Origin: Curtobacterium sp. MCLR17_032
GTDB taxonomy: Bacteria; Actinomycetota; Actinomycetes; Actinomycetales; Microbacteriaceae
Length of the DNA: 64,000 bases
Reading direction: 5' to 3'
NCBI RefSeq assembly: GCF_003234795.2
Contig: NZ_CP126268.1
Location: 744,001-808,000, forward strand
Below are positions 1 through 64,000 of the stretch, piece by piece; positions within the stretch are counted from its first letter, which is position 1; each line of letters opens with the position of its first letter. A program made the position numbers and the translations under genes. Under the pieces are notes generated by a model. The model was given only the letters and a program-made list of their open reading frames with translations. It ran no database searches and was not told the DNA's origin.

Positions 1-2
1 CT

Positions 3-926
3 GGGTACGCGTCCAACGGGTCGCTCCTCGCCTACGGCAACGACCTGAAGAACAAGAGCGACTTCTACCCGACCCTGACGAAGTCCTTCACCGAGGACGG
101 ACAGCTGTACTGCGCACCGAAGGACTTCTCCACGCTGGCGCTGTTCATCAACACCGACGACTGGAAAGCCGCCGGACTCACCGACTCCGACATCCCGAAG
201 ACGTGGGACCAGCTGAAGAGCGTCTCCGAGAAGCTCACCCAGGATGGTCGGGTTGGTCTGGCGATGAGCCCGCAGTGGGAACGGCTCGGGGCCTTCATGC
301 AGCAGGCCGGCGGTGGGTTGACCAACAGCGACCAGACGAAGGCGACGGTGGACTCCGCCGCGAACGCGAAGGCGCTCAACTACGCGAAGGGACTCCTCAA
401 CGACGGGTCGATGAAGTTCTCCAGCGACCTAGGCGAGAGCTGGGGCGGTGACGCGTTCGGGAAGAACAAGACCGCGATGACCGTCGAAGGAAACTGGCTC
501 ACCGGTGCGATGGCTTCGAGCTACCCGAGCGTGAAGTACAAGGTGGTTGAGCTCCCGGAGGGTCCGAAGGGCGCAGGCACCCTGCAGTTCACGAACTGCT
601 GGGGTATCGCGAAGGCATCGAAGAACCAGAAGGCCGCGCTCTCGTTCGTCGAGAAGATGACCAGCACCGATCAGCAGCTCACCTTCGCGAAGGAGTACGG
701 CGTGATGCCGTCCGTGCAGTCGGCGGCATCCGAGTGGAAGAAGCAGTACCCGCAGTACGCCGCGTTCCTCGATGAAGCGGGCAGCGCACGAGGCATCCCG
801 AACAAGCCGGGGACCGCGGACGTCATCGCCGACTTCGACTCAAAGCTCGGATCGTTGAAGACGACCGACGTGAACACGCTGCTCGAGGGTGTTCAGAAGA
901 ACATGACCTCCGCGCTGAAGGGCTGA
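3..926 (+). CDS. Sugar ABC transporter substrate-binding protein (C-terminal part)
   Basis: The window opens inside this gene; about 307 residues are visible and the signal peptide and lipobox lie upstream. It is the extracellular binding component of a CUT1-type carbohydrate importer (family 1 solute-binding proteins). Visible family features are the hinge-region pattern with TWDQLKSVSEKLT, an aromatic-rich ligand lobe (SPQWERLGAF, ESWGG, GNWLTG) and the late segment GIAKASKNQKAALSFVEKM, typical of maltose and oligosaccharide binders. The stop is 4 bp before the GTG start of the first permease, so it is the upstream gene of the same operon. The substrate cannot be read from sequence; the neighbouring glucosidase and phosphorylase suggest an alpha-glucoside. 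Confidence 0.9.
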   Translation, partial: GYASNGSLLAYGNDLKNKSDFYPTLTKSFTEDGQLYCAPKDFSTLALFINTDDWKAAGLTDSDIPKTWDQLKSVSEKLTQDGRVGLAMSPQWERLGAFMQQAGGGLTNSDQTKATVDSAANAKALNYAKGLLNDGSMKFSSDLGESWGGDAFGKNKTAMTVEGNWLTGAMASSYPSVKYKVVELPEGPKGAGTLQFTNCWGIAKASKNQKAALSFVEKMTSTDQQLTFAKEYGVMPSVQSAASEWKKQYPQYAAFLDEAGSARGIPNKPGTADVIADFDSKLGSLKTTDVNTLLEGVQKNMTSALKG

Positions 927-930
927 CCCA

Positions 931-1971
931 GTGTCCCGCAAGAACCGAGCCGAGAACATCTCGGGCTGGCTGTTCACCGCTCCGACGGTGATCGTCCTCG
1001 GACTGTTCCTCGCCGTCCCAGTCCTCATGGCAGCTTGGGTCAGCGTCTCCGACTGGCATGGCGTTGGCAGCCCGTTCTCCTCGGACGTGAACTTCGTCGG
1101 GGCGCAGAACTACGCCAAGATCCTCGGCGGGGGAGGGCTCGACGAGCAGAACTTCGGCACGGCTCTGCGGAACAACTTCTACTACGTCCTCTTTGTTGTC
1201 CCACTCCAGACCGCGGTTGCGCTCGGCCTGGCCGTTCTTGTCAACGGCCGGGCCCTGCGCGGGCGGGGGTTCTTCCGCACCGCGTTCTACTTCCCGTCGG
1301 TCACCAGCTCAGTGGCGATCACCGTCCTGTGGCTGTTCCTGTTCTCCTCCACCGGAGCGGTGAACAAGATCCTCAGCTGGATCGGCGTCAACGGACCGAA
1401 CTGGTTCAATGAACCCACTGGCATCTTCCACATCGGCGCGGGCAACCCGCCGGCGTTCATGGCGAACAACACCCTCCTGGGGATCTCCTGGTGGGAGTGG
1501 ACCGCCGGACCATCGGTTGCGATGAGCGCGTTCATCATGCTCGCCATCTTCACCACCAGCGGCACGTTCATGCTGCTTTTCATCGCAGCCCTGCAGAACC
1601 TCTCGGCTGAGGTGACCGAGGCCGCCATGATCGATGGCGCTGGAGCGTGGGCGCGGTTCTGGCGAATCACCCTCCCGCAGCTGCGACCGACCCTGTTCAC
1701 CGTGCTGACCCTCGGATTGATCGGCACCTGGCAGATCTTCGACCAGATCTACACCGGCACGAAGGGTGCCCCTGCGAACACGACACTCACCCCGGCGTAC
1801 CTGTCGTACACGTCGGCGTTCACCAGCCAGCAGTGGGGCGTCGGCGCAGCGATCGCGTTCATCCTCTTCGGGATCATCGTGATCTTCACCCTGCTGCAGC
1901 GCTTCGTGCTCCGTGAGCGCCCGGTGTCCCGGCGTCGGATGCGATGGATCGAGAAAGGAACCGTCCGATGA
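931..1971 (+). CDS. Sugar ABC transporter permease, MalF type
   Basis: A 346-aa inner-membrane permease of the CUT1 family. It starts at GTG, with an AAGGG box about 8 nt upstream inside the end of the binding-protein gene. Six hydrophobic segments are visible, and the EAA-loop that contacts the ATPase is recognisable as AAMIDGAGAWARFWRITLP near residues 230-248. It would form a heterodimer with the next gene. No ATPase gene is present in this operon, as is usual for CUT1 systems that share an MsiK-type ATPase in actinobacteria; that last point is family knowledge. The gene ends in an ATGA overlap with the second permease. Confidence 0.93.
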   Translation: MSRKNRAENISGWLFTAPTVIVLGLFLAVPVLMAAWVSVSDWHGVGSPFSSDVNFVGAQNYAKILGGGGLDEQNFGTALRNNFYYVLFVVPLQTAVALGLAVLVNGRALRGRGFFRTAFYFPSVTSSVAITVLWLFLFSSTGAVNKILSWIGVNGPNWFNEPTGIFHIGAGNPPAFMANNTLLGISWWEWTAGPSVAMSAFIMLAIFTTSGTFMLLFIAALQNLSAEVTEAAMIDGAGAWARFWRITLPQLRPTLFTVLTLGLIGTWQIFDQIYTGTKGAPANTTLTPAYLSYTSAFTSQQWGVGAAIAFILFGIIVIFTLLQRFVLRERPVSRRRMRWIEKGTVR

Positions 1972-2879
1972 GCACGAGCACCTTCCAAGAAGACGCAGGA
2001 CCGGACCTCCGCACCGTCGCCATCGTTCAAGGGCCACGGGCTGACCGAGCTCGCCGCCGTCTCACTGGCCGCGGGATGCTCCTGATCGCCATCGGTGCTG
2101 TGATCGCAGCGATCTACTTGCTGCCGTTCTACGTCGCCATCGCCAACTCGTTCAAGACGGATCAGGACGCGTCCATCCACCCGTTGTCGTTACCGACGAC
2201 CTGGACTGCAGCGGCGTTCGAGACGCTGTTCTCGAACTCGGACTTCGGGATCTGGGCGATGAACTCCGCGATCGTCGCCGTATGCGTAACGGCGGGCCGG
2301 ATCTTCTTCGACTCGCTCGCCGGTTACGCGCTCGCCAGACTCAGCTTCCCCGGCCGGAAAGCCGTCTTCGCCGCGCTGATCGCCGTCATGGCGGTCCCCG
2401 GAGTCGTCCTGCTCATCCCGACCTTCCTCGTCATCAACCAACTGGGGATCTACGACTCCTACGCCGGCATGATCGTCCCGCTGCTCGTCGACGCAGCAGG
2501 GGTGTTCATCATGAAGAACTTCTTCGAATCAATCCCAGCCAGCGTCGAAGAGCAAGCAAAAATCGACGGCGCCGGCACGTTCCGGACGTTCTGGTCGATC
2601 GTGCTGCCGATGGCACGCCCAGCGGTCGTCACCATCACGATCCTGTCGTTCCAGGGCTCCTGGAACGAGCTGTCCCACTTCATCGTGTCCGCATCCTCGC
2701 CGAATCTGACGACCTTGACCAAGGGCGTGGCCTCACTCGCATCCGGCGCGCTCAGCGCCGGGAACCAGTACCCAATCAAGCTCGCGGCGGCGTTCGTCAT
2801 GACGATCCCCGTCGCGGTCGCGTTCTTCATCTTCCAGAAACGGATCATGAACTCCAGCGACGGCGCGGTCAAGGAATGA
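1968..2879 (+). CDS. Sugar ABC transporter permease, MalG type
   Basis: A 303-aa permease. I start it at the ATG overlapping the previous stop (ATGA), because GAAAGGA sits just upstream; an in-frame ATG 24 nt earlier lacks this support. The N-terminus is about 40 hydrophilic residues, then a first membrane helix (MLLIAIGAVIAAIYLLPFY). The EAA-loop EEQAKIDGAGTFRTFWSIVL and the C-terminal NSSDGAVKE tail are typical of the MalG/LacG half. It pairs with the upstream MalF-type subunit to import the sugar delivered by the binding protein. Confidence 0.93.
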   Translation: MSTSTFQEDAGPDLRTVAIVQGPRADRARRRLTGRGMLLIAIGAVIAAIYLLPFYVAIANSFKTDQDASIHPLSLPTTWTAAAFETLFSNSDFGIWAMNSAIVAVCVTAGRIFFDSLAGYALARLSFPGRKAVFAALIAVMAVPGVVLLIPTFLVINQLGIYDSYAGMIVPLLVDAAGVFIMKNFFESIPASVEEQAKIDGAGTFRTFWSIVLPMARPAVVTITILSFQGSWNELSHFIVSASSPNLTTLTKGVASLASGALSAGNQYPIKLAAAFVMTIPVAVAFFIFQKRIMNSSDGAVKE

Positions 2880-2880
2880 A

Positions 2881-3702
2881 GTGGCGACGATGACCGCGTC
2901 AGAACCGACCATTCTTGCCACCTGTGGAGGTTTACTCCCCGGCGAGTGGGACGAGTCGGTGTACGGGCCGCTGCTCTTCGAAGCCATCCGCCACGCACGG
3001 GTCCCGGCGGGCCAGGCCCCTCGGGTCTTGCATGTCAACACGGCCGGCGGCGACCAGCGAACCATCGAGGGCGCGGAACTCGCCGCAGCCCGAGCCGTTG
3101 GCGTCGACGCGCGGCACCTTCGCCTCTTCGGCCGACCGAACGTGCCGTCGTTGCGGGACACCGTCCTCGAAGCGGACGTTGTATGGGTCTCCGGCGGGTC
3201 ACTCGTGAATCTGCTGGCGGTCTGGCGCGCTCACCGGCTCGACGACGTCCTCCGCGAAGCGTGGGAAGCCGGGGTCGTCCTCGCGGGCGGCTCAGCAGGA
3301 GCGCTGTGCTGGCACACCGGCGGGGTAACCCAGAGCTTCGGTCCGACGCCCACTGCGGTTGCCGACGGCCTGGGATTCGTCTGCAACTCCCTCGGCGTAC
3401 ACACCGACTCCGACCCGAACCGCTCGCCCGCGTTCCACGCTGCGATCGCTGACGGAACGTTAGCGGAGGGCATCGAGATCGACGAAGGAGTCGGCGTCCT
3501 CTACCGCGGCCACCCGGCGACCTTCGTAGAGGCGGTCAGCGACCACGACGGCGGCCGGGCGATCCGGATCAGCCGCGACTCGAATCGCTCGCGAGCTACA
3601 CCTCTCAACGTGCGCCGCCTGCCCGACGCGCCGACCCTCCAGCCCACGTGGCGCCCCACGTGGATCTCGTCCCCCGACCTCACCGACGAGGAGACCCCAT
3701 GA
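2881..3702 (+). CDS. Peptidase E-like (S51 family) serine hydrolase
   Basis: A 273-aa protein starting at GTG one base after the permease stop (ATG at 2890 is an alternative). It resembles the S51 family (dipeptidase E and cyanophycinase-like) with a class-I glutamine-amidotransferase-like fold. The nucleophile elbow is AGGSAGALCW, placing the catalytic Ser near residue 138, preceded by the WVSGGSLVNLLAVW segment usual in this family. A catalytic His is expected in the CNSLGVHTDSDPNR region. S51 enzymes cleave short Asp-containing peptides in the cytoplasm. Its place inside a sugar operon, overlapping the next gene by ATGA, is unexpected for that role, so the true substrate may differ. Confidence 0.82.
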   Translation: MATMTASEPTILATCGGLLPGEWDESVYGPLLFEAIRHARVPAGQAPRVLHVNTAGGDQRTIEGAELAAARAVGVDARHLRLFGRPNVPSLRDTVLEADVVWVSGGSLVNLLAVWRAHRLDDVLREAWEAGVVLAGGSAGALCWHTGGVTQSFGPTPTAVADGLGFVCNSLGVHTDSDPNRSPAFHAAIADGTLAEGIEIDEGVGVLYRGHPATFVEAVSDHDGGRAIRISRDSNRSRATPLNVRRLPDAPTLQPTWRPTWISSPDLTDEETP

Positions 3703-5609
3703 CCACCGTCCTGAGCACCACCACCGAGCACGCCGCCCCGACCGTCCCACTGCAGCCGCTTCTCCACGACGAAGTCGCCATCATCGCGGCTCCCACACAA
3801 GCGTGGTCGGGCCAAGACGGTGGTATCGGTGCGAACCCCGTCCACGGGTATTGGACTGGCGATCAACGGTTCGTCTCAGCGATCCACATCGAGATCTCCG
3901 GGACGGAGATCGAATCCATCGTTACTGTCCCGAGTTCCGCACGCGAGGCCGTGTTCAGCAGTCTCCTCCGCGGCCTCGACCAAGCCGGAGCAGATCCCGA
4001 CGTCCGCCTCGACCGTCGTCGCAGCGTCCGCATCGACGGGGTCACCGAGCAGCTGCAGATCACCGACCGCCACACTGAACCCAATACCGTCGGCGACCCA
4101 CTCACTGTGACGGTGCGGCTGACGCCCGACGCCGCGAACATGGACGCTGTTAAAGCTGGCGCCGGCCGCGAACCAGTCCACGCGAATACAAGCGGTATGG
4201 GAGCCTCCTGGAACGCGGGGTCCGCCCGCATCTGGTTGGACGCGCCGGGCGCCGTTACCACCGTCGATGGCGACGACATCGTCCTCGAGTGGGAGATCCG
4301 ACGCGGACGCACCATCGAAGTGCGATGGGACTGCACCATAGAAGCACCCGACGCGGTGGTCGCTGGTGTCACCACACCACGACCGTTCGACGCCCCCGAA
4401 GGAGTCGAAGACGACCGCCTTCGCCGCTGGCTTGACCGCGCAACCGACGACCTCGACGCACTGCGCCTTGCGCGCCCCGAAGGCGAGTTTCTCGCCGCGG
4501 GATCTCCGTGGTTCTTCACGCTCTTCGGACGCGATTCCATCTGGGCTGCCCGTTTCCTGCTGCCCGTCGACACCAGCATCGCTGGCAGCACATTGCGTGT
4601 TCTCGCAGCCTTGCAGGGACAGAAGTCTGACCCGGCTACGGCTGAGCAGCCCGGCAAGATCATGCACGAACTCCGACAGGCATCCCTCCCCATCGACAAC
4701 GAAGAGATCTCCCTTCCGCCGTTGTACTACGGCACCGTGGATGCGACTGCGCTGTGGATCTGTCTCCTCCACGACACCTGGCGCGCAGGCCTTCCCGACG
4801 ACGAGGTGCGTGCACTCCTACCGTCGCTTGAAGCGGCCCTGGCCTGGATGCGGGACTATGGAGACGCAGACGGGGACGGCCTGCTCGAGTACGTCGACGA
4901 GTCCGGTCGTGGTCTTGCCAACCAGGGCTGGAAAGACTCCGGTGACAGTGTGCAGTGGCGCGACGGACGGCTTGCAGACGGGCCGATCGCGCTCTGCGAA
5001 GTGCAAGGCTATGCGTACGAAGCGGCCGTGCACGGTGCCGACCTGCTGGACGCCTTCGGCGTTGACGGGGGTGCCGATTGGCGTGCATGGGCGCAGCGGC
5101 TCGCTGGCCGCTTCCGGGACACGTTCTGGGTGTCGGACAGCATCGGGTCGTATCCCGCTATCGCACTCGACGTCAACAAGCAGCCGGTGGATTCGGCAAC
5201 CAGCAACATCGGTCATTTGCTCGGCACAGGGCTGCTATCCGAGTCGGAGGAGGCCGTTATCGCCGCGCGAGTCATCGCACCCGACATGGCAAGCGGTTAT
5301 GGGCTGCGCACCCTGTCAACGACGGCGGCCGGGTACTGGCCCTTGAGCTATCACGGTGGCTCGGTTTGGACGCATGACACCGCCGTGGTCATCGCCGGTC
5401 TGACACGGTCAGGGCACCACGCGGCAGCGCGTGAGCTTGCCGGTCAGCTGCTCGCCGCCGCCGTGGCGTTCGACTTCCGGATGCCGGAGCTGCACGCGGG
5501 CGATGCTGCAATCGACGTCGCTCGGCCTGCGCCCTACCCGGCGGCGTGCCGACCCCAGGCGTGGAGCGCCGCCGCAGCGTTCCCAGTCTGGATTGCGCTG
5601 CAGCACTAA
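3699..5609 (+). CDS. Glycogen-debranching-like amylo-alpha-1,6-glucosidase
   Basis: A 636-aa enzyme. The start is the ATG in the ATGA overlap with the peptidase gene; a longer reading from 3648 has no such support. Residues 15-230 form an N-terminal beta-rich domain of the glycogen-debranching N-terminal type (IGANPVHGYWTGDQRFVS). Residues 255-630 form an (alpha/alpha)6 barrel of the amylo-1,6-glucosidase type, with SPWFFTLFGRDSIWAARFLL, KDSGDSVQWRDG and EVQGYAYEAA marking the active-site rim. Acidic residues in the RDS and KDSGD motifs are probably catalytic. It has no signal peptide, so it should act in the cytoplasm on sugar imported by the upstream transporter. Exact linkage specificity is not deducible. 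Confidence 0.85.
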   Translation: MTTVLSTTTEHAAPTVPLQPLLHDEVAIIAAPTQAWSGQDGGIGANPVHGYWTGDQRFVSAIHIEISGTEIESIVTVPSSAREAVFSSLLRGLDQAGADPDVRLDRRRSVRIDGVTEQLQITDRHTEPNTVGDPLTVTVRLTPDAANMDAVKAGAGREPVHANTSGMGASWNAGSARIWLDAPGAVTTVDGDDIVLEWEIRRGRTIEVRWDCTIEAPDAVVAGVTTPRPFDAPEGVEDDRLRRWLDRATDDLDALRLARPEGEFLAAGSPWFFTLFGRDSIWAARFLLPVDTSIAGSTLRVLAALQGQKSDPATAEQPGKIMHELRQASLPIDNEEISLPPLYYGTVDATALWICLLHDTWRAGLPDDEVRALLPSLEAALAWMRDYGDADGDGLLEYVDESGRGLANQGWKDSGDSVQWRDGRLADGPIALCEVQGYAYEAAVHGADLLDAFGVDGGADWRAWAQRLAGRFRDTFWVSDSIGSYPAIALDVNKQPVDSATSNIGHLLGTGLLSESEEAVIAARVIAPDMASGYGLRTLSTTAAGYWPLSYHGGSVWTHDTAVVIAGLTRSGHHAAARELAGQLLAAAVAFDFRMPELHAGDAAIDVARPAPYPAACRPQAWSAAAAFPVWIALQH

Positions 5610-5675
5610 CAAGCTCGCTCGCATATGCCGCAGCCCGCAGTTCAACCCCTTCAACCCCGACAGGAGCACCCCACG

Positions 5676-6131
5676 TTGGCCATCCGTGACGGCGGACTCG
5701 AGACTCTGCCCGTGCAACAGATGCTTGCCGACCACCTCGCCGATATGAACGCGACATCACCCGCCGAATCGATGCATGCGTTGAACCTTGATGCGCTCCG
5801 CGGTCCAGGGATGCGCTTCTTCTCGGCGTGGGACGGCGGCACCGTCCTCGGCTGCGCTGCACTGAAGACGCTGAACGATGACGCCGTTGAGTTGAAGTCG
5901 ATGCGCACCGCGGAGGTAGCTCGCGGGCAAGGGGTCGGTGGGGCCATGCTGCAGCACGTGATCGAGCAGGCTCGTTCCCGAGGCGCTAGGCGGATGCTGC
6001 TCGAGACGGGCGCACCCGACTTTTTCGCTCCGGCACGCCGGCTTTACCAGCGGCACGGGTTCACCCCGCGTGGACCATTCGCCGACTATGTCGACGATCC
6101 ATTGGCGTGCTACTTCGAACTGACGCTCTGA
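5676..6131 (+). CDS. GNAT family N-acetyltransferase
   Basis: About 151 aa. I choose the TTG at 5676 because AGGAG lies 9 nt upstream; an ATG at 5625 is in frame but has no ribosome site and would add a low-complexity Gln/Pro leader. The acetyl-CoA loop is visible as ARGQGVGGAMLQ, preceded by ELKSMRT (strand 4) and followed by LLETGAPDFFAPARRLYQRHGF. The latter is typical of small single-domain acetyltransferases resembling B. subtilis YsnE. The substrate is unknown. It follows the glucosidase by 66 bp and may be cotranscribed. Confidence 0.85.
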   Translation: MAIRDGGLETLPVQQMLADHLADMNATSPAESMHALNLDALRGPGMRFFSAWDGGTVLGCAALKTLNDDAVELKSMRTAEVARGQGVGGAMLQHVIEQARSRGARRMLLETGAPDFFAPARRLYQRHGFTPRGPFADYVDDPLACYFELTL

Positions 6132-6445
6132 TCTGCTCGTGCGGAGACGTAAGCGATGTGTCGAACGAACGTTCCTTCGTGTGCTGCGAACCAGTGAAAC
6201 GATGCGCGCATCACCGATGGTGTACCTGGTTACGCAGCACACGGTCAACGTGTGGCCCTTGACCGCCTCTTTGCCTGCCGGCCGCTTGCCACCCGGTCGT
6301 GCACCGGTGCGCGTGCGGAAGTCTCGGGCTGAAAGGCAGATCGCAACAGCCGAGGCCATCGCCCGAATCGGTTCGAAGCCCCAGCACGGGGATCTGCAGT
6401 TCTACTGCGTATCCCCGTTCGCGTTGTAAGACAGAGGAAAGCCAC
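6132..6445 (+). other. Intergenic region, 314 bp, with a GAACGTTC palindrome
   Basis: I see no convincing gene here; one 96-codon open frame (6139-6429) has no ribosome site or family resemblance. Near 6160-6175 lies the palindrome GAACGTTC within CGAACGAACGTTCCTTCG, which resembles a TetR-type operator. It lies in the presumed upstream region of the GH65 gene. AGAGGAAA just before 6446 is the ribosome-binding site of that gene. Confidence 0.35.
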
Positions 6446-8956
6446 ATGCGCTCGATTACCTCGGACCCGCTCGACCGCGTCCGCTACCCGATCGACGAGT
6501 GGGCGCTCGTCGAGACCGAGTACGCCCCCGACGAGCAGGGCGTCGCGGAGACGAACTTCGCCGTCGGCAACGGGTACCTGGGCCTCCGCGGCAACCTCGA
6601 CGAGGGCCGTGGCGGCGTCCAGTACGGCACGTACGTCAACGGCTTCCACGAGACGTGGCCGATCCGGCACGCCGAGGACGCGTTCGGGTTCGCCAAGACC
6701 GGGCAGACCATCATCAACGCGCCCGACGCGAAGGTCATCCGCCTGTACGTCGACGACGAGCCGCTCGTCCTGGCCGAGGCCGACATCCTGTGGCACACCC
6801 GGCGCCTCGACTTCCGCGGCGGGTACCTGTACCGCGAGACGGAGTGGTCGACGCCGTCCGGCAAGCGGGTGCTGATCCGCTCCCGCCGGCTGGTGTCCTT
6901 CACCGACCGGCACCTGGCGGTCATCGACTACGAGGTGACCGTGCTCGACGCGGACGCCTCGCTCCTGCTGTCGAGCCAGATCCTGAACCGCCAGGACGTC
7001 CAGGACGAGTACCACGCGGGCATGCGCGCCGCCGCGAACGCCTTCGACCCGCGCAAGGCCGAGGCGTTCACGGAGCGGGTGCTCGAGCCGAAGCTGAAGC
7101 GCAGCACCGGCGGCCGTTCCCTGCTGGGCTACCAGGCGGCGAGCTCGGGCATGACCATCTGCGTCGGCGTGGAGCACCACCTCGAGACCGACAACTCGTG
7201 GGACGAGTCGTCCTCGATCGAGGACGACCTCGCCAAGCACGTCTACCGCGTGCAGGCGAAGGCCGGTGTGCCGATCCGGCTCGTGAAGAACATCGTCTAC
7301 CACACCTCGCGCGGCGTCCCCGTGCGGGAGCTCGCGGACCGCTGCGACCGCACGCTGGACCGCGCGCACGCCGAGTCCGTCGACGAGGTCTTCGCCGCGC
7401 AGCGCGCGTGGATGGACGACTACTGGGCGCGCAGCGACGTCGAGGTGGCCGGCAAGCCGGACGTGCAGCAGGCGGTGCGCTGGAACCTGTTCATGCTCGC
7501 GCAGGCGACGGCCCGGACCGACGGGCACGGCATCGCGGCGAAGGGCGTCACCGGGTCCGGGTACGGCGGGCACTACTTCTGGGACATGGAGATCTACGTC
7601 CTGCCGTTCCTGTCCTACACGGCACCGATCGCCGCCCGGAACGCGCTGCGCTTCCGGTACAACATGCTCGACGCCGCCCGCTCCCGGGCCCGCGAACTGA
7701 ACCAGCGCGGGGCTCTGTTCCCGTGGCGGACGATCAACGGCGAAGAGTCCTCGGCGTACTACGCCGCCGGTACCGCGCAGTACCACATCGACGCGGACAT
7801 CGCCCACGCGCTCATGCAGTACGTGCGCGCTTCGGGGGACCGCGACTTCCTCAAGCGCGGAGCGATCGACATCCTGGTCGAGACCGCCCGGCTGTGGGCG
7901 GACCTGGGCTTCTGGCGCTCGAACGGCGACAAGAAGTTCCACATCGACGGTGTCACCGGGCCGGACGAGTACACGACGGTCGTCGACGACAACCTCTACA
8001 CGAACGTCATGGCCCGGGCGAACCTGTGGTTCGCCGTCAACGCCTGCCACGAGCTCGCCGCCGACGACCCGGAGGAGTACGGCCGCATGGTCCGGCGCAC
8101 CGGACTCGACCCGGCCGAGGTCGTCGAGTGGGAGCACGCCGCCGAGTCGATGGAGATCCCGTGCGACCCGCACCGCGGCATCCACCCCCAGGACGCCCAG
8201 TTCCTCGACAAGGAGCTCTGGGACCTCGAGAACACGCCCGACTCCAAGCGCCCCCTGCTGCTGCACTACCACCCGCTGGTGATCTACCGGTTCCAGGTGC
8301 TCAAGCAGGCGGACGTCGTGCTCGCGCTGTTCCTGCAGGGTCACGAGTTCACGGCAGCCGAGAAGCGCCGCGACTTCGACTACTACGACGCCCTGACGAC
8401 CGGCGACTCGACCCTGTCCGCGGTCGTCCAGTCGATCATGGCGGCCGAGGTCGGGTACCACGACCTGGCGGCGCAGTACTTCCAGACGGCGCTGTACGTC
8501 GACCTCGCCGACCTGCACGGCAACACCGCGGACGGCGTGCACATCGCCTCGACGGGTGGCATCTGGGGTGCGCTCGTCAACGGCGTCGGCGGCATGCGCG
8601 ACCACGGCGGACGGATGTCGTTCAACCCGCGGCTGCCGAAGGACTGGGACCGCCTGACCTACCGCCTGACGGTGCACGGGTCGCGGATCCGGGTCGACCT
8701 CGAGCAGGACACGCTGACGTTCACGATCGAGCACGGTGAGGGCTTCACCGTGTGGGTCCACAACCAGCAGTGGGACCTCTCCGCCGACCAGCCGACAGTG
8801 GTGCCGCTGCCGCACCAGGGGCCGCGGATGAGCGGGTACGCGCCGACGACCAGCGACATCCAGGGCACGCTGCGGGCGGACGGCTCGGTGATCACCGCGT
8901 CGATCCCCACCATCTTCATCGAGCATGAGTACGAGGTAAATCAGACGAGCGCGTAG
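6446..8956 (+). CDS. GH65 family glycoside phosphorylase (maltose/trehalose/kojibiose type)
   Basis: An 836-aa cytoplasmic enzyme starting at the ATG behind AGAGGAAA. GH65 order is intact: N-terminal beta-sandwich (to about residue 270), linker, (alpha/alpha)6 barrel and C-terminal jelly roll (from about 720). The barrel carries YGGHYFWDMEIYVLPF, LFPWRTINGEE and DGVTGPDEYTTVVDDN; the Glu of GPDEY, residue 508, is the expected general acid. The phosphate-site motif HIASTGGIWGALVNG favours a phosphorylase over a hydrolase. It would split an alpha-glucoside disaccharide with phosphate, releasing glucose and beta-glucose-1-phosphate. The usual partner, beta-phosphoglucomutase, is not adjacent. 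Very GC-rich codon use contrasts with the DNA that follows. Confidence 0.92.
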   Translation: MRSITSDPLDRVRYPIDEWALVETEYAPDEQGVAETNFAVGNGYLGLRGNLDEGRGGVQYGTYVNGFHETWPIRHAEDAFGFAKTGQTIINAPDAKVIRLYVDDEPLVLAEADILWHTRRLDFRGGYLYRETEWSTPSGKRVLIRSRRLVSFTDRHLAVIDYEVTVLDADASLLLSSQILNRQDVQDEYHAGMRAAANAFDPRKAEAFTERVLEPKLKRSTGGRSLLGYQAASSGMTICVGVEHHLETDNSWDESSSIEDDLAKHVYRVQAKAGVPIRLVKNIVYHTSRGVPVRELADRCDRTLDRAHAESVDEVFAAQRAWMDDYWARSDVEVAGKPDVQQAVRWNLFMLAQATARTDGHGIAAKGVTGSGYGGHYFWDMEIYVLPFLSYTAPIAARNALRFRYNMLDAARSRARELNQRGALFPWRTINGEESSAYYAAGTAQYHIDADIAHALMQYVRASGDRDFLKRGAIDILVETARLWADLGFWRSNGDKKFHIDGVTGPDEYTTVVDDNLYTNVMARANLWFAVNACHELAADDPEEYGRMVRRTGLDPAEVVEWEHAAESMEIPCDPHRGIHPQDAQFLDKELWDLENTPDSKRPLLLHYHPLVIYRFQVLKQADVVLALFLQGHEFTAAEKRRDFDYYDALTTGDSTLSAVVQSIMAAEVGYHDLAAQYFQTALYVDLADLHGNTADGVHIASTGGIWGALVNGVGGMRDHGGRMSFNPRLPKDWDRLTYRLTVHGSRIRVDLEQDTLTFTIEHGEGFTVWVHNQQWDLSADQPTVVPLPHQGPRMSGYAPTTSDIQGTLRADGSVITASIPTIFIEHEYEVNQTSA

Positions 8957-9037
8957 CCGTTTCAACAGGCGCGATCCGGCTGAGGGCGCAGATTGCATGA
9001 GCCCGTCAGCCCACGACACCGCAGATAGCTACCGTGA

Positions 9038-9274
9038 CGGTTACTCCGCGAGCACGCGGACCACTTCCACGACACCCTGCAACCACTCCTGGTCGGCAGC
9101 CTCGCCCGCATCGGCCTCCGACCCACTGTCGACCCGGCACTCTTCACCCGCGCAGTCGTGGCAGCACACGTCGGCCGCCGTGAGCCAGAGCGTGCTCCAC
9201 GACGACACCGAACGGGTCCCATTGCCGCGGTCGAGGGCTGCATCCGTGGCCTGACCGAACCGATCCACCCGTAG
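9038..9274 (+). pseudogene. Probable TetR-type regulator remnant (C-terminal ligand domain only)
   Basis: A 78-codon reading frame opens just after a TGA and runs to TAG with no start codon or DNA-binding domain. The translation (ADHFHDTLQPLLVGSLARIG, then VDPALFTRAVVAAHVGRREP and IRGLTEPIHP) reads like the last third of a TetR/AcrR ligand-binding domain. The HTH half is gone, so the gene is broken. It sits between the GH65 gene and the M28-like gene. Moderate confidence because only the general pattern of C-terminal TetR helices is available. Confidence 0.4.
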
Positions 9275-9352
9275 GAGATCGCCCGCGCCACCATGAGGTC
9301 GGCACCTCTCTTCAGCTATCACCACGACCAGCACCATCGGAAGGGGAACGTC

Positions 9353-10762
9353 ATGACTGCCTACCAACAACAGATCGACCGGCTTCGGGAACTCGGCCCG
9401 CGCACCTCCGGCAACGACGCCCACCGCGCCCTCATCGAAGACGTCGCAGCCGACCTCAAGGAGCTCGCCTATAACGTGCACCGCGACACCCACACCTTCG
9501 ACCGGTGGGACGCCACCAGCGACCAGGTCGGGTTGCAGATCGGCCAGCAGCAGATTCCGCTGTCCTCGGCATGGCCGTACTCCGGCAAGACCGGCCCGGA
9601 GGGCGTGACCGGAGAACTCGTCCTCGTCCACGGGCTTCGAAAGAACTGGCGCGCCGCCGCGGGCAAGATCGCCGTCATCGAGGTGCAGAACCTCGACGTG
9701 CCCGCCCGCCTCCTCCTCGACAGCTGGGAAGGCGACTTGCCCTTCGAGACCGTCGCGAACCCGGTGATCGGTTCCGAGCTCGCCGGAACCGACCTCACGA
9801 AAGCACGCGAAGCCGGCGTCCTCGGCGTCGTGGCCGTTTGGCACGGTATAGCCGACGCCGCCGCGCACGGCCAGTACCTGCCCTTCACCCGCGACTACCA
9901 GGACGTCCCGGCGGTCTGGGTGCCCGAATCCGCCCGGCGGGACGTCCTCACCGCGGCCGAGAACAGCGCGACCGCCACCCTCACCCTCAACGCGCAGAAG
10001 ACACCCGCGTCGATGGACACCCTCTGGGCTGTCTCTCCCGGAACAGGCCCCCACGCGAACGAGTCAGTCCTGGTCGTCACGCACAGTGACGGCGGCAACG
10101 CTGTCGAAGAGAACGGCCACCTCGGCCTGGTCGCGCTCGCCCGCGACGCAGCCGCAACTGGCCACGACCGCACGATCGTGTTCGTCTACGCTGCTGGGCA
10201 CTTGCGCATCCCCGCGGTCACCAAGCACGGCCAAGCCACGACCGCCTGGCTGGAAGCGCACCGCGACCTGTGGTCCCCGGACGCCGGCGGGCTGACAGCC
10301 GTCGCCGGGCTCGGGATCGAACACCTCGGCGCCCGCCACTTCGCCACTGACCCCACCACCGGCGAGTACGCCGCCGACGGCACCCTCGAACCGGAACTGC
10401 TGTACGCGACCACGACCGAGCTCGCGGGCCTTGTTCGCGAGACCTGGCACGGCGCGACCGAGATCGCCGCCCCGGTCAAGCCCGGTGCGCTCGTGCACCT
10501 CGGTGAAGGCGAACCGCTCTACGAAGCGGAGATCCCCGCTGTCGCGCTCGTCACCGGCCCGCTGTACCTCCTCGCCGAACTCGACGACGACCTCGTCGAC
10601 ATCAACGCGCTCACCCGTCAAATCGACAGCTTCCGCCGGCTCCAGACACACCTCGCCGGCACCGCTGACCCGACCTCGTTCGGCACCGTCAGCATGCCCG
10701 GGAAACCCAAGAGGCTCGCCTCAACCACCCGCGCGCTCGCATTCATCGCCACCCACCGGTAG
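9353..10762 (+). CDS. M28-like peptidase with PA-type domain and atypical metal site
   Basis: 469 aa, starting at the ATG behind GGAAGGGGA; the upstream extension to 9293 lacks that support. Residues 1-210 resemble the split N-terminal region of M28 peptidases with a protease-associated insert (PRTSGNDAHRALIEDVAADL, then VLGVVAVWHG). Residues 235-330 correspond to the zinc-peptidase core: the His motif appears as VVTHSDGGNAVEENGHLGLV. The usual bridging Asp of GAxDNxSG is replaced by VEEN, and the usual EE dyad reads YAAGHL. The protein may therefore bind metal differently or be inactive. No signal peptide is visible, so a cytoplasmic role is likely. Confidence 0.6.
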   Translation: MTAYQQQIDRLRELGPRTSGNDAHRALIEDVAADLKELAYNVHRDTHTFDRWDATSDQVGLQIGQQQIPLSSAWPYSGKTGPEGVTGELVLVHGLRKNWRAAAGKIAVIEVQNLDVPARLLLDSWEGDLPFETVANPVIGSELAGTDLTKAREAGVLGVVAVWHGIADAAAHGQYLPFTRDYQDVPAVWVPESARRDVLTAAENSATATLTLNAQKTPASMDTLWAVSPGTGPHANESVLVVTHSDGGNAVEENGHLGLVALARDAAATGHDRTIVFVYAAGHLRIPAVTKHGQATTAWLEAHRDLWSPDAGGLTAVAGLGIEHLGARHFATDPTTGEYAADGTLEPELLYATTTELAGLVRETWHGATEIAAPVKPGALVHLGEGEPLYEAEIPAVALVTGPLYLLAELDDDLVDINALTRQIDSFRRLQTHLAGTADPTSFGTVSMPGKPKRLASTTRALAFIATHR

Positions 10763-10834
10763 CTACAAGCCGTCTCGATTGATGAGGGCGGATTCTGATG
10801 GTCGACGCGACAGTTGGTCGATTTGGGGCTGGTT

Positions 10835-12592
10835 TCAGGGTAGCTGGAGGGCAGTGATGCGGCGCTTCTCGGCGTTGAATCGTTGGGTTGGAGTGTCGTA
10901 GTCGAGGCGCTTTCGCGGGCGGTTGTTGAGATCGTTCATGACGGTGGTGACGTGGCTGGGGCTGTGGATGGCGAGGTTGGTGCCTTTGGGGAAGTACTGC
11001 CGGAGGAGCCCGTTGAAGTTCTCGTTCGCGCCGCGCTGCCAGGGGCTGGAACGGTCGGCGAAGAACACGGGGACTCCGGTCGTGGCAGTGAGTTGTTCGT
11101 GGGCAGCCATCTCGACGCCCTGATCCCAGGTCAGCGACCGTTTCAGGTGCTTGGGGAGCGCAGCGAACGCTTCCGTGATCGCGGCGTTGACGCTGCGCGC
11201 AGTGTGATCGTTCGGGAGGTTCAAGACGATGCCGTAGTGGGTGGTGCGTTCACGGAGGGCGGCCATCGCGGACACGGAGCCGACACCGACGATGAGGTCG
11301 CCTTCCCAGTGGCCGGCGGTCTGCTTGTCGGCTGCGTCAGCGGGACGCTCGGTGATGCTGGCCATGTTCCGGATCCGGGATCCTCGACCGATGGGGTTGT
11401 TCCACCTGGTGCGTCGGACTCGACGTCCGGTGCGGAGTTTGCCCGTGTAGCGCTTGTGCAGGCCAGCATCTTCCCGGAGGAGCAGGGCTCGGTAGATGGT
11501 CTCGTGACAGACGCGCATGGCCGCGTCGGTGGGGTAGGTCTTTCGCAGCCAGCCGCTGATCTCTTCCGGTGACCAGAACCGGTTCAGCTTCCGCTGCACC
11601 AGCCGCCGAAGCGCGGCATCGGCGACGAGGCGGTGCGGTTTCGGACGAGCGCGTTGGCGCCTGGCGTCATCGTCAGCAAGATGCGGCAAGTAGTCCCCGC
11701 TTCCCGTCCGGTGCCGTCGGAGCTCGCGACTGATCGTCGAGGGGTGCCGGCCCAGACGGACGCTGATCTGGCGAATCGAGAGCCCCAGTCGGCGCAGGTC
11801 GGCGATCTGGAGTCGTTCCCGCAGCGCCAGGTAACGTCCCGACGACGCCGGCTCGATAGGGCTCGCTGGCGGGAAGCGGTAGCCGGCTCGTTGGCGAACC
11901 AGGGTGCCGGAGCGTCGAGACATGCCAAGCAGTCTGCAGGCGTCGGTGTTGCTCATGCCCTGCCGCATCAGCTGCCAGTACTCGTCCTCAACGCCACGGG
12001 CTTTTCGCCCTCGCCGCGTCGTCGTCAGTGACAGCTCAGCAACGCGCGCCGACGCTGCCAACGCCTTCCGCAGCGCCGCTGTGGCGGCGTTCTGGTCGCG
12101 GCGGATTCGGCTCTGCCGTTCTCGTTCGAGCAGGTCAGCGCGCTTCCCGCTCATCCGAAGCGTGACGGCGGCAGACGCGACGGAGCTTCCCTCCCGGAGC
12201 TCGTCGAATCGTCGTCGTAGGAGCCGGTAGCCGGTCGCGCGGCCCAACCCAGATTCCACCGCGGCGTCTTCCACGGATGCGCCCGCGTGGAACGCCGACC
12301 AGAACCGCTCCTCGACGCTCAGCTCGACGCGCAGATGATGCCTGCCGTCGAGGTTCAGACGCGCTTCCCACGAGGCCACGCGACTGCTCGTCACACCGAC
12401 GACGGTCAACGCTGCTGCAGGATCAGAACCGGAACGGCGCAGCTGCAGATACCGCTCGCGAAGGAACCGGTACCCGGCCTCCTTGCCGATGCCAGCGATG
12501 CGGGCGGAAGGTTTGAGACCGCGCCCCTCCCGGATCAGGGCGAGAAACCGGACAGCTTGCGGAGACGACAGGGACAAGTACAAGGGCAACAC
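10835..12592 (-). CDS. IS30-family transposase with tandem N-terminal HTH repeats
   Basis: About 585 aa from a GTG at 12592; the true start is uncertain because no good ribosome site is visible and the frame stays open further upstream. The C-terminal half is a classical IS30 transposase: HTH LSIRQISVRLGRHPSTISRE, then the DDE core with GHWEGDLIVG (Asp), LTWDQGVEM (Asp) and RGANENFNGLLRQYFPKG (Glu). Unusually, the N-terminal ~230 residues hold three further similar HTH-like units (around FLALIREGRGLKPSARIAG, FWSAFHAGASVEDAAV and YWQLMRQGMSNTDACRLLG). The frame is intact, so the enzyme may be active. Confidence 0.88.
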   Translation of the reverse strand: MLPLYLSLSSPQAVRFLALIREGRGLKPSARIAGIGKEAGYRFLRERYLQLRRSGSDPAAALTVVGVTSSRVASWEARLNLDGRHHLRVELSVEERFWSAFHAGASVEDAAVESGLGRATGYRLLRRRFDELREGSSVASAAVTLRMSGKRADLLERERQSRIRRDQNAATAALRKALAASARVAELSLTTTRRGRKARGVEDEYWQLMRQGMSNTDACRLLGMSRRSGTLVRQRAGYRFPPASPIEPASSGRYLALRERLQIADLRRLGLSIRQISVRLGRHPSTISRELRRHRTGSGDYLPHLADDDARRQRARPKPHRLVADAALRRLVQRKLNRFWSPEEISGWLRKTYPTDAAMRVCHETIYRALLLREDAGLHKRYTGKLRTGRRVRRTRWNNPIGRGSRIRNMASITERPADAADKQTAGHWEGDLIVGVGSVSAMAALRERTTHYGIVLNLPNDHTARSVNAAITEAFAALPKHLKRSLTWDQGVEMAAHEQLTATTGVPVFFADRSSPWQRGANENFNGLLRQYFPKGTNLAIHSPSHVTTVMNDLNNRPRKRLDYDTPTQRFNAEKRRITALQLP

Positions 12593-12610
12593 CTCGGAGG
12601 AAGGTGTTGC
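12586..12610. repeat. Inverted repeat at the transposase start
   Basis: GCAACACCT and AGGTGTTGC form perfect 9-bp arms around a 7-nt loop. The repeat covers the presumed GTG start of the transposase, so an mRNA hairpin could hide the start, or the repeat could be a binding site for the transposase's N-terminal HTH units. Function is inference. Confidence 0.5.
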
Positions 12611-12673
12611 GTCGATCAAGTGAATCCGGGGCCCCTTCTGCGAACGTCGGTGCGGGCTCCTACTGTCGCGGTC

Positions 12674-12952
12674 ATGGGTCGTCGTCGTTCGGATCGTTGG
12701 GTGCCGGGGTCGCCGTTCTCGCTTGAGGAGGATGCGCGCGGAGTGGAGGTGCGCGAGCTTCCCGAGCCGTTGCCTGTGCGCGCGTGGTTCCAGTTGCCTG
12801 ACCGGCTGATTCGTCGAAGTGACGCCCGGGCGTACCGCCTCACCCGAGACGCAGTTTGGGTGGAAGCAGGTCGCGGCGAGACCAAGCTGGCTGCTTGGGT
12901 TTGGCGCAGTTCGGTGAAGCACCGACAGCAAGCCGGCGGGGTATCGGCCTGA
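12674..12952 (+). CDS. Small conserved protein (92 aa), partner of the adjacent HTH-type gene
   Basis: The frame starts at ATG three bases beyond the inferred IS30 end, so the original promoter and perhaps N-terminus are lost. The protein opens MGRRRSDRWVPGSPFSLEED and contains a charged middle (VRELPEPLPVRAWFQLP) and a Trp-rich end (KLAAWVWRSSVKHRQ). I recognise no family. It converges on the pseudogene at 12967 with a 14-bp gap. The same 3' end recurs at 21481, again convergent with the paralogous gene, so the two genes travel together. Confidence 0.6.
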   Translation: MGRRRSDRWVPGSPFSLEEDARGVEVRELPEPLPVRAWFQLPDRLIRRSDARAYRLTRDAVWVEAGRGETKLAAWVWRSSVKHRQQAGGVSA

Positions 12953-12966
12953 TTGGTCGGTCTTCG

Positions 12967-13876
12967 TCAGCTGGGCAGGTTGTGGCGGAGGTCGTAGCCG
13001 CTGTCGGCGGCGAATTGCAGCCGGTCCCGTACTCCTTGCAGCGATGCTGCGTCGTCGGCGTTGCGGTAGTCGGCGCGGAGGAGTGTGTTGGCGGTGATGA
13101 TGTCGTCGGTGCGGTCCGTGTATCCGGCGGCCGCTGCGGTGAGGAAGATCGTCGGGTCCGCGGGGCGGACGAGTTCGGTGCCAGCGAAGCCCATCGTGTC
13201 TTGTTCGAAGCCGAGCGCGGCCATGTCGACTTCCTGCTCGGTGAACGCGACGAGCCGATATGGCATCTGTCGCTTGCGGATCGCTGGGTAGCCGGGACGC
13301 TCGGAACTGGCACGGCCGGAGATGCGGCATCCGGCACTGATGAGCCGTTCCGCCTGCTCGACGAGCGTCAGGTCGGACGTCCACCGGGTCCTGACGCCGC
13401 CTGGTCCGGGGTAACAGGCGATGGCGAAGTCCACGAGCCCATCGACTTGCCGTGACTCCCATCCGATGTCGGTGCGGTGCACGCGCTTCCCGAGGCGTGC
13501 GAGCGCGTCATCCACTTGCCCGGCAGTGAGCCCGGCCCGCACCAGTCCGTCAAAGGTGGAGCCGTTGACGGCGAGCATTCGCGCGACGGCGAACGTGACG
13601 TAGATCGGTGCGGCATCCTTCCACCGCTCGCGCACTCCAAGGACTTGCTGCCCGTCGATCCACACGCGGCGCCGGTCGACGTCGACCAGGAGCACGTTCG
13701 CGGTCTGTTCAGCGAGCGCGATCTGTGTCGTGCGACTCCACGACCGCGGCCAGACCGGCGAGTTTGAGGACGGCGAGGGCGTCGGTGAGGTCAGTGGTGT
13801 CGCCGAGCCCGTACGCTATCGTGATCTGCGGCCGACCACTGTAAGCGGCGCCCACCCATTCGAGTCCTGGCCCCAT
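12967..13876 (-). pseudogene. Decayed paralogue of the 21567 HTH-containing gene (internal deletion and frameshift)
   Basis: Read from ATG at 13876 the frame gives MGPGLEWVGAAYSGRP and continues in step with the 341-aa protein at 21567 through VVESHD. There about 119 bp present in the other copy are missing, and the downstream half (from QIALAEQ) is in another frame. The remaining 3' part is open to LRHNLPS at 12967 and keeps most residues of the paralogue, including GWESRQV and YPGPGGVRTRWTSD. A 242-codon fragment could still be translated from an internal ATG at 13695, but the intact protein cannot. It points to an older duplication of the cluster at 21.6-25.9 kb. Confidence 0.8.
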
Positions 13877-14141
13877 CAGCTGCGTTCTTTTGGACCTGTT
13901 CGATGCTGGTCTGCAGCGCGGCTGCCGTTTCCGCTTCGACGAAGGTCGAGTCGAGCACGTGCCTCGACGGCGTCATGATCACGAGAACGAGCTGATGCCC
14001 AGTCGCAAAGTTTGGAAAGTCAGCGGGCGGCCGAGCCCGTAGTGCTGTTCCAAGGCGCTCCATGAGGTGCGGCTACGCGAAGCGCAACTAAAGACCAACT
14101 GTCGTGGAGCGTCCTAAGATGCGCTAAGCCCTGACCGGCTG
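13877..14141. other. Upstream flank of the decayed copy, no clear gene
   Basis: A minus-strand frame beginning with ATG at 14063 runs into the start region of the decayed copy; its first ~60 residues (FATGHQLVLVIMTPSRHVLD) could be a small unrecognised gene occupying the place of the 82-aa gene in the intact cluster. I cannot support it as real. Confidence 0.25.
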
Positions 14142-14171
14142 AGGGCGGAGCCGCTGCAGCGGCTCCGCCCT
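14142..14171. terminator. Perfect 30-bp palindrome, probable terminator
   Basis: AGGGCGGAGCCGCTG is followed directly by its exact complement, giving two 15-bp arms with no formal loop. It lies 11 bp past the stop of the minus-strand secreted-protein gene, on that gene's 3' side. Confidence 0.7.
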
Positions 14172-14182
14172 GCCTTGTGCAG

Positions 14183-14542
14183 CTAGTTCTTGAAGGTGTG
14201 CACGTTCGGGAAATCCGATGCCTTGTGCTGCGACTGGTCGTCGGTGTTGTACCCCGGCTTGATAAGGGCATCCGTGGAATCGGTCTTCCACGTCGACCAC
14301 GTCGCATAACCCGTCGTCGGCACGGTATAGTGCACGCGAACCGACACCGCGCCGCATCCGCCCTTGACGTTCAGGCTCTCCCCCGATGCCTTGCTGGTGA
14401 TCGCCTTGTACCCATCGAAACCAGTCGGCGTCTGGTAACAGGTGTAAAACGTCGTGAGCGCGCTTGCCGGAGCGGCAGTCATCAGTGCCATTCCCCCTGC
14501 GAGTGCGGTACCTACAACGATCTTGATCAACTTCGACTTCAT
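14183..14542 (-). CDS. Small secreted protein, unknown function
   Basis: 119 aa with an AAAGGGG ribosome site before ATG. The first ~28 residues are a clear Sec signal peptide (MKSKLIKIVVGTALAGGMAL, ending near APASA). The mature part (~90 aa) is polar with two cysteines (YTCYQ and GGCGAV), rich in Thr, Ser and Lys, and ends SDFPNVHTFKN. It is divergent from the lipoprotein and exporter genes that begin 118 bp away. Size and context would fit a bacteriocin or other secreted effector, but I see no lactococcin-972 or other known motif, so function is open. Confidence 0.75.
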   Translation of the reverse strand: MKSKLIKIVVGTALAGGMALMTAAPASALTTFYTCYQTPTGFDGYKAITSKASGESLNVKGGCGAVSVRVHYTVPTTGYATWSTWKTDSTDALIKPGYNTDDQSQHKASDFPNVHTFKN

Positions 14543-14659
14543 TTACGTCCCCTTTGAGTGAACTGAACTGCAACCTGAGTCAATCTTGACTTTGGCGAGT
14601 GCTCCAGTCGGCATTAAAGGGGACAAAGTGATCGGGCCCCTGTCTGCTAGCTTGCCTGC

Positions 14660-15187
14660 ATGGGAAGCAGACGAAGCGGTCTCCTCGGGATGGCCGCGCT
14701 CGGGATCGCGATCGCAACCACGCTCGCCGGGTGCAGCGACGGAACGCCTGGCTCGGATCGCACGCCGGTGATGGCGTCGTCACCGTCTCCCGCAGCGAAG
14801 ATGTCGGCCGATCAGAAGGCTGCGCTGTCCGACAAGAGGGTCTCCTACGACGAGTATCTTGACGGGTGGAATCGTTACGTGGCGTGTGAGGCCGACGCAG
14901 GTTACACGGTGACCAAGACTGACGAGACGAACCAGGTGATCATGGGGCAGGTGCCTGATGGGGCCGTAAGGTCTGGTGTGGACGCGAGATGTTACGACGC
15001 CGAGTTCGCGCAGATCGACACGATCTGGCAGGTCTCTCGTGAGGACACGTCACCTCAGGCGAACGCGTTCCGAGAGTGCCTCGAAGCGCACGACGTGAAG
15101 CCGGCAAAGACCGAGCGCAAGATGATCGAGCAGCTCGAATCCAACGGTATTGATCGCGACGCTTGCCGCGACCGGTACATGCCGTGA
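14660..15187 (+). CDS. Lipoprotein, first gene of an exporter operon
   Basis: 175 aa. The N-terminus is a lipoprotein signal with lipobox TLAGC (Cys near residue 25). The mature region has a Ser/Pro-rich linker, then a ~120-aa domain with four cysteines (YVACEAD, ARCYDAEF, FRECLEAH, RDACRDRY) likely to form disulfides outside the membrane. No family is recognised. Its stop overlaps the GTG of the next gene (GTGA), so it is cotranslated with the adaptor and is probably an outer-surface partner of the transporter. Confidence 0.82.
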   Translation: MGSRRSGLLGMAALGIAIATTLAGCSDGTPGSDRTPVMASSPSPAAKMSADQKAALSDKRVSYDEYLDGWNRYVACEADAGYTVTKTDETNQVIMGQVPDGAVRSGVDARCYDAEFAQIDTIWQVSREDTSPQANAFRECLEAHDVKPAKTERKMIEQLESNGIDRDACRDRYMP

Positions 15188-16308
15188 CCCTGGGTCGCTC
15201 TAGACTGCGCGGGCGTTCGTGGGGCGTTCGCTACGTCTTGCCCCTGATTGGTATCTGGTTGGTCGCGGCGCTGATCGCCGCTGGAACTATCTACGTAGCG
15301 CCGATTGTTCAAGCTCGGGACGTCGACCAATCAGGTCCCACCTTCGTGCGTGTTGGGTTACGCGAGGACGCAGAACGCACCAGCGTCAATGTGAAGGTGA
15401 CGCCGCGGGCTCCTGAGGAAGTGCATGGATCCGTCGACGGTGTGGTGACCGCGGTGAAGGTCGCTGTCGGCCAGGCGATTTCGACGGGAACGCCGATGGT
15501 GACTGTCAGTGGGGTTACCGTTATCGGTTACGTCGCCGACGCTCCCTTGTATCGCCCCCTCGCCATGGGTGACACTGGCCCAGATGTAGTCCAGCTCTCC
15601 GGAATTCTCCACCAGATCGGTTACTTGACCGAGGCCGCAGCGGGATCCTCAACCTACGGCGCACCCCAGGTAGCCGCGGTGAAGCTTCTGCAGAGGGCCG
15701 CCGGCGCTCCCGTTGACGGGACCTTCACGTTGTCGCTCGTCGCCTGGGTCCCGACTACGAGTACCACGGTAAGCGAGATTCGTGCCGGCGTGGGCTCATC
15801 GGTGGCGGACGGAGCCGCTTTGGTTACGACGTCGGCAGAAGAGGACGCGGTCGCGGTGACGACCGCCGACGATCAGGCGGTGACCCCGATGTTCAGTGCG
15901 GGTGCGCTTGAGTTCAGCGCCGGAAGTCATCACAGCACCGTTAAGAGTCTCGACATGACGGGCGACGAAGTAACGGCCCTCGCTGCCGAACTGCGGGCCG
16001 CCGCCAATGCGAACGAAATCTCATCGCAGGCTCAAGGCAACGGCACTGTCTTCAACGGCGTAATTGTCTCCCTCGCAGATCCCCGCCGTGTGGGTGTGGT
16101 CCCGTCCAGCGCGCTTTTCGTGGCGCGCAGTGGCGGGTTCTGCGTATTCGAGCAGAAGGGAAACACTGTGCGGGCGGCCAAGGTGCAGGACCCTGGGAGT
16201 GTTGACGGGGAGCTAGGCAGCACAGCCGTTTCGGCCGACCTCTCCGGGCAGGAGATCGCGCGGTACCCCAATGCGCTCACGTCCTCGGAGCGCTCGAAGT
16301 GCATGTGA
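15184..16308 (+). CDS. HlyD/MacA-like adaptor with peptidoglycan-binding domain
   Basis: 374 aa from the GTG overlapping the lipoprotein stop; the 7-codon longer reading lacks support. There is one N-terminal membrane helix (YVLPLIGIWLVAALIAAG). After it comes a lipoyl-type hairpin half (GVVTAVKVAVGQAISTGTP) and a peptidoglycan_binding_1-type domain (about residues 120-180, MGDTGPDVVQLSGILHQIGY). The rest is beta-rich, ending in a barrel (GVVPSSALFVARSG). Such adaptors link MacB-type ABC transporters to the cell wall in Gram-positive bacteria. It overlaps the ATPase gene. Confidence 0.8.
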   Translation: MTLGRSRLRGRSWGVRYVLPLIGIWLVAALIAAGTIYVAPIVQARDVDQSGPTFVRVGLREDAERTSVNVKVTPRAPEEVHGSVDGVVTAVKVAVGQAISTGTPMVTVSGVTVIGYVADAPLYRPLAMGDTGPDVVQLSGILHQIGYLTEAAAGSSTYGAPQVAAVKLLQRAAGAPVDGTFTLSLVAWVPTTSTTVSEIRAGVGSSVADGAALVTTSAEEDAVAVTTADDQAVTPMFSAGALEFSAGSHHSTVKSLDMTGDEVTALAAELRAAANANEISSQAQGNGTVFNGVIVSLADPRRVGVVPSSALFVARSGGFCVFEQKGNTVRAAKVQDPGSVDGELGSTAVSADLSGQEIARYPNALTSSERSKCM

Positions 16309-16916
16309 CGGTCGCGGACGGGTCTTTGCTTTTTGGTGATCGAAGCGTTTTCCAGGACGTCCAAGCACGTTTCGATTCCGGGATGGTGTCGGCGATCGTA
16401 GGCCCCTCAGGGTCTGGCAAATCGAGCCTCCTCGCCTGCATCGCCGGCGAGATGGCATTGACGACCGGCACGATTGAGGTGGCCAGGGACGGGAACAACG
16501 AACCTCCGAACCCGACGGATGTGGTCTGGGTCCCTCAGGGTTCCAACGCGTTGGGTTCACGGTCGGCGATGGACAATGTCATGATCGGACCACTTGCGGA
16601 GGGCCGTTCTCCCGAGGCGGCGGCCCAGCTCGCGCAAGATGCGCTGCACCGGGTGGGCTTGGCGTCCGTCGCCTATCAGCGAGCACGGACTCTTTCCGGC
16701 GGCGAGTTGCAGCGGTTGGCATTTGCGCGGGCGCTTTCGACGAATCGGCCCATCATCCTCGCCGATGAACCCTCCGCGAGTCTCGACGCGCAGAACACTC
16801 ACGCCCTCGCCGGCCTCCTCGCTGAACTCCGACCTGCAGGGATCATCATCGTTGCCACCCACGATCCGATCTTGATCGATAGTGCCAGCCGCGTACTCGA
16901 TCTGAGACGCGCATGA
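16299..16916 (+). CDS. ABC transporter ATPase, MacB/LolD-like
   Basis: 205 aa, from GTG 16299 (GTG 16305, overlapping the adaptor stop, is equally possible). All ATPase motifs are present: Walker A GPSGSGKS, Q-loop VWVPQG, signature TLSGGELQR, Walker B IILADEPSASLD and H-loop ATHDP. The size and sequence class fit the LolD/MacB group that energises lipoprotein or peptide export rather than import. It is followed by the permease with an ATGA overlap. Confidence 0.92.
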   Translation: MHVTVADGSLLFGDRSVFQDVQARFDSGMVSAIVGPSGSGKSSLLACIAGEMALTTGTIEVARDGNNEPPNPTDVVWVPQGSNALGSRSAMDNVMIGPLAEGRSPEAAAQLAQDALHRVGLASVAYQRARTLSGGELQRLAFARALSTNRPIILADEPSASLDAQNTHALAGLLAELRPAGIIIVATHDPILIDSASRVLDLRRA

Positions 16917-17959
16917 GACTGCGCCGCGATAGCTGGACATTCGCTGCCCTCGCGCGTGAGGCTTGGAAGACGTTGGTCGACGGGAGCTCGATTTTCTACG
17001 TGCTGCCTCTTGTCGCGGTCCTCGCCGGTATCACCGGCGGTGTCCTCGCACTGCATGCCTCAGCCGGCCTCGACCATCAACTTGTCGTGGCTGACCGCGC
17101 TGGCGCTAACGTCCTGACGGTCCGGTCCGCGAACCAACGCGACAAAATCAAGATCGGCAGACGTTCCTGCGAGGCGCTCGCGGCTTCCCCGGACATCGAC
17201 GCAGCAGGCCTCGCCCTGCCGCTCCGCGACGTGTACGTCCCACAGCTCGGTAAGACGGTGCCCGTGATCGGTGCGAGCGCCTCGCTACTTCCCCAGCTGC
17301 AGTCCGCAGACGCCGTCGTCGGTTCGGCCATCACGAAGTCGAGCGCACTCACGCGGCTCAGGATCCCCGGAGCCGGACAGGCCCTACTGAGCATTCGAGG
17401 GAGGCCCCAGCCAGACGCCATCGGAACAAACTCGGCGATCGTCGTTCCCCTCAGCGTCCGCGTGCAGTCCGCGTCGACGTGCTTCGTGGTCGTGAACCCC
17501 TTGCGGAACGCTACCCGCGCAGCGCCAGTCGTGGTCGCAGAGCTCGACGTTGTCGGCGGCCCGGTCATCGCTCAGCCGGGGAGTGTTCCGACGTTCAATC
17601 CGGTAGACACCTTCACGGCGAGGCAAGACCAGTTCCTGCCGTTGGTGTTCGGCGGCGCCGGCGGGCTCATCTCCGCAGCACTAATCGCGACTCAGGGTTC
17701 GGCGTGGGCCGCCTACCGACTCAGTGGCACCTCCCGACGGTCACTCGCGACGATCTTCACGCTCCTATCCGCGATCCCCGGGGGCTTCTACGCAATTGCC
17801 GGGGTCGCCTTTACTGCGGTCGGAATGAGCGCCATGCACTCGCCAGGTGCTGTTGCCCTCGAGGTACTCGCTGGCGGGTGCGCCTGGACCCTCATTGGAG
17901 CTGCAGCTTCCCTGCTCGTCGTCGCGCGCCAGCCCACGAACCTCGCGAGGGACCGATAG
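16913..17959 (+). CDS. ABC transporter permease, FtsX/MacB-like
   Basis: 348 aa. One membrane helix follows a ~25-residue cytosolic start (IFYVLPLVAVLAGITGGVLA), then comes an extracellular domain of about 190 residues with two cysteines. Three C-terminal helices begin near residue 243 (FLPLVFGGAGGLISAALI). This is the FtsX/MacB topology. It completes a lipoprotein-adaptor-ATPase-permease operon whose genes all overlap. The exported substrate is unknown; the secreted proteins at 14183, 19139 and 19858 are candidates by position. Confidence 0.85.
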   Translation: MRLRRDSWTFAALAREAWKTLVDGSSIFYVLPLVAVLAGITGGVLALHASAGLDHQLVVADRAGANVLTVRSANQRDKIKIGRRSCEALAASPDIDAAGLALPLRDVYVPQLGKTVPVIGASASLLPQLQSADAVVGSAITKSSALTRLRIPGAGQALLSIRGRPQPDAIGTNSAIVVPLSVRVQSASTCFVVVNPLRNATRAAPVVVAELDVVGGPVIAQPGSVPTFNPVDTFTARQDQFLPLVFGGAGGLISAALIATQGSAWAAYRLSGTSRRSLATIFTLLSAIPGGFYAIAGVAFTAVGMSAMHSPGAVALEVLAGGCAWTLIGAAASLLVVARQPTNLARDR

Positions 17960-18236
17960 GTCCGAGGTCTTCACACGCCCTCCTCTATGACTCCAAGTCG
18001 CACTGACTGCCGTGCCTGTGCGGCAGCCTGATCCTCGGCTGTGCAACTCGCGTCAACCGCAACCTCTGATCCGGTGTGCGTCTCTCCCTCAGTTGGGCGG
18101 CGCAGGCCGCCAGCGGACGTAGCCGGACCACAGGCGGCGGTACCGAAGGACGACGGAGGAACAGGCGTGGTTCAACCAAGATTGCCGATCGTCGGCGAAT
18201 CCATCATCGATTCCGCCGTCTCCGTCAAGCTCGTGT

Positions 18237-18800
18237 GTGGCGCGCACCCCGAATACCTCAGCCTCAAATCCCGTGAACTACGCTGCAGCTTTAGCCGAGC
18301 TGAAGCACCAGGTGAGGGATGCGCAGTTCACGGCACAGCGGAGGCTGAACCCCAAGTTTGTGCGCCTGTATCGGCCGATCGGGTCATCGATTCCGCAGCG
18401 GCAGGAGGTTCAGCGGGGGATCAAGGTCATCGACGTGTCGCCGAGGATCTGCGTGCGGACTTCCGGGGATGAAGGGTTTCTCGCGTGCGAATTTCTTCTA
18501 CATGCTCCGTGTCGCTGCGGCTTAGCCGAGCGAGCAACTTGTGCAACAGCTTGTTGAGTAGCTTCCCCGGGGGCATCACGGTGCTCCTCAACCGTCTCGA
18601 TGACAGGGGATCCTGGGAGTGATACGCCGAGCGGGCCGTGCACCATGGGTGGTCTTGGAACGTCCTCGAGCACCACATCCGCACTGACGCGCATAGCCGC
18701 TGGGAGGCGGCGCCGTCGAAGTTCGCCGCGACGCTGCCTGCAGGGGAGTCGGATCTGTGCAGCAGATCACGAAGGACCCGTGCGTCCTTTGACGGGTAGT
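18237..18800 (+). pseudogene. YhcG/DUF1016 PD-(D/E)XK nuclease gene, N-terminal half, multiply broken
   Basis: The frame starts MARTPNTSASNPVNYAAALA, then AELKHQVRDAQFTAQRRLN and LYRPIGSSIPQRQ, the hallmark N-terminal domain of DUF1016 proteins. Continuing needs frame changes near 18440 and 18470 (DLRADFRG, then MKGFSRANFFYMLRVAA). A TAG follows near 18557, and a TGA replaces a codon before YAERAVHHGWSWNVLEHHIR. The remaining similarity (KFAATLPAGESDL, QQITKDPCVL) ends near 18800, before the nuclease domain. The gene is a relic of a defence- or toxin-type nuclease. Confidence 0.85.
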
Positions 18801-18871
18801 TTCCTTTTTCAGATAGTTTGTTTGCAAACGCCGCTGACGGCTGACCCTCGAACGACGCTCGGAGGCGGACA

Positions 18872-18908
18872 AGAAAAAGGAGAGACGCGCTCAAAGGCGC
18901 GCCTCTCC
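18872..18908 (-). terminator. Rho-independent terminator
   Basis: GGAGAGACGCGC and GCGCGCCTCTCC pair with one mismatch around a 6-nt loop. On the minus strand the hairpin is followed by TTTTTCTTG. It ends transcription of the 52-aa gene and probably the two secreted-protein genes upstream of it. Confidence 0.75.
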
Positions 18909-18919
18909 GATCTCTTCAG

Positions 18920-19078
18920 CTATGAATGGTCCGCCGTTCGTTGCGCCCGACGTTCGCGCGCTTCGGCGTCCTGACGCTTCTGTGTCGGTCCCTTCTTGAG
19001 GGATCCCCACACTGCGGTGCCGATCAAAATGAACGTAACAACAAGCACGATCGGGATGAAGCCCGGGAGCAGCAGCAT
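18920..19078 (-). CDS. Small single-span membrane protein, 52 aa
   Basis: Starts at ATG behind GAGGGGAACCTA. Residues 2-24 form one hydrophobic helix (LLLPGFIPIVLVVTFILIG), followed by a highly charged tail (KKGPTQKRQDAEARERRAQR). It lies 60 bp downstream of the secreted-protein pair on the same strand and just before a clear terminator, so it is probably the last gene of that operon. Function unknown; PLDc_N-like or immunity-type membrane peptides are possible roles. Confidence 0.65.
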   Translation of the reverse strand: MLLLPGFIPIVLVVTFILIGTAVWGSLKKGPTQKRQDAEARERRAQRTADHS

Positions 19079-19138
19079 TAGGTTCCCCTCGAGACCACGT
19101 TTGGGTCTAACTCTACCGATCCTACTCCGTCTGGGTGA

Positions 19139-19861
19139 TCAGTAGTTGGTCGTCCAGGCCCTCGACGTCGTCACCCGGAGAGAGACGTAGAGGTCCTCGC
19201 TTGAGCCGAGGCTAGTTGACTTGTACAGGGCGTGCTCCTGTGCGTAAGCCTCGATGGATCCGTTCTGCTTCTTCCGCTTGATGCTGACAGTCGGCGCTGC
19301 GACGAGGTTGCCGTACTTGACGACTGCGTTGGGCTTGTTCGCGGTGTCGATCTGGGCACCACCGGTGTAGCGCTCGTAGGTTGCGTTGAACCAGAGGTCG
19401 TACGGCCCGGTGGCAATCTCGACCTTGCAGTTGGACTCGACGACGTAGCCCCCACCGTTGGACTCCTTGCAGCCTGTGATCTGCTGCGGCTGGAGCGAGC
19501 GTGTGCCCGCTTTCGCGCCTGCGCTGGTGGTTTCAGGCGTCTCGAGCGAGGTAACCGCGACGGAACCGTCTGGGTACACGGAACGGCTCACGAGCTCCGT
19601 CGACGTTTCCACGCTAGTGCTACTCGTCGGCTGGACGGATTGTGACATCGAATCCAGGAGCTTGCCGCTGTCGAGCTTGGCGATGAGCGCGTCTTGTGTT
19701 GCCGAGGAGATGCCTTGGCTGGTGAACCAGTCACGGAGCGCGGTCTGGTCTTGACCGGAGGTTGCGGCGGTAGCGGGAGCTGCGCTGAACATGCCGACGA
19801 CGAGCGTGCCGGCGATGGCGGTAGCGATGGCGATCTTCTTGGTTCGGTTCGTCGTGTTCAC
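19139..19861 (-). CDS. Secreted protein, paralogue of the upstream gene
   Basis: 240 aa from GTG 19861, overlapping the upstream stop. The Sec signal peptide ends near FSAAPATAA. The mature N-terminus has a conserved unit, LRDWFTSQGISSATQDALIA plus LLDSMSQ, shared with the next gene upstream (MRDWYAARGV, LMDSMREG). Then follow a Thr/Ser linker with SVYPDGSVAVT, a two-cysteine stretch (TGCKES, ESNCKVE) and a beta-rich end. I recognise no family. The tandem arrangement suggests a two-component secreted factor. Confidence 0.75.
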   Translation of the reverse strand: MNTTNRTKKIAIATAIAGTLVVGMFSAAPATAATSGQDQTALRDWFTSQGISSATQDALIAKLDSGKLLDSMSQSVQPTSSTSVETSTELVSRSVYPDGSVAVTSLETPETTSAGAKAGTRSLQPQQITGCKESNGGGYVVESNCKVEIATGPYDLWFNATYERYTGGAQIDTANKPNAVVKYGNLVAAPTVSIKRKKQNGSIEAYAQEHALYKSTSLGSSEDLYVSLRVTTSRAWTTNY

Positions 19862-20598
19862 CAGGAGCCTCCCTTGGTGCTGATCGCCTTGTTGCTGCCG
19901 ACCTTGAGGGAGAGGCTTGCCGTAAACGACCCGCCGCCCCTTGAGGAGTTGTAGACCGTGGTGGCGGTCGCAGTTGCCGGTCCCGACGCGTTCTCGTTCT
20001 TCTTGGTGATCTTCAGAGATGGTGTCGGTGCCGTGCCGGCAATCGCGTACGCGTAGGGTGCGGAGACTTCGTTGATGAGATCGTTGTTGCTGCCCTGCAC
20101 GATGTCGTACGTGGCGTGGAAGGCGACCTGCAGGAAGCTGTTGTCCGCCGCTACGACACAGTTGTTATACCGAGTGTCGTAGTGGCTTGGTGTGGTGCTG
20201 GCGCACTGCCCCACCGACTGAGCCGTCACGGCTCGACGGGAGACACCGGCGCTGTTGCCGGTGTTCGGGTTCTGGATTTCCGTCTCGGAGATCGAACCAT
20301 CCGCGAAGACCGACTGTGTGACGGTGAAACCGTCACGCTGCAGGGTCGTCATCGAGGTCGGTGTCTGACCTTCACGCATCGAATCCATCAGCGTGCCGCT
20401 GAGGAACTGGTCGATCAGCGGGTCGTAGGTCGTTTCGGGGACGCCGCGTGCGGCGTACCAGTCGCGCATGTGTGCCGAGACTGCAGCGTCATCGCTTGCA
20501 GCGGAGGCGGAGACGGCGGGAACGAGCGTGAGGCCAGCGACGGTACAAACCGTTGCCGCCGCGACGCTCAAGCGCTTCCAACGTGACTTCAGAACCAT
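19858..20598 (-). CDS. Secreted protein, first of a tandem paralogous pair
   Basis: 246 aa from an ATG at 20598. Signal peptide MVLKSRWKRLSVAAATVCTV, cleaved near AVSASA. It shares the architecture of its downstream neighbour: helical start unit, SVFADGSISETEIQNP segment, two cysteines (VGQCAST, NNCVVAAD) and a beta-rich C-terminus (SLKITKKNENAS, SFTASLSLKVG). The stop overlaps the GTG of the neighbour, so equal synthesis is likely. Role unknown; secreted toxin, bacteriocin-like or wall-associated functions are all open. Confidence 0.75.
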   Translation of the reverse strand: MVLKSRWKRLSVAAATVCTVAGLTLVPAVSASAASDDAAVSAHMRDWYAARGVPETTYDPLIDQFLSGTLMDSMREGQTPTSMTTLQRDGFTVTQSVFADGSISETEIQNPNTGNSAGVSRRAVTAQSVGQCASTTPSHYDTRYNNCVVAADNSFLQVAFHATYDIVQGSNNDLINEVSAPYAYAIAGTAPTPSLKITKKNENASGPATATATTVYNSSRGGGSFTASLSLKVGSNKAISTKGGSW

Positions 20599-20759
20599 TC
20601 GGAACTCCTATTCGCTTGGCGGGTTGCCCCGCAGGAACCAGTATTTGATTGCGTCGCGTTCGGGAGCATCAACCTCTTGGCCGTAGACAGAGGGGTCTAT
20701 TTGCGTTACCGTAGGGTTGGTATGCCCGCGTTGCGCGGGCTCTTGGGTTGGGGGGTCCA

Positions 20760-21026
20760 GTGTCAGGAACGACAACGATGCGAAGCGCACAGCGACGTGT
20801 ATCGCTTCTGGCGGTTGCAGGGCTTGTTCTTGCCTTCCTCTTCGCACCGGCAGGTCTCATAGTCAGCGTCGTCGCGCTTGCGCGGCTCCGGCCGACAGGA
20901 GGGCTGGCATTCGTCTTGGTGTTTGTCGGACTCGTTGTCGGAGCCGTTGGCTCCATGCTGCTGCTTTGGTGGTGGGCGACCCAAGGTCAGTTCCTTGTTA
21001 GTCCACCCCGTTATGCCAACTACTGA
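20760..21026 (+). CDS. Small DUF4190-like membrane protein
   Basis: About 88 aa from GTG 20760, with a G-rich ribosome site (TTGGGGGG) upstream. Two hydrophobic segments are separated by a short ARLRPTGG loop: LLAVAGLVLAFLFAPAGLIV and LAFVLVFVGLVVGAVGSMLL. This double-helix plan with the central basic loop is typical of DUF4190 proteins of actinobacteria. Divergent from the secreted-protein pair. Confidence 0.6.
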   Translation: MSGTTTMRSAQRRVSLLAVAGLVLAFLFAPAGLIVSVVALARLRPTGGLAFVLVFVGLVVGAVGSMLLLWWWATQGQFLVSPPRYANY

Positions 21027-21029
21027 CCG

Positions 21030-21248
21030 GTGTCGGCTTTCCGCGCTCTCGAAGACGGCTTTGCGCTAGCGGCGACTGTCGGGGCACTGCATCGTATTGC
21101 GAACTTCATTACCGGTCAGGACCACGAGAAAGCGCTTGAACTGCGCGACGAAGCGATTCGGCTAGCTGGCGCGCACCTCTCCGCACACAAGCTCGCGGAC
21201 ACCGCAGGAGTCCCGCTAGAACTCGTCATGGCGGTTCTGTGTAGCTGA
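21030..21248 (+). CDS. Small hypothetical protein, 72 aa
   Basis: GTG start 4 bp after the membrane-protein stop. The product is mostly helical (FALAATVGALHRIANFITGQ, KALELRDEAIRLAGAHL) and ends with a segment that could be a degenerate HTH (KLADTAGVPLELVMAVL). No family recognised; coding status rests on spacing and composition. Confidence 0.4.
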   Translation: MSAFRALEDGFALAATVGALHRIANFITGQDHEKALELRDEAIRLAGAHLSAHKLADTAGVPLELVMAVLCS

Positions 21249-21361
21249 GGCCCATGCGTGACGGAAGGAGCGTCTTGTGAAGAACGGCTGGCATCCATCG
21301 GGGGGGGGGTCCCTTGCGTTGCAACGGTAACGCGCATGGGTAGTGTCTCTGTGCTCATCGG

Positions 21362-21475
21362 CGTCGCCGACAACGCGCCCTCGGCAGGCTCACCCCGGTG
21401 CCGTTTGAGATGATTTACACCGCCGCAACGCGGCGTAATCGCTACAACCCCAACCGTCAACCAAAGTCGGGGCAG
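21362..21475 (+). mobile_element. IS3-family transposase 3' remnant
   Basis: One frame reads RRRQRALGRLTPVPFEMIYT, the pattern seen at the C-terminus of IS3-type transposases (RRRHSALGxLTPxEFE). The following AACCGTCAACCAAAGTCGGG resembles an IS3 right end. Nothing else of the element remains. It abuts the truncated 92-aa gene copy at 21481 and probably caused that truncation. Just upstream, a run of ten G lies at 21300-21309. Confidence 0.5.
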
Positions 21476-21480
21476 ACCCG

Positions 21481-21560
21481 ACCAAGCTCGCGGCTTGGCT
21501 TTGGCGGGCCTGGGTGAAGCGCAGACGGCAAGCTGGTGGGACAGCGACCCGATCGGCCGG
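21481..21560 (+). pseudogene. 3' fragment of the 92-aa gene
   Basis: TKLAAWLWRAWVKRRRQAGG matches the end of the 92-aa protein at 12674 (KLAAWVWRSSVKHRQQAGG). The stop codon is changed to CGA and the 5' part is replaced by IS3-like sequence. As in the other copy it converges on the HTH-type gene. Confidence 0.65.
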
Positions 21561-21566
21561 TCGTGT

Positions 21567-22592
21567 TCAGTTGGGCAGGTTGTGGCGGAGGTCGTACCCT
21601 GTGTCGGCGAGGAACTGGAGACGGTTTCGCACTTCCTCGAGGGACGCTGCGTCTTCGTCGTTGCGCAGGTCGGCGCGGAGGAGCGTGTTGGCGGTGATGA
21701 TGTCGTCGGTGCGGTCTGCGTAGCCGGCGGCTGCTGCGGTGAGGAAGATGGTGGGGTCTGCTGGCCGGATGAGTTCGGTGCCGGAGTAGCCGACGGTGTC
21801 GGGTTCGAACCCGAGCGCTGGCATGTCGAGTTCCTGTTCGGTGAACGCGACGAGCCGGTACGGCATCGCACGTTTGCTGATCGCCGGGTAGCCGGGCCGT
21901 TCCGAGATTCCGCGGCCGGAGATGCGGCAGCCCGCCTCGATGAGCCGTTCTGATTGCTTGATGAGTGGCAGGTCGGATGTCCACCGGGTCCTGACACCGC
22001 CCGGTCCCGGATAACAGGCGATCGCAAAGTCCACCAGCCCACCCACCTGCCGTGACTCCCACCCGATCCGGGTGCGGTGCACGCGATTGCCGAGGCGTGC
22101 CAGCGCGTCGTCCACCTGCCCAGCAGTTAGCCCGGCCCACACCAGTCCGTCGAAGGTGGAGCCGTTGACCGCGAGCATTCGTGCGACTGCGAAGGTGACG
22201 TAGATGGGGGCGGCGTCCTTCCATCGTTCCTTCGTCCCGAGTATCTGCTTGCCGTCGATCCATACGCGGCGGCGGTCGACGTCGACCAGCACCACCGATG
22301 CGGTTTGTTCCGCGAGCGCGATTTGCGTGGCGGTGACGGTCCGTGGTGCCAGGAGGAGCAGTTCCGCGTCGTTCGGGTCGTCGTTGCGGGGGCGTTGGGT
22401 GAGGGTGGGGAGGCGTGCGCGGCGGCCGTCGGCGAGGCGGATCGTGTCGTGCGACTCCACGACCGCGCGAAGCCCGGCGAGTTTCAGGACGGTGAGGGTG
22501 TTGGTGAGGTCGGTGGTGTCGCCCAGCCCGTACGGCAGCGTGAGCTGCGGTCGGCCGCTGTATGCGGCGTTGACCCATTCGAGCCCAGGCAT
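21567..22592 (-). CDS. HTH-containing protein, AbiEi-like topology (last gene of an unknown cluster)
   Basis: 341 aa from the ATG that overlaps the previous stop (TGATG); its start MPGLEWVNAAYSGRP aligns with the start of the paralogue at 24016. Order: beta-rich N-terminal domain (LTLPYGLGDTTDLTNTLTVL), a VDVDRRRVWIDG strand pair, then a winged-helix-like segment (NGSTFDGLVWAGLTAGQVDD) followed by GWESRQV. The C-terminal domain (YPGPGGVRTRWTSD, PYRLVAFTEQELDMPALGFE) ends with DRTDDIITANTLLRADLRND. The order HTH, Trp-containing link, late V-x-D-ll element resembles actinobacterial AbiEi-type antitoxin/regulators. That is a fold-level guess, not an established assignment. Confidence 0.75.
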   Translation of the reverse strand: MPGLEWVNAAYSGRPQLTLPYGLGDTTDLTNTLTVLKLAGLRAVVESHDTIRLADGRRARLPTLTQRPRNDDPNDAELLLLAPRTVTATQIALAEQTASVVLVDVDRRRVWIDGKQILGTKERWKDAAPIYVTFAVARMLAVNGSTFDGLVWAGLTAGQVDDALARLGNRVHRTRIGWESRQVGGLVDFAIACYPGPGGVRTRWTSDLPLIKQSERLIEAGCRISGRGISERPGYPAISKRAMPYRLVAFTEQELDMPALGFEPDTVGYSGTELIRPADPTIFLTAAAAGYADRTDDIITANTLLRADLRNDEDAASLEEVRNRLQFLADTGYDLRHNLPN

Positions 22593-22840
22593 CAGCAGCT
22601 GCGGCCCTCCGAGGTGTCGGGTTGGGTGAGGGCGATGAGCCAGCGGGTTTCTTCGAGGAACGGTTCCCACCCGTCGCGGGTGTCGCCGTGGGCTGGTTCG
22701 CAGATGTTGCCGGTGTCGGTGCTGCGAATGATGACCTGCCGCAGCTCGCTGCTGGGCGGGTCGCGGAAGAACACCTGCCCGTGCACCCCGGTCACGTCGT
22801 AGGCGACGTTCAGGAGGAACAGGTCCGGGCGGCTGCTCAT
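22592..22840 (-). CDS. Small beta-module protein, 82 aa
   Basis: The ATG overlaps the preceding stop (ATGA), which I prefer to the in-frame ATG 9 nt upstream; the stop overlaps the next ATG (TGATG). The whole protein is one copy of a module repeated through the cluster: hydrophobic strand LFLLNVAYD, then GVHGQVFFRDP, a variable strand and a final helix (FLEETRWLIALT). No known family. Probably binds its neighbours or a shared ligand; this is inference from coupling and repetition. Confidence 0.65.
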   Translation of the reverse strand: MSSRPDLFLLNVAYDVTGVHGQVFFRDPPSSELRQVIIRSTDTGNICEPAHGDTRDGWEPFLEETRWLIALTQPDTSEGRSC

Positions 22841-23700
22841 GGTCGCCACCGTCGTCCGCGGAACAGGGCGATGATCGTCGTCAGCGGTCGTCCTTCCCGC
22901 ATCCAGTCGAGCGGTGTCAGGATCCGGTTGTCGACGGTGAGGAAGTCGAGGGGTGTGGTCATGAACTCGGTCATTGCGGCCGCGTCGAGGAGTGGTTGGG
23001 GTGCTGCCGCGTAGAGGACGTCGAGGCCGGGCAGCAGTGAGGACGGGTCACCGAACTCGGGGAGTGCGGGTCGGACGAGTTGCCAGTCGGGGATGCGTTC
23101 TTCCCCGTCGAGGTCGAAGCTCGTCAGCCGGTTCGCTTCGAACAGCTCACCGACCTCGTCGATGCTGATCTGCAGTGCGGCAGCGACTTCTGGTTCGGTG
23201 AGGGTGGTGTTGAGGAGGTTCCGGCGGATCCGGGCTTGCGTGGTCTGCCACCAGTCCTCGGGAACGTCCGCCGGACCGACAGCACTGTGTGCGGGTTGGC
23301 GCGGGATTTGTCGGCCTTCGTCGGCGTAGGCGCTGAGTTGTTCGCGGGTGACTTCTCCGCGGGCGTACATCCATAGCTGCGACTGCCACGGCATGTCGTC
23401 CGGGAACCCTTCCAAGTAGCCCGAGTGAATGACCGCCCGAACCGCTTTCTCCCGTCGCGCAATCTCGGAGGCGGGGATGAGGAGGGTCTGCACGATGCGG
23501 TTCGCTTCCCGCACCGCCGGCACCGTCAGGTCGGACAGGACCGTGTTGTTCTTGTCGTAGAGCTCGTACCCGGGCTCGACGTCGGTGGGGCGGACGAGGA
23601 TCTGCGCCAGGTGCGCGTCCGGATTCTCGGTGTCCTCGAGGAGCACGTGCCCCCAGAGGATCCGGTCGTTCGACAAGTGCAGGGACACCAAACGCATCAT
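22837..23700 (-). CDS. Beta-module fused to HTH and MbcA/ParS-like domain
   Basis: 287 aa from ATG 23700, with GGAGG nine bases upstream (TTG 23706 is less likely). Residues 1-85 are the cluster's small module (RLVSLHLSNDRILWGHVLLE). The middle is helical (DMPWQSQLWMYARGEVTREQ). From about residue 180 the pattern TEPEVAAALQISIDEVGELF with DLDGEERIPDWQL reads as an HTH. It is followed by LLPGLDVLYAAAPQPLL and TPLDWMREGRPLTTIIALF, which resembles the C-terminal region of MbcA/ParS/Xre-type antitoxins. A DNA-binding regulator or antitoxin role is suggested. Confidence 0.7.
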   Translation of the reverse strand: MMRLVSLHLSNDRILWGHVLLEDTENPDAHLAQILVRPTDVEPGYELYDKNNTVLSDLTVPAVREANRIVQTLLIPASEIARREKAVRAVIHSGYLEGFPDDMPWQSQLWMYARGEVTREQLSAYADEGRQIPRQPAHSAVGPADVPEDWWQTTQARIRRNLLNTTLTEPEVAAALQISIDEVGELFEANRLTSFDLDGEERIPDWQLVRPALPEFGDPSSLLPGLDVLYAAAPQPLLDAAAMTEFMTTPLDFLTVDNRILTPLDWMREGRPLTTIIALFRGRRWRP

Positions 23701-23740
23701 CAGCAACTACCTCCAAAGCAATGGGCGTGAGCAGGGCAGG

Positions 23741-24016
23741 TCAGGGCTGCGGGAACTCGGCCCCGGTGCGGCCGATGCGCTCCGGTGTGTAGCGGAGGAG
23801 GAACCGCATGATGCGATCCGCCTCGACCATCGCCAGCACCGCCGGATCCTGACCGTGCGGGTCGACATTCGTGAGCCGGAACCAGGGCGGTTCGTCGACG
23901 TTGTCGATGAGGACCGTCGGCGGTGGAGCGCCGGTGTGGTCGGGGTCGGTGAACATGACGGCGCCGAAGAACCGCGCGTCGTCGTAGGCCAACGTCAGCG
24001 ACAACAGCTGCAGCAT
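23741..24016 (-). CDS. Small beta-module protein, 91 aa
   Basis: ATG at 24016 shares its A with the previous stop (TGATG). The protein is one module: LLSLTLAYDDARFFGAVMFTD, then a strand TVLIDNVDEPPWFRL and a helix AMVEADRIMRFLLRY. It aligns well with the N-terminus of the 287-aa protein downstream (40 bp away) and with the 82-aa protein. Unknown function. Confidence 0.65.
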   Translation of the reverse strand: MLQLLSLTLAYDDARFFGAVMFTDPDHTGAPPPTVLIDNVDEPPWFRLTNVDPHGQDPAVLAMVEADRIMRFLLRYTPERIGRTGAEFPQP

Positions 24017-25044
24017 CAGCCCACCCCGCCCTCACCGCTGCCGGGGTGCCACCGAAGGTCGTGGGCGAGATCGGACCGGAAGTGCAGCAGCTGCCGCAAC
24101 CCGTTCACCGCATCCGTGTTCGCGGTAACCCAGCTGTCCTCGTAGAGGACGTGCGCGGTGATGAAGTCGTCCGTGCAACATCCGTCCGCGCCGGTCAGGA
24201 CGGTGGTGTCCTGCGGGATGACGACCGACACCGTCGCCTCGTTCACGGTGGCGGGCTCGTAGCCGAGCGAGGCCATGTCGGGGTGGTGGGCGAAGAACGC
24301 CGTCAGCCGGTTCGGCGGGACGATGACGCCGGACTGCTGCGCCGCCCACCGATCCGACATCACCCCACCCAGCGCAATCAGCTGGTCCGCCTGCTCGTCG
24401 ATGGTCGTGTCGCGGCGCCAGCAGGTTCGTACGCCGCCGTAACCCGGGTACGCCGCGAAGGCCCAGTCGCACAGGGCGGCGCGGTCGGCTGCTTCCCACC
24501 CGATCGGCGTGAAGAACACGTGTGTCCCGAGAGCAGGCATCGCGGCACGCACAACATCAAGTGGAATGCCGATGCGGTCCGCAATAGCGCGGCTGCCGCC
24601 GCCGTGGAGGGCGATGGCGCGGGCGATCGCGAACACGGTCCGCCACCCTGGGGTCGCTTCCCGTTGCATCGACGTGCTGGACAGCTGCCGCCCGTCAGCC
24701 CACACCCGCCCGCGTTTCCCGTTCACGACCACCAGGTCGGGGTATCGGCGCACCAGTGACAGCACCCCGCCCTCGGACCTGCCGGGCAGGAGGATCACAT
24801 CATTCACCCGGCCCTCGCCGCCGTCGCCGTCGGTGACGGTGGTGGTCGGGTCCGGGGTGGCGAGAAGCGCCGTGCGGCCGTCGTCGAATCGGAGCCGGTC
24901 GAACGTCTCCACGCGTGCGGTCAGCCCGGCAGCAGCGAGGGCGGTGAGGGTCTCGGTGATGTCGATCGTGTAGCCAAGCCCGAACGGCAGCGACAGCATC
25001 GACTGCTCATGCCGGATGGTCCGCACCCACTGCCGGTCAGACAT
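24016..25044 (-). CDS. HTH-containing protein, paralogue of the 21567 product
   Basis: 342 aa. The ATG at 25044 overlaps the stop of the preceding gene and aligns with the paralogue's start; the ORF could open 13 codons earlier without support. Shared landmarks: LSLPFGLGYTIDITETLTAL, VNGKRGRVWADGRQL, HTH segment (RAIADRIGIPLDVVRAAMPAL), GWEAADRAALCDWAFAAYPG and the late DDFITAHVLYEDSW. Overall identity to the 341-aa paralogue is modest but the order of all blocks is the same and the lengths differ by one residue. Probably a specific-ligand version of the same regulator or enzyme. Confidence 0.75.
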   Translation of the reverse strand: MSDRQWVRTIRHEQSMLSLPFGLGYTIDITETLTALAAAGLTARVETFDRLRFDDGRTALLATPDPTTTVTDGDGGEGRVNDVILLPGRSEGGVLSLVRRYPDLVVVNGKRGRVWADGRQLSSTSMQREATPGWRTVFAIARAIALHGGGSRAIADRIGIPLDVVRAAMPALGTHVFFTPIGWEAADRAALCDWAFAAYPGYGGVRTCWRRDTTIDEQADQLIALGGVMSDRWAAQQSGVIVPPNRLTAFFAHHPDMASLGYEPATVNEATVSVVIPQDTTVLTGADGCCTDDFITAHVLYEDSWVTANTDAVNGLRQLLHFRSDLAHDLRWHPGSGEGGVG

Positions 25045-25354
25045 CAGCCGCACCAGCCGCTTCAGGACCACGCCCCACCGCACGAAGCTTCGACAGTGCG
25101 TCCATCACTTGAGTCGCTGCCTCACGCAGCGGGTCCGCAGGATCCGACAATGGTGTTCCGTTCAGGAGCGTGAACACCCACCCGTCTTCGCTGGTGCGGA
25201 CGTTGACGGTCCGCTGCAGGATCTTCGGCCCGGTGGAGTTCGTGAACGTCATTCCGGCCAACGTCGGCCAGATCCCGGCGTCGAACTGCGCCGACAACGA
25301 CAGCAGCCGCAACGGCACCGGCTCGAATCGCAGCGCCGCCCCACGCTCAGGCAT
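25037..25354 (-). CDS. Small beta-module protein, 105 aa
   Basis: Starts at ATG 25354, overlapping the upstream gene's last codons (ATGCCTGA), and ends over the next start. Residues 10-90 carry the module in a diverged form (LRLLSLSAQFDAGIWPTLAG, RTVNVRTSEDGWVFTLL, AATQVMDALSKL). The tail is Ala/Gly-rich. No known family. Confidence 0.6.
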   Translation of the reverse strand: MPERGAALRFEPVPLRLLSLSAQFDAGIWPTLAGMTFTNSTGPKILQRTVNVRTSEDGWVFTLLNGTPLSDPADPLREAATQVMDALSKLRAVGRGPEAAGAADV

Positions 25355-25940
25355 CGCCAGCCAACCGTGGGTCGTCTTCGGAGAGCCGCTCGAACCCGAG
25401 CCCTGATGCGTCGAGGATGGCGTTCTCTGACTCTTCGGTGGCTACGAACGACCCGATTTGCGCGTTGATCGCGACAAGAGTCCCGATCCGACTCCGCGCG
25501 TCCAACACGACCGCGGCGACCTCCTCAGCCGTGCAGTCAGACGTGAGCTCCGGCTTCGATGGGTGCAGGGCAGGGAACTCGAGTTGCTGCACCGGCGGGT
25601 GCCACTTCACACCGATGCGCAGCACACGGCCGTCGGTGTCGTTGCGGTAGAACATCGACCCGAACGGGTGCCCCATGTCGAGCGTGAGGTCCGCACCGTA
25701 CAGCGTCCAACCCTTGGCCGCGTAAGCGGGATCCCAACGCTGGACGGTGAGAGCACGGAGCCCCATCTTTAGGCCCGGGATCAGCGCCTGGCCGTCCTGC
25801 AGTTCGGCGTAGAGGGCCTGGAGGTTCGGGGGACTCTGGTCGCGCAGGTCCGATAACGGGATGCGCGCCATGCCACGAATCGCGGCGAGCTGCTGACGCT
25901 GCTTCGCGGTCAGCGCCGTCTCGTCGGGGCTGCCATTCAC
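25347..25940 (-). CDS. Unknown protein with a beta-module, first gene of the cluster
   Basis: 197 aa from ATG 25940; no strong ribosome site is visible and the frame is open a little further, so the start is provisional. Residues 1-75 are helical (KQRQQLAAIRGMARIPLSDL). Residues 80-165 look like the module again (GADLTLDMGHPFGSMFYRND, LRIGVKWHPP, VVLDARSRIGTLVAIN). It leads a run of seven minus-strand genes, most joined by stop-start overlaps. No family recognised. Confidence 0.65.
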   Translation of the reverse strand: MNGSPDETALTAKQRQQLAAIRGMARIPLSDLRDQSPPNLQALYAELQDGQALIPGLKMGLRALTVQRWDPAYAAKGWTLYGADLTLDMGHPFGSMFYRNDTDGRVLRIGVKWHPPVQQLEFPALHPSKPELTSDCTAEEVAAVVLDARSRIGTLVAINAQIGSFVATEESENAILDASGLGFERLSEDDPRLAGDA

Positions 25941-26348
25941 GAAGCAGACCCGTCACCGGTCTCGGCAGTCCTCTCGGGACGCCCCGACGGACTGGTGATG
26001 GCACTCCTGGTGTGACTCGCGATGCGACGCATGTTGCGCACGCTACGAGGCCCGCGCCACTCATAGGGCCGATCGAGCGGCGCCGAGTCCACCAGCAGGA
26101 AAACCCGTCGCCGCCATGCGCTTCAGCGACTCCCGAGTCCCGGTCCGAACTCCCGGCCCGGACTCCCCACTCCTGGGGTCAGAAAACGCCGAACAGGCAA
26201 CATTCTGGCCCACGAACGAGGGGCAAAACGGCTCCTAGAGCCCCAAATCAGGTCCGCGAACAGTGTCGGCGCCCCGCTCGCAAGCACGAGCTCGCATAGG
26301 GGTGGCACAAGCGAGCAACCGCCTCGCTCCGACCTGAAGGACACCACC
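25941..26348. other. Divergent intergenic region, 408 bp, no gene seen
   Basis: Lies between the start of the minus-strand cluster and the plus-strand gene at 26349, so it should hold both promoters. Near 26125-26170 there are repeated CTCCCG/CCGGxC motifs (GAGTCCCGGTCCGAACTCCC). I could not define a promoter. GAAGGA just before 26349 is the ribosome site of that gene. Confidence 0.4.
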
Positions 26349-27149
26349 GTGGACCGCAACCTCACCATCAGCAACACCCCCATCACGACCTGCACGCAGA
26401 CGACGCACCACATCCACAGCGTCGAGGAGCTGCAGCAGCTGCGCATCGCCCTCCGCCGAGCCGACCGCCGAGGCCGGCAGGAGTTCACCTGCCCGATGAT
26501 CCGTGCCTGGCGCCGTCAGTTCGTCGACACCTACGCGGTGGACGCCACGTTCACCCCGAGCGATGCGTCGCAGTCGGACAAGACGGAGCTGCACGGCAGC
26601 CGCGTGCTGGAGGCCGACATCCAGGTCGGCAACGTCCTGGTGCGCTGGCACTGCGACGGATGGCCCGTCGCCACGCCCCGCACCGCGGGGGAGACCAACC
26701 TGGACGGAGATGCGCTGCAGCCGGCCCCGACGCCAGCGCCGAACGACCCGAACTGCTTCGGGTACGCGCACCGTGTCCCCGCCGCGATGCTTCCGCCCAC
26801 CCGCAAGTACGACCACCTCGAGGGTGCCCAGTGGCGCTCCACGCGGAACCTCATCGAGCAGCAGAACGCCGACCAGCAGAGCGTTGAACACTGGGCCTCG
26901 AACGCGTCTACGCCGAGTCAGTGGAGCTACCTGCCGGGTGTCAGCCAGCGCGTCCAGCTCGACGCGACCCCGTCGCACGCTGCGGACAACTCGACCGGCT
27001 CCCGCGAGTCGAACTACAAGCCCGGCTGGTACGACCAGCGACCGGCGACGGCGTTCCGACACGCGCCTTGGGTCATCGAGCTGATCGTCATGAAGCGCGA
27101 CGCGTCCGAGTCTGAGCCGAGCCTCCTCGACCCTGACCTCCTCGACTGA
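26349..27149 (+). CDS. Hypothetical cytoplasmic protein, 266 aa
   Basis: GTG start with GAAGGA 8 nt upstream. No signal peptide or membrane helix. Residues 25-60 are helical and basic (SVEELQQLRIALRRADRRGR), followed by a stretch with HGSRVLEADIQVGNVLVRWH. A Pro-rich linker and an Asn/Gln-rich region with many Trp and Tyr (GWYDQRPATAF) follow, then an acidic end (ESEPSLLDPDLLD). I recognise no family. It stands alone, divergent from the seven-gene cluster and closed by a strong hairpin. Confidence 0.6.
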   Translation: MDRNLTISNTPITTCTQTTHHIHSVEELQQLRIALRRADRRGRQEFTCPMIRAWRRQFVDTYAVDATFTPSDASQSDKTELHGSRVLEADIQVGNVLVRWHCDGWPVATPRTAGETNLDGDALQPAPTPAPNDPNCFGYAHRVPAAMLPPTRKYDHLEGAQWRSTRNLIEQQNADQQSVEHWASNASTPSQWSYLPGVSQRVQLDATPSHAADNSTGSRESNYKPGWYDQRPATAFRHAPWVIELIVMKRDASESEPSLLDPDLLD

Positions 27150-27217
27150 GTCTCGTCGCCAGCGACGACCGCCTGCGGTGACGGTGTGGCCGCTGTCGGC
27201 CAGCCGCGCAGGGCCGT

Positions 27218-27252
27218 CGAAGCGCCGCTCACCATTGGTGAGCGGCGCTTCG
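27218..27252. terminator. Strong hairpin, 16-bp perfect arms
   Basis: CGAAGCGCCGCTCACC, a 3-nt loop ATT, and the exact complement. It lies 69 bp past the 266-aa gene. No T-run follows, so it is a stem-only terminator or an mRNA-stabilising hairpin. Confidence 0.6.
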
Positions 27253-27455
27253 TCATGCCGGCGACGCGTTACGGCCCGGGCCTGGTTCCCCCAGCTGAGA
27301 GTGCAAGATTGAAAGGAGGAGACGTCTGCTCTCGTGGTGATCCTCCAGCTGCTGCACCGACGTCGGTTGCAATGGCGGTGAGATCGACCAGAGATCGCCA
27401 GCTTGCGACGTTCCGCGTCGAGCGCACTTAGTTGAAGGATCCACCCGCGGCCAGC

Positions 27456-27743
27456 ATGTCACTGCCCATCACCCTGACGCAGCATCTCGCTGACATGCTG
27501 TGGCACACCGGCACCACGAGCACCCAGATCCTCCGGGAGCAGCGAGACCGCTTCGAGAGCGACCCCGCCTTGTCCGACCCAGACGACCCGATCTTCGCCG
27601 ACGCGTAGCTGCGCTGGTGCCGCACCGCCGCCGACGCGGTCCTCCTCCTCGCCTACGAGCAAGCCGCCGGCCACGCCGCCACCATGCTCTGGGACCTCGA
27701 CCAAGACGAGCGCGTCGTCCTCAGCACACGCAGTCACGAGTAG
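27456..27743 (+). pseudogene. Small gene interrupted by an in-frame TAG
   Basis: An ATG with GAAGGA about 17 nt upstream starts MSLPITLTQHLADMLWHTGT. After 50 codons a TAG occurs at 27606, and the same frame continues sensibly with LRWCRTAADAVLLLAYEQAA and HAATMLWDLDQDERVVLS to a second TAG at 27743. Both parts are helical and alike in codon use, so this is one ~95-aa gene carrying a nonsense mutation. A 50-aa product remains possible. No family recognised. Confidence 0.5.
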
Positions 27744-27923
27744 ACGTCGACGACCAAGCGGGAAGGGCTGCGCCTCGAACCGCAGCACGAGTCCGATGAA
27801 CCCGACTGCCTGTATGGGCCCGCTGGACCCTGCGCGTGCGGCCACCGCCCGGTTGACCGAATGAGCGTTATCGGCGCCGACTGCTGATGAAGTGCGTTTG
27901 CGCCGACGAAGTCTCGTTGAAGA

Positions 27924-30900
27924 TCACTGGTGCCGCGTGCGGATGTTAGGCCGCCGATGTGTGAGGCAGGCGGAGCAAGGCAAAGCGCTCACACCGTCGT
28001 TCCGGTACTCGCAGTTCGGACAAGACCACCACCTTGCTCCTTCCGCTGTCTCGAGGTCGGCGCCCGCCGCAACGCGAATCGACCAGTCGTCGTCCTGAAA
28101 GCATCTTGCGAGCAGTTCGTGAGCGTTCGGGCTCCCCGCCAAGACGAACGCCGCATGCGCAGCCGCGAGGCGCACCGCTGGGCGTTCCCGGGCAAGCATG
28201 TCGACAGCTGTGCGCGCTTCGTCTGTTGAAGTTCCAATGACGGACAGCGCGACGTTGTGAGCAGCGTCGGCGCTCAGATTGGCGTCTTCCATGTCATCTG
28301 CGATGGCCAGCCCGTGCTCACCGCGGAGGACGTACTTGAGGGCCGCGTTACTGAAGTGCGGGATAGGTGATCGCAGCAGCTTTTCTACGCGCCGCCGGTC
28401 GTCGTCGGTGAACCGGCCTGGGTCAGCTGTTGGTGATTTCGTGTCGCGGCAGAGCAAGAATAAGGCTCGAGTCAGGTCGTCCCAGTCAAGGCTCAGCGCG
28501 TAGCAAGCGTCGGATCTGATCGCGGACCAGTCGGCCCCCGTGGCGGTGACCGCGAGGTCGAGCCAATCGTGCAGTTCGACAGGGTCCGCGTCGACAAGTT
28601 GCGAGCTTTCGGGGAGGCCGAGTTCACCGACCGTTGTCGATTGTAGAAGAGCGGCCAATGCACTGAGACGCCATCGCTCCGAAGTGATCGGGCTTGCATT
28701 GGGTGCTGCGATCGGGAGAAGTAGCCACTCGAATGATAGGTACGCATCGTGTGACCGCAGCCCGCGCAAGTCGAACCCATTCGTGTGACGTTCTGGCTCC
28801 GGGTCGACGTACCCACGCGCTTTGAGCGCGGCTGTGCCGCGTTCGTAATCGTTGGACGCACTGCGCCACAACGCATCGAATACCCAGGAAACTTGCGCTG
28901 GACTCAGCACAATGTTCGATTGAGCGATCCGCGTGGCAAGCGCATCGATACCGGCTCCGAGACGATCGGACCCATCGATCATGAGCGCTCCGGTTCGCGT
29001 GTCGTATTGTGCTGGACCGGAGGGCTTGCGAGCGACCGCGGTAGCGTTCATCGTTTGCAAGACAGCGTCAGGCAACTCCGTCTCAGCGTCAGCGTCAGCA
29101 TCTGCGACAGCGGCGATGGCTGCGAGGACTCGGCGATGTTGCATTGCCGGCACGAGGGCATCGAGCGCTGCATCTCGCTGCTCTCGTTCTGACGGGTCGA
29201 CGGGAAGCGAGGCGGCCGATTCGATGATGTCGTCCCTGAGCATCCCGGCCCGTCGAAGCTGCTCCGGCAAAGTTCCCCCTCCGATATGGGACGGCATGGA
29301 CGGTGCCGCGGTGAGGAGGTCCTCCTGGAGTGCCGCGATATCAAGCATTCCGACACCGCGCTCTCTGATCCATGTAACGAGTACCCGCGTCGCTTCAACG
29401 GTTGTGTCTGTCGGGCTTCGGAGACGTTCCTGGATGGCACCGAGGAGTCCGGGTACCAGTGCTGCGGCGAGAAGGACCGCTTCGCGTCGTCCTTCTACCT
29501 GCAGGGCCGTGTCCAACCATTCGCCGAAGCGGTCAGGCGCGCACCCGTTCAGCCAGAGTGCGTCGGTGACGTCGGCCCAGCGTCGCGATCGAGCGCGGAG
29601 GTCGTCGCCTTCGCGGGTTAGGACGGCGGCTCGTTCGTCCCAGAACCAGATGAGCTGTGGAGCGATCGCGGACCGGATGGGCTGCGGTAGCTCCCACCGT
29701 TCAAGCGCGCTGACAGCGATCTCCTCGGCGGTGGCGAAGGGGAGCCTCTCGTCTGTGGCGAGCGCATGCCCCAAAGCAACGATGACGTCCAAGGCCATCT
29801 CGTCCCGGACTGCTGCATCCCAGCCGCCGGGGGGAGCGCCGGCGGTCCGCACGTCCCGTTGCAGGTGTGCGCGTTCTTGGATGACGACAGGGAGTAGGTC
29901 GCTGATTGAGGCTTCTATGATGCCGTGGCGAGCGACGTGGGAGGCCAGCAGGGACACGTGCATGGGGGTGTCGAGCAGTGCATCGGAGCCGCGGCCAGCG
30001 CGAGCCCCCTTCAGATACCACTCGGACCGCTTCGCAATCCATGCGCCGCGCTCGCTATCGGGGACGTTCTGCCTCCGGGCCTCATAGGACAAGATCGCGT
30101 CGACCGCCCGTTGCGCTCCGCCGCTGAAAACGAGGGTCGTGCGTTCGAATCCGAGTTCCTCGGCGTCAAAAACTGCCGCCGCTCCTGGCCGCGAGGTGAC
30201 GACCCAGCCCACCTGGTTTGGTATCTGCTCGACCAGACGGCGCAGATCCGAAAGCACGCGCCCGAGCATTGCGAATGTTTCGTCCAAGCCGTCGATGAGG
30301 AATACCGCGTGACCACGGTGTACCGCCTCGACGATCGCGTCGACGACGTCAGAGTGATGTTCCGAGTTGGCGGCGGCCGCGGCAAGAGAAGCCAAGAGCT
30401 CAAGCGACAACCCTTCTCCTGTCTCAATCCGGTGAGCGACCGCCGCAAACCGGACCAACACGGGCAGAGGTGCTGAGGAATCGGATGACCAGCGCGCCGC
30501 CAGCTGCTCAAGCATCGTGCTTTTGCCCATGCCTGGGAGCCCACTGACCAGGAGCCGGCGTACCCGACGGGCGACCAGCGAAGCATCCTGCGGCAACGTT
30601 CGGTCCTTCACCTGGGGCCGATCGAGGTCCCAGTCCGAAAGTAAGTCGTCCACCGGAACCGTGGGCATACCTGGAACGAGCGTGGCCAAGTCGAGCAAGT
30701 CGGTACGGGCTGACAAGGCTGCTCGATAGCTTTTCTCGCACCTAAGTCGTAGCGCTTCTCGGCGGCCAGGTGGGCCGTTACGATCGGCGACGACTTCGAG
30801 GCCAGCGTCCTCCAGTGCGGTGACCCAGTCCTCTAGCGTGGTCCGTTCTTGCCGACGCGCTGCGACGGCGAATCTGCGTGCCAGTACCTCGAAGGCCGCC

Positions 30901-31514
30901 GCACCGCGTCCGTGCCCAACAAGTTCTTTGAGACGCTCTTCGGTGACCGTCCGTTGCAGGCCGTCGTCACCTGTGTCGCATGTGAAAAAGCGAGCCTGGC
31001 GGCGAAGCCGTTCGCGCAGGGACGTGTCCACGAGTTCAGCTACGTGAAGCACTTTCTCCGCGTTGGCCTGCGCTGCCTGGTTTGGGCGCTGTCCTCGAGA
31101 GCTCCGGTCGTAAGTGAAGACTGCTTGCGCGTCGACGATCGGACGGCTGAAGTGGGCCGACGCCATTACAACCTCGTCGCCGTCGTCAAGGACTTGTCGA
31201 GCCCACTGGGCCGCGGTCTTTCGGAAGGGCTCAGCGAGAGTCCCGCGAACCTTTGCCTGGATGAACCAGGTCGTCCCGTCCGACATCTCGCATCGGATGT
31301 CGTCCGTGGCGTCGGTAGTTTCTAGGTCGATCGCCGTCGGTACCGCTTCTAGGTCCGGAGCGACTTTCTCGGCGTACATCCCTGCGACCGCGAGATACGC
31401 GGCGACTCCCGCGCGGTGGTCACTACCGAGTTCGTTGCTCGCGCCCCCGCTCATACCTTGCCGTGCAGGCGCTTGCGCCGTTGGCTCACGCGAGACCCGC
31501 GCCCCGGTTGTCAT
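27924..31514 (-). CDS. Nuclease-NACHT/STAND NTPase with C-terminal zinc ribbon (probable anti-phage defence)
   Basis: 1196 aa from ATG 31514 (ATG 31454 is an alternative). Residues 28-130 look like a Cap4/Mrr-type PD-(D/E)XK fold (GSDHRAGVAAYLAVAGMY, then TDDIRCEMSDGTTWFIQAKV with the D and QAK signature). The NTPase has Walker A GLPGMGKST (Lys near 331), Walker B FLIDGLDE (Asp near 408) and VVTSRPGA. A long helical repeat region follows to about 1150 (VRLAAAHAAFVLAGSPN). The end is a zinc ribbon (CPNCEYRNDG, then CSAC). STAND NTPases with nuclease fronts are known bacterial immune sensors; here the trigger is unknown. Divergent from the DUF4209 gene. Confidence 0.85.
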   Translation of the reverse strand: MTTGARVSREPTAQAPARQGMSGGASNELGSDHRAGVAAYLAVAGMYAEKVAPDLEAVPTAIDLETTDATDDIRCEMSDGTTWFIQAKVRGTLAEPFRKTAAQWARQVLDDGDEVVMASAHFSRPIVDAQAVFTYDRSSRGQRPNQAAQANAEKVLHVAELVDTSLRERLRRQARFFTCDTGDDGLQRTVTEERLKELVGHGRGAAAFEVLARRFAVAARRQERTTLEDWVTALEDAGLEVVADRNGPPGRREALRLRCEKSYRAALSARTDLLDLATLVPGMPTVPVDDLLSDWDLDRPQVKDRTLPQDASLVARRVRRLLVSGLPGMGKSTMLEQLAARWSSDSSAPLPVLVRFAAVAHRIETGEGLSLELLASLAAAAANSEHHSDVVDAIVEAVHRGHAVFLIDGLDETFAMLGRVLSDLRRLVEQIPNQVGWVVTSRPGAAAVFDAEELGFERTTLVFSGGAQRAVDAILSYEARRQNVPDSERGAWIAKRSEWYLKGARAGRGSDALLDTPMHVSLLASHVARHGIIEASISDLLPVVIQERAHLQRDVRTAGAPPGGWDAAVRDEMALDVIVALGHALATDERLPFATAEEIAVSALERWELPQPIRSAIAPQLIWFWDERAAVLTREGDDLRARSRRWADVTDALWLNGCAPDRFGEWLDTALQVEGRREAVLLAAALVPGLLGAIQERLRSPTDTTVEATRVLVTWIRERGVGMLDIAALQEDLLTAAPSMPSHIGGGTLPEQLRRAGMLRDDIIESAASLPVDPSEREQRDAALDALVPAMQHRRVLAAIAAVADADADAETELPDAVLQTMNATAVARKPSGPAQYDTRTGALMIDGSDRLGAGIDALATRIAQSNIVLSPAQVSWVFDALWRSASNDYERGTAALKARGYVDPEPERHTNGFDLRGLRSHDAYLSFEWLLLPIAAPNASPITSERWRLSALAALLQSTTVGELGLPESSQLVDADPVELHDWLDLAVTATGADWSAIRSDACYALSLDWDDLTRALFLLCRDTKSPTADPGRFTDDDRRRVEKLLRSPIPHFSNAALKYVLRGEHGLAIADDMEDANLSADAAHNVALSVIGTSTDEARTAVDMLARERPAVRLAAAHAAFVLAGSPNAHELLARCFQDDDWSIRVAAGADLETAEGARWWSCPNCEYRNDGVSALPCSACLTHRRPNIRTRHQ

Positions 31515-31687
31515 CTCCTCACCCTAAGGCGCGGTCCGGCGCTCTCACCACCCACGCATGCGAACGGCGCGCGACTGGTTAGCCAATCAGGGAGACACTG
31601 ACCGACCGATCGTTCCGGGATGACAGCGGCCGCGAATACCCTTACAGGTATCAGCACACGTCGGAAGTCTTCAAGGATGGGAACCTA

Positions 31688-33466
31688 ATGGGCTACACGT
31701 ACTGCAATGGCGACGAACGAGCTCTGATTGCCGGGCTTGGTCCGTTGTTTGAGGCGCACGTTGATCCGCTCAATGTTCAAATTGCGGCACATGAGAACGG
31801 GGCGTGGCGCTGCTTGGTGAGGCCAGATCTTCAGGTTGCCGGGAATCGGCTGCTTCGCCTGGAGTTGAACGAGGACGGGCAAGCAGCTTCCAATGTCATA
31901 CTTACCGAGCCTCGCGGCCCTGATGACGTTGGGCTGACTCGTCCGACCGTGGATGAGGAGATGCTGTGGAAGTCGACTCTTTCAGCACCGGACCTTCCTG
32001 TAGCTCTCGAGGTCCTCGCGCGTGACCTTCTTCTCGCCACTCGTGTGGACGCGACGCCCGCGAACGCGAGGAGAGTCGTCGCGCTTTACCGCGCTGTTGC
32101 GCAAATCGACGACGATTCGCTGCATGTGACTCTAGCCATACTGAGAGCGAATACCATTGCGCGTCAGCGGAGGATGGCTGAGGAAGGAATCATTCGCGAC
32201 GAGCTGCTGAGCTTCGCGGAACGTGCGCTTACGACGCAGGTCTTCCCCGGAATCTCATTGCGATATGTGGGCGCAATGGTTGATGCACCGCGAGCAGCAG
32301 TTCGGGGTGCTGATGAGCTGAGTAGGCTACGCGCGGTCCTCGAGGCGGTTGAGTCGCAACATCGGGACATTTCGACCCTTGGTTGGGTGGCGAGTTACCG
32401 CGTCGCTGTCGCGGTGGACGATGAGGAACGCGATAAGGCGAGGCGTCGTCATGTGCAAACTATTCTCGATCTGTCAGCCGGAGATGACAGCGGTTTGCGA
32501 GCGATGATTTGGGCCGAAATGGCTGCCGGACTTGCCGTCGGATACGGCATCCAGGACCTCCATGATGCGGCCGTCGTCCGCATGCAGAAGCTGTCTAGGA
32601 CCGACCTTGGTTGGACCCGCAAGTCTCTCGAGTTCAGTGTCCCTTCTGCCGTGCTCAGGCAGCGCGCACGGAGGACCCTGCGCTTGAGTAGTTGGGAACA
32701 GGCGCTGGCCGCGTTCCTGGCGGGGGACTCGCCGTCCGGAGATGCTGAGCGCAATCGGCAGCTGGCGTCGCGGCGGCGGAGCGGCATCCTCGACTTGATC
32801 GGAGGTCGCAGCTTTGGTGGCCACCAGCTTCCGGAGCGAACGCATGGAACGGCGAATGAAGAGCACTTGAAGAGGCTGGAGCAAGGGATCCTGGGCGCCG
32901 CCGCTGCCCAGCTACAGCTCGACCTCACCGCTCTTGCCGATCGCTTCGGTGTGCCTGAGGAGCAGCACGTTGTCGCGTTCCTCACCACAGTTTACGGGGC
33001 CAGCGCCACGCTGGTGCAGCCTTGGGCCGAGGCACTCGACCTCTTTTGGCGTGGAGACTTTAGCAGCGCAGCACGACTCGCAATTCCATTCATCGAAGCG
33101 TCCAGCCGCGAGCTTCTCGTCCTAATGGATGAGCCGCTCTACCGGATGGAGCGTGGCGCCTCACCGGGCCGCTTCCCGGCAATGGATTTTTACGTGGACA
33201 AACTTGAGAAGTTGGGACTAGATGGCGACTGGGTAGTAGCGTTGCGAAGCGCTTTGTTGAGTGGGGGGCTCAATCTACGGAATCGCTTGGCGCACGGGTT
33301 TCAGCTTCACTTCTCGGCTAGTGAGGCTGCTCTGGTTATCCGCCTCGCAGGGCTCTTTGTCGCGATGCCGGTCGGGTCAAGTGTGATAGACGACGAACGA
33401 ATCAAAAATCCGCTTGGCGCCCCTCGACGCCGAGTTCGGCGTCGGCTCGGATGGGTGTGGAGCTGA
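31688..33466 (+). CDS. DUF4209-like protein with HEPN-type RNxLAH motif
   Basis: 592 aa, ATG preceded by AAGGATGGGA. The body is almost wholly helical. The C-terminal ~130 residues match the DUF4209 pattern: SALLSGGLNLRNRLAHGFQL, where R531 and H536 form the R-x4-H motif of HEPN ribonucleases. The region is followed by ALVIRLAGLFVAMP. HEPN domains often act as RNA-cleaving toxins in defence. The gene is divergent from the NACHT nuclease with 173 bp between starts, and codon use is less GC-rich than the chromosome to the right. I infer a defence function, alone or with its neighbour. Confidence 0.75.
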   Translation: MGYTYCNGDERALIAGLGPLFEAHVDPLNVQIAAHENGAWRCLVRPDLQVAGNRLLRLELNEDGQAASNVILTEPRGPDDVGLTRPTVDEEMLWKSTLSAPDLPVALEVLARDLLLATRVDATPANARRVVALYRAVAQIDDDSLHVTLAILRANTIARQRRMAEEGIIRDELLSFAERALTTQVFPGISLRYVGAMVDAPRAAVRGADELSRLRAVLEAVESQHRDISTLGWVASYRVAVAVDDEERDKARRRHVQTILDLSAGDDSGLRAMIWAEMAAGLAVGYGIQDLHDAAVVRMQKLSRTDLGWTRKSLEFSVPSAVLRQRARRTLRLSSWEQALAAFLAGDSPSGDAERNRQLASRRRSGILDLIGGRSFGGHQLPERTHGTANEEHLKRLEQGILGAAAAQLQLDLTALADRFGVPEEQHVVAFLTTVYGASATLVQPWAEALDLFWRGDFSSAARLAIPFIEASSRELLVLMDEPLYRMERGASPGRFPAMDFYVDKLEKLGLDGDWVVALRSALLSGGLNLRNRLAHGFQLHFSASEAALVIRLAGLFVAMPVGSSVIDDERIKNPLGAPRRRVRRRLGWVWS

Positions 33467-33693
33467 TATCTACGGAATGCTGCATCTCAGCGTCACTGTG
33501 AACGAGTTAGGGTCCGAAGAGGTGGGGCATCCCGAGGTCGCTCAACACTGTCGCGTGTGATCTGGGCGGCGAGTGCCTGGAGCCGGGGGGGCCGTCTTGG
33601 TGTAGAGGCATTCCCGTGGGATGCTCATCTTCGGCCACACGCGTTTCGCTCGTACGTGTAGCCAAAGCCAACCCGAGGGTAGAGGACCAGGCC

Positions 33694-34737
33694 ATGACTG
33701 AATACACGACAAAGTGGAAGCCCGCCAAGGCGGAGAAGAGGGCCGCAACCGCGCGCGAAGCGCTCCTCCCGGGTGAGGACGTCTGGTTCCTCGGTGTGTG
33801 CAACAATCTCCGACCCTTCATGTCGGAGGTCGCCCTGACCTCGCTCCGAGTGGTCGGTCTCCAGGACCGCTCCATCAACTTCGAGTTGCGGTACGACGAC
33901 ATCGCGAACGTCGTGTTCGATCCCAAGAAGGAAACCGTCGAGGTCACGTCACGCGCGGGAGTTCGCACCGTCCTGAAGATGGTGCCTAAGGCTGATCATG
34001 ACGTGATGTCGCGGTTCGTGGGCGAAGGTCGGTCATCGACACCCCCCGCAGAACTGATGCACGCCGCTGACGCAGCTGCGGATGAAGCCGCTGCGTCCAC
34101 CGCTCGCCTCGAAGCAGCGAAGGGGGCAGAGTGGCCCAACTCGATCGTCAGAGGAAAGCTCGGACGGAAGGCGAGTGAAGCAATCCTGCGCCAGTGCCAC
34201 GACGATGAGCAGCCCTGGTTCATCCTCACCTCCTCAGTCGGCGCTGGCACGCTCGCGGCGTTCGATGACAGAGCAGTCATCATCAAGACAGGTGCCCTGA
34301 CGAGCTTCATGGCTGGCTCGCTGGGAGGCGAGCGCTCGGCGACCTTCCACTTCACCGACATCACGGGCATCGAGTACAACTCCGGCTTTGTGAATGGCGT
34401 GCTGGAGGTGCTCACGCCTAGCTACAGCGGCACGGCGAACCACGACTTCTGGAGCGGTGCCGGCAAGTCCCGCAACTCTGCAGCGTCCGACCCGTACACG
34501 CTGAGCAACGCTCTGCCCTTCGCGAAGTCGGAGTACAACGCCTGCCTCGGGGAGATCAACGAGCTGAAGGCTCGCATCAGCCGAGCAAAGGCGCCCGCCG
34601 TGGTCGTCGCCCCGGCCCCGGCGCCGGCGACCGATGGGCTGGCCGAGCAAATCCAGAAACTCGCTGACCTCCGAACCGCCGGAGTGCTCTCTGACGACGA
34701 GTTCGCCAGCGCGAAGGCTCGCTTGATCGGCCAGTGA
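33694..34737 (+). CDS. PH-like domain protein with C-terminal SHOCT motif
   Basis: 347 aa from the ATG at 33694, with AGAGGA upstream; the longer reading from 33616 is unsupported. Two PH-like beta domains are visible: one near residues 30-115 (MSEVALTSLRVVGLQDRSIN) and one near 180-260 (GTLAAFDDRAVIIKTGAL, IEYNSGFVNGVLEVLTP). The last ~32 residues are a SHOCT motif (LADLRTAGVLSDDEFASAKA), typical of short C-terminal oligomerisation units. Cytoplasmic, role unknown. It heads a run of four closely spaced genes. Confidence 0.75.
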   Translation: MTEYTTKWKPAKAEKRAATAREALLPGEDVWFLGVCNNLRPFMSEVALTSLRVVGLQDRSINFELRYDDIANVVFDPKKETVEVTSRAGVRTVLKMVPKADHDVMSRFVGEGRSSTPPAELMHAADAAADEAAASTARLEAAKGAEWPNSIVRGKLGRKASEAILRQCHDDEQPWFILTSSVGAGTLAAFDDRAVIIKTGALTSFMAGSLGGERSATFHFTDITGIEYNSGFVNGVLEVLTPSYSGTANHDFWSGAGKSRNSAASDPYTLSNALPFAKSEYNACLGEINELKARISRAKAPAVVVAPAPAPATDGLAEQIQKLADLRTAGVLSDDEFASAKARLIGQ

Positions 34738-34805
34738 CAAGCAGCCGCTGGCGCCTTGCGTCGCGAGTGGAAGAGGACAGTTGATCGTGAGCAAGGAGAC
34801 AGTCG

Positions 34806-35537
34806 TTGAACGACGAACACGTGGGGTACGAAACGAAGACCGTGCACGCCATTCGCGGTCGTGAGGGGAAGACGCGGTCGAAGATGGAACAGGACGGGTG
34901 GGAACTCGTCCAGCAGGACCCGGGAGCGCTCCGGTCGAGTCTCGTCTTCCGCCGCCCGAAGAAGCCGCTTCCGCGGAAGGCGCTGATCATCGGCGGTTCC
35001 GTGGCTGCTGTCGCCGTCATCGGGATCATCATCGGAGCGAATACCGAGGGTGAACCTGCGCCGGTTGAGACGGCAACCGCGATCGCGAGGCCGGAAGCTT
35101 CCGCGCGTGCATCCGACTCTGCCGTGGTGACACCTTCGGCCACTGTAACTACAGGAGTGGGAGCCGCCTCCGCCGCGGCTGGTGCCTCAGCTGCGACGGA
35201 CGCCGAGGTGCTCCAAGTCTTCAACGACTACTTCGCGGAGCGTTCTGCGAAGGGGGTCGTCCTCGCCAAAGCCGTGTCTGACGTGCGGTTTGAGAGTGGG
35301 ACCGTGCGAGTGACGTTCGACCCCGCGAAGGCCGGGATCACGAAGGATCAGTTCGACTACATCAACCCGTTTCTAAACCTCGCGAGCTTCGTCGCCAGCC
35401 CGATCGCCTTCAACGACGACGTCGGCAACCGAATCAGGCCCTCCGTGCAGTCGATCGACACAGTGGCGTCAGATGGAACGTCTCTTGGTTCCTTCACGCA
35501 CGACCAGATTCTGGCTCTCAACGAGCTCGAGCGCTGA
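34806..35537 (+). CDS. Single-pass membrane protein with extracytoplasmic domain
   Basis: 243 aa from TTG 34806, chosen because AAGGAG lies 8 nt upstream. The first ~55 residues resemble a small DUF4177-like cytosolic unit (KMEQDGWELVQQDPGALR). A membrane helix follows (ALIIGGSVAAVAVIGIIIGA), then an Ala/Thr/Ser linker and a ~110-aa extracytoplasmic domain (EVLQVFNDYFAERSAKGVVL). Function unknown. Linked to the SHOCT gene by 68 bp. Confidence 0.7.
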   Translation: MNDEHVGYETKTVHAIRGREGKTRSKMEQDGWELVQQDPGALRSSLVFRRPKKPLPRKALIIGGSVAAVAVIGIIIGANTEGEPAPVETATAIARPEASARASDSAVVTPSATVTTGVGAASAAAGASAATDAEVLQVFNDYFAERSAKGVVLAKAVSDVRFESGTVRVTFDPAKAGITKDQFDYINPFLNLASFVASPIAFNDDVGNRIRPSVQSIDTVASDGTSLGSFTHDQILALNELER

Positions 35538-35539
35538 GG

Positions 35540-35851
35540 GTGCTCGCGATGACACAGGTCTCAGCGGTAGCGCAACTGGCGGCGCTCCTCTCCATCGTCG
35601 TCACGGTCGGGCTGTTCGCGTACACGCAAGTCTCGACGATCCGCGCAAGTCGCTCGCACGCGCGGGAGGCGGCGGTGCTTGAGGTGCTCAACGCTCTCGA
35701 CCGGATCACGAGGCGTCGCACTTGGCCGACGGTGGCGAGGCTCTGGCATAAGCCTGAACTGGACTACGCCCTACTCGTCCCGCGACTCCTCGTCGGACTG
35801 CCAAAGCATGACAGGGTCATCGCGACGTGGCTCTCCACCCAAGTGAACTGA
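35540..35851 (+). CDS. Small membrane protein, 103 aa
   Basis: GTG start 2 bp after the previous stop; ATG 35549 is an alternative. One helix near the N-terminus (LAALLSIVVTVGLFAYTQV), then a basic cytosolic region (RRRTWPTVARLWHKPE) resembling short regulatory membrane proteins of prophage or defence loci. No family recognised. The stop is directly followed by the next ATG. Confidence 0.6.
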   Translation: MLAMTQVSAVAQLAALLSIVVTVGLFAYTQVSTIRASRSHAREAAVLEVLNALDRITRRRTWPTVARLWHKPELDYALLVPRLLVGLPKHDRVIATWLSTQVN

Positions 35852-36130
35852 ATGAACGCCGCGCCCACCCACGGCCAGGTCTTCAAGATCGCCCTCGAGG
35901 CGAGCAGTCGCATCGCGAGCTGGCATACCGGCGGGGTGCCGACAGCGTGGTTTGAAGAAGCGGTCCGGGCGCACTCGCCGCGCAAGGCACGCGGAACTCT
36001 CCGAGTGTTCGTGACCAGCACCGGAGCCGCAGCTGGGCTCGTGCTGACCGGCCTGACCGCCAGCGCGGTAGCGGGAGTCGACGCCAGCGTGGCGCATCTA
36101 CGGGTAGAGAAGGCAGCCGGCGACACCTGA
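35852..36130 (+). CDS. Small protein with a late hydrophobic segment, 92 aa
   Basis: The ATG follows the preceding TGA without a gap. The N-terminal half is helical (GQVFKIALEASSRIASWHT). Residues 50-75 are weakly hydrophobic (VFVTSTGAAAGLVLTGLTAS). It is the last of the four linked genes 33694-36130. Unknown function. Confidence 0.55.
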   Translation: MNAAPTHGQVFKIALEASSRIASWHTGGVPTAWFEEAVRAHSPRKARGTLRVFVTSTGAAAGLVLTGLTASAVAGVDASVAHLRVEKAAGDT

Positions 36131-36253
36131 CCGAGCGAGGGCGTGGAACAGAATCCCGAAACCCGTGGAACGCCCGTCGGTACTGGGATCGGCGATCCGC
36201 GCGACCACTGGCATCCGCGAAAAAGCCGAACACCTCGCTCCTCGACGTGTCGA

Positions 36254-36739
36254 TCACTCCACCGAGGAGCGCGGGCGAGCGCTCATCTCGTGGGCGGTCG
36301 CGTCTGCTTCGGTCTCGTAGATCTCGCCCCACGCGATGCTCGTGGGCATGGCATCGACGCGCAGTTCCACGTCAGGCAGACAGATCTGCACGAAGTGCGG
36401 GAACGCGGGGAACGTCCACAGGTCTTCGTCCGCGAACCGACTCCAGAGCAACAATCCTCCGATGCCGAGCGGGTAGCCGAGTTCTTGACCGTTCAGCGGC
36501 GGATCGCAGCTGACCATCAGCGCATGGTGGCCGTTCGGCAGCTCGATCGCTCGTTCCACCTCGCACCGGAAGACGGACGAGAACCGCTCGCTGTCCATGG
36601 ACGAGAGGAAGAAGACTTCTTGCATGTCAGGACGCCCCGTTCCGATGCCGTGCGGGACGACGTACTCGTCGAGACCGACTCGTTTGCCGTCCGGGGCAAG
36701 CGCTGCCTCGTCTCGTGGTTCGATGAGCAGTATGCCCAC
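36254..36739 (-). CDS. Hypothetical protein, 161 aa
   Basis: I start it at GTG 36739, which has AGGGGG at suitable distance; the longer reading to 36853 runs into the divergent gene. The product (VGLDEYVVPHGIGTGRPDMQ, LPNGHHALMVSCDPPLNG, DEDLWTFPAFPHFVQICLPD) has a mixed alpha/beta look, no signal peptide and no known family. Its start lies only 38 bp from the divergent lipoprotein start. Confidence 0.6.
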   Translation of the reverse strand: MGILLIEPRDEAALAPDGKRVGLDEYVVPHGIGTGRPDMQEVFFLSSMDSERFSSVFRCEVERAIELPNGHHALMVSCDPPLNGQELGYPLGIGGLLLWSRFADEDLWTFPAFPHFVQICLPDVELRVDAMPTSIAWGEIYETEADATAHEMSARPRSSVE

Positions 36740-36777
36740 CGTCAGCCCCCTGTGTGACACGTGCGGGTGAGGAGACG

Positions 36778-37296
36778 ATGATCCGCAGGACCCTCGCGGT
36801 GAGCGCGGCCCTCGCAGCCACGGCAGTCCTCCTGACGAGCTGTGCAGGAACACCGGGGCGACCGGACCAGACCGGCGCGACCTCGATCACACCTGATGCG
36901 GCGAAGCAGTCCGTCACCACGTTCGTCGACCGCTCGACGGCGGCGCTCGGCGGGGACTGGACACCCCGGGGAGGCGCCGGGCTCAGCCCGTGCACGACGG
37001 GCGACGGCGACGACGGCGTCTCGTGGGTCCTCATCGTCGACCGCCCGGCAGGGGACGATCCACACGCTGACGTCGACGCCATCGAACGGATGTGGAAGCA
37101 GCGGGGCGTGACAACTGAGCGGTACCAGAGCGGCGGTGCCGATCCGATCGTGGGTGCCCGCGGCGCCGGTGGTCCGACGGCTTCCGTCGACTTCTATGCC
37201 GACCCTCGTGGGTACGCGCTGACGGCGGAGTCCGAGTGCGCCGAGGGTGACTACGCCGACATGGTCCGACGCCAGGGTGACGCGACCGCGGGGTGA
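36778..37296 (+). CDS. Putative lipoprotein
   Basis: 172 aa, ATG behind GAGGAG. Lipoprotein signal with lipobox LLTSC. The mature domain (~145 aa) is polar with two further cysteines (LSPCTTGDGD, ESECAEGD) and the stretch RAGGxT-like GARGAGGPTASVDFYADPRG, similar in plan to actinobacterial LppA-type surface lipoproteins. Role unknown. Directly repeated GACGTG/GCGGGGTGACG motifs follow the stop. Confidence 0.75.
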   Translation: MIRRTLAVSAALAATAVLLTSCAGTPGRPDQTGATSITPDAAKQSVTTFVDRSTAALGGDWTPRGGAGLSPCTTGDGDDGVSWVLIVDRPAGDDPHADVDAIERMWKQRGVTTERYQSGGADPIVGARGAGGPTASVDFYADPRGYALTAESECAEGDYADMVRRQGDATAG

Positions 37297-37375
37297 CGTG
37301 CGCGAGGGGTGACGTGACCGCGGGGTGACGCGAGCGGCGTCTGTCGGCGTCCCCACGGTCCTCCCGTGCAGGAGA

Positions 37376-38896
37376 TCAGTGGCCGGCGCCGAGGTTCCCG
37401 GCGAGGCGGCCGTGGAATGCCTGGCTGGCGTCGTTCATGCCGCGGATGTCGACCCGCTTGCCGTGCTGGTGGTACTTCGTCTCGATCGCGTCGAGCGCGG
37501 CGACGGTGGAGGCGTCCCAGACGTGTGACTTCGTCATGTCGATGACGACGAGGTCGGGGTCGTCGACGTAGTCGAACTGCGTGGTGAGGTCGTTGCTCGA
37601 GGCGAAGAAGAGCTCACCCTCGACCGTGTAGAGGGCGTGCTGCTCGCCGCTGTCGGTCGCCTCGATGCTCCGGGTCACGGAGGTGAAGTGCGAGACCCGT
37701 CGGGCGAAGACGACCATCGCGGCGGTCACGCCGATGATGACGCCGATGGCCAGGTTGTCGGTGGCGACGACGATGACGACGGTGAGGACCATGACGATCG
37801 TCTCCCCGACGGGCATCCGCTTGAGCGTCGAGGGCTTGATGCTGTGCCAGTCGAAGGTGCCGACGGAGACCATGACCATCACGGCGACGAGGGCGGCCAT
37901 CGGGATGATGGCGACCACGTCACCGAGCCCGACGACGAGGACCAGCAGGAACACACCGGAGAGGAAGGTGGAGATGCGGGTGCGGGCACCGGAGGCCTTG
38001 ACGTTGATCATCGTCTGGCCGATCATCGCGCAGCCGCCCATGCCACCGAACAGTCCGGAGGCGATGTTCGCCACCCCCTGCCCGAGGGCTTCGCGGGTCT
38101 TGCGGGACCCGGTGTCGGTGACCTCGTCGACGAGCTTCGCCGTCATCAGCGATTCGAGGAGTCCCACCAGGGCCATCGCGAGGGCGTAGGGAGCGATGGT
38201 CGTCAGCGTCTCGAGGTTCAACGGGACGTTCGGGATGAACAGGGTCGGGAGGCTGTCCGGCAGCTTGCCCTCGTCGCCGACGGTCGGGATCGCGATGGAC
38301 GCGAGCACGGTGACGAGGGTCAGGACGACGATCGCGACGAGCGGTGCGGGGACGGCCTTGGTGAGCCGGGGCAGGATGACGATGATCGCGATCCCGGCGG
38401 CGCCGATCGGCCAGACGAGCCGGTCGACGCCGATGATGTTCGGCAGCTGCGCGGTGAAGATCAGGATCGCGAGCGCGTTGACGAACCCGACCATCACCGA
38501 CCGTGGGACGAAGCGCATCAGCTTCGCCGCTCCCAGCCCGCCGAGGACGAGTTGGAAGACCCCGCCCAGCAGGACGGTGGCGATGAGGTAGTCGAGGCCG
38601 TGGTTCTTCATGACCGGGGCGACGACGAGGGCGATGGCGCCGGTCGCGCCGGAGATCATCGCGGCACGTCCGCCGACGAACGAGATGACGACGGCCATCA
38701 CGAACGCCGAGAACAGGCCGACGCGGGGGTCGACGCCGGCGATGATCGAGAACGAGATCGCTTCCGGGATCAGCGCGAGGGCGACGACGAGGCCTGCGAG
38801 GACCTCACGGAGCAGGATCCTCGGGTTCCGCAGGGCGGACAGGACGGTGGGACTGTGGTGCACCTGGACGGGCACGGACTGCGTGACGGTCGTCAC
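37376..38896 (-). CDS. SulP family anion transporter with STAS domain
   Basis: 506 aa from GTG 38896 (GAAGGAGAACC upstream); the ORF is open 24 codons further but without support. About ten or more membrane segments begin with LLREVLAGLVVALALIPEAI, the SulP signature region. The C-terminal ~110 residues are a STAS domain (LVVIDMTKSHVWDASTVAAL). SulP proteins move sulfate, bicarbonate or related anions across the inner membrane. No carbonic anhydrase or sulfur gene is adjacent to tell the substrate. The 5' leader has an unusual inverted repeat (see 38997). Confidence 0.92.
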   Translation of the reverse strand: MTTVTQSVPVQVHHSPTVLSALRNPRILLREVLAGLVVALALIPEAISFSIIAGVDPRVGLFSAFVMAVVISFVGGRAAMISGATGAIALVVAPVMKNHGLDYLIATVLLGGVFQLVLGGLGAAKLMRFVPRSVMVGFVNALAILIFTAQLPNIIGVDRLVWPIGAAGIAIIVILPRLTKAVPAPLVAIVVLTLVTVLASIAIPTVGDEGKLPDSLPTLFIPNVPLNLETLTTIAPYALAMALVGLLESLMTAKLVDEVTDTGSRKTREALGQGVANIASGLFGGMGGCAMIGQTMINVKASGARTRISTFLSGVFLLVLVVGLGDVVAIIPMAALVAVMVMVSVGTFDWHSIKPSTLKRMPVGETIVMVLTVVIVVATDNLAIGVIIGVTAAMVVFARRVSHFTSVTRSIEATDSGEQHALYTVEGELFFASSNDLTTQFDYVDDPDLVVIDMTKSHVWDASTVAALDAIETKYHQHGKRVDIRGMNDASQAFHGRLAGNLGAGH

Positions 38897-38996
38897 GGTT
38901 CTCCTTCGGTGAGGGAAGCGGACGCTCGGTGCCCGCGGGGGAATGTCGTGGGGCGCTTCGTCGCGCATGCCGATCGCAGGAGGACCAGCGGGATCT

Positions 38997-39054
38997 CAAC
39001 CCTTCCGTCACGAGAGGGTTGACTGGCTCCGACTCTAACGCAACGGAAGGGTTG
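38997..39054 (-). promoter_or_regulatory. Inverted repeat upstream of the SulP gene
   Basis: CAACCCTTCCGT (38997-39008) and its exact complement ACGGAAGGGTTG (39043-39054) are 34 bp apart, with a third partial AGGGTTG between. Lying about 100 bp before the transporter start, it could be a double operator or a large leader hairpin. No regulator is adjacent. Confidence 0.45.
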
Positions 39055-39296
39055 GTGCACAAGTGGGCAACGAAGACGCGACGGCGACGAGTGGGCTGTT
39101 GATGTACCTTGGCGCGGTCGCGGAGCGCGCATCGGCCTCTGCGTCCCGGGGACACGACGTACCGCGGCTGCCGTCCACAGCGCTTCCACGAGTCGCTGAA
39201 CGACGGATGCTGCTCGTCTGCTCAGGAATGTCAGTGGCGTCCGGCGTCATGGACACCAGTTCGCGAAGCCCGTTCGGGTCGGGCCAGCGAGCACCC
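39055..39296. other. Intergenic, no supported gene
   Basis: An 83-codon frame from GTG 39063 ends inside the following hairpin and has no ribosome site or family resemblance, so I do not call it. No other structure seen. Confidence 0.4.
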
Positions 39297-39331
39297 CGGA
39301 GCTGGTACCTGTAGGGCAGGTACCAGCTCCG
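39297..39331. terminator. Hairpin with 15-bp perfect arms
   Basis: CGGAGCTGGTACCTG, loop TAGGG, and the exact complement. It lies 50 bp beyond the stop of the minus-strand TetR gene and probably ends its transcript. Confidence 0.6.
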
Positions 39332-39381
39332 CCCAACTCCGTGATCGGTGCGGCGCCGGTCGGTCGGTCAGCGACCAGCCG

Positions 39382-39951
39382 TCATCCCCCGGCGGTCCAC
39401 GCGGCGGCGACGCTGCGATCGACGGCCCGGCGCCAGCCCTCCGGAGCGCCAGGGTCGTGGCAGGCCATCCCCGCCATCCAGAGCACGGTCATCAGGTCAT
39501 CGGCGGTGAAGTCCGGGGAGAGCACTCCGGCGGCGTGGGCGTTGTCCACGAGTTCCGCTCCGAGTGCCATCGACCGTTCACACGCGTTGATGAGGAGGAC
39601 GGCGTCGGGGTACCGCCGGAGCATCGCGTCGTTCATGGCTGGGTCGCTCCGCTGCAGGTCGATCATCTCGGCGATGAAGGTCTCGAGCTGCGCGCGCGGA
39701 GTGTCCTGGGCCAGTGTCCGTTCCCGGAGGGTCCGGAGCTTCGCGCCCGCGATGTCCGGCACGACGGCGTCGATGAGGTCTTCACGCGAGCCGATGCGGT
39801 TGTAGAGCGTCCCGATGCTCACACCGGCTTCGCGGGCGATGTCCTCCAGCGGCGCGGAGAGCCCTCGCTGTGTGAAGACCGCGATGGCGGCGGCGCGCAG
39901 CTTCTCGACGTTCGCCTGCGCATCTCGACGCAGGCGGGGGGCGGTGCTCAC
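39382..39951 (-). CDS. TetR family regulator
   Basis: 189 aa from GTG 39951; the longer open frame overlaps the divergent gene and is not used. The HTH is canonical: AAIAVFTQRGLSAPLEDIAR, then EAGVSIGTLYNRIGSREDL. The ligand domain (FIAEMIDLQRSDPAMNDAML, then LMTVLWMAGMACHDPGAPEG) is like those of regulators paired with oxidoreductases. It is divergent from an SDR gene, with two operator palindromes in the gap, so it very probably represses itself and the SDR. Confidence 0.9.
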   Translation of the reverse strand: MSTAPRLRRDAQANVEKLRAAAIAVFTQRGLSAPLEDIAREAGVSIGTLYNRIGSREDLIDAVVPDIAGAKLRTLRERTLAQDTPRAQLETFIAEMIDLQRSDPAMNDAMLRRYPDAVLLINACERSMALGAELVDNAHAAGVLSPDFTADDLMTVLWMAGMACHDPGAPEGWRRAVDRSVAAAWTAGG

Positions 39952-39968
39952 AGCGACTCCGAAGGATC

Positions 39969-40017
39969 TTGAGGGCGTCCTCAACATAGGCTCAAGTGGA
40001 TTTGAGGACGACCTCAA
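39969..40017. promoter_or_regulatory. Two TTGAGG-N4-CCTCAA operators
   Basis: TTGAGGGCGTCCTCAA (39969-39984) and TTGAGGACGACCTCAA (40002-40017) are 33 bp apart centre to centre, about three helical turns. They lie between the divergent TetR and SDR genes and are the likely TetR binding sites. Confidence 0.8.
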
Positions 40018-40066
40018 CTTACCGCACCGACACGAGGTCCCCCAGCGGGCCGCGGAAGGACGCACC

Positions 40067-40732
40067 ATGCCCCTCATCACGATCATCGGAGCAGGACCCG
40101 GCCTAGGGCTCGCGATCGCCCGGGCATTCGGGCAGAAGGGCTTCGATGTGGCTCTCGTGGCCCGCGACCGATCGAAGGTGGACGCCCTCGCCGCACAGCT
40201 CACCGCGGAGGGCATCCAGGCTCGCGGGTTCACGGCCGACGTCGGCGCGCCCGACACGATCCGGGCCGCACTCCGCTCCATCCGGGAGACGCTCGGCCCG
40301 ATCGACGTCCTGGAGTTCTCCCCGGCCGACCGGACTCTGGAGTCGGTCGATGCCGTGGACGTGACGATGGAGAACCTGCAGCCGCAGATCGACTTCTACC
40401 TCGGAGGCGCCATCGCGGCCGTCGGTGAGGTCCTGCCGGACATGGTCGCCGCGGGTTCCGGCACGGTGCTCGTGACGACCGGCGGCGGTGCACTTGCGCC
40501 GACGCCGGTCCGCGGGAACGTCAACATCGCCGCGGCGGGGCTCCGCAACTGGACGCTCAACCTCAACGCGGCCCTGGCGGAGAAGGGTGTCTACGTCGGC
40601 TTCGTCGCCATCACCGCACTGATCGGAGGTGGGCGACCGGATGCCGAGCCGGCGGTCATCGCGCAGTCCTACGTGACGCTCCACGACGAGCGGCGGGACG
40701 CCGAGCTGCACTACGTCGCGTACGACGGCTGA
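40067..40732 (+). CDS. SDR-fold protein lacking the usual catalytic Tyr-Lys
   Basis: 221 aa, ATG behind GAAGGA. The Rossmann start is clear (ITIIGAGPGLGLAIARAFGQ) with a following ARDRSKVDALAAQL that fits NADP(H) choice. The NNAG position reads LEFSPADR. Where SDRs have Ser, Tyr-x3-Lys, this protein has VLVTTGGGALAPTPVRGNVN and IAAAGLRNW, so neither Tyr nor Lys is in place. It may bind nucleotide without classical reductase chemistry. Controlled by the divergent TetR. Confidence 0.85.
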   Translation: MPLITIIGAGPGLGLAIARAFGQKGFDVALVARDRSKVDALAAQLTAEGIQARGFTADVGAPDTIRAALRSIRETLGPIDVLEFSPADRTLESVDAVDVTMENLQPQIDFYLGGAIAAVGEVLPDMVAAGSGTVLVTTGGGALAPTPVRGNVNIAAAGLRNWTLNLNAALAEKGVYVGFVAITALIGGGRPDAEPAVIAQSYVTLHDERRDAELHYVAYDG

Positions 40733-40742
40733 CGCCTGGTGA

Positions 40743-41378
40743 TCACTCGCCGCGGCTGCCGCTGTCGCCTCCAGCGCCTGCGGCGGCCGCGGCGAACGAC
40801 CGGAGCGTGGCGACCTGCTGCGCGGTGCTCGGCGGATCGGCTGACATCTGCCACGTCGACACCAGCGCGATCATGCCGCCGATCGTGAACGTGCGTGCGT
40901 CCCCGGTGAGTGCGATCTCTGGTCGGTGACGACCGTGGTCCGACTCGGTCAGCCACGTCGTCATCGCCGACGCCAGCACCTCGGCGACGCGCTCGCCGCG
41001 TGGGATGGCGCGGAGCTTGTCGAAGAACTCCCGATCCGCTCGCCCCGCGGTGAGCAACGGTTCGATGCCGCGCGCCCGGACTGCGTCGGTGAGGGCCTGC
41101 GGGAGGTTCGCCGCACTCTGGTCGAGCGGCAGCCAGTCATCGAGCAGCCGGCTGATCCAGAGGTCCGTGGCCAGGTCCCCGACGTTGCCGTAGTGGTTGT
41201 GGAGTGCCTGTCTGCTCAGGCCGGCTCGCTGCGCCACGGCGCTCATCGGGATCGTCTCGCCCTTCGGTGCCTCGGACACCAGGGCCGCCAGTGCCCGGAT
41301 CAGGGCCGCGCGGGTGCGGGTGACACGCGGGTCCACGCGCTGGGCCCCGAGTGTCGCCGTCTTCGTCGGGTCGGGCAT
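40743..41378 (-). CDS. TetR family regulator
   Basis: 211 aa from ATG 41378 (GGAG upstream). HTH: IPMSAVAQRAGLSRQALHNH, then YGNVGDLATDLWIS. The C-terminal region is helical with a Gly/Ala tail. It converges on the SDR gene (10 bp between stops) and is divergent from the membrane protein at 41445, which it presumably controls; GATGTACG and CGTCATC half-sites lie in the 66-bp gap near 41407-41423. Confidence 0.88.
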   Translation of the reverse strand: MPDPTKTATLGAQRVDPRVTRTRAALIRALAALVSEAPKGETIPMSAVAQRAGLSRQALHNHYGNVGDLATDLWISRLLDDWLPLDQSAANLPQALTDAVRARGIEPLLTAGRADREFFDKLRAIPRGERVAEVLASAMTTWLTESDHGRHRPEIALTGDARTFTIGGMIALVSTWQMSADPPSTAQQVATLRSFAAAAAGAGGDSGSRGE

Positions 41379-41444
41379 GACTCCATCTTGCCAGAGCTCG
41401 ACCACTGATGTACGTTCGTCATCTATTGGACAACTGTAAAGGAA

Positions 41445-42572
41445 ATGATGACGCACGTGACTGAGACGGCACCTCGCCGGGGAGACGTCCCGCAGCACCC
41501 CGAGTTCGAAGCGGCGGTCGCCGGCGGTTCGCTCGGCTCCGAAGGGCCGGGGTCGGCCCATCGCTACCGCAACCTGGTCCTCGGTGGGATCGCGATCCTG
41601 CTCCTGGCGATGGCGATGCTGACGAGCTACTCGAGCGCGTTCGGCAACCCGACGCCGAACAACGTCCAGCTCGCGGTCACCGGCGACGCCGACGCGATCG
41701 TCGCGCTCGAGCAGCAGGGATCGCTGGACCTGACGGTCGTGGCGTCCGCTCGACAGGCGCGCGCCGCAGTGCTCGACCGTGACGTCGACGGCGCCGTCGT
41801 CCTGCCGGCACCCGGCAAGGGAGGCGTCACCACCTACATCGCCAGTGGTGGTGGGCGCGGCCTCGGCCAGGCGATCTCCGGTGTCGGCGACTCGATCGCG
41901 GCGAAGCTGCAGACCACCAACACGGCCACCGACCTCGCACCGCTGCCGAAGAAGGACCCGGTCGGATCGGTCGAGTTCTACGCGATCCTCTTCGCGGGGC
42001 TCGGCGCCGCCCTCGGCGCGACGGTGTTCGGACGCATCCTCGGCACGGTCGACACGGCGACGAAGTTCGTCGAGCGCAGTGTGGTCCTCGTCCTCTACGC
42101 CGGTCTGCTCGCCGGTCTGATCACCCTCTGGATCGACTCCGGTCTCGGGGCGGTCACGGTCGGTCCCTGGGCCGTGTTCGGCGTCCTCTGGCTGACCGGG
42201 GTCGCGATCGGGGGAGCGGTCACCGGTGTGGCCGCCCTGGGCGGGACCATCGCGGCACTCGCCATGACACTCGCCCTGGTGATCCTCGGCAACACGTCCT
42301 CCGGCGGTCCGCTCGGCATCCACGTCCTCAACGACTTCTTCCAGACACTCTCGTACGTCTTCCCCCAGGGCGACGCGCTCGACCTGCTCCGGTCCGTCCA
42401 GTACTTCGACGGCGCGGCCGTGGCCGTCCCGATCATCCGGCTGGGGATCTGGGCAGGAGCGGGCATCCTGCTCACCCTGACGGCGATGCTCATCCGGACC
42501 CGGCGAGAGGCTGCGGCGCGTTCCGGAGCCGGTCGCGGGACGGTGGTCCTGCCGTCGACCTCGTCGTCCTGA
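41445..42572 (+). CDS. ABC-2/YhgE-like membrane protein
   Basis: 375 aa; tandem ATGs at 41445 and 41448, with AAAGGA just upstream favouring the second. One helix near residue 45 (LVLGGIAILLLAMAMLTSYS) is followed by an extracytoplasmic domain (VQLAVTGDADAIVALEQQGS) and five C-terminal helices. This is the plan of YhgE/Pip and DUF3533 membrane proteins, related to ABC-2 permeases. No ATPase is adjacent. Its divergent TetR suggests inducible efflux or envelope function. Confidence 0.8.
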   Translation: MMTHVTETAPRRGDVPQHPEFEAAVAGGSLGSEGPGSAHRYRNLVLGGIAILLLAMAMLTSYSSAFGNPTPNNVQLAVTGDADAIVALEQQGSLDLTVVASARQARAAVLDRDVDGAVVLPAPGKGGVTTYIASGGGRGLGQAISGVGDSIAAKLQTTNTATDLAPLPKKDPVGSVEFYAILFAGLGAALGATVFGRILGTVDTATKFVERSVVLVLYAGLLAGLITLWIDSGLGAVTVGPWAVFGVLWLTGVAIGGAVTGVAALGGTIAALAMTLALVILGNTSSGGPLGIHVLNDFFQTLSYVFPQGDALDLLRSVQYFDGAAVAVPIIRLGIWAGAGILLTLTAMLIRTRREAAARSGAGRGTVVLPSTSSS

Positions 42573-42699
42573 GGCCGGCGGGACATCAGCGTCCCCGACC
42601 GCTCGGACAGCTTCCTGGCCGAGCGGGAGGGGCCACCAACACCACCACTGCAGAACCGCAACCAGCCCTCGTCACCGAGGACGATCGGAGGACCGAATC

Positions 42700-43740
42700 A
42701 TGCCAGGGAAGATCGACGTGCACCAGCACCTGCTCCCGCCCCGCTACTTCGAGGCGCTCGCCGCGGCAGGATCGCGAGCGATGGGCGTCGGCGCCCCGGG
42801 GCAGGCGCAGCCCGCGACGGGCGGGAGCGCCCAGTGGGATCCGTGGGGGGACAGCGGCGGGACGGCACCGCGTCGTGGTCCTCGGGCGATCGGCGGCTGG
42901 TCGATGCCGGAGTGGAGCCCCGGGGCGGCGATCGCGATGATGGACGAGGCGGGCATCGAGACGGGCATGCTGTCGATCAGCGCCCCGGGTGTCCACTTCG
43001 GTGACGACGCCGCGGCCCGCGAACTCGCCCGCGAACTGAACGACCACCAGGCCGAACTGGTCCGGGAGCAGCCGGACCGCTTCGGGCACTTCGCGGTGCT
43101 GCCGCTGCCGGACTTCGACGGTGCCGTCGCCGAAGCCGTGCGTGCACTCGACGAGCTCCACGCCGACGGTGTGCTCCTGCTGTCGAACGCGCACGGGCGG
43201 TACCTCGGCGATCCCGCGTACGAGCCGCTGTGGACCGAGCTCGCGGCACGCTCGGCCGTGGTCTTCGTCCATCCCACCGCTCCGCCGATCCAGCAGTTGC
43301 CCGGCATGCCCACGGCACTGCTCGACTTCCCGTTCGACACCACCCGGACCGCCGTCGACCTCGTCGCCCACGGCGTGTTCGACCGGCACCCGGAGCTCCG
43401 AGTGATCCTCTCGCACGCCGGCGGGTTCCTGCCCTACGCCGCGAGTCGGTTCAGCGCCGCCGCGATGTTCAACCCAGGCACCACGCCGGAGGGCATCCAA
43501 GCGGGGCTGCGCAAGTTCTACTTCGACACGGCCCTGTCGGCGACACCCGCGTCTCTGCCGTCACTCCTGGCCTTCGCGGAGCCGGGTCACGTGCTCTACG
43601 GCAGCGACTTCCCCTACGCGCACCCGGACTGGACCGCTCGTTTCGACCACTGCCTGGAGACCTACGACGGTCCTGGCGCGGAGCGGCTCGGGGACGTGCA
43701 CCGTTCCGCGGCCGAGCACCTCTTCCCCCGCTTGGCGTGA
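42700..43740 (+). CDS. Amidohydrolase-2 family protein (ACMSD-like)
   Basis: 346 aa, ATG behind GGAGGACC. A TIM-barrel metal hydrolase: the first motif is KIDVHQHLLPPRYFEAL (HxH), later metal or active-site residues lie in VVFVHPTAPP, VILSHAGGFLPY and LYGSDFPYAHPDWT. This order is that of ACMSD/LigW-type decarboxylases and related 2-pyrone hydrolases. The substrate is not given by the neighbours. Confidence 0.88.
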   Translation: MPGKIDVHQHLLPPRYFEALAAAGSRAMGVGAPGQAQPATGGSAQWDPWGDSGGTAPRRGPRAIGGWSMPEWSPGAAIAMMDEAGIETGMLSISAPGVHFGDDAAARELARELNDHQAELVREQPDRFGHFAVLPLPDFDGAVAEAVRALDELHADGVLLLSNAHGRYLGDPAYEPLWTELAARSAVVFVHPTAPPIQQLPGMPTALLDFPFDTTRTAVDLVAHGVFDRHPELRVILSHAGGFLPYAASRFSAAAMFNPGTTPEGIQAGLRKFYFDTALSATPASLPSLLAFAEPGHVLYGSDFPYAHPDWTARFDHCLETYDGPGAERLGDVHRSAAEHLFPRLA

Positions 43741-43758
43741 GCTGACGCCACGGCCGCA

Positions 43759-43788
43759 CGGGCCGTCGCCGCGCTCGGCGACGGCCCG
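43759..43788. terminator. Bidirectional terminator hairpin
   Basis: CGGGCCGTCGCCG, loop CGCT, complement. It sits between two convergent genes (stops at 43740 and 43796). Confidence 0.7.
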
Positions 43789-43795
43789 GCGGAGC

Positions 43796-45151
43796 TCAGC
43801 GCCCGCTGAGGTCGTACGGCGTCGCCGTCGAGTCGACCGTCGTCAGGTACCCGCCGTCCGACAGGTCCGTCGGCAGGGTGATGGTGCGGGTCACGGACGG
43901 CTTCGCGCCCGCCGTGTCGACCTGCGTGATCGTGCCCTCACCACCGCGCGTGACGAACACGCTCGTGCCGTCGTCGGTCGCCGCGGCGAAGCGCACGGCC
44001 GTCCCGGTCGCCGACTGTCCGGCGACCGGACCGTGTCGCAACGGCTGGAGTGCGACGGACGTCCTGCGGCCGTCGTAGATGCCGTCGGCCTGCTTCTGCA
44101 CCAGGACGAGCGAGTCGCCGGAACCCGACGTCAGCGCGACGGCGGCGAACCGCGACGTGACGACCGCGCGGGTGAACAGCCCCGTCCCGAGTGCGACGCT
44201 CCGGATGCTGTCCGACGACGTCGACGACGCGGTGAGGTACGCGGGCACCCGGTCCCAGCTCGTGCCCGCGGCCGTGGTGCCGGCCTGTGCGCCGATCGCG
44301 GTCGTGCCGTCGGGGGCCATCCGTGGGCGGTAGCTCTGCACGCTCGGCTGCGGGTAGGCGGCGGAGCTGGAGCCCGTGAAGCCGTTCTTCGTGACCCGGA
44401 CCGTCTGCACGCCGGTGGCGAGGTCGGAACCGATGACGGTGCCGGTCGCGTTGACGACCGGGCCGTGCGGGTACGCGCCCAGCGGTGTCGTCGCGATCCG
44501 GTGTGGCCGCGTCGCACCCCGCATGATGTCGGACACGGAGTAGGCGTCGAGCCGGCCGCCGGCGGTGACGACCAGGCGCAGGGGGCTGCCGACCAGGAAG
44601 GTCTCGACCTCCTCGGTGCCGCGCTTGCCGGTCGTGGCCAGTGTCACGGCGGAGGTGGTGATGTCGGCCGTGTGGGCGACCTCCCGTCCGAGGTCGATGA
44701 CGGTGACGCGCTGGTGTGTGGAGCCGTCGAAGTCGGAGCCGACCGCGAGGTGGCGGCGGGAGGTGTCGGTGGCGAGCCAGCCGGCGCGTTCCCAGCGGCC
44801 GTCGGCGTTCGGGACGGCGTAGTGCTGGACGATCCGCGCCGTGCCTCCGGAGCCGATGGCGAGGACGTCGAGCTGTGGCTTCGACTCGTCCATGAACGCG
44901 ATCCGCCCGTGGCCGAGCTGGACGGTGCCGGCGTGCGTCCCGAGCGTGACGCCACGGAGGGTCGCCGTGCGTCGGCCCGTGACGGTGTCGTTGACGTACA
45001 GGCGTCCGGCGTGTGCGTCCGCGGTGACGAGCCAGCTGTGGTGCGCCCTCGGCGCCGCGACGGCCGGAGTCGCGGGGGTGACGGTGGCGACGAGGGGCAG
45101 GACGCCGGCCAGGACGAGGGCGGGGACGAGGAGGGTGTGGCGGGGCGACAT
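43796..45151 (-). CDS. Secreted beta-propeller-like protein under Zur-type control
   Basis: 451 aa from ATG 45151 (AGGAG upstream); the 9-codon longer reading is less likely. A signal peptide ends near ATPAVAAPRA. The mature chain is repeated beta blades (LYVNDTVTGRRTATLRG, HLAVGSDFDGSTHQRVTVID, SVFVTRGGEGTITQVDTAG) with histidines near the start (RAHHSWLVTADAHAG). A perfect Zur-type palindrome lies 36 bp upstream of the start. I therefore suspect a zinc-handling protein, perhaps comparable to the AztD metallochaperone, though I cannot confirm that family. No zinc ABC genes are adjacent. Confidence 0.75.
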   Translation of the reverse strand: MSPRHTLLVPALVLAGVLPLVATVTPATPAVAAPRAHHSWLVTADAHAGRLYVNDTVTGRRTATLRGVTLGTHAGTVQLGHGRIAFMDESKPQLDVLAIGSGGTARIVQHYAVPNADGRWERAGWLATDTSRRHLAVGSDFDGSTHQRVTVIDLGREVAHTADITTSAVTLATTGKRGTEEVETFLVGSPLRLVVTAGGRLDAYSVSDIMRGATRPHRIATTPLGAYPHGPVVNATGTVIGSDLATGVQTVRVTKNGFTGSSSAAYPQPSVQSYRPRMAPDGTTAIGAQAGTTAAGTSWDRVPAYLTASSTSSDSIRSVALGTGLFTRAVVTSRFAAVALTSGSGDSLVLVQKQADGIYDGRRTSVALQPLRHGPVAGQSATGTAVRFAAATDDGTSVFVTRGGEGTITQVDTAGAKPSVTRTITLPTDLSDGGYLTTVDSTATPYDLSGR

Positions 45152-45186
45152 GGAACTCCTGGAGATCGGGATGGGCAAGGTCTAGA

Positions 45187-45201
45187 TGATAACCGTTATC
45201 A
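45187..45201. promoter_or_regulatory. Zur-type box
   Basis: TGATAACCGTTATCA is a perfect palindrome with one central base, matching the form of actinobacterial zinc-uptake-regulator sites. It is placed to repress the minus-strand secreted protein when zinc is plentiful. Confidence 0.7.
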
Positions 45202-45259
45202 ACAAGCCCGACCCCCGATCGGCCAGGGAGCAGAACATTCAGCTTTGCAGCGAAGTCAT

Positions 45260-45270
45260 ATCACTGTGAT
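45260..45270. promoter_or_regulatory. Short palindrome upstream of the monooxygenase
   Basis: ATCACTGTGAT (5-1-5) lies 52 bp before the ATG at 45323. It could bind the MarR protein encoded downstream; this is only positional inference. Confidence 0.3.
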
Positions 45271-45322
45271 GCTATTGTTCGAACCGGGAGACACACCTCT
45301 TCCCCGGATCGAAGGACACCCC

Positions 45323-46582
45323 ATGTCGACCACCCCGCACCACCGCCCCCGCGTCCTGGTCACCGGCGCGAGCATCGCCGGCCCCACCGTTGCCTGGGGC
45401 CTCGACCGCTCCGGGTTCGACGTCACGCTGCTGGAGCGCTCGCCGGAGCAGCGGACCACCGGCCAGAACATCGACATCCGCGGCCTCGGGCGGGACGTGC
45501 TGCGGAGCATGGGGCTCCGCGACGCCGTGATGCAGCACCTGACCGGCGAGCAGGGCACCCGCTTCGTCCGCGAGGACGGGACGCCCTACGCGGTGTTCCC
45601 CCGGACCGAGGGCGAGGACGGGCCCACCGCCGAGATCGAGATCCTCCGCGGGACGTTCGCCGGCATCCTGGTCGACGCGCTGCCGGACTCGATCGACCGA
45701 CGCTACGGCGACTTCGTCGTGGGCGCCGAGCAGGACGACTCCGGTGTGCGGGTCCGCTACGACCACGGGGCTCCTGAACGCTTCGACCTGGTCGTCGTCG
45801 CCGAGGGCCGCAGCTCCCGCACCCGGCGCATCCTGTTCGCGGACGAGACCGAGTACCGCGACTTCGGCGTGAGCATCGCCTACGGCACGATCGACCGCAC
45901 CCCGGACGACGTCGACCTCTGGGACTGGTACACGGCATCGCGCGGTCGGGTCGCCTCGATCCGTCCGGACAACGAGGGCACGATCCGGGCGAGCCTGTCC
46001 TTCGAGTCGGAGCCGATGGGCTTCGAGCGCCTGCCGGTCGACGTGCAGCTCTCGATCCTGCGCGAGCGCTTCCGCGGCGCGGGATGGCAGTCGGAGCGCA
46101 TCCTCGACGGCTTCGCGGCGCGTCCCGACGAGTTCTACACACAGCGCATGGAGCAGGTCGTGGTCTCGCGCTGGAGCAAGGGGCGGGTGGTCCTGCTCGG
46201 TGACGCCGCGTGGGGGTCCGGCCCGACGGGCATGGGCACGACGCTCTCGTTGGTCGGCGCGCACGTGCTGGCCGGTGAGCTGGCCGGCGAGCTGACCCGA
46301 GCCGCGCGGGGCGGTGACGGCACCCTCGCCGCGAGCGCGGTGCGCCGAGCTGCCGGACGCTACGAGGGCCTCCTGCGCGGGTACGCCGACAGCGCGCAGG
46401 GGCTGCCGCGCGGCGGCGCGAAGCTCATGCACCCGTCGTCCCGTCTCGGAGTCCGCGCTGTGCAGACCGCCCTCCGGATCGCTGCGTCCGCCCCGGTGCG
46501 GAGGTTCGCGCAGGCGAACCTGCTGACCAGCGAGAAGCACGTGCCGGTGCTGCCGCACTACCCGACCCTCCAGAAGGTGTGA
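45323..46582 (+). CDS. FAD-dependent monooxygenase (UbiH/TetX-like)
   Basis: 419 aa, ATG behind GAAGGA. N-terminal FAD site VLVTGASIAGPTVAWGLDRS (a GxSIAG variant of GxGxxG), then LLERSPEQRTTGQNIDIRG. The second FAD motif is VVLLGDAAWGSGPTGMGTTL near residue 295. This is the class-A flavin hydroxylase plan. Such enzymes hydroxylate aromatics or inactivate antibiotics; the substrate is unknown. A MarR regulator follows 34 bp after the stop and is probably cotranscribed. Confidence 0.9.
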   Translation: MSTTPHHRPRVLVTGASIAGPTVAWGLDRSGFDVTLLERSPEQRTTGQNIDIRGLGRDVLRSMGLRDAVMQHLTGEQGTRFVREDGTPYAVFPRTEGEDGPTAEIEILRGTFAGILVDALPDSIDRRYGDFVVGAEQDDSGVRVRYDHGAPERFDLVVVAEGRSSRTRRILFADETEYRDFGVSIAYGTIDRTPDDVDLWDWYTASRGRVASIRPDNEGTIRASLSFESEPMGFERLPVDVQLSILRERFRGAGWQSERILDGFAARPDEFYTQRMEQVVVSRWSKGRVVLLGDAAWGSGPTGMGTTLSLVGAHVLAGELAGELTRAARGGDGTLAASAVRRAAGRYEGLLRGYADSAQGLPRGGAKLMHPSSRLGVRAVQTALRIAASAPVRRFAQANLLTSEKHVPVLPHYPTLQKV

Positions 46583-46616
46583 CGGTCGCCCGCCGGGATC
46601 GGCCAGGATTGCGGAC

Positions 46617-47084
46617 ATGAGCGAGCTGCGGACCCAGACCCTCGAAGCCCTCCGCCACTACGCGGTCCGCTACCAGGAGTCGGCGCACCGCTTCGCGGCC
46701 TGGATGGACCTGCCGATGTCGGACGGCGCGGCGCTGGGCGAGGTGATCTGGGCGGAGAACGAGGGCGACCCGCTGTCGGCCGCGCGCCTCCGATGGCGGA
46801 TCGGCATGACGTCCGGGGCGACCAACGCGCTGGTGAAGCGACTGGAGGAACGTGGCCTGGTCACACGCACGCGCGAGAGCGTGGACCGACGGATCGTGAC
46901 GCTCCGCGCCACCGACGCAGCCCGTCGACGAGCCGACGGTTTCTTCGGGACGCGGGTCCAGGGTCTGGAGGTCGCGCTCGGCCAGTACGACGACGGAACG
47001 CTGGAGGTCGTCCGTGAGTTCCTGGACCGCCTGGCGGCGGTGTTGCCCGGAGACCCGGGCAGGACCGGGGATCCGGACGCCTGA
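46617..47084 (+). CDS. MarR family regulator
   Basis: 155 aa from ATG. Winged helix: LSAARLRWRIGMTSGATNAL, then VKRLEERGLVTRTRESVDRR and IVTLRATDAARRRADGFF, the recognisable MarR wing. It follows the monooxygenase gene and likely senses that enzyme's substrate. Confidence 0.9.
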   Translation: MSELRTQTLEALRHYAVRYQESAHRFAAWMDLPMSDGAALGEVIWAENEGDPLSAARLRWRIGMTSGATNALVKRLEERGLVTRTRESVDRRIVTLRATDAARRRADGFFGTRVQGLEVALGQYDDGTLEVVREFLDRLAAVLPGDPGRTGDPDA

Positions 47085-47203
47085 GAGGCTCGATCTGAGA
47101 AACGGGCACGTTTGCGGTCGGTGTCGCGTCCTCAGTAGCGTCGCTCAGTACACGATGCGAGACGTTGCCGAGGGACGGTGCCGTCGTCGACAGGAGCACC
47201 CGA

Positions 47204-48316
47204 ATGACCACCGAATCCGTGATCACCAGCCCCTACCGGAAGACCGGAACCGCGACCGGCCCCCGCACCGGCGGCACGTCGACCTACTCGTCGTTGCTGC
47301 AGCAGGTGAAGGACGCCGGGCTGCTCAAACGCCGTCGCGGCTTCTACTGGTCGATGTTCGTCGCCCTCGTCGTCGCGACCGCGGCGTGCTGGGTCGTCTT
47401 CGCGCAGCTCGGTGACTCCTGGTTCCAGCTGATCGTGGCCGGCGCGCTCGGCGTGCTGTTCACCCAGTTCGCGTTCCTGTCGCACGAGGCCGCGCACCGG
47501 CAGGTGTTCGACTCCCGCAAGTGGAACGACCGCGCCGGCCGCTGGCTCGGCACGTTCGTCGTCGGGCTGTCGTACTCGTGGTGGATGAACAAGCACACCC
47601 GTCACCACGGCAACCCGAACACCGTCGGCAAGGACCCGGACATCGCGCCGGACGGCGTCGTGTTCATCCCCGAGGACGCTGCCGCCACTACCGGCCCGAT
47701 GCGCTGGCTCGTCCGGCACCAGGGCTGGCTGTTCTTCCCGCTCCTGACGCTCGAGGGCATCAACCTGCACCGCCACGCGGTGACCTCGGTGCTCCGTGGG
47801 GTCGAGGGCAAGAGCGACCGCCGTGACCGTGTGGTCGAGGGCGTCATGCTCGCGGCGCGCTTCGCGATCTACCTGCCCATCGTGTTCGTGTTCCTGCCGT
47901 TCGGGATGGCGTGTGCGTTCCTCGGGGTGCAGCTGGCCGTGTTCGGCGTGATGATGGGCGCCTCGTTCGCCCCGAACCACAAGGGCATGCCGACGATCGC
48001 GCACGACGCGAAGGTCGACTTCTTCTCCCGCCAGGTCCGCACCTCGCGCAACATCCGCGGCGGCTGGTGGGTGTCGTTCCTGATGGGTGGCCTGAACTAC
48101 CAGGTCGAGCACCACCTGTTCCCCTCGATGCCCCGCCCCGCGCTGAAGCAGGCACGGCTGCTGGTCCGCGACCACTGCGACAGCCTCGACGTGCCCTACA
48201 CAGAGACCACCCTGCTGCGCTCCTACGGCATCGTCGTCCGCTACCTCAACCGCGTCGGACTCGCAGCACGCGACCCGTTCGACTGCCCGATGACCAGCGA
48301 GCTCCGCATCAGCTGA
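47204..48316 (+). CDS. Membrane fatty acid desaturase
   Basis: 370 aa, ATG behind CAGGAG; an in-frame earlier start at 47165 is not supported. All three histidine boxes are present: HEAAH (SHEAAHRQ), HTRHH (KHTRHHGNPN) and VEHHLFPS (QVEHHLFP). Hydrophobic pairs surround them (LVVATAACWVVFAQLG, FQLIVAGALGVLFTQFAF). It introduces double bonds into acyl chains of membrane lipids, using O2 and a reductant. Closed by a long shared hairpin. Confidence 0.93.
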   Translation: MTTESVITSPYRKTGTATGPRTGGTSTYSSLLQQVKDAGLLKRRRGFYWSMFVALVVATAACWVVFAQLGDSWFQLIVAGALGVLFTQFAFLSHEAAHRQVFDSRKWNDRAGRWLGTFVVGLSYSWWMNKHTRHHGNPNTVGKDPDIAPDGVVFIPEDAAATTGPMRWLVRHQGWLFFPLLTLEGINLHRHAVTSVLRGVEGKSDRRDRVVEGVMLAARFAIYLPIVFVFLPFGMACAFLGVQLAVFGVMMGASFAPNHKGMPTIAHDAKVDFFSRQVRTSRNIRGGWWVSFLMGGLNYQVEHHLFPSMPRPALKQARLLVRDHCDSLDVPYTETTLLRSYGIVVRYLNRVGLAARDPFDCPMTSELRIS

Positions 48317-48339
48317 CGCCGACCAGCGCACCAGCGCAA

Positions 48340-48381
48340 CGGACCGCGGGCCGACTCGATCTCGAGTCGGCCCGCGGTCCG
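48340..48381. terminator. Bidirectional terminator, 20-bp perfect arms
   Basis: CGGACCGCGGGCCGACTCGA, 2-nt loop TC and the complete complement. It lies between the convergent desaturase and metallo-hydrolase genes. Confidence 0.8.
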
Positions 48382-48398
48382 ATCGTCGTCCGAGGTGC

Positions 48399-49034
48399 TC
48401 AGACCGTGATCGTCTCACCGTCGGCGACCGTCACCAGGTCGATGCCGGTGAGCTGCCCGGCGAACTGCGCGAACGACCCCTTGCCGACCTCGCTGAGCAT
48501 CAGGTCGTGGATCTGCACCGCCCGCGTCGGCTGCACGGCACGCACGAAGTCGACGAGCTCGCCGAGCTTCGCCCACGGGCCGGAGGTCGGCACGAGCAGC
48601 GTCTCCACCGGCACACCCGGCGCCGAGTACGCGTCTCCCGGGTGGAACACGCGGCCGTCCACCAGGAAGCCGACGTTCGTCATCGGCGGCAGGTCGGCGT
48701 GGATCACGGCGTGGTCGCCCCCGAACACGCGGACCTCGAAGCCGCCCGCCGTGACCGTGTCACCGGGGGAGACGGCGACCACCCGGCCGTCGTGCGCACC
48801 GAGCGCGTCCACGACGGAGGCCGGCGCCCAGACGCGGAGCTCGGGCTGCGCGTCGAGTGCTGCGCTGAGGACCTCGGCGTCGAAGTGGTCGGGGTGGTCG
48901 TGGGTGACGAGCACGGCATCGGCTGCGGCGACGAGGTCCGCGGACGCCGACGTGTAGGCACCCGGGTCGAGCAGGACGCTGCGGTCGCCGTCGCAGAGGA
49001 CCACGGTCGCGTGGGTGTGCTTGGTGAGTTCCAT
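48399..49034 (-). CDS. Metallo-beta-lactamase-fold hydrolase (UlaG-like)
   Basis: 211 aa from ATG 49034. The metal motif is THDHPDHFD, preceded by LLDPGAYTSASADLVAAADA and followed by FGGDHAVIH and FHPGDAYSAPGVPV. Size and motif fit the single-domain UlaG/YfhI-type metal-dependent hydrolases. Divergent from a MarR gene with a fine operator between, so it is probably induced by the MarR ligand. Confidence 0.88.
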   Translation of the reverse strand: MELTKHTHATVVLCDGDRSVLLDPGAYTSASADLVAAADAVLVTHDHPDHFDAEVLSAALDAQPELRVWAPASVVDALGAHDGRVVAVSPGDTVTAGGFEVRVFGGDHAVIHADLPPMTNVGFLVDGRVFHPGDAYSAPGVPVETLLVPTSGPWAKLGELVDFVRAVQPTRAVQIHDLMLSEVGKGSFAQFAGQLTGIDLVTVADGETITV

Positions 49035-49040
49035 GACCGG

Positions 49041-49065
49041 AAGTGTACAGCCGACCTGTACACTT
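49041..49065. promoter_or_regulatory. MarR operator
   Basis: AAGTGTACAG, spacer CCGAC, CTGTACACTT: perfect 10-bp arms. It fills the gap between the divergent metallo-hydrolase and MarR starts and ends 6 bp before the MarR ATG. Confidence 0.85.
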
Positions 49066-49071
49066 TCGCCC

Positions 49072-49515
49072 ATGGCCCTGCGCGACTTCACGCTCGACGA
49101 CGCGAACGCGCTGCGCCGCGCGATCGGCGACAGCACCCGTGCCGTCCGCCGCACCGAGACCACACCCGAGGGCCAGGTCGAGACGCTCGGCTTCCTGGCC
49201 CGCGACGGCGCCCAGAGCATCGCCGCGCTGGCACGGCTCCGTCGCGTGCGGCACCAGTCGATGCGGGTGACGGTCGCCGACCTCGAGGCGCAGGGGCTCG
49301 TCGAGCGCTCACCCGACCCCGCCGACGCCCGCGGGGTGCTCGTCTCGCTCACCGCGGCCGGCCGGACCACGATCGACGACCTCCGGGTCCGGCGCTCGGC
49401 CCGTGTCCTGGCCGCTGCCGAGCGAGCCCTGACGCCGGAGGAGCGCGCCGTCCTCGCGCACGCGGCCGACGCGATCGTGAAGCTCACCGCGGCGCTGGAG
49501 ACGGACGGCAGCTGA
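49072..49515 (+). CDS. MarR family regulator
   Basis: 147 aa from ATG 49072; an upstream reading through the operator is rejected. HTH-wing: SIAALARLRRVRHQSMRVTV, then ADLEAQGLVERSPDPADARG and VLVSLTAAGRTTIDDL. It should bind the palindrome directly upstream and repress itself and the metallo-hydrolase. Confidence 0.9.
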   Translation: MALRDFTLDDANALRRAIGDSTRAVRRTETTPEGQVETLGFLARDGAQSIAALARLRRVRHQSMRVTVADLEAQGLVERSPDPADARGVLVSLTAAGRTTIDDLRVRRSARVLAAAERALTPEERAVLAHAADAIVKLTAALETDGS

Positions 49516-49808
49516 CCGGAGACGGACAGGAGGCGCAGTGCCGGCCCGCACCGCGCCTCCCGTCCGTCCCACCAGCTGCCGGCGGCCCCCACCGTCGCTC
49601 GGGTGGACGCTGGGCGCCCGCCGCCGGTGACCCGGTACCAGCGGTGTACATTGAGCCACGTACGGACCATCCCGATGCGTGCGTTCCCGACGAGACCGTT
49701 GCCCTGACTCGGTTGCGGGTGCCCCGCCTCTCCCTGGGGGTCGACACCTGTGCACACCACCGCCGGCCTCCGCCGTGTACGCATCGAACTGGTCAGAACC
49801 GGTTCACC

Positions 49809-50102
49809 ATGAAGTACGTCGTCTACGGACTGACATCCGTCCTCACCAGCAGTGCCGCCGCCTCCGCCGTGATGCGGTACGCGGTCGCCGTCGGACGGGC
49901 CGGCACCAGCGACCTCGTCGCGATCCCGGCCGTCGACATCGCGGGCGTGCCGATCGCCGTCGAGGTCCTCCTCGGCCCGGGGATCGCCGTCCTCGCCGAG
50001 CCCGCCGCAGACGACCTGCTCGAGCCCGAGCACCAGGAGTTCGTCGACCAACTGGCCGAGCGCACCCGGCTCCTGACGGGACGGCCGTCCGAGCGAGCCT
50101 GA
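49809..50102 (+). CDS. Small conserved protein, paralogue of the 61106 product
   Basis: 97 aa from ATG 49809 without a strong ribosome site. The start MKYVVYGLTSVLTSSAAASA and the middle EVLLGPGIAVLAEPAADDLL match the 120-aa protein at 61106 (MKYIVYGENRIMTGD, EILLGPASQIMVETAPDDEL). Unknown family. The 293 bp before it hold no gene that I can support. Confidence 0.7.
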   Translation: MKYVVYGLTSVLTSSAAASAVMRYAVAVGRAGTSDLVAIPAVDIAGVPIAVEVLLGPGIAVLAEPAADDLLEPEHQEFVDQLAERTRLLTGRPSERA

Positions 50103-50129
50103 CACCGGCCCGGCCCGGCCCGGGTCGGG

Positions 50130-50447
50130 TCAGCTGCTCCGGAGGACCAACGACCCGGCGCCGAACGGCAGCGCCCCGGCCCGGTACTCGAGCACTGCAC
50201 CCGCAGCACTCGCTGCGTCGACCCGGACCGAGGCCGCACCGAAGCGCCAGCTGCGGTTGATGCAGAACACGGCGAACTCGACGCTGCCCTCGTCCGGCAG
50301 CACCCACGTGCCGGCGCCCCACTGCGCGGGCTGGCCGACGCCGTCCACGCTGACGGTCGGCCGCGCACCCCAGGCGAACCACGGTTTCTGCAGGCGGAGT
50401 CCGACCCGGCGGCGGGTGGTGCCGGACGGCAGCGGAGCCTCGGTCAC
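50130..50447 (-). CDS. Small beta-rich hypothetical protein, 105 aa
   Basis: GTG 50447 overlaps the stop of the DUF427 gene (GGTGA). The product (RVGLRLQKPWFAWGARPTVS, GVGQPAQWGAGTWVLPDEGS, FAVFCINRSWRFGAASVRVD) is all-beta with several Trp and ends LEYRAGALPFGAGSLVLRSS. No family recognised; translationally coupled to the DUF427 gene. Confidence 0.65.
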   Translation of the reverse strand: MTEAPLPSGTTRRRVGLRLQKPWFAWGARPTVSVDGVGQPAQWGAGTWVLPDEGSVEFAVFCINRSWRFGAASVRVDAASAAGAVLEYRAGALPFGAGSLVLRSS

Positions 50448-50956
50448 CACCCGAGCGTCCCGGGCTCGCCCTTGAACGGCCCGACGATGTCCGCGGTGAT
50501 CCAGCCGCCGTAGAAGTCGCCCTCCTGCGCGCGGACGCGTTCGCCGGCGACCTCGCACGAGTCCATCTGCGACGGGTACACGGCCACCAGGTCGCGCAGT
50601 TCGCCGTAGCCCTGCCACGGCGTGCGGTAGGTCCAGGCACCTCGACCGACGACCTGGTCGCCGCCGTGTACGTCGAAGTACGAGGCGCTGCCCTTGAACT
50701 CGCACATGCTCGACCCGCTGGTCGGGACGAGGGCGTCGGGCGCGAAGTCCGCGATCGGCAGGTAGTACACCGGCGGGTGGCTCGTCTCCAGCACGCGCAC
50801 AGCACCGGTCGTGTCGGCGATCACCTGTCCGCCGAGCCGGACGACGACCCGGGCGGGGGTCCGTTCGACCCGGGGTGGGCGCGGGTAGTCCCACACCGAC
50901 TCCTGCCCGGGGCCGGGGACGTCGGGGGTGGGGTGGCCGGGGCTGCGTCGGGTCAT
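50444..50956 (-). CDS. DUF427 domain protein
   Basis: 170 aa from ATG 50956. Core of DUF427: RVVVRLGGQVIADTTGAVRV, HPPVYYLPIADFAPDALVPT, SMCEFKGSASYFDV and AWTYRTPWQGYGEL. These small beta proteins are widespread in actinobacteria with unknown chemistry. Coupled to the 105-aa gene. Confidence 0.88.
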   Translation of the reverse strand: MTRRSPGHPTPDVPGPGQESVWDYPRPPRVERTPARVVVRLGGQVIADTTGAVRVLETSHPPVYYLPIADFAPDALVPTSGSSMCEFKGSASYFDVHGGDQVVGRGAWTYRTPWQGYGELRDLVAVYPSQMDSCEVAGERVRAQEGDFYGGWITADIVGPFKGEPGTLGW

Positions 50957-51153
50957 GACACCAGTTCTACCCGTCGGGACTGACGGACTGGAGGCTCGCC
51001 ACCAGCTGGCACGTCGACCCACCCTCCACAGGTGGTCGCGTCCGGACGGTTCTGCACAGCCCGTGCCAGATGCTGGCCGCGCGCGCGCATCCGCGGCACG
51101 ATGGTCAGCGGCGGACGACGCCGACGGCAACCACCACGACGACGGGGGACGAC

Positions 51154-51846
51154 ATGTTCGGGATCGGTAAGAAGAACAAGCAGGACGACGCAGCCGGCAC
51201 GGCGGCACCGGCACCTGCGCCGGCGGCGGCCGGGCCCGTGACCGACCTGGGCGTCGTGTCGGGACGCATCAGCCTCGAGAAGCGTCAGACGGTCAGCCTG
51301 CGCAAGACCCAGAAGACCACGGTGACGATCTCGTGGCCGAACAGCACCGACTACGACGTGTACGCCCTGGTGCGCTACCGGGACGGCCACGTCGAGACCG
51401 TGTCCCAGTTCGGGACCAAGACCGACCGTGCGTTCACCCCGCGCACCGCCGACGGCGCCGTGGTGCACCTGGGGGACCAGCGGCGCGGTGCTCGGGGCGC
51501 GACGACGATGGCGGACGAGGTCGTCGAGATCACCCTGACGCCCGAGATCGACCGCATCGTGCCGGTCGTCTACTCGGCGCAGTCGAACGGCACTGGGTCC
51601 TTCCGGCGGTACAGGGTCGGCATGACGATCGACAACGGTGCGGGCGACGTCGTCGAGATCGCGGCGCGTGACGCCGACAGCAACGACAAGGTGTACTCGT
51701 GCGTGCCCGGTGTGATCACCAACGGCGAGCAGGTGCACGTCGAGAAGGTCGAGCTGTACTCGGCGCCGAAGTCCGAGCGGCGGCCGGTGGTGAACGCGGA
51801 CGGCACGGTGACGATGGACGCCGGTCCGGTGAACGCGTACAAGTAG
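51154..51846 (+). CDS. TerD-like stress protein
   Basis: 230 aa from ATG 51154 (GGGGGAC upstream); the ORF could open at 51070 without support. A short Ala/Pro linker (TAAPAPAPAAAGPV) precedes a TerD-type domain: TISWPNSTDYDVYALVRYRD, GAVVHLGDQRRGARG, DEVVEITLTPEIDRIVPVVY and YRVGMTIDNGAGDVVEIAAR. TerD domains bind calcium in general stress and tellurium resistance; the usual acidic calcium ligands are only partly visible here (GDQRRG instead of GDNxxG). Confidence 0.8.
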   Translation: MFGIGKKNKQDDAAGTAAPAPAPAAAGPVTDLGVVSGRISLEKRQTVSLRKTQKTTVTISWPNSTDYDVYALVRYRDGHVETVSQFGTKTDRAFTPRTADGAVVHLGDQRRGARGATTMADEVVEITLTPEIDRIVPVVYSAQSNGTGSFRRYRVGMTIDNGAGDVVEIAARDADSNDKVYSCVPGVITNGEQVHVEKVELYSAPKSERRPVVNADGTVTMDAGPVNAYK

Positions 51847-51888
51847 GGGATCCGGCGGCGGCGCTGACCTGGCCCCGGCCCGTGCGGG

Positions 51889-52911
51889 TCAGCGCCGGAG
51901 CGTCGCCCGCGGGTACTCGCCGAACTCGTTCCGGTACGCCGCCGAGAACCGGCCGAGGTGCGCGAACCCCCAGCGTCGGGCGATCGTCTGCACCGAGGTG
52001 CCGGTGACGTCCGCCTGCAGGAGGTCCCGACGGACGCGCTCGAGTCGGGTGCGGAGCAGGTACGTCATCGGGGTCTGGTCCAGGTGTCGCTGGAACGCCT
52101 CCTGGGTGGCCCGGACGCTGAGCCCGGCGGCACCGGCGATGTCCGACACGCTCAGCGGCTCGGCGACGTGCTCGTGGACGTACTCGACGGCGGCACGCAA
52201 CCGGGCCCGGCGGGGCAGCAGCACGGCAGGCGGCAGCGCCGTCACCGTCACCGGGTACATCCGGAGGAACGCGGCCGCGGTCCCGCGGGTCAGCGTGTGC
52301 CAGAGGAGGGTGTCGACCCCACCGGTCCGGAGCTCCCGCGAGAGCAACGACAGGCTGCTCCGCCACTGTGTGATCGCTGTCGGGTCGAGGGGCCGGAGGT
52401 GGTCGATGCCGAGGTCCGTGACCTGCCCGGTGTGGAACACCTCGTCCGCGACCTCGTGCACGAGCCGGCGGGACATGTGCACGAGCCGCTGGTCGTGGTC
52501 CTCGTACTCGAAGACGAACTCCCGGCACGTCGGGAAGAGCATCGGCACGTCGAGCTGGAGCGGCACCCGGTCCTGTGTGACATCAGGCACGCCCTCTCCG
52601 GACGTGATCCACTGCACGACGTAGTCGGGGAGCGGGGGAGCGGGGGAGCGGGGGATGGCCCCCCGGATGTGGCCGCCGATCTGGGACCGGCGGAGCGTGA
52701 CGTCGTGGTCACCGACCGCGCTGTAGCGGTAGGCGAACGCGTGGTCGGTGGTGCGGGCCTGCCACTCGCGGCCGTCGTAGAGACGTCCGATGTCCGCGAC
52801 GACCGCGTCGCTCGAGGTCCCGGAGGCCTCGATCCGGACCGGTCCGACCGCATCGGCCGACCTCGCGGTGGTCTGGGCGCGTCGGGCGGTGACGTCGAGC
52901 GTGCTGGTCAT
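51889..52911 (-). CDS. AraC family regulator
   Basis: 340 aa from ATG 52911 (GGGAGAC upstream). N-terminal sensor domain (residues 1-200, FAYRYSAVGDHDVTLRRSQI) and C-terminal double HTH (EPLSVSDIAGAAGLSVRATQ, then IARRWGFAHLGRFSAAYRNE). The same plan and sensor motif (WRYRAVGDGDVTVGTSS) occur in the AraC protein at 61577, so the two are related. Target unknown. Confidence 0.9.
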   Translation of the reverse strand: MTSTLDVTARRAQTTARSADAVGPVRIEASGTSSDAVVADIGRLYDGREWQARTTDHAFAYRYSAVGDHDVTLRRSQIGGHIRGAIPRSPAPPLPDYVVQWITSGEGVPDVTQDRVPLQLDVPMLFPTCREFVFEYEDHDQRLVHMSRRLVHEVADEVFHTGQVTDLGIDHLRPLDPTAITQWRSSLSLLSRELRTGGVDTLLWHTLTRGTAAAFLRMYPVTVTALPPAVLLPRRARLRAAVEYVHEHVAEPLSVSDIAGAAGLSVRATQEAFQRHLDQTPMTYLLRTRLERVRRDLLQADVTGTSVQTIARRWGFAHLGRFSAAYRNEFGEYPRATLRR

Positions 52912-53103
52912 GATCGTCTCCCTGTCGACCGTCGACGTGACGGTCGGGTCGCAGCTGTCCCTGTCAGCGCTCCTCCGGCGTTCGAGGAACTGCACGCCGA
53001 GCGAAGCTCGCTGACGGGGACGGTACGCAGATGTCCGTCAGACGTTCAGGGGTCGACGTTCTCGTCACGGAAGTGTGGGGCGAGTCACCAGACGTTGCTC
53101 GGT

Positions 53104-54693
53104 TCAGGCAGCGACCACCAGCCCCGCCGCGCGGTCCGCAGCGGCGTCGCCGCGGAGCATCCGGTCGGCAGTCCGCAGGGACAGCGCCATGATCGTCAGC
53201 GCCGGGTTCGCGATGACGGCGCTCGGGAAGACCGAGTTGTCACAGACCCACAGGTTCGGGACGTCCCACGATCGTCCGGCCGCATCGACGACCGAACTGT
53301 CGGCGTCCGCGCCCATCCGTGCGGTGCCGATGGTGTGCGCGGTCCGTTCGAGGACCCGGACGTCCTTCCCCCCGGCCGCCTCGATGATCGCGGTCATCGT
53401 CCGCACCGCGTGGCGACCGATCGCGTCCTCGTTCTCGCCCGGGGTGAAGGTGATCGTGGCCTTCCGGATGCCGTGCTCGTCGACCTCTTCCCCGAGCACG
53501 AGCCGGTTGTCCTCGTACGGCAGGCACTCGGCGTTGATGCCGACCCCGGCCATCTGCGGGTAGTCGCGCATCGCCTTCACCAGGGCGGCACCGCGCAGCC
53601 CGCCGCCACGGACCAGCGAGGTGGCGAAGGTCAGCGGCTGCACGCCGAGGCTCTGGATGAGGTACCCGCCGGCGAAGTCGGCGTCGGACGGACGGACGAA
53701 GTCCTCGGTGATGATCGACGACGGGTACCCGCGGTAGGAGCGCATCGACTCGTCGAACCGCGCCCAGACCTGGGTGGCGCCGTGCGCGGTGAAGTTGCGG
53801 CCGACCTGGTCGCTGCTGTTGGCCAGACCGGTGTGCAGGAGCAGGCGCGGGGTCTCCACGCCACCGGCGGCGAGCACGAGGGCCCGGGTGCGCTGCCGGT
53901 GGTCACGGCCGTCCTGGCGGTAGACGACCGCCTCGACCTCGCCACGGGCGTCGAGCTCGATGCCGTGGACGAACGCCTCGGGACGGATCTCGGCGCCGAA
54001 GGCGACCGCGGCCGGCAGGTACGTGGTGTCCATCGACACCTTCGCGCCGTTCCGGCAACCCTGGTGGCACGAGCCGCACGACACGCAGGCGTGCCGGAGA
54101 CCGTGGTGCTCCTGGTGCCGGTCCTCGGTGGTGAGGGCGACCGGGGCGTCGGTGGCGGTGATGCCGACCGCCGCAGCGCCGCGCATCATCATGTCGGACG
54201 ACGCGTTCCGGCCCGGCGGGCGCATCGAGTACCGGCGGGACGGGTCCCACGGGTAGTGCTCGGGGCCGGCGACTCCCACGTCGTGCTCGACCTGCTCGAT
54301 GTACCGGATGAGCTCGGCGTGGTCGATCGGCCAGTCGTGTCCCTTGCCCGACTCGGTCGCCAGGTGCAGGTCGTGGGCACTCGGACGGGGCGTGAACGCT
54401 CCCCAGTGCAGCGTCGAGCCGCCGACTCCGGTGCCGCTGTTGTTCGGACCGAAGGCGGTCGGGGCGCCGCCGCCGCTGATCCGCTCCTCCATCCAGTTGA
54501 TGTCCGCCGGTGCCTCGACCTCGTCGGGTAGGTGGTCGCCCGGTTCGGTGTTGCGGCCGGCTTCGAGGGCGACGACCCGGAGGCCCGCTCGCGCCAGACT
54601 GGCGAGCAGCGGTGCGCCGCCCGCTCCGGTGCCGACGACGACCGCGTCCACGATCTCGTCCTCGCCGTAGCGACGCTGGTGTTCGAGCCTCAT
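53104..54693 (-). CDS. GMC-type FAD oxidoreductase (sugar/alcohol dehydrogenase large subunit)
   Basis: 529 aa from ATG 54693, overlapping the previous stop (ATGA). FAD site VVVGTGAGGAPLLASLARAG, then LEAGRNTEPGDH and GTGVGGSTLHWGAF. A cysteine cluster (CVSCGSCHQGC) recalls the iron-sulfur-bearing large subunits of gluconate and FAD-glucose dehydrogenases. The C-terminal GMC motif is GTARMGADADSSVVD with NPALTIMALSLR. It oxidises an alcohol or sugar, passing electrons onward, probably together with the subunit-3-like domain in the upstream gene. Confidence 0.9.
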   Translation of the reverse strand: MRLEHQRRYGEDEIVDAVVVGTGAGGAPLLASLARAGLRVVALEAGRNTEPGDHLPDEVEAPADINWMEERISGGGAPTAFGPNNSGTGVGGSTLHWGAFTPRPSAHDLHLATESGKGHDWPIDHAELIRYIEQVEHDVGVAGPEHYPWDPSRRYSMRPPGRNASSDMMMRGAAAVGITATDAPVALTTEDRHQEHHGLRHACVSCGSCHQGCRNGAKVSMDTTYLPAAVAFGAEIRPEAFVHGIELDARGEVEAVVYRQDGRDHRQRTRALVLAAGGVETPRLLLHTGLANSSDQVGRNFTAHGATQVWARFDESMRSYRGYPSSIITEDFVRPSDADFAGGYLIQSLGVQPLTFATSLVRGGGLRGAALVKAMRDYPQMAGVGINAECLPYEDNRLVLGEEVDEHGIRKATITFTPGENEDAIGRHAVRTMTAIIEAAGGKDVRVLERTAHTIGTARMGADADSSVVDAAGRSWDVPNLWVCDNSVFPSAVIANPALTIMALSLRTADRMLRGDAAADRAAGLVVAA

Positions 54694-56039
54694 GGTGTTG
54701 CTCCGTCCGGTTCCCATGCTTCGCGTTGGTCGGCTCCCAGCAGCTGGAAGCCCTGTTTGCGCACGCCGTCCCCGCCGTTGGCGAAGCCGTCGTAGTCGAT
54801 CGCGGCCATCGTGGCCGGGTGTGCGAGCCACTGTTTGACGAGGTCGACGCCGGCGTCCTCGAACCAGGCGCGGAGCTGCCCGGCGTCGAGGATGCTGTCG
54901 GCGGGCTCGTGCGTGCCGTCGTCGACCGCGTCGAGGACGTCGGCCAGGTGCTCGTCGGAGACCGCGGCCTCCGGAGCGAGTGCGTCGAGCGCTGCCCGGT
55001 AGGCGTCGGGGTCGGTGGGCAGGCCGTCGACCCGCCAGCCGTCGCCGAGCCCGTCGGCGAGCTGCGCGTCGACACGGAGCGCCAGGTCGATCTGGCGCTC
55101 GGCCGGCTGCGGGACGACGACGCGGGCCACGGCCCGGAGGGTGTCGAGCTGCGCCACGGAGAGCGCGCGGGGCTCGGCGGCCGGGTCGTCCGGCAGCGCG
55201 CGGGCCGCCAGGACCCCGCGGTTCTTGGCGCTCACCCGGGGCGAGGCGATGACCCGCGCCGACGCGGTGGGGACGACGGGGCCGTGGTCGACCCGTCGTT
55301 CCCAGAAGGAGCGGATGCGGTCGGCGACGGCGTCGGGCTGCTCCCATGGCAGCAGGTGCGCGGCACCCGGGACGACGTCGAACTCGCCCCGCGGCCAGTG
55401 CGGCAGGTTCAGCCCCCGCTGTGCGTCCGGGCCCAGGTCGCCGTCCTCGGCGCCGGCGAGCACGAGTGCCGGCACCGGGCTCGGGGCGATGGTGTCGGAC
55501 CAGTCCTCGCGGCTGCCGCGGGTCAGCCACGCGGTCCAGGCGCCCGGATCGGCGCGCTGCACGTCGTGGACCGCCATCGCGTACGGCTCGGGAGCCAGTC
55601 GGTCGGCGGTGTTCGCGTCGACGAACTCGGCGGCTTCGTCGGGTCCGATCTCGTGGTCGGCGGCCCACGCCAGCATGGACGCGCGGCGCTCCTCGTCCAT
55701 CGGTTCGGGGGAGAGCGGCGAAGCGGCCAACAGCACGACGGCCCGCAGCCCGAACAGTCCGTTCGCACCGCTCATGGTGCGCCCGGCGACGACGGAGGCG
55801 ACCTTGCCGCCCATCGAGTGGCCGACGAGGGCCCACTCGGTGGCGCCGCTCGTGCCGATGGCCCGCTCGACGAGCACGGCCATCTCCTCGACGGTCGTGC
55901 CGGTCGCGGCGGAGCTGGAGCCGAAGCCGGGGAGGTCGATGCCGACCAGGTCGAGCGTGCCGCTGAGTCGGGCGCGCAGGGCGGCGAACTCCTCGGAGCT
56001 GGACCCGAGGGCGTGGAGGCAGAACGCGGTCGCCGTCAT
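54690..56039 (-). CDS. Alpha/beta-hydrolase fused to a gluconate-dehydrogenase subunit-3-like domain
   Basis: 449 aa from ATG 56039. Residues 1-250 are a complete alpha/beta hydrolase: nucleophile elbow VGHSMGGKVAS, acid near VPALVLAGAEDGDLGP, and His in VPGAAHLLPWEQPD. After a linker, residues 290-440 (LSVAQLDTLRAVARVVVPQP, ERQIDLALRVDAQLADGLGD, WLAHPATMAAIDYDGFANGG) match the helical small subunit of gluconate/FAD-sugar dehydrogenases. The fusion is unusual and is coupled to the GMC gene; a lactone made by the dehydrogenase could be opened by the hydrolase. Confidence 0.82.
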   Translation of the reverse strand: MTATAFCLHALGSSSEEFAALRARLSGTLDLVGIDLPGFGSSSAATGTTVEEMAVLVERAIGTSGATEWALVGHSMGGKVASVVAGRTMSGANGLFGLRAVVLLAASPLSPEPMDEERRASMLAWAADHEIGPDEAAEFVDANTADRLAPEPYAMAVHDVQRADPGAWTAWLTRGSREDWSDTIAPSPVPALVLAGAEDGDLGPDAQRGLNLPHWPRGEFDVVPGAAHLLPWEQPDAVADRIRSFWERRVDHGPVVPTASARVIASPRVSAKNRGVLAARALPDDPAAEPRALSVAQLDTLRAVARVVVPQPAERQIDLALRVDAQLADGLGDGWRVDGLPTDPDAYRAALDALAPEAAVSDEHLADVLDAVDDGTHEPADSILDAGQLRAWFEDAGVDLVKQWLAHPATMAAIDYDGFANGGDGVRKQGFQLLGADQREAWEPDGATP

Positions 56040-56381
56040 GCCTCGTTCCTACCGGTCGAGCCGTCCTGCCCCTCAGCCCGCTGTACCCCTCGTGCGCGCG
56101 AGGGGCGTCTGCGAGGCGTCCCAAACTGGAGGCCCGCCGCACCTCGATCGGCACCGGTACGCCGATCTCGGGGCCAGTCCGGTTCACGCGGTCCGCGCAC
56201 GACCGGAGCCGCTATCGGCACCGGGAACGGTTCGGGGTACAAGTCCAGCCCCGGAAACGACGCGTTCCTGGAATCCGGCTGGAAGTCGTGACGCGGCCGT
56301 GACGATCGTCCTCTCCAGCCCGTCTCATCCGTGAACAGCACCCGCTGGGAACGCCCGGCGGGTCACTCGGAAGGAGACACC
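56040..56381. other. Divergent promoter region, 342 bp
   Basis: Between the hydrolase fusion (minus) and the Asp23 cluster (plus). No gene is supported. GGAAGGAGAC before 56382 is the ribosome site of the first Asp23 gene. Sequences such as GTACAAGTCCAGCCCC near 56237 do not let me define a promoter. Confidence 0.4.
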
Positions 56382-56837
56382 ATGGCCGACACCACGACCA
56401 CCCCGAACACCCTCGCCACCAGCAAGTCCGGGGCGAACACCGGCACCCACGCCGCCACCGGCAAGACCGTCATCGACGACACCGTCGTCTCGAAGGTCGC
56501 CGGCATCGCCGCCCGCGAGGTCAACGGCGTGCACTCGCTCGGCAACGGCGCAGCCCGTGCCATCGGCGCGATCCGCGACGCCATCGGCCAGCGCGACCAC
56601 GGCCAGGGCGTCAAGGTCGAGGTCGGCGAGAAGCAGGTCGCCGCCGACATCACCATCGTCGCCGAGTACCCGGTGAAGCTGCAGCAGGTCGCCGAGGGCG
56701 TCCGCTCGTCGGTCTCCCGCGCCCTCGAGCAGATCGTCGGCATGGAGGTCGCCGAGGTCAACGTCACCGTCCAGGACGTCTTCATCCCGGGCGACGACGA
56801 CGAGGACGACGACAAGAAGGAGTCGCGAGTCGCATGA
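56382..56837 (+). CDS. Asp23/Gls24 family envelope stress protein
   Basis: 151 aa, ATG behind GGAAGGAGAC. Core of Asp23: KTVIDDTVVSKVAGIAAREV, GVHSLG, VGEKQVAADITIVAEYPVKL and VAEVNVTVQDVFIPGDD. It is a cytosolic protein anchored to the membrane by AmaP (gene at 57924) and linked to cell-wall stress. First gene of a long plus-strand cluster. Confidence 0.92.
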   Translation: MADTTTTPNTLATSKSGANTGTHAATGKTVIDDTVVSKVAGIAAREVNGVHSLGNGAARAIGAIRDAIGQRDHGQGVKVEVGEKQVAADITIVAEYPVKLQQVAEGVRSSVSRALEQIVGMEVAEVNVTVQDVFIPGDDDEDDDKKESRVA

Positions 56838-57025
56838 GCACCACACTGAGCGGCGCCCTGATCGGCGCCATCCTGGCAGTCGTCGCACTGCAGTTCGGCT
56901 TCTGGGGCTTCGTCCTGGTCGTCGTGTTCGCCGCGATCGGAGCACTCGTCGCGGCCCTCGTCACCGGTCGCATCGACCGGAACGCCCTGACCGACGTGCT
57001 GACCGGGCGCCGGAGCTCCCGGTGA
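56834..57025 (+). CDS. DUF2273-like small membrane protein
   Basis: 63 aa; ATGA overlap with the Asp23 gene and a GTGA overlap with the next. Two close hydrophobic segments (LSGALIGAILAVVALQFGFW, GFVLVVVFAAIGALVAALVT) and a charged tail, the standard third member of Asp23 operons. Confidence 0.82.
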   Translation: MSTTLSGALIGAILAVVALQFGFWGFVLVVVFAAIGALVAALVTGRIDRNALTDVLTGRRSSR

Positions 57026-57339
57026 CCGGCGGCCCGGGCACCGTTCCGGGCCGTGTCGAGATCACCACCCGTGCCCTGACCTCGTGCGCGCGCGCCGTCG
57101 CCGCTGAGCGGCTCGGAGCGCCCGCGAAGCGGGTTCGGGTGGAGCTCGGCGACGCCCGCGGGGCGTTGGCCCTGGAGATCACCGGCCCGGTCGCCGCCGG
57201 CACCGACCTGGTCCAGGCGGCGACCACCGCAGCGGCCGAGGTCCGCAGCCGCGTCAGCGCCCTCACGGGACGTCGTGTCGGATCGGCACGCATCGAGTTG
57301 ACCGGGATCGTGCGCGAGCGCGACACCCGGGTCCGGTAG
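57022..57339 (+). CDS. Asp23-operon accessory protein, 105 aa
   Basis: GTG start overlapping the prior stop. The chain (GRVEITTRALTSCARAVAAE, VRVELGDARGALALEITGPV, RRVGSARIELTGI) has the strand-helix pattern of a reduced Asp23 domain. It is encoded within the Asp23 cluster and probably interacts with its members. Confidence 0.7.
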   Translation: MTGGPGTVPGRVEITTRALTSCARAVAAERLGAPAKRVRVELGDARGALALEITGPVAAGTDLVQAATTAAAEVRSRVSALTGRRVGSARIELTGIVRERDTRVR

Positions 57340-57351
57340 GAGGAGAACACC

Positions 57352-57927
57352 ATGAGCAGCAGTTCCGTCGAACGCCGGCTGCGTCGCCGCAGCGTGCACC
57401 GTTCCCGGTCCACGGCAGTGTCCGTGGCGTTGGTGGTGCTCGTGCTGGTCGCGGCGTGGATCGGCACCGAGTCGGTCCTCCGTGCGGTCGGTGCGGCGCC
57501 ACTGCTGGCCGACCCGCAGACCGCGGTGGACGCCGCACTCAAGCCGGACGCCACCTTCGTCACCCTGGTCGAGGTCATCGCGGCGGCGCTCGTCATCGCC
57601 GGTGTGGTCCTCGTCGTCCTGGCCCTCAAGCCCGGTCGGCAGCACCGCTCCGTGGTGCCGCACGACCGCGGTGCCGTGGTGATCGACTCGTCGATCATCG
57701 CCTCGACCGCCCGGAACGCCGCCGGCCTGGCCGCCGGTGTCCCGGACGCGCACACCACCGCGAGTGCCCGTGGCGCCCGCACCGAGGTGCACGTCGTCCC
57801 GATGTCCGGCGTCCCGGTGGACTCGGCAGCCGTCGAGCACGCCGTCGCCGAACGTCTCGGCCGTCTGGACGACCGGTTCGGCCGCCACGTCACCGTCCGT
57901 GTCAGCGAGAAGGGCACCCTGTCATGA
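57352..57927 (+). CDS. DUF6286-like membrane protein
   Basis: 191 aa, ATG behind AGGAG. Basic start (VERRLRRRSVHRSRS), two membrane helices (VALVVLVLVAAWIGTES, LVEVIAAALVIAGVVLVVLA) and a ~90-aa cytosolic tail of Asp23-like strands (TEVHVVPMSGVPVDSAAVEH). Found with AmaP in actinobacterial stress operons. ATGA overlap with the next gene. Confidence 0.8.
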   Translation: MSSSSVERRLRRRSVHRSRSTAVSVALVVLVLVAAWIGTESVLRAVGAAPLLADPQTAVDAALKPDATFVTLVEVIAAALVIAGVVLVVLALKPGRQHRSVVPHDRGAVVIDSSIIASTARNAAGLAAGVPDAHTTASARGARTEVHVVPMSGVPVDSAAVEHAVAERLGRLDDRFGRHVTVRVSEKGTLS

Positions 57928-58487
57928 CCTCGAGCAACCGCACCCTGAACCGGATCATCCTGTTCGTGCTCGGCCTCGTCGCCGTCGTGGTCGGCCTCGC
58001 CATGGGCGCCGGTGTCCTGCCGGCCGTCCGTGACGCGCTCAAGCCGTACCTGACGTTCCCCGACCGCGTCGAGGTCCCCGCGACCTCGCTGTGGATCGTC
58101 GCGGCGGTCTGCCTCGTCGTGGTCGTCCTCGCACTCGTCTGGGTCTTCACGCGTGGCCGTGGCGGTACCGCCGTCGCCGTCCGTGAAGCCCAGGGCGACG
58201 ACGAGGTCACCGTGAACGTGGCCCTCGTCCGTGACGTCATCGACCACGAACTGGCCGGCGTGCACGACGTCGTCTCGTCGAAGGTCGACATGTACACGGT
58301 GCGCAAGCACCGTGCGGCACGGCTCCGTGTCGCGGTCCGCCGCGGCGGGGACGCCGTCACGGTCCTCGACGCCGTGGACTCGGCGATCGCCACCCTCGAC
58401 CGGACCCTCGGTCGCGAGGTGCCGGTCCTGGTCCACCTCACCGGCGGCACCCGCTCGGCCCTCTCGAAGGCCAAGCGCGTCGCCTGA
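57924..58487 (+). CDS. amaP: Alkaline shock response membrane anchor protein
   Basis: 187 aa from the ATGA overlap. Two helices (IILFVLGLVAVVVGLAMGAG and LWIVAAVCLVVVVLALVWVF) are followed by a cytosolic domain (VNVALVRDVIDHELAGVHDV, ARLRVAVRRGGDAVTVLDAV). This is the AmaP plan; it holds Asp23-family proteins at the membrane. Symbol given on the basis of domain plan and operon. Confidence 0.8.
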   Translation: MTSSNRTLNRIILFVLGLVAVVVGLAMGAGVLPAVRDALKPYLTFPDRVEVPATSLWIVAAVCLVVVVLALVWVFTRGRGGTAVAVREAQGDDEVTVNVALVRDVIDHELAGVHDVVSSKVDMYTVRKHRAARLRVAVRRGGDAVTVLDAVDSAIATLDRTLGREVPVLVHLTGGTRSALSKAKRVA

Positions 58488-58597
58488 CGGACGTGCCACG
58501 GGCCTCCCGGCCGGCGGCACCGCCCAGTACCACCAGCACGACCCACACCACACGACCGCGGTCGAACCCTCGTCCGCACGACCGGAAGGAGCCCGTC

Positions 58598-58771
58598 ATG
58601 GGACTCGACGACAAGATCAAGAACGCTGCACAGGACATCGCCGGCAAGGCCAAGGAGGCCTTCGGCAACGCGACCAACGACGACTCCAAGGTCGCCGAGG
58701 GCAAGAAGGACCAGGCCGCCGCGAGCGCGAAGCAGACCGGCGAGGACGTCAAGGACGTCTTCCGCAAGTAG
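58598..58771 (+). CDS. CsbD family stress protein
   Basis: 57 aa, ATG behind GGAAGGAG. Typical CsbD: MGLDDKIKNAAQDIAGKAKE, then DDSKVAEGKKDQAAASAKQT. CsbD-like proteins are general-stress (SigB-type) products of unknown mechanism. Followed by a strong terminator. Confidence 0.9.
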   Translation: MGLDDKIKNAAQDIAGKAKEAFGNATNDDSKVAEGKKDQAAASAKQTGEDVKDVFRK

Positions 58772-58782
58772 CGACCAGCAGA

Positions 58783-58825
58783 CACGACGGGGCACGCGCG
58801 CGTTCGAGCGCGGTGCCCCGTCGTG
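58783..58825. terminator. Terminator hairpin
   Basis: CACGACGGGGCAC and GTGCCCCGTCGTG, 13-bp perfect arms, with further G/C pairing possible inside the loop. It separates the CsbD gene from the second Asp23 unit. Confidence 0.7.
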
Positions 58826-58857
58826 CGCTCACGGCACGCTCGACCGAGGAGGAAACC

Positions 58858-59913
58858 ATGCAGCACGACACCCAGACCGACACGCAGGTGCAGCACGACA
58901 CGCACGCGCACACGCAGCTCACCCCCGTTGACCTGCCGGCGTCCCTGACCGACCCGCTCCCCGAGGACGCCGCGGCCGTCACCGTCGCCGCCCGCACCGC
59001 AGCGGTCACCGCCCTCGGTGTCGACGGGGTCCACCACCTCGGCGGGCTCGCCGAACGGGCGGCCGACCAGGTCCGCAGCCGACTCGGACGCAGCGGCAGC
59101 GCCCTCGGCGTCCGCGTCGACGACACCGACGGCACGCTCGACGTCGCGGTCGCCGTCGTCGTCAGCTACCCGCACCCCGTGATGGAGGTCGCCGCCGAGG
59201 TCCGCTCGCAGGTCGGAGCCGCCCTCCACCAGCTCGCCGAGCTGCCCGACCACGTCGAGGTCGACGTCCGGGTCCTCGACGTGCACGGCCCGTTCGACGA
59301 CGAGCCCTCGAAGCTCGACGAGGCCGTCGACTCCGTCCGAGGCGCTGCCGCGACCGCGGCGGACACCGTCTCCGACGCGGCGGAGTCCGCAGCGGACGGC
59401 GCGCGATCGGCGGCGGACACGGCGGGGTCCGTCGCGTCGGACGCCCTGGCCGCGGCGTCGGCGACCGCTTCGGACGCCGCCGCCTCGGCACGTGACGCGG
59501 CCGGGCACGCCCGCGACGCGATCTCGGACGCGGCCGACGCTGCCGGTGCGGCGACCTCTGACGCGGTGGCGTCGGCGCGGAAGACCGCGTCGGACGTCGC
59601 AGACCGTGCGGGTGATGCGGCCGACGCTGCACAGGAGGCGGCGACCGCTGCAGCCGAGCAGGTCGGCGACGACGTCGCGGACGGCGTGGCGGAGGCGCGA
59701 CACGGGGCCGACGCGGAGGACGCGGCCGGCGAGGCCGCTCCGTCGGACGCCGCTGAGCCGGCTGTCCACGCCTCCACCGTCTCCGGCTCGGAGGCCGCGG
59801 CCGACGCACTCGAGGACGCGGCGGACGACGTGCGCCGCGCCGCCGAGGCCGTCCGCGGCAGCACGGCCGACGACACCGCCACGGCCGACGACACCGCCAC
59901 GGACCGACCGTGA
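58858..59913 (+). CDS. Asp23-like protein with long Ala-rich helical tail
   Basis: 351 aa, ATG behind GAGGAGGAAACC. Residues 20-150 are a divergent Asp23 domain (LPEDAAAVTVAARTAAVTAL, GVDGVHHLGG, DVAVAVVVSYPHPVMEVAAE, HVEVDVRVLDVHGP). The following ~200 residues are an Ala/Asp/Ser-rich repeated helix (SDAAESAADGARSAADTAGS, ASARDAAGHARDAI), like LEA or apolipoprotein-type stress helices. The tail may span or coat the envelope. GTGA overlap with the next gene. Confidence 0.8.
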   Translation: MQHDTQTDTQVQHDTHAHTQLTPVDLPASLTDPLPEDAAAVTVAARTAAVTALGVDGVHHLGGLAERAADQVRSRLGRSGSALGVRVDDTDGTLDVAVAVVVSYPHPVMEVAAEVRSQVGAALHQLAELPDHVEVDVRVLDVHGPFDDEPSKLDEAVDSVRGAAATAADTVSDAAESAADGARSAADTAGSVASDALAAASATASDAAASARDAAGHARDAISDAADAAGAATSDAVASARKTASDVADRAGDAADAAQEAATAAAEQVGDDVADGVAEARHGADAEDAAGEAAPSDAAEPAVHASTVSGSEAAADALEDAADDVRRAAEAVRGSTADDTATADDTATDRP

Positions 59914-60332
59914 GCGCCTGGGCCGAGCGGCGGATCCGCCGCCAGGTGGCCGCCTCCCGGCCCAGGTCGCGCAGCGTCTGGGTCGCGAGCGGCATCGGAC
60001 TGGTCGCCGTCCTGTTGCTGGCGTTCGGCGCGTTCCTGCCGCTCGTCGGCTTCCTCGCCGGCATCACGGGGACGACGGCGGGACTCGTCCCGTTCCCGTT
60101 CCTCCGCGTGACGCTCGTGACCCTCGTCGGCGCGGTCGTCGTCCTGGCGCTCCTGCTCCTCGCGGTGACGCGGCGACACGGAGCGACCGCGTGGACCGCC
60201 GTCGTGCTCGCACTCCTCGTCACCGTCGGCGTCACGGTCTTCCCGCTCGTCGCCGTCGCGATCGGGTCGGCAGACCGGGCGGGTGACGTCTGGCCCGTCA
60301 TCTCCGGCCTGTGGACGCGGTTCGTCGGCTGA
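59910..60332 (+). CDS. Membrane protein, 140 aa
   Basis: GTG overlapping the preceding stop. Basic start (WAERRIRRQVAASRPRSRS) then three to four hydrophobic segments (VWVASGIGLVAVLLLAFGAF, VTLVTLVGAVVVLALLLLAV). No family recognised. Coupled to the Asp23-tail protein and probably its membrane partner. Confidence 0.75.
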   Translation: MSAWAERRIRRQVAASRPRSRSVWVASGIGLVAVLLLAFGAFLPLVGFLAGITGTTAGLVPFPFLRVTLVTLVGAVVVLALLLLAVTRRHGATAWTAVVLALLVTVGVTVFPLVAVAIGSADRAGDVWPVISGLWTRFVG

Positions 60333-60442
60333 CCTCCCTCGGGATTGTCCGCATAGCGCAACATCGACTGTGTAGTGTGCCTAACTACTTTTCGGCGGGC
60401 ACAGTGGAGCGGTACATGCAGCACCTCGGAAGGACCGGTCAG

Positions 60443-60559
60443 ATGCACTCGACGCCCGCGAACAACGCATTCGTGGACGGGGACACCCCGACCGAAGCCA
60501 TCGACATGACCGCTCTGTTCGCAGAGCAGTCGCGTGACGGTCTGCTCGACAGCATCTGA
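60443..60559 (+). CDS. Possible small protein, 38 aa
   Basis: ATG with GGAAGGA about 10 nt upstream. The product MHSTPANNAFVDGDTPTEAI continues DMTALFAEQSRDGLLDSI, acidic and partly helical. No family; coding rests on the ribosome site and codon use. Confidence 0.4.
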   Translation: MHSTPANNAFVDGDTPTEAIDMTALFAEQSRDGLLDSI

Positions 60560-60692
60560 TCGGCACAGCCGGTCAGTTCCTGACCGGTACTGCCCATCCG
60601 GGAGCGTCGAACTCGACCGCTCCGCCGCCCCTCGGGGTGGCACACCTGCTCCACAACGGCACCTCGCGGTGCCCGTCCTGAAAGGCACTCCC

Positions 60693-60962
60693 ATGAGCTT
60701 CCTCGGCTTCATCCTCCTCGGCCTCATCGCCGGCGCCATCGCCAAGCTGATCCTCCCCGGTCGCCAGGGTGGCGGCTGGATCGCCACGCTCGTCCTCGGT
60801 GTCATCGGCGCCCTCATCGGCGGCTGGCTCGGCGGCCTCATCTTCAACGTCGGCTACGACGGCTTCTTCAGCATCCAGTCGTGGATCATCGCGATCGTCG
60901 GCGCGATCATCGTCCTCCTCATCTGGGGTGCGATCACCGGTCGTCGCGGCGCCCGCGCCTGA
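60693..60962 (+). CDS. GlsB/YeaQ/YmgE family membrane protein
   Basis: 89 aa. Canonical start FLGFILLGLIAGAIAKLILP with GRQGGGWIATLVLGVIGALI and a last helix (WIIAIVGAIIVLLIWGAITG). These three-helix proteins are stress-linked and often accompany Asp23 clusters. Closed by a long hairpin. Confidence 0.92.
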   Translation: MSFLGFILLGLIAGAIAKLILPGRQGGGWIATLVLGVIGALIGGWLGGLIFNVGYDGFFSIQSWIIAIVGAIIVLLIWGAITGRRGARA

Positions 60963-60986
60963 CCGAACCCCACCGGCGTCCGACGC

Positions 60987-61042
60987 CGGGAACACGGAAG
61001 AGCCCCGCACCGACTGGTGCGGGGCTCTTCCGTGTTCCCGGG
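60987..61042. terminator. Very long bidirectional terminator
   Basis: Two perfect 26-bp arms (60987-61012 and 61017-61042) around loop GACT. It lies between the convergent GlsB-type gene and the 120-aa gene. Confidence 0.85.
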
Positions 61043-61105
61043 TCTCTCGTCCGGCCTCGCGATCCCGGCCCGGGCCGCGAGACTGCGGCGACCCGGGCGG
61101 GATGA

Positions 61106-61468
61106 TCAGTCGCGGTGGGGTGCTGGCGGGTCGGTGCGGAGGGTCTTCGCGGCCGGCTCGTCCGAGTGCGACGACGCCGCGTCCATGAACCGTCCGCCGC
61201 CGACCTCTGCCGTCCGGCGCTGCAGTTCGGCGACCAGTTCCTCGTCCTCGGGTTCGAGTTCGTCGTCCGGCGCGGTCTCGACCATGATCTGCGATGCGGG
61301 CCCGAGCAGGATCTCGGACTTGACCCCGGTCCCGTCCTCGTCGGCGGTCGGGACCTCGACGATGTCGGTCGTGCCGTTCTCACCGAGCGCCGCCGCGTAG
61401 GCCAAGGTGGCCTCTGCGATCGCGTCGCCGGTCATGATCCGGTTCTCGCCGTAGACGATGTACTTCAT
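61106..61468 (-). CDS. Small conserved protein, paralogue of the 49809 product
   Basis: 120 aa from ATG 61468 (GGAGAG upstream). Starts MKYIVYGENRIMTGDAIAEA, core EILLGPASQIMVETAPDDEL, then an acidic and Ser-rich tail absent in the paralogue. Family unknown. Divergent from an AraC gene. Confidence 0.75.
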   Translation of the reverse strand: MKYIVYGENRIMTGDAIAEATLAYAAALGENGTTDIVEVPTADEDGTGVKSEILLGPASQIMVETAPDDELEPEDEELVAELQRRTAEVGGGRFMDAASSHSDEPAAKTLRTDPPAPHRD

Positions 61469-61576
61469 CAGATGCTCTCCATGCATCCAGCCAACCGGAC
61501 GGACCGTGGGCCCGCCTCAGCCGGTCGGTCGATCCGGGGTACGGATTGTCGGTGGTCTGCGTGAGACTCGGAGTGC

Positions 61577-62542
61577 ATGGACTCCGTCGAACAACCCCTC
61601 CAGCACGTCGACCGTCACGGCACCGCCGTCGACGAAGCGGTCGCGTTCTACGAGCACGTCTACGGCAGCCAGGACATCCACATCGGGGACGCCGCGACCG
61701 AGGGGTTCTCGTGGCGGTACCGGGCGGTCGGCGACGGCGACGTCACGGTCGGGACCTCGTCCGTGGCCGCACGGCGTTGGGGCACGATCGACCCCGCTGA
61801 CGACTACGTGCTGGCCTGGGCCTCCGCGCCGGGCATCCGCCTCGACACCGGGTCGTCCGCGCCCGTCGACATGCTGCCCGGGGTCCCGGTGATGTACCCG
61901 GCGGGGCGGGACTTCACGTTCAGCGCTGCTCCCACCGTGCAGCACCTGATCCGCTTCGACCGGTCGTTCCTCGAGTCCGTCGCCGCGGCTCGCCAGGGCG
62001 ACCTGCCGGCGCCGCTGCAGTTCGCCCGGCAACCGGACCCCGATGCGCTCAGGCAGCTCCGTGCCGTCATCGCCACGGCGGCCGGGGCGCTGCTCGACCC
62101 GGCGACCGACCGCGACCGGCGCTCCGTCCTCAACACGACCGTGGCCGAAGCGGTCGCCGCCACGTTCGACGCCCGCCCTGTGCCGCCGTCCGGACTGCTC
62201 AGCGACGGGCCGGCGACCATGCGGCTCGCGCAGGAGTGGATGGTGGCGAACGCCCGTCGGCCGATCACGATCACGGACGTCAGCGTCGCTGCGGGGGTCG
62301 CCGTGCGGTCGTTGCAGGCGTCCTTCCGGCGGCACACCGGGTCGTCGCCGATGCACTTCCTCCGGCAGGTCCGCCTGCACCGGGTGCGCGCCGAACTGAG
62401 TGCGGCCGACCCGGACACCACCACGGTGGCGCAGATCGCGGTCGGCTGGGGTGTCGGTCACCTCGGGCGATTCTCCGGTACCTACGCGGCGACCTTCGGG
62501 GAGCCGCCGTCGGCGACGCTCCGCCGGCGACGGAGCGCGTGA
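61577..62542 (+). CDS. AraC family regulator
   Basis: 321 aa from ATG. Sensor domain (FSWRYRAVGDGDVTVGTSSV, VMYPAGRDFTFSAAPTVQHL) and double HTH (RPITITDVSVAAGVAVRSLQ, then IAVGWGVGHLGRFSGTYAAT). Related to the AraC protein at 51889. Divergent from the 120-aa gene, which may be its target. Confidence 0.9.
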   Translation: MDSVEQPLQHVDRHGTAVDEAVAFYEHVYGSQDIHIGDAATEGFSWRYRAVGDGDVTVGTSSVAARRWGTIDPADDYVLAWASAPGIRLDTGSSAPVDMLPGVPVMYPAGRDFTFSAAPTVQHLIRFDRSFLESVAAARQGDLPAPLQFARQPDPDALRQLRAVIATAAGALLDPATDRDRRSVLNTTVAEAVAATFDARPVPPSGLLSDGPATMRLAQEWMVANARRPITITDVSVAAGVAVRSLQASFRRHTGSSPMHFLRQVRLHRVRAELSAADPDTTTVAQIAVGWGVGHLGRFSGTYAATFGEPPSATLRRRRSA

Positions 62543-62778
62543 CGGCCCTTCCGTCGGGATCGCCGTCGGTCCGTCACGCGATCGAGCGACCCGTCCGGTG
62601 TGTCCGCTCGCACCCGTCGTCCGACGTCCCCGGGCCGCGCTCGTTGCGCGGACCGGACACCGTGTCCAACGGGCGTACTCGGGGCTCGTCCGGGCTTGGC
62701 CCCGCGCAGTCCGCGGGGGATGCTGGTCATGCGCCTCCGAACCCCTCGGGTCGGGCGCACCAGCAGGAAGAGCGCACC

Positions 62779-62946
62779 GTGAACGAGCGCGTCCGACCCT
62801 CCCTCCACGAACTCCGGCTGCAGGCCGACGAATGGCACCGCCGCGGGCTCAGCCACCCGGACGAGATCGACGCGATGGTCTCCCGTCGCACGGCCGGGTC
62901 CACGCCCGCCGAACCCACCTACGCGGACTTCTTCACCGTCGTCTGA
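62779..62946 (+). CDS. Small protein, 55 aa
   Basis: GTG with AGGAAGAG upstream. MNERVRPSLHELRLQADEWH and SHPDEIDAMVSRRT, acidic-basic and helical, ending YADFFTVV. No family; start and codon use make it plausible. Confidence 0.5.
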   Translation: MNERVRPSLHELRLQADEWHRRGLSHPDEIDAMVSRRTAGSTPAEPTYADFFTVV

Positions 62947-63058
62947 GCACGGCGGACCCCACACGGAGGACCGCACGCCGCGGACCGTGCGTGGAGGACC
63001 ACGCGCGCCAGCCGGCCGCCCGACACCGCCCCACGGCGGCGTGCGTAGGCTCGACGGC

Positions 63059-63319
63059 ATGTCCGACTTCTCCGCAGACCAGGCCGCCGTCGTCCGCATC
63101 GAACGCTCCGAAGAGGGCCGCTGGGACCTCACGCTCATCAGCGACAGCGGTGTCGCGATCGGCCACGGCGTACACCTGTTCGACCGCTCGGAGGACGACG
63201 GGGTCGACGAGCTCACCGCCGCGCAGGACTTCGCGGGCGGGTACGGCTGGCGGTTCGAGGGCGACGCGGTGCAGCAGGACGGCCCGGATGCGTTCTGGGC
63301 ACCCCTCATCCGCAACTGA
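63059..63319 (+). CDS. Small hypothetical protein, 86 aa
   Basis: ATG 63059; a longer reading from 62987 is not supported. MSDFSADQAAVVRIERSEEG, WDLTLISDSGVAIGHGVHLF, YGWRFEGDAVQQDG: a compact beta protein with no family I recognise. Confidence 0.55.
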   Translation: MSDFSADQAAVVRIERSEEGRWDLTLISDSGVAIGHGVHLFDRSEDDGVDELTAAQDFAGGYGWRFEGDAVQQDGPDAFWAPLIRN

Positions 63320-63384
63320 GCGGACCTCACCCCAGTCCGGGTGAACCTCGGGCTTCCGCGTTCCGTGGATGAGAAGATGGCCGC

Positions 63385-64000
63385 GTGCCACCGATCCACC
63401 ACGACAACGGGTTCCGCAAGCAGCGGTTCACCGACGCGGGCGGCTCGGACTACACCGCGATCTTCCGCACCGAGTACTCCGGGCAGGACCTCCGCCGGGA
63501 CACCACCACCGCCACCGACACCTTCGCCAGCCAGGGCACCCGGTACGAGTACTTCGTCATCGGCGACGACGACCTGACGCTGCGGACCATGAACGCCCGC
63601 GGCGGTCGACGGGGCGGGGTGATCGGCCCCAGGGACGACCACGTGGTGTTCTGGCTGCAGCATGGCCGACTCGAGATGCACTTCGCGGACCGGTCCCGCG
63701 TGATCGAGCCCGGCAGCCCCTACATCGCCTCGGCGTCCGAGGCGTACCGCTTCGAGTCCGAAGAGACCGTCTACAACGGCGTGCACATCTCGGACGCGTT
63801 CCTCCGCAAGACCGCCGGGGAGCTCGGCTACCCGATGCCCGACGGGCCCGTCCTGTTCGACCAGCAGGACGAGCGGATCGCCCGGCGCGAGCCGCTCCGT
63901 CGTCTGCTCGGCGAGGTCAGCCCCACCCTGATGGACGACCGGGTGCGCGGTGCGATGCGGACGGCGCTGAACCGCCGCCTGGCGACGGTCGTGCTCGACA
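63385..64000 (+). CDS. AraC-type regulator, N-terminal part (runs off the window)
   Basis: GTG start (VPPIHHDNGFRKQRFTDAGG), 205 codons visible with no stop. The cupin-like sensor pattern (RYEYFVIGDDDLTLRTMNAR, VVFWLQHGRLEMHFADRSRV, IEPGSPYIASASEAYRFESE) is that of AraC-family N-terminal domains; the HTH would lie beyond the window. Other cupin-sensor proteins are possible. Confidence 0.6.
   Translation, partial: MPPIHHDNGFRKQRFTDAGGSDYTAIFRTEYSGQDLRRDTTTATDTFASQGTRYEYFVIGDDDLTLRTMNARGGRRGGVIGPRDDHVVFWLQHGRLEMHFADRSRVIEPGSPYIASASEAYRFESEETVYNGVHISDAFLRKTAGELGYPMPDGPVLFDQQDERIARREPLRRLLGEVSPTLMDDRVRGAMRTALNRRLATVVLD

Follow-up and report, generated by a model that had tools for sequence, protein, structure and literature searches.

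A Curtobacterium operon of seven genes that combines AbiEi-like proteins with a predicted VbhA-type antitoxin fold

Curtobacterium sp. MCLR17_032 carries an operon of seven genes, A to G, which we read, with a probability of roughly 40%, as an AbiE-derived, toxin-antitoxin-like and probably defensive module that lacks a nucleotidyltransferase and has the product of gene A as its candidate effector. The operon lies in a window of 64,000 nucleotides, positions 744001-808000 of the 3.71-Mb single-contig genome; feature coordinates below are positions within this window. No toxin domain was recognized in the seven proteins with Pfam, PADLOC, PHROGs, or NCBIfam, and none of these collections assigned the operon to a described system, as a preliminary description of this DNA had anticipated. 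PADLOC-DB 2023 gave only two weak matches to the operon proteins (E values of 0.01 and 0.041). Among the open-access papers listed by literature searches, none described the operon, judged by title or abstract opening.

Results

The genes are all on the minus strand, from 25940 down to 21567, with the reading frames and junctions listed in the preliminary description. Adjacent genes in the window overlap by 8 bp (A/B and B/C), 1 bp (C/D and F/G), or 4 bp (E/F); the sole non-overlapping junction is a 40-bp gap between D and E. This gap contains a strong ribosome-binding site for E (TTTGGAGGTAGTTGCTGATG / GGAGGTAG; 23707..23714, minus strand), which is retained with small changes in other copies. 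Coupling had been taken to imply a fixed stoichiometry of the products. That does not follow, since overlap is insufficient for it and E has its own ribosome-binding site.

To describe conservation, we used 19 loci from a scan of species-level genome contigs. Removing one that was cut by a contig end (L028) and adding the two copies of the window genome gave 20 complete loci, four of which (L019-L022) are near-identical. The order A-(B)-C-D-E-F-G was found in 20 of 20, with B in 12; frame calls indicated damage to C of L011 and to E of L013 and L018, and the usual start of G was missing in L020. Median dN/dS ranged from 0.16 (G) to 0.38 (F), with all seven genes within that range (9 to 17 copies per gene, two E copies being truncated; L020-L022 and L028 were left out). 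Thus, every gene of the operon is under purifying selection, and this, together with the conserved order, shows that the operon is more than a chance arrangement and rules out chance reading frames.

The operon occurs in several copies per genome, with relics beside copies and a patchy presence. In the window genome, a second operon, without B, is found about 0.5 Mb away. The window itself holds a decayed copy (12967..13964, minus strand) that consists of an N-terminally damaged G with 82% DNA identity and internal stops and of a remnant of the E helix-turn-helix (HTH; E value of 1.5e-5). In most copies, DNA similarity extends from 16-45 codons into A to less than about 100 bases from the G stop. 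Some pairs, such as the window and L019-L022 on the upstream side, have longer flanking stretches in common, and some sites are found repeatedly; the neighbors of the operon mostly differ between copies. Whether A (25347..25940, minus strand; 197 aa) starts at its GTG is uncertain, since for most other copies the DNA homology sets in only inside the gene; at the protein level, the alignment runs from residue 1 in some copies.

Linkage of A, C/G, and E

The preliminary description had made conserved linkage in other genomes a touchstone for a genuine system, and linkage was found, both in the 20 loci and across 66 Curtobacterium genomes. In these genomes, a profile of A gave 37 matches in 27 genomes, a joint C/G profile gave 103 in 34, and E was represented by 37 selected places in 28. 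All 37 A matches lay within 1.6 kb of a C/G match and 36 of them within 1 kb; distances were first taken with 82 of the 103 C/G rows, 21 shorter pieces being left out, and the count for A was then repeated with all 103. The 37 selected E places all had C/G within 1 kb, and for 36 of them A lay within 4 kb. This selection left out two second halves of split genes, a piece in G028, and all rows weaker than an E value of 1e-12, six of which make up our list of stand-alone VbhA relatives. With large pieces included, 37 of 38 were within 1.6 kb of a C/G gene; the G028 piece (residues 115-286, 172 residues) was 335 kb from the nearest A or C/G.

No A lay within 5 kb of 22 of the 103 C/G rows; many of these 22 are short relics. 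One genome (G044) kept E and C and gave no match to A, and another (G043) had a full-length G-like gene with neither A nor E. A separate Curtobacterium C/G locus, L105, contained neither A nor a nucleotidyltransferase, so the absence of the latter is not unique to the operon.

Outside Curtobacterium, the linkage was looser. A-like genes were present in 10 of 299 family genomes drawn, from three genera including Curtobacterium. C/G and A occurred together in G069 and G213, G151 had A and an E-like gene with no C/G nearby, and a further genus (g35) had A-like genes in four genomes, where the two loci read contained no C/G or E. Divergent versions of the operon kept some parts and changed others. 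The variant in G002 (L059, L060) comprised an A-like gene, an extra small gene, a C/G-like gene, and an E-like gene; L059 has one more gene downstream. That in G213 (L062) began with a gene for the C-terminal part of E, a small-domain gene, and a C/G-like gene, followed by two A-like genes, a short E-like gene, and the extra gene. In G017 (L106), C/G-like and A-like genes were accompanied by a third gene.

Gene A itself matched no family above the cut-off in Pfam, PADLOC, PHROGs, or NCBIfam, and no fold was assigned to it. Among the variants, the A proteins of L059-L062 were joined to those of Curtobacterium at 99.8% in a profile comparison, and that of L106 matched A with an E value of 7e-32. 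In Curtobacterium, A was found only near C/G. It occupies the slot held in relatives by a nucleotidyltransferase toxin, and we infer that it is the prime candidate effector.

C and G are AbiEi-like paralogues

C (24016..25044, minus strand; 342 aa) and G (21567..22592, minus strand; 341 aa) share 34.5% identity (E value of 1e-44). A structure model of G is only moderately confident (pLDDT of 70), and no fold matched it over its full length. It shows an alpha/beta region at the N terminus, a winged helix predicted for approximately residues 124-200 (21993..22223, minus strand), and a C-terminal part. These results bear out the proposal of two paralogues of about 342 aa with an HTH-like middle. 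Relatives of C/G were found in 19 of 199 Microbacteriaceae genomes at an E value of 1e-5 (three of the 19 being Curtobacterium, the window genome included) and in 5 of 296 Actinomycetota genomes, again including the window genome. They also occur on Rhodococcus and Frondihabitans plasmids (14 records; of the three read, two were typed as conjugative).

As PMC3985639 describes, AbiE pairs a nucleotidyltransferase toxin, AbiEii, with AbiEi, an antitoxin and repressor that has a winged helix and a C-terminal domain. We built a nucleotidyltransferase profile from seven neighbors of C/G relatives, four of which matched Pfam AbiEii at E values up to 1 (best, 2.6e-4). A nucleotidyltransferase adjoined the C/G relative in 15 of 17 non-Curtobacterium loci (L064-L080), six of these 15 having supplied sequences to the search profile; the two loci without it were L078 and L064, the latter being the G213 operon. 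The three loci read on plasmids and two separate Curtobacterium loci, L107 and L108, also had it beside the C/G relative. The profile gave no match beside C/G in L105, L106, L109, or L110, and none in L010-L029 (20 loci, one of them cut), in the window, or in L059-L062. The neighbors of the C/G matches in G105 and G114 and of the second match in G109 were left out of this reading.

C and G matched no Pfam AbiEi family. We class them as AbiEi-like by their kinship to nucleotidyltransferase-paired proteins and by the predicted winged helix, and for these two proteins the AbiEi-like relationship put forward earlier gains support from relatives that stand beside an AbiEii-like nucleotidyltransferase.

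E and the small beta-domain proteins

E (22837..23700, minus strand; 287 aa) is a protein of three predicted parts. Residues 1-75 (23476..23700) would form a beta domain of a four-strand sheet and a helix, residues 74-134 (23299..23481) have a VbhA-type Fic-antitoxin fold, and residues 160-283 (22852..23223) comprise an Rv2175c-like winged HTH with an Xre/MbcA-like tail, all on the minus strand.

The beta domain also appears in the small proteins B (25037..25354; 105 aa; optional) and D (23741..24016; 91 aa), both on the minus strand: hhalign joined D to E at 98% and B to E at 96%. The case for F (22592..22840, minus strand; 82 aa) is weaker. Single profiles gave 49% for E-F, 38% for D-F, and 2% for B-F, and a broader small-domain profile gave 94%; reversed-profile controls accompanied the single-profile comparisons only, not the broad ones. 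The alignments thus indicate that the N-terminal 75 residues of E are homologous to B and D and, less clearly, to F. Of the "small proteins of one kind" described earlier, B, D, and the N terminus of E belong together and F joins them weakly; A forms a separate family, and its membership in the small-domain family was ruled out by hhalign values of 6-12%.

The inhibitory helix of VbhA carries the motif (S/T)xxxE(G/N). In E, it is present as S-G-Y-L-E-G (residues 93-98; 23407..23424, minus strand), with E97 at the position of VbhA E24, so that the inhibitory glutamate is kept. The motif was found in 80 of 90 readable E proteins, P0005 included; some intact homologues carry a changed form, and divergent E proteins have lost it. 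The preliminary description had missed this domain in the middle of E, and NCBI entries for E from several strains bear the name "antitoxin VbhA family protein."

For the C-terminal end, the earlier suggestion of an HTH joined to an MbcA/ParS-like, antitoxin-like end agrees with the predicted HTH and MbcA/Xre-like tail. The likeness of the tail to 8gug and 8qnl, which we take to be Xre/RES-type toxin-antitoxin pairs, was below the level that shows kinship.

Pfam detected no Fic domain in the seven operon proteins. One of 110 flank proteins was a Fic protein, the SoFic of L012, about 3.6 kb from its operon. The window genome has one Fic match, separated from the window by about 0.38 Mb and from the second operon by 0.09 Mb.

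Genomic setting

The flanks of the operon are rich in defense genes. At an E value of 1e-5, 174 PADLOC families were matched in 110 flank proteins versus 19 in 110 controls, a crude count in that one large protein may match many models. The flank proteins had been picked by hand, before any scan, from 163 called proteins plus one of L022; the controls were drawn at random from 155 proteins of 17 fixed-position regions. Ten large flank proteins were scanned singly, and seven gave matches: a type I restriction enzyme, AbiU, Tmn, SoFic, PDC-S53, a methyltransferase, and a weak TnsB. Pfam also identified HamA and AbiV in the flanks, and a NACHT ATPase is encoded in the window.

The heptamer TTACTAT occurs seven times in 368 kb of loci, and six of these occurrences lie 24-65 nt before A, in 6 of 17 loci. 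It is missing from the other 11, the window copy among them. It is likely to be a promoter or operator.

Discussion

The simplest reading of the operon is that C/G and E repress it and hold effector A in check. C and G, each with an extra N-terminal domain, a winged helix, and a C-terminal domain, would most likely bind the operon promoter and hold the system off. The Rv2175c/MbcA-like end of E may serve as a second DNA-binding or antitoxin arm, its VbhA-type arm would be able to occlude a Fic active site, and the two arms would be tethered through the small beta domain. Because this domain is common to B, D, and probably F, these proteins and E may assemble on one another.

A possible, if doubtful, alternative is a toxin-less antitoxin array for anti-addiction or counter-defense, in which antitoxin parts from three unrelated classes (AbiEi-like, Fic/VbhA, and Xre/MbcA-like) would neutralize the toxins of incoming plasmids, of islands, or of rival systems. 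Each recognized domain in the operon is antitoxin-type or DNA-binding, the many copies, relics, and varied sites are compatible with such a role, and the notion of anti-addiction through chromosomal loci is established (PMC12548467). The array fits the absence of a toxin domain and the presence of matching Fic and nucleotidyltransferase genes: among the 66 genomes, four of the six VbhA relatives that stand alone have a Fic match at a distance of 165-174 bp, and pairs of C/G-like and nucleotidyltransferase genes occur in G018, G043, and, by coordinates, G055. However, strong nucleotidyltransferase matches were found in just 4 of the 66 genomes, no antitoxin role is known for A or the small domains, and the alteration of the Fic-inhibitory motif in some intact homologues and its absence from divergent versions weaken the case. 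We consider it unlikely that a toxin-less polycistron of antitoxin parts from the three classes was duplicated and passed from genome to genome to protect broadly against the toxins carried by plasmids, islands, and abortive-infection systems.

It is somewhat unlikely that the operon serves a genomic island as a complex for transcriptional control, with antitoxin-derived DNA-binding proteins acting on neighboring genes and without any toxin. Such a complex is consistent with the winged or HTH domains predicted in C, G, and E, with the likely promoter or operator before A in several copies, and with the 17 of 299 family genomes that have relatives of the C-terminal part of E alone (many at weak E values). 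It leaves A and B/D/F unexplained, however, and since the neighbors mostly differ between copies, no target beyond the operon is shared by them all. A selfish cassette, maintained through its own spread and duplication and not because it benefits the host, would account for the copy number, relics, and patchy presence but is very improbable, given purifying selection on every gene and no transposase, integrase, or relaxase family among the seven proteins in Pfam.

If the operon is a toxin-antitoxin or defense module, AbiE-type antitoxins would have parted from their nucleotidyltransferase and, joined by a Fic antitoxin, been reassembled as a larger machine; A would then represent an unrecognized effector family. 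Orphan antitoxin-like enzymes have reportedly been described for phages; a toxin-less array would be a bacterial counterpart to them, and its anti-addiction hypothesis would be directly testable. On either reading, Curtobacterium genes nearly all of which lack a named family gain a testable role.

Comparison with known systems

The operon resembles AbiE in that C/G relatives elsewhere mostly adjoin an AbiEii-like nucleotidyltransferase and in the predicted winged helix followed by a C-terminal part. It is not an AbiE system, since AbiEii is absent, although C and G are AbiEi-like. It has six or seven coupled genes, whereas AbiE is bicistronic, and it encodes two paralogues with an extra N-terminal part before the winged helix and no Pfam AbiEi match. 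With VbhA/VbhT, it shares the predicted fold of E residues 74-134 and the glutamate at the VbhA E24 position. A VbhA/VbhT pair was ruled out by the absence of a Fic gene beside the operon; unlike in that pair, the VbhA part shares one polypeptide with a DNA-binding end and a beta domain, the motif is not universal in E, and the Pfam score of E is below the cut-off. The Xre/MbcA pairs (8gug, 8qnl) differ in having a RES-type toxin gene, a family that Pfam and NCBIfam did not detect among the seven operon proteins. Finally, Rv2175c is a stand-alone DNA-binding protein, whereas its counterpart in the operon forms the end of the three-part protein E.

Base composition and possible exchange of the operon region

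The G+C content of the window is 0.61 to 0.68 over positions 1 to 40000, as opposed to 0.70 to 0.75 over positions 40001 to 64000. The lower G+C content of the first 40 kb suggests that the operon, seven minus-strand genes designated A to G, sits inside a large foreign or variable region.

Positions 1 to 2212 of L061, a divergent variant locus, and 18806 to 21017 of the operon locus L014 are 99.8% identical in DNA. One of the two is a Curtobacterium locus and the other comes from a genome of another Microbacteriaceae genus; an operon of the A-G family lies near the shared stretch in both. Such identity would reflect either contamination or an island that was transferred recently.

Short pieces of the AbiEi-like paralogues C and G (C/G), mostly the 3' end, were found near intact operons or on their own in Curtobacterium genomes G004, G010, G017, G018, G019, G032, G035, G046, G047, G050, and G060, which suggests that copies are often lost. 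Curtobacterium also carries a distinct full-length C/G-like subgroup (E of about 1e-67), comprising locus L105 and matches in G062, G011, and G051. At L105, the only member read, neither A nor a nucleotidyltransferase adjoins the C/G-like gene.

Genes and sequences flanking the operon

Between the operon and the relic, a decayed second copy, lie genes for small, secreted-looking proteins (14222-20598), together with those for an HlyD-like protein (15163-16308) and an ABC transporter ATPase (16299-16916). Judged by eye alone, this group looks bacteriocin-like.

The sequence TTACTAT, which is rare across the operon loci, occurs 24 to 65 nt before A in 6 of 17 of them (L010, L016, L018, L023, L024, and L025); its dyad symmetry is modest. 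Adjoining A is a divergent plus-strand gene (26349-27149), for which no match in the family search reached the cutoff. Loci L011, L019, L021, and L022 likewise carry this gene upstream of their operons, and it may be tied to a single lineage of the operon. Also upstream, on the minus strand (27924-31514), is a gene for a 1,196-aa NACHT ATPase (PF05729, E = 5.8e-11; PADLOC PDC-M54A, E = 1.3e-7), likely a defense gene separate from the operon.
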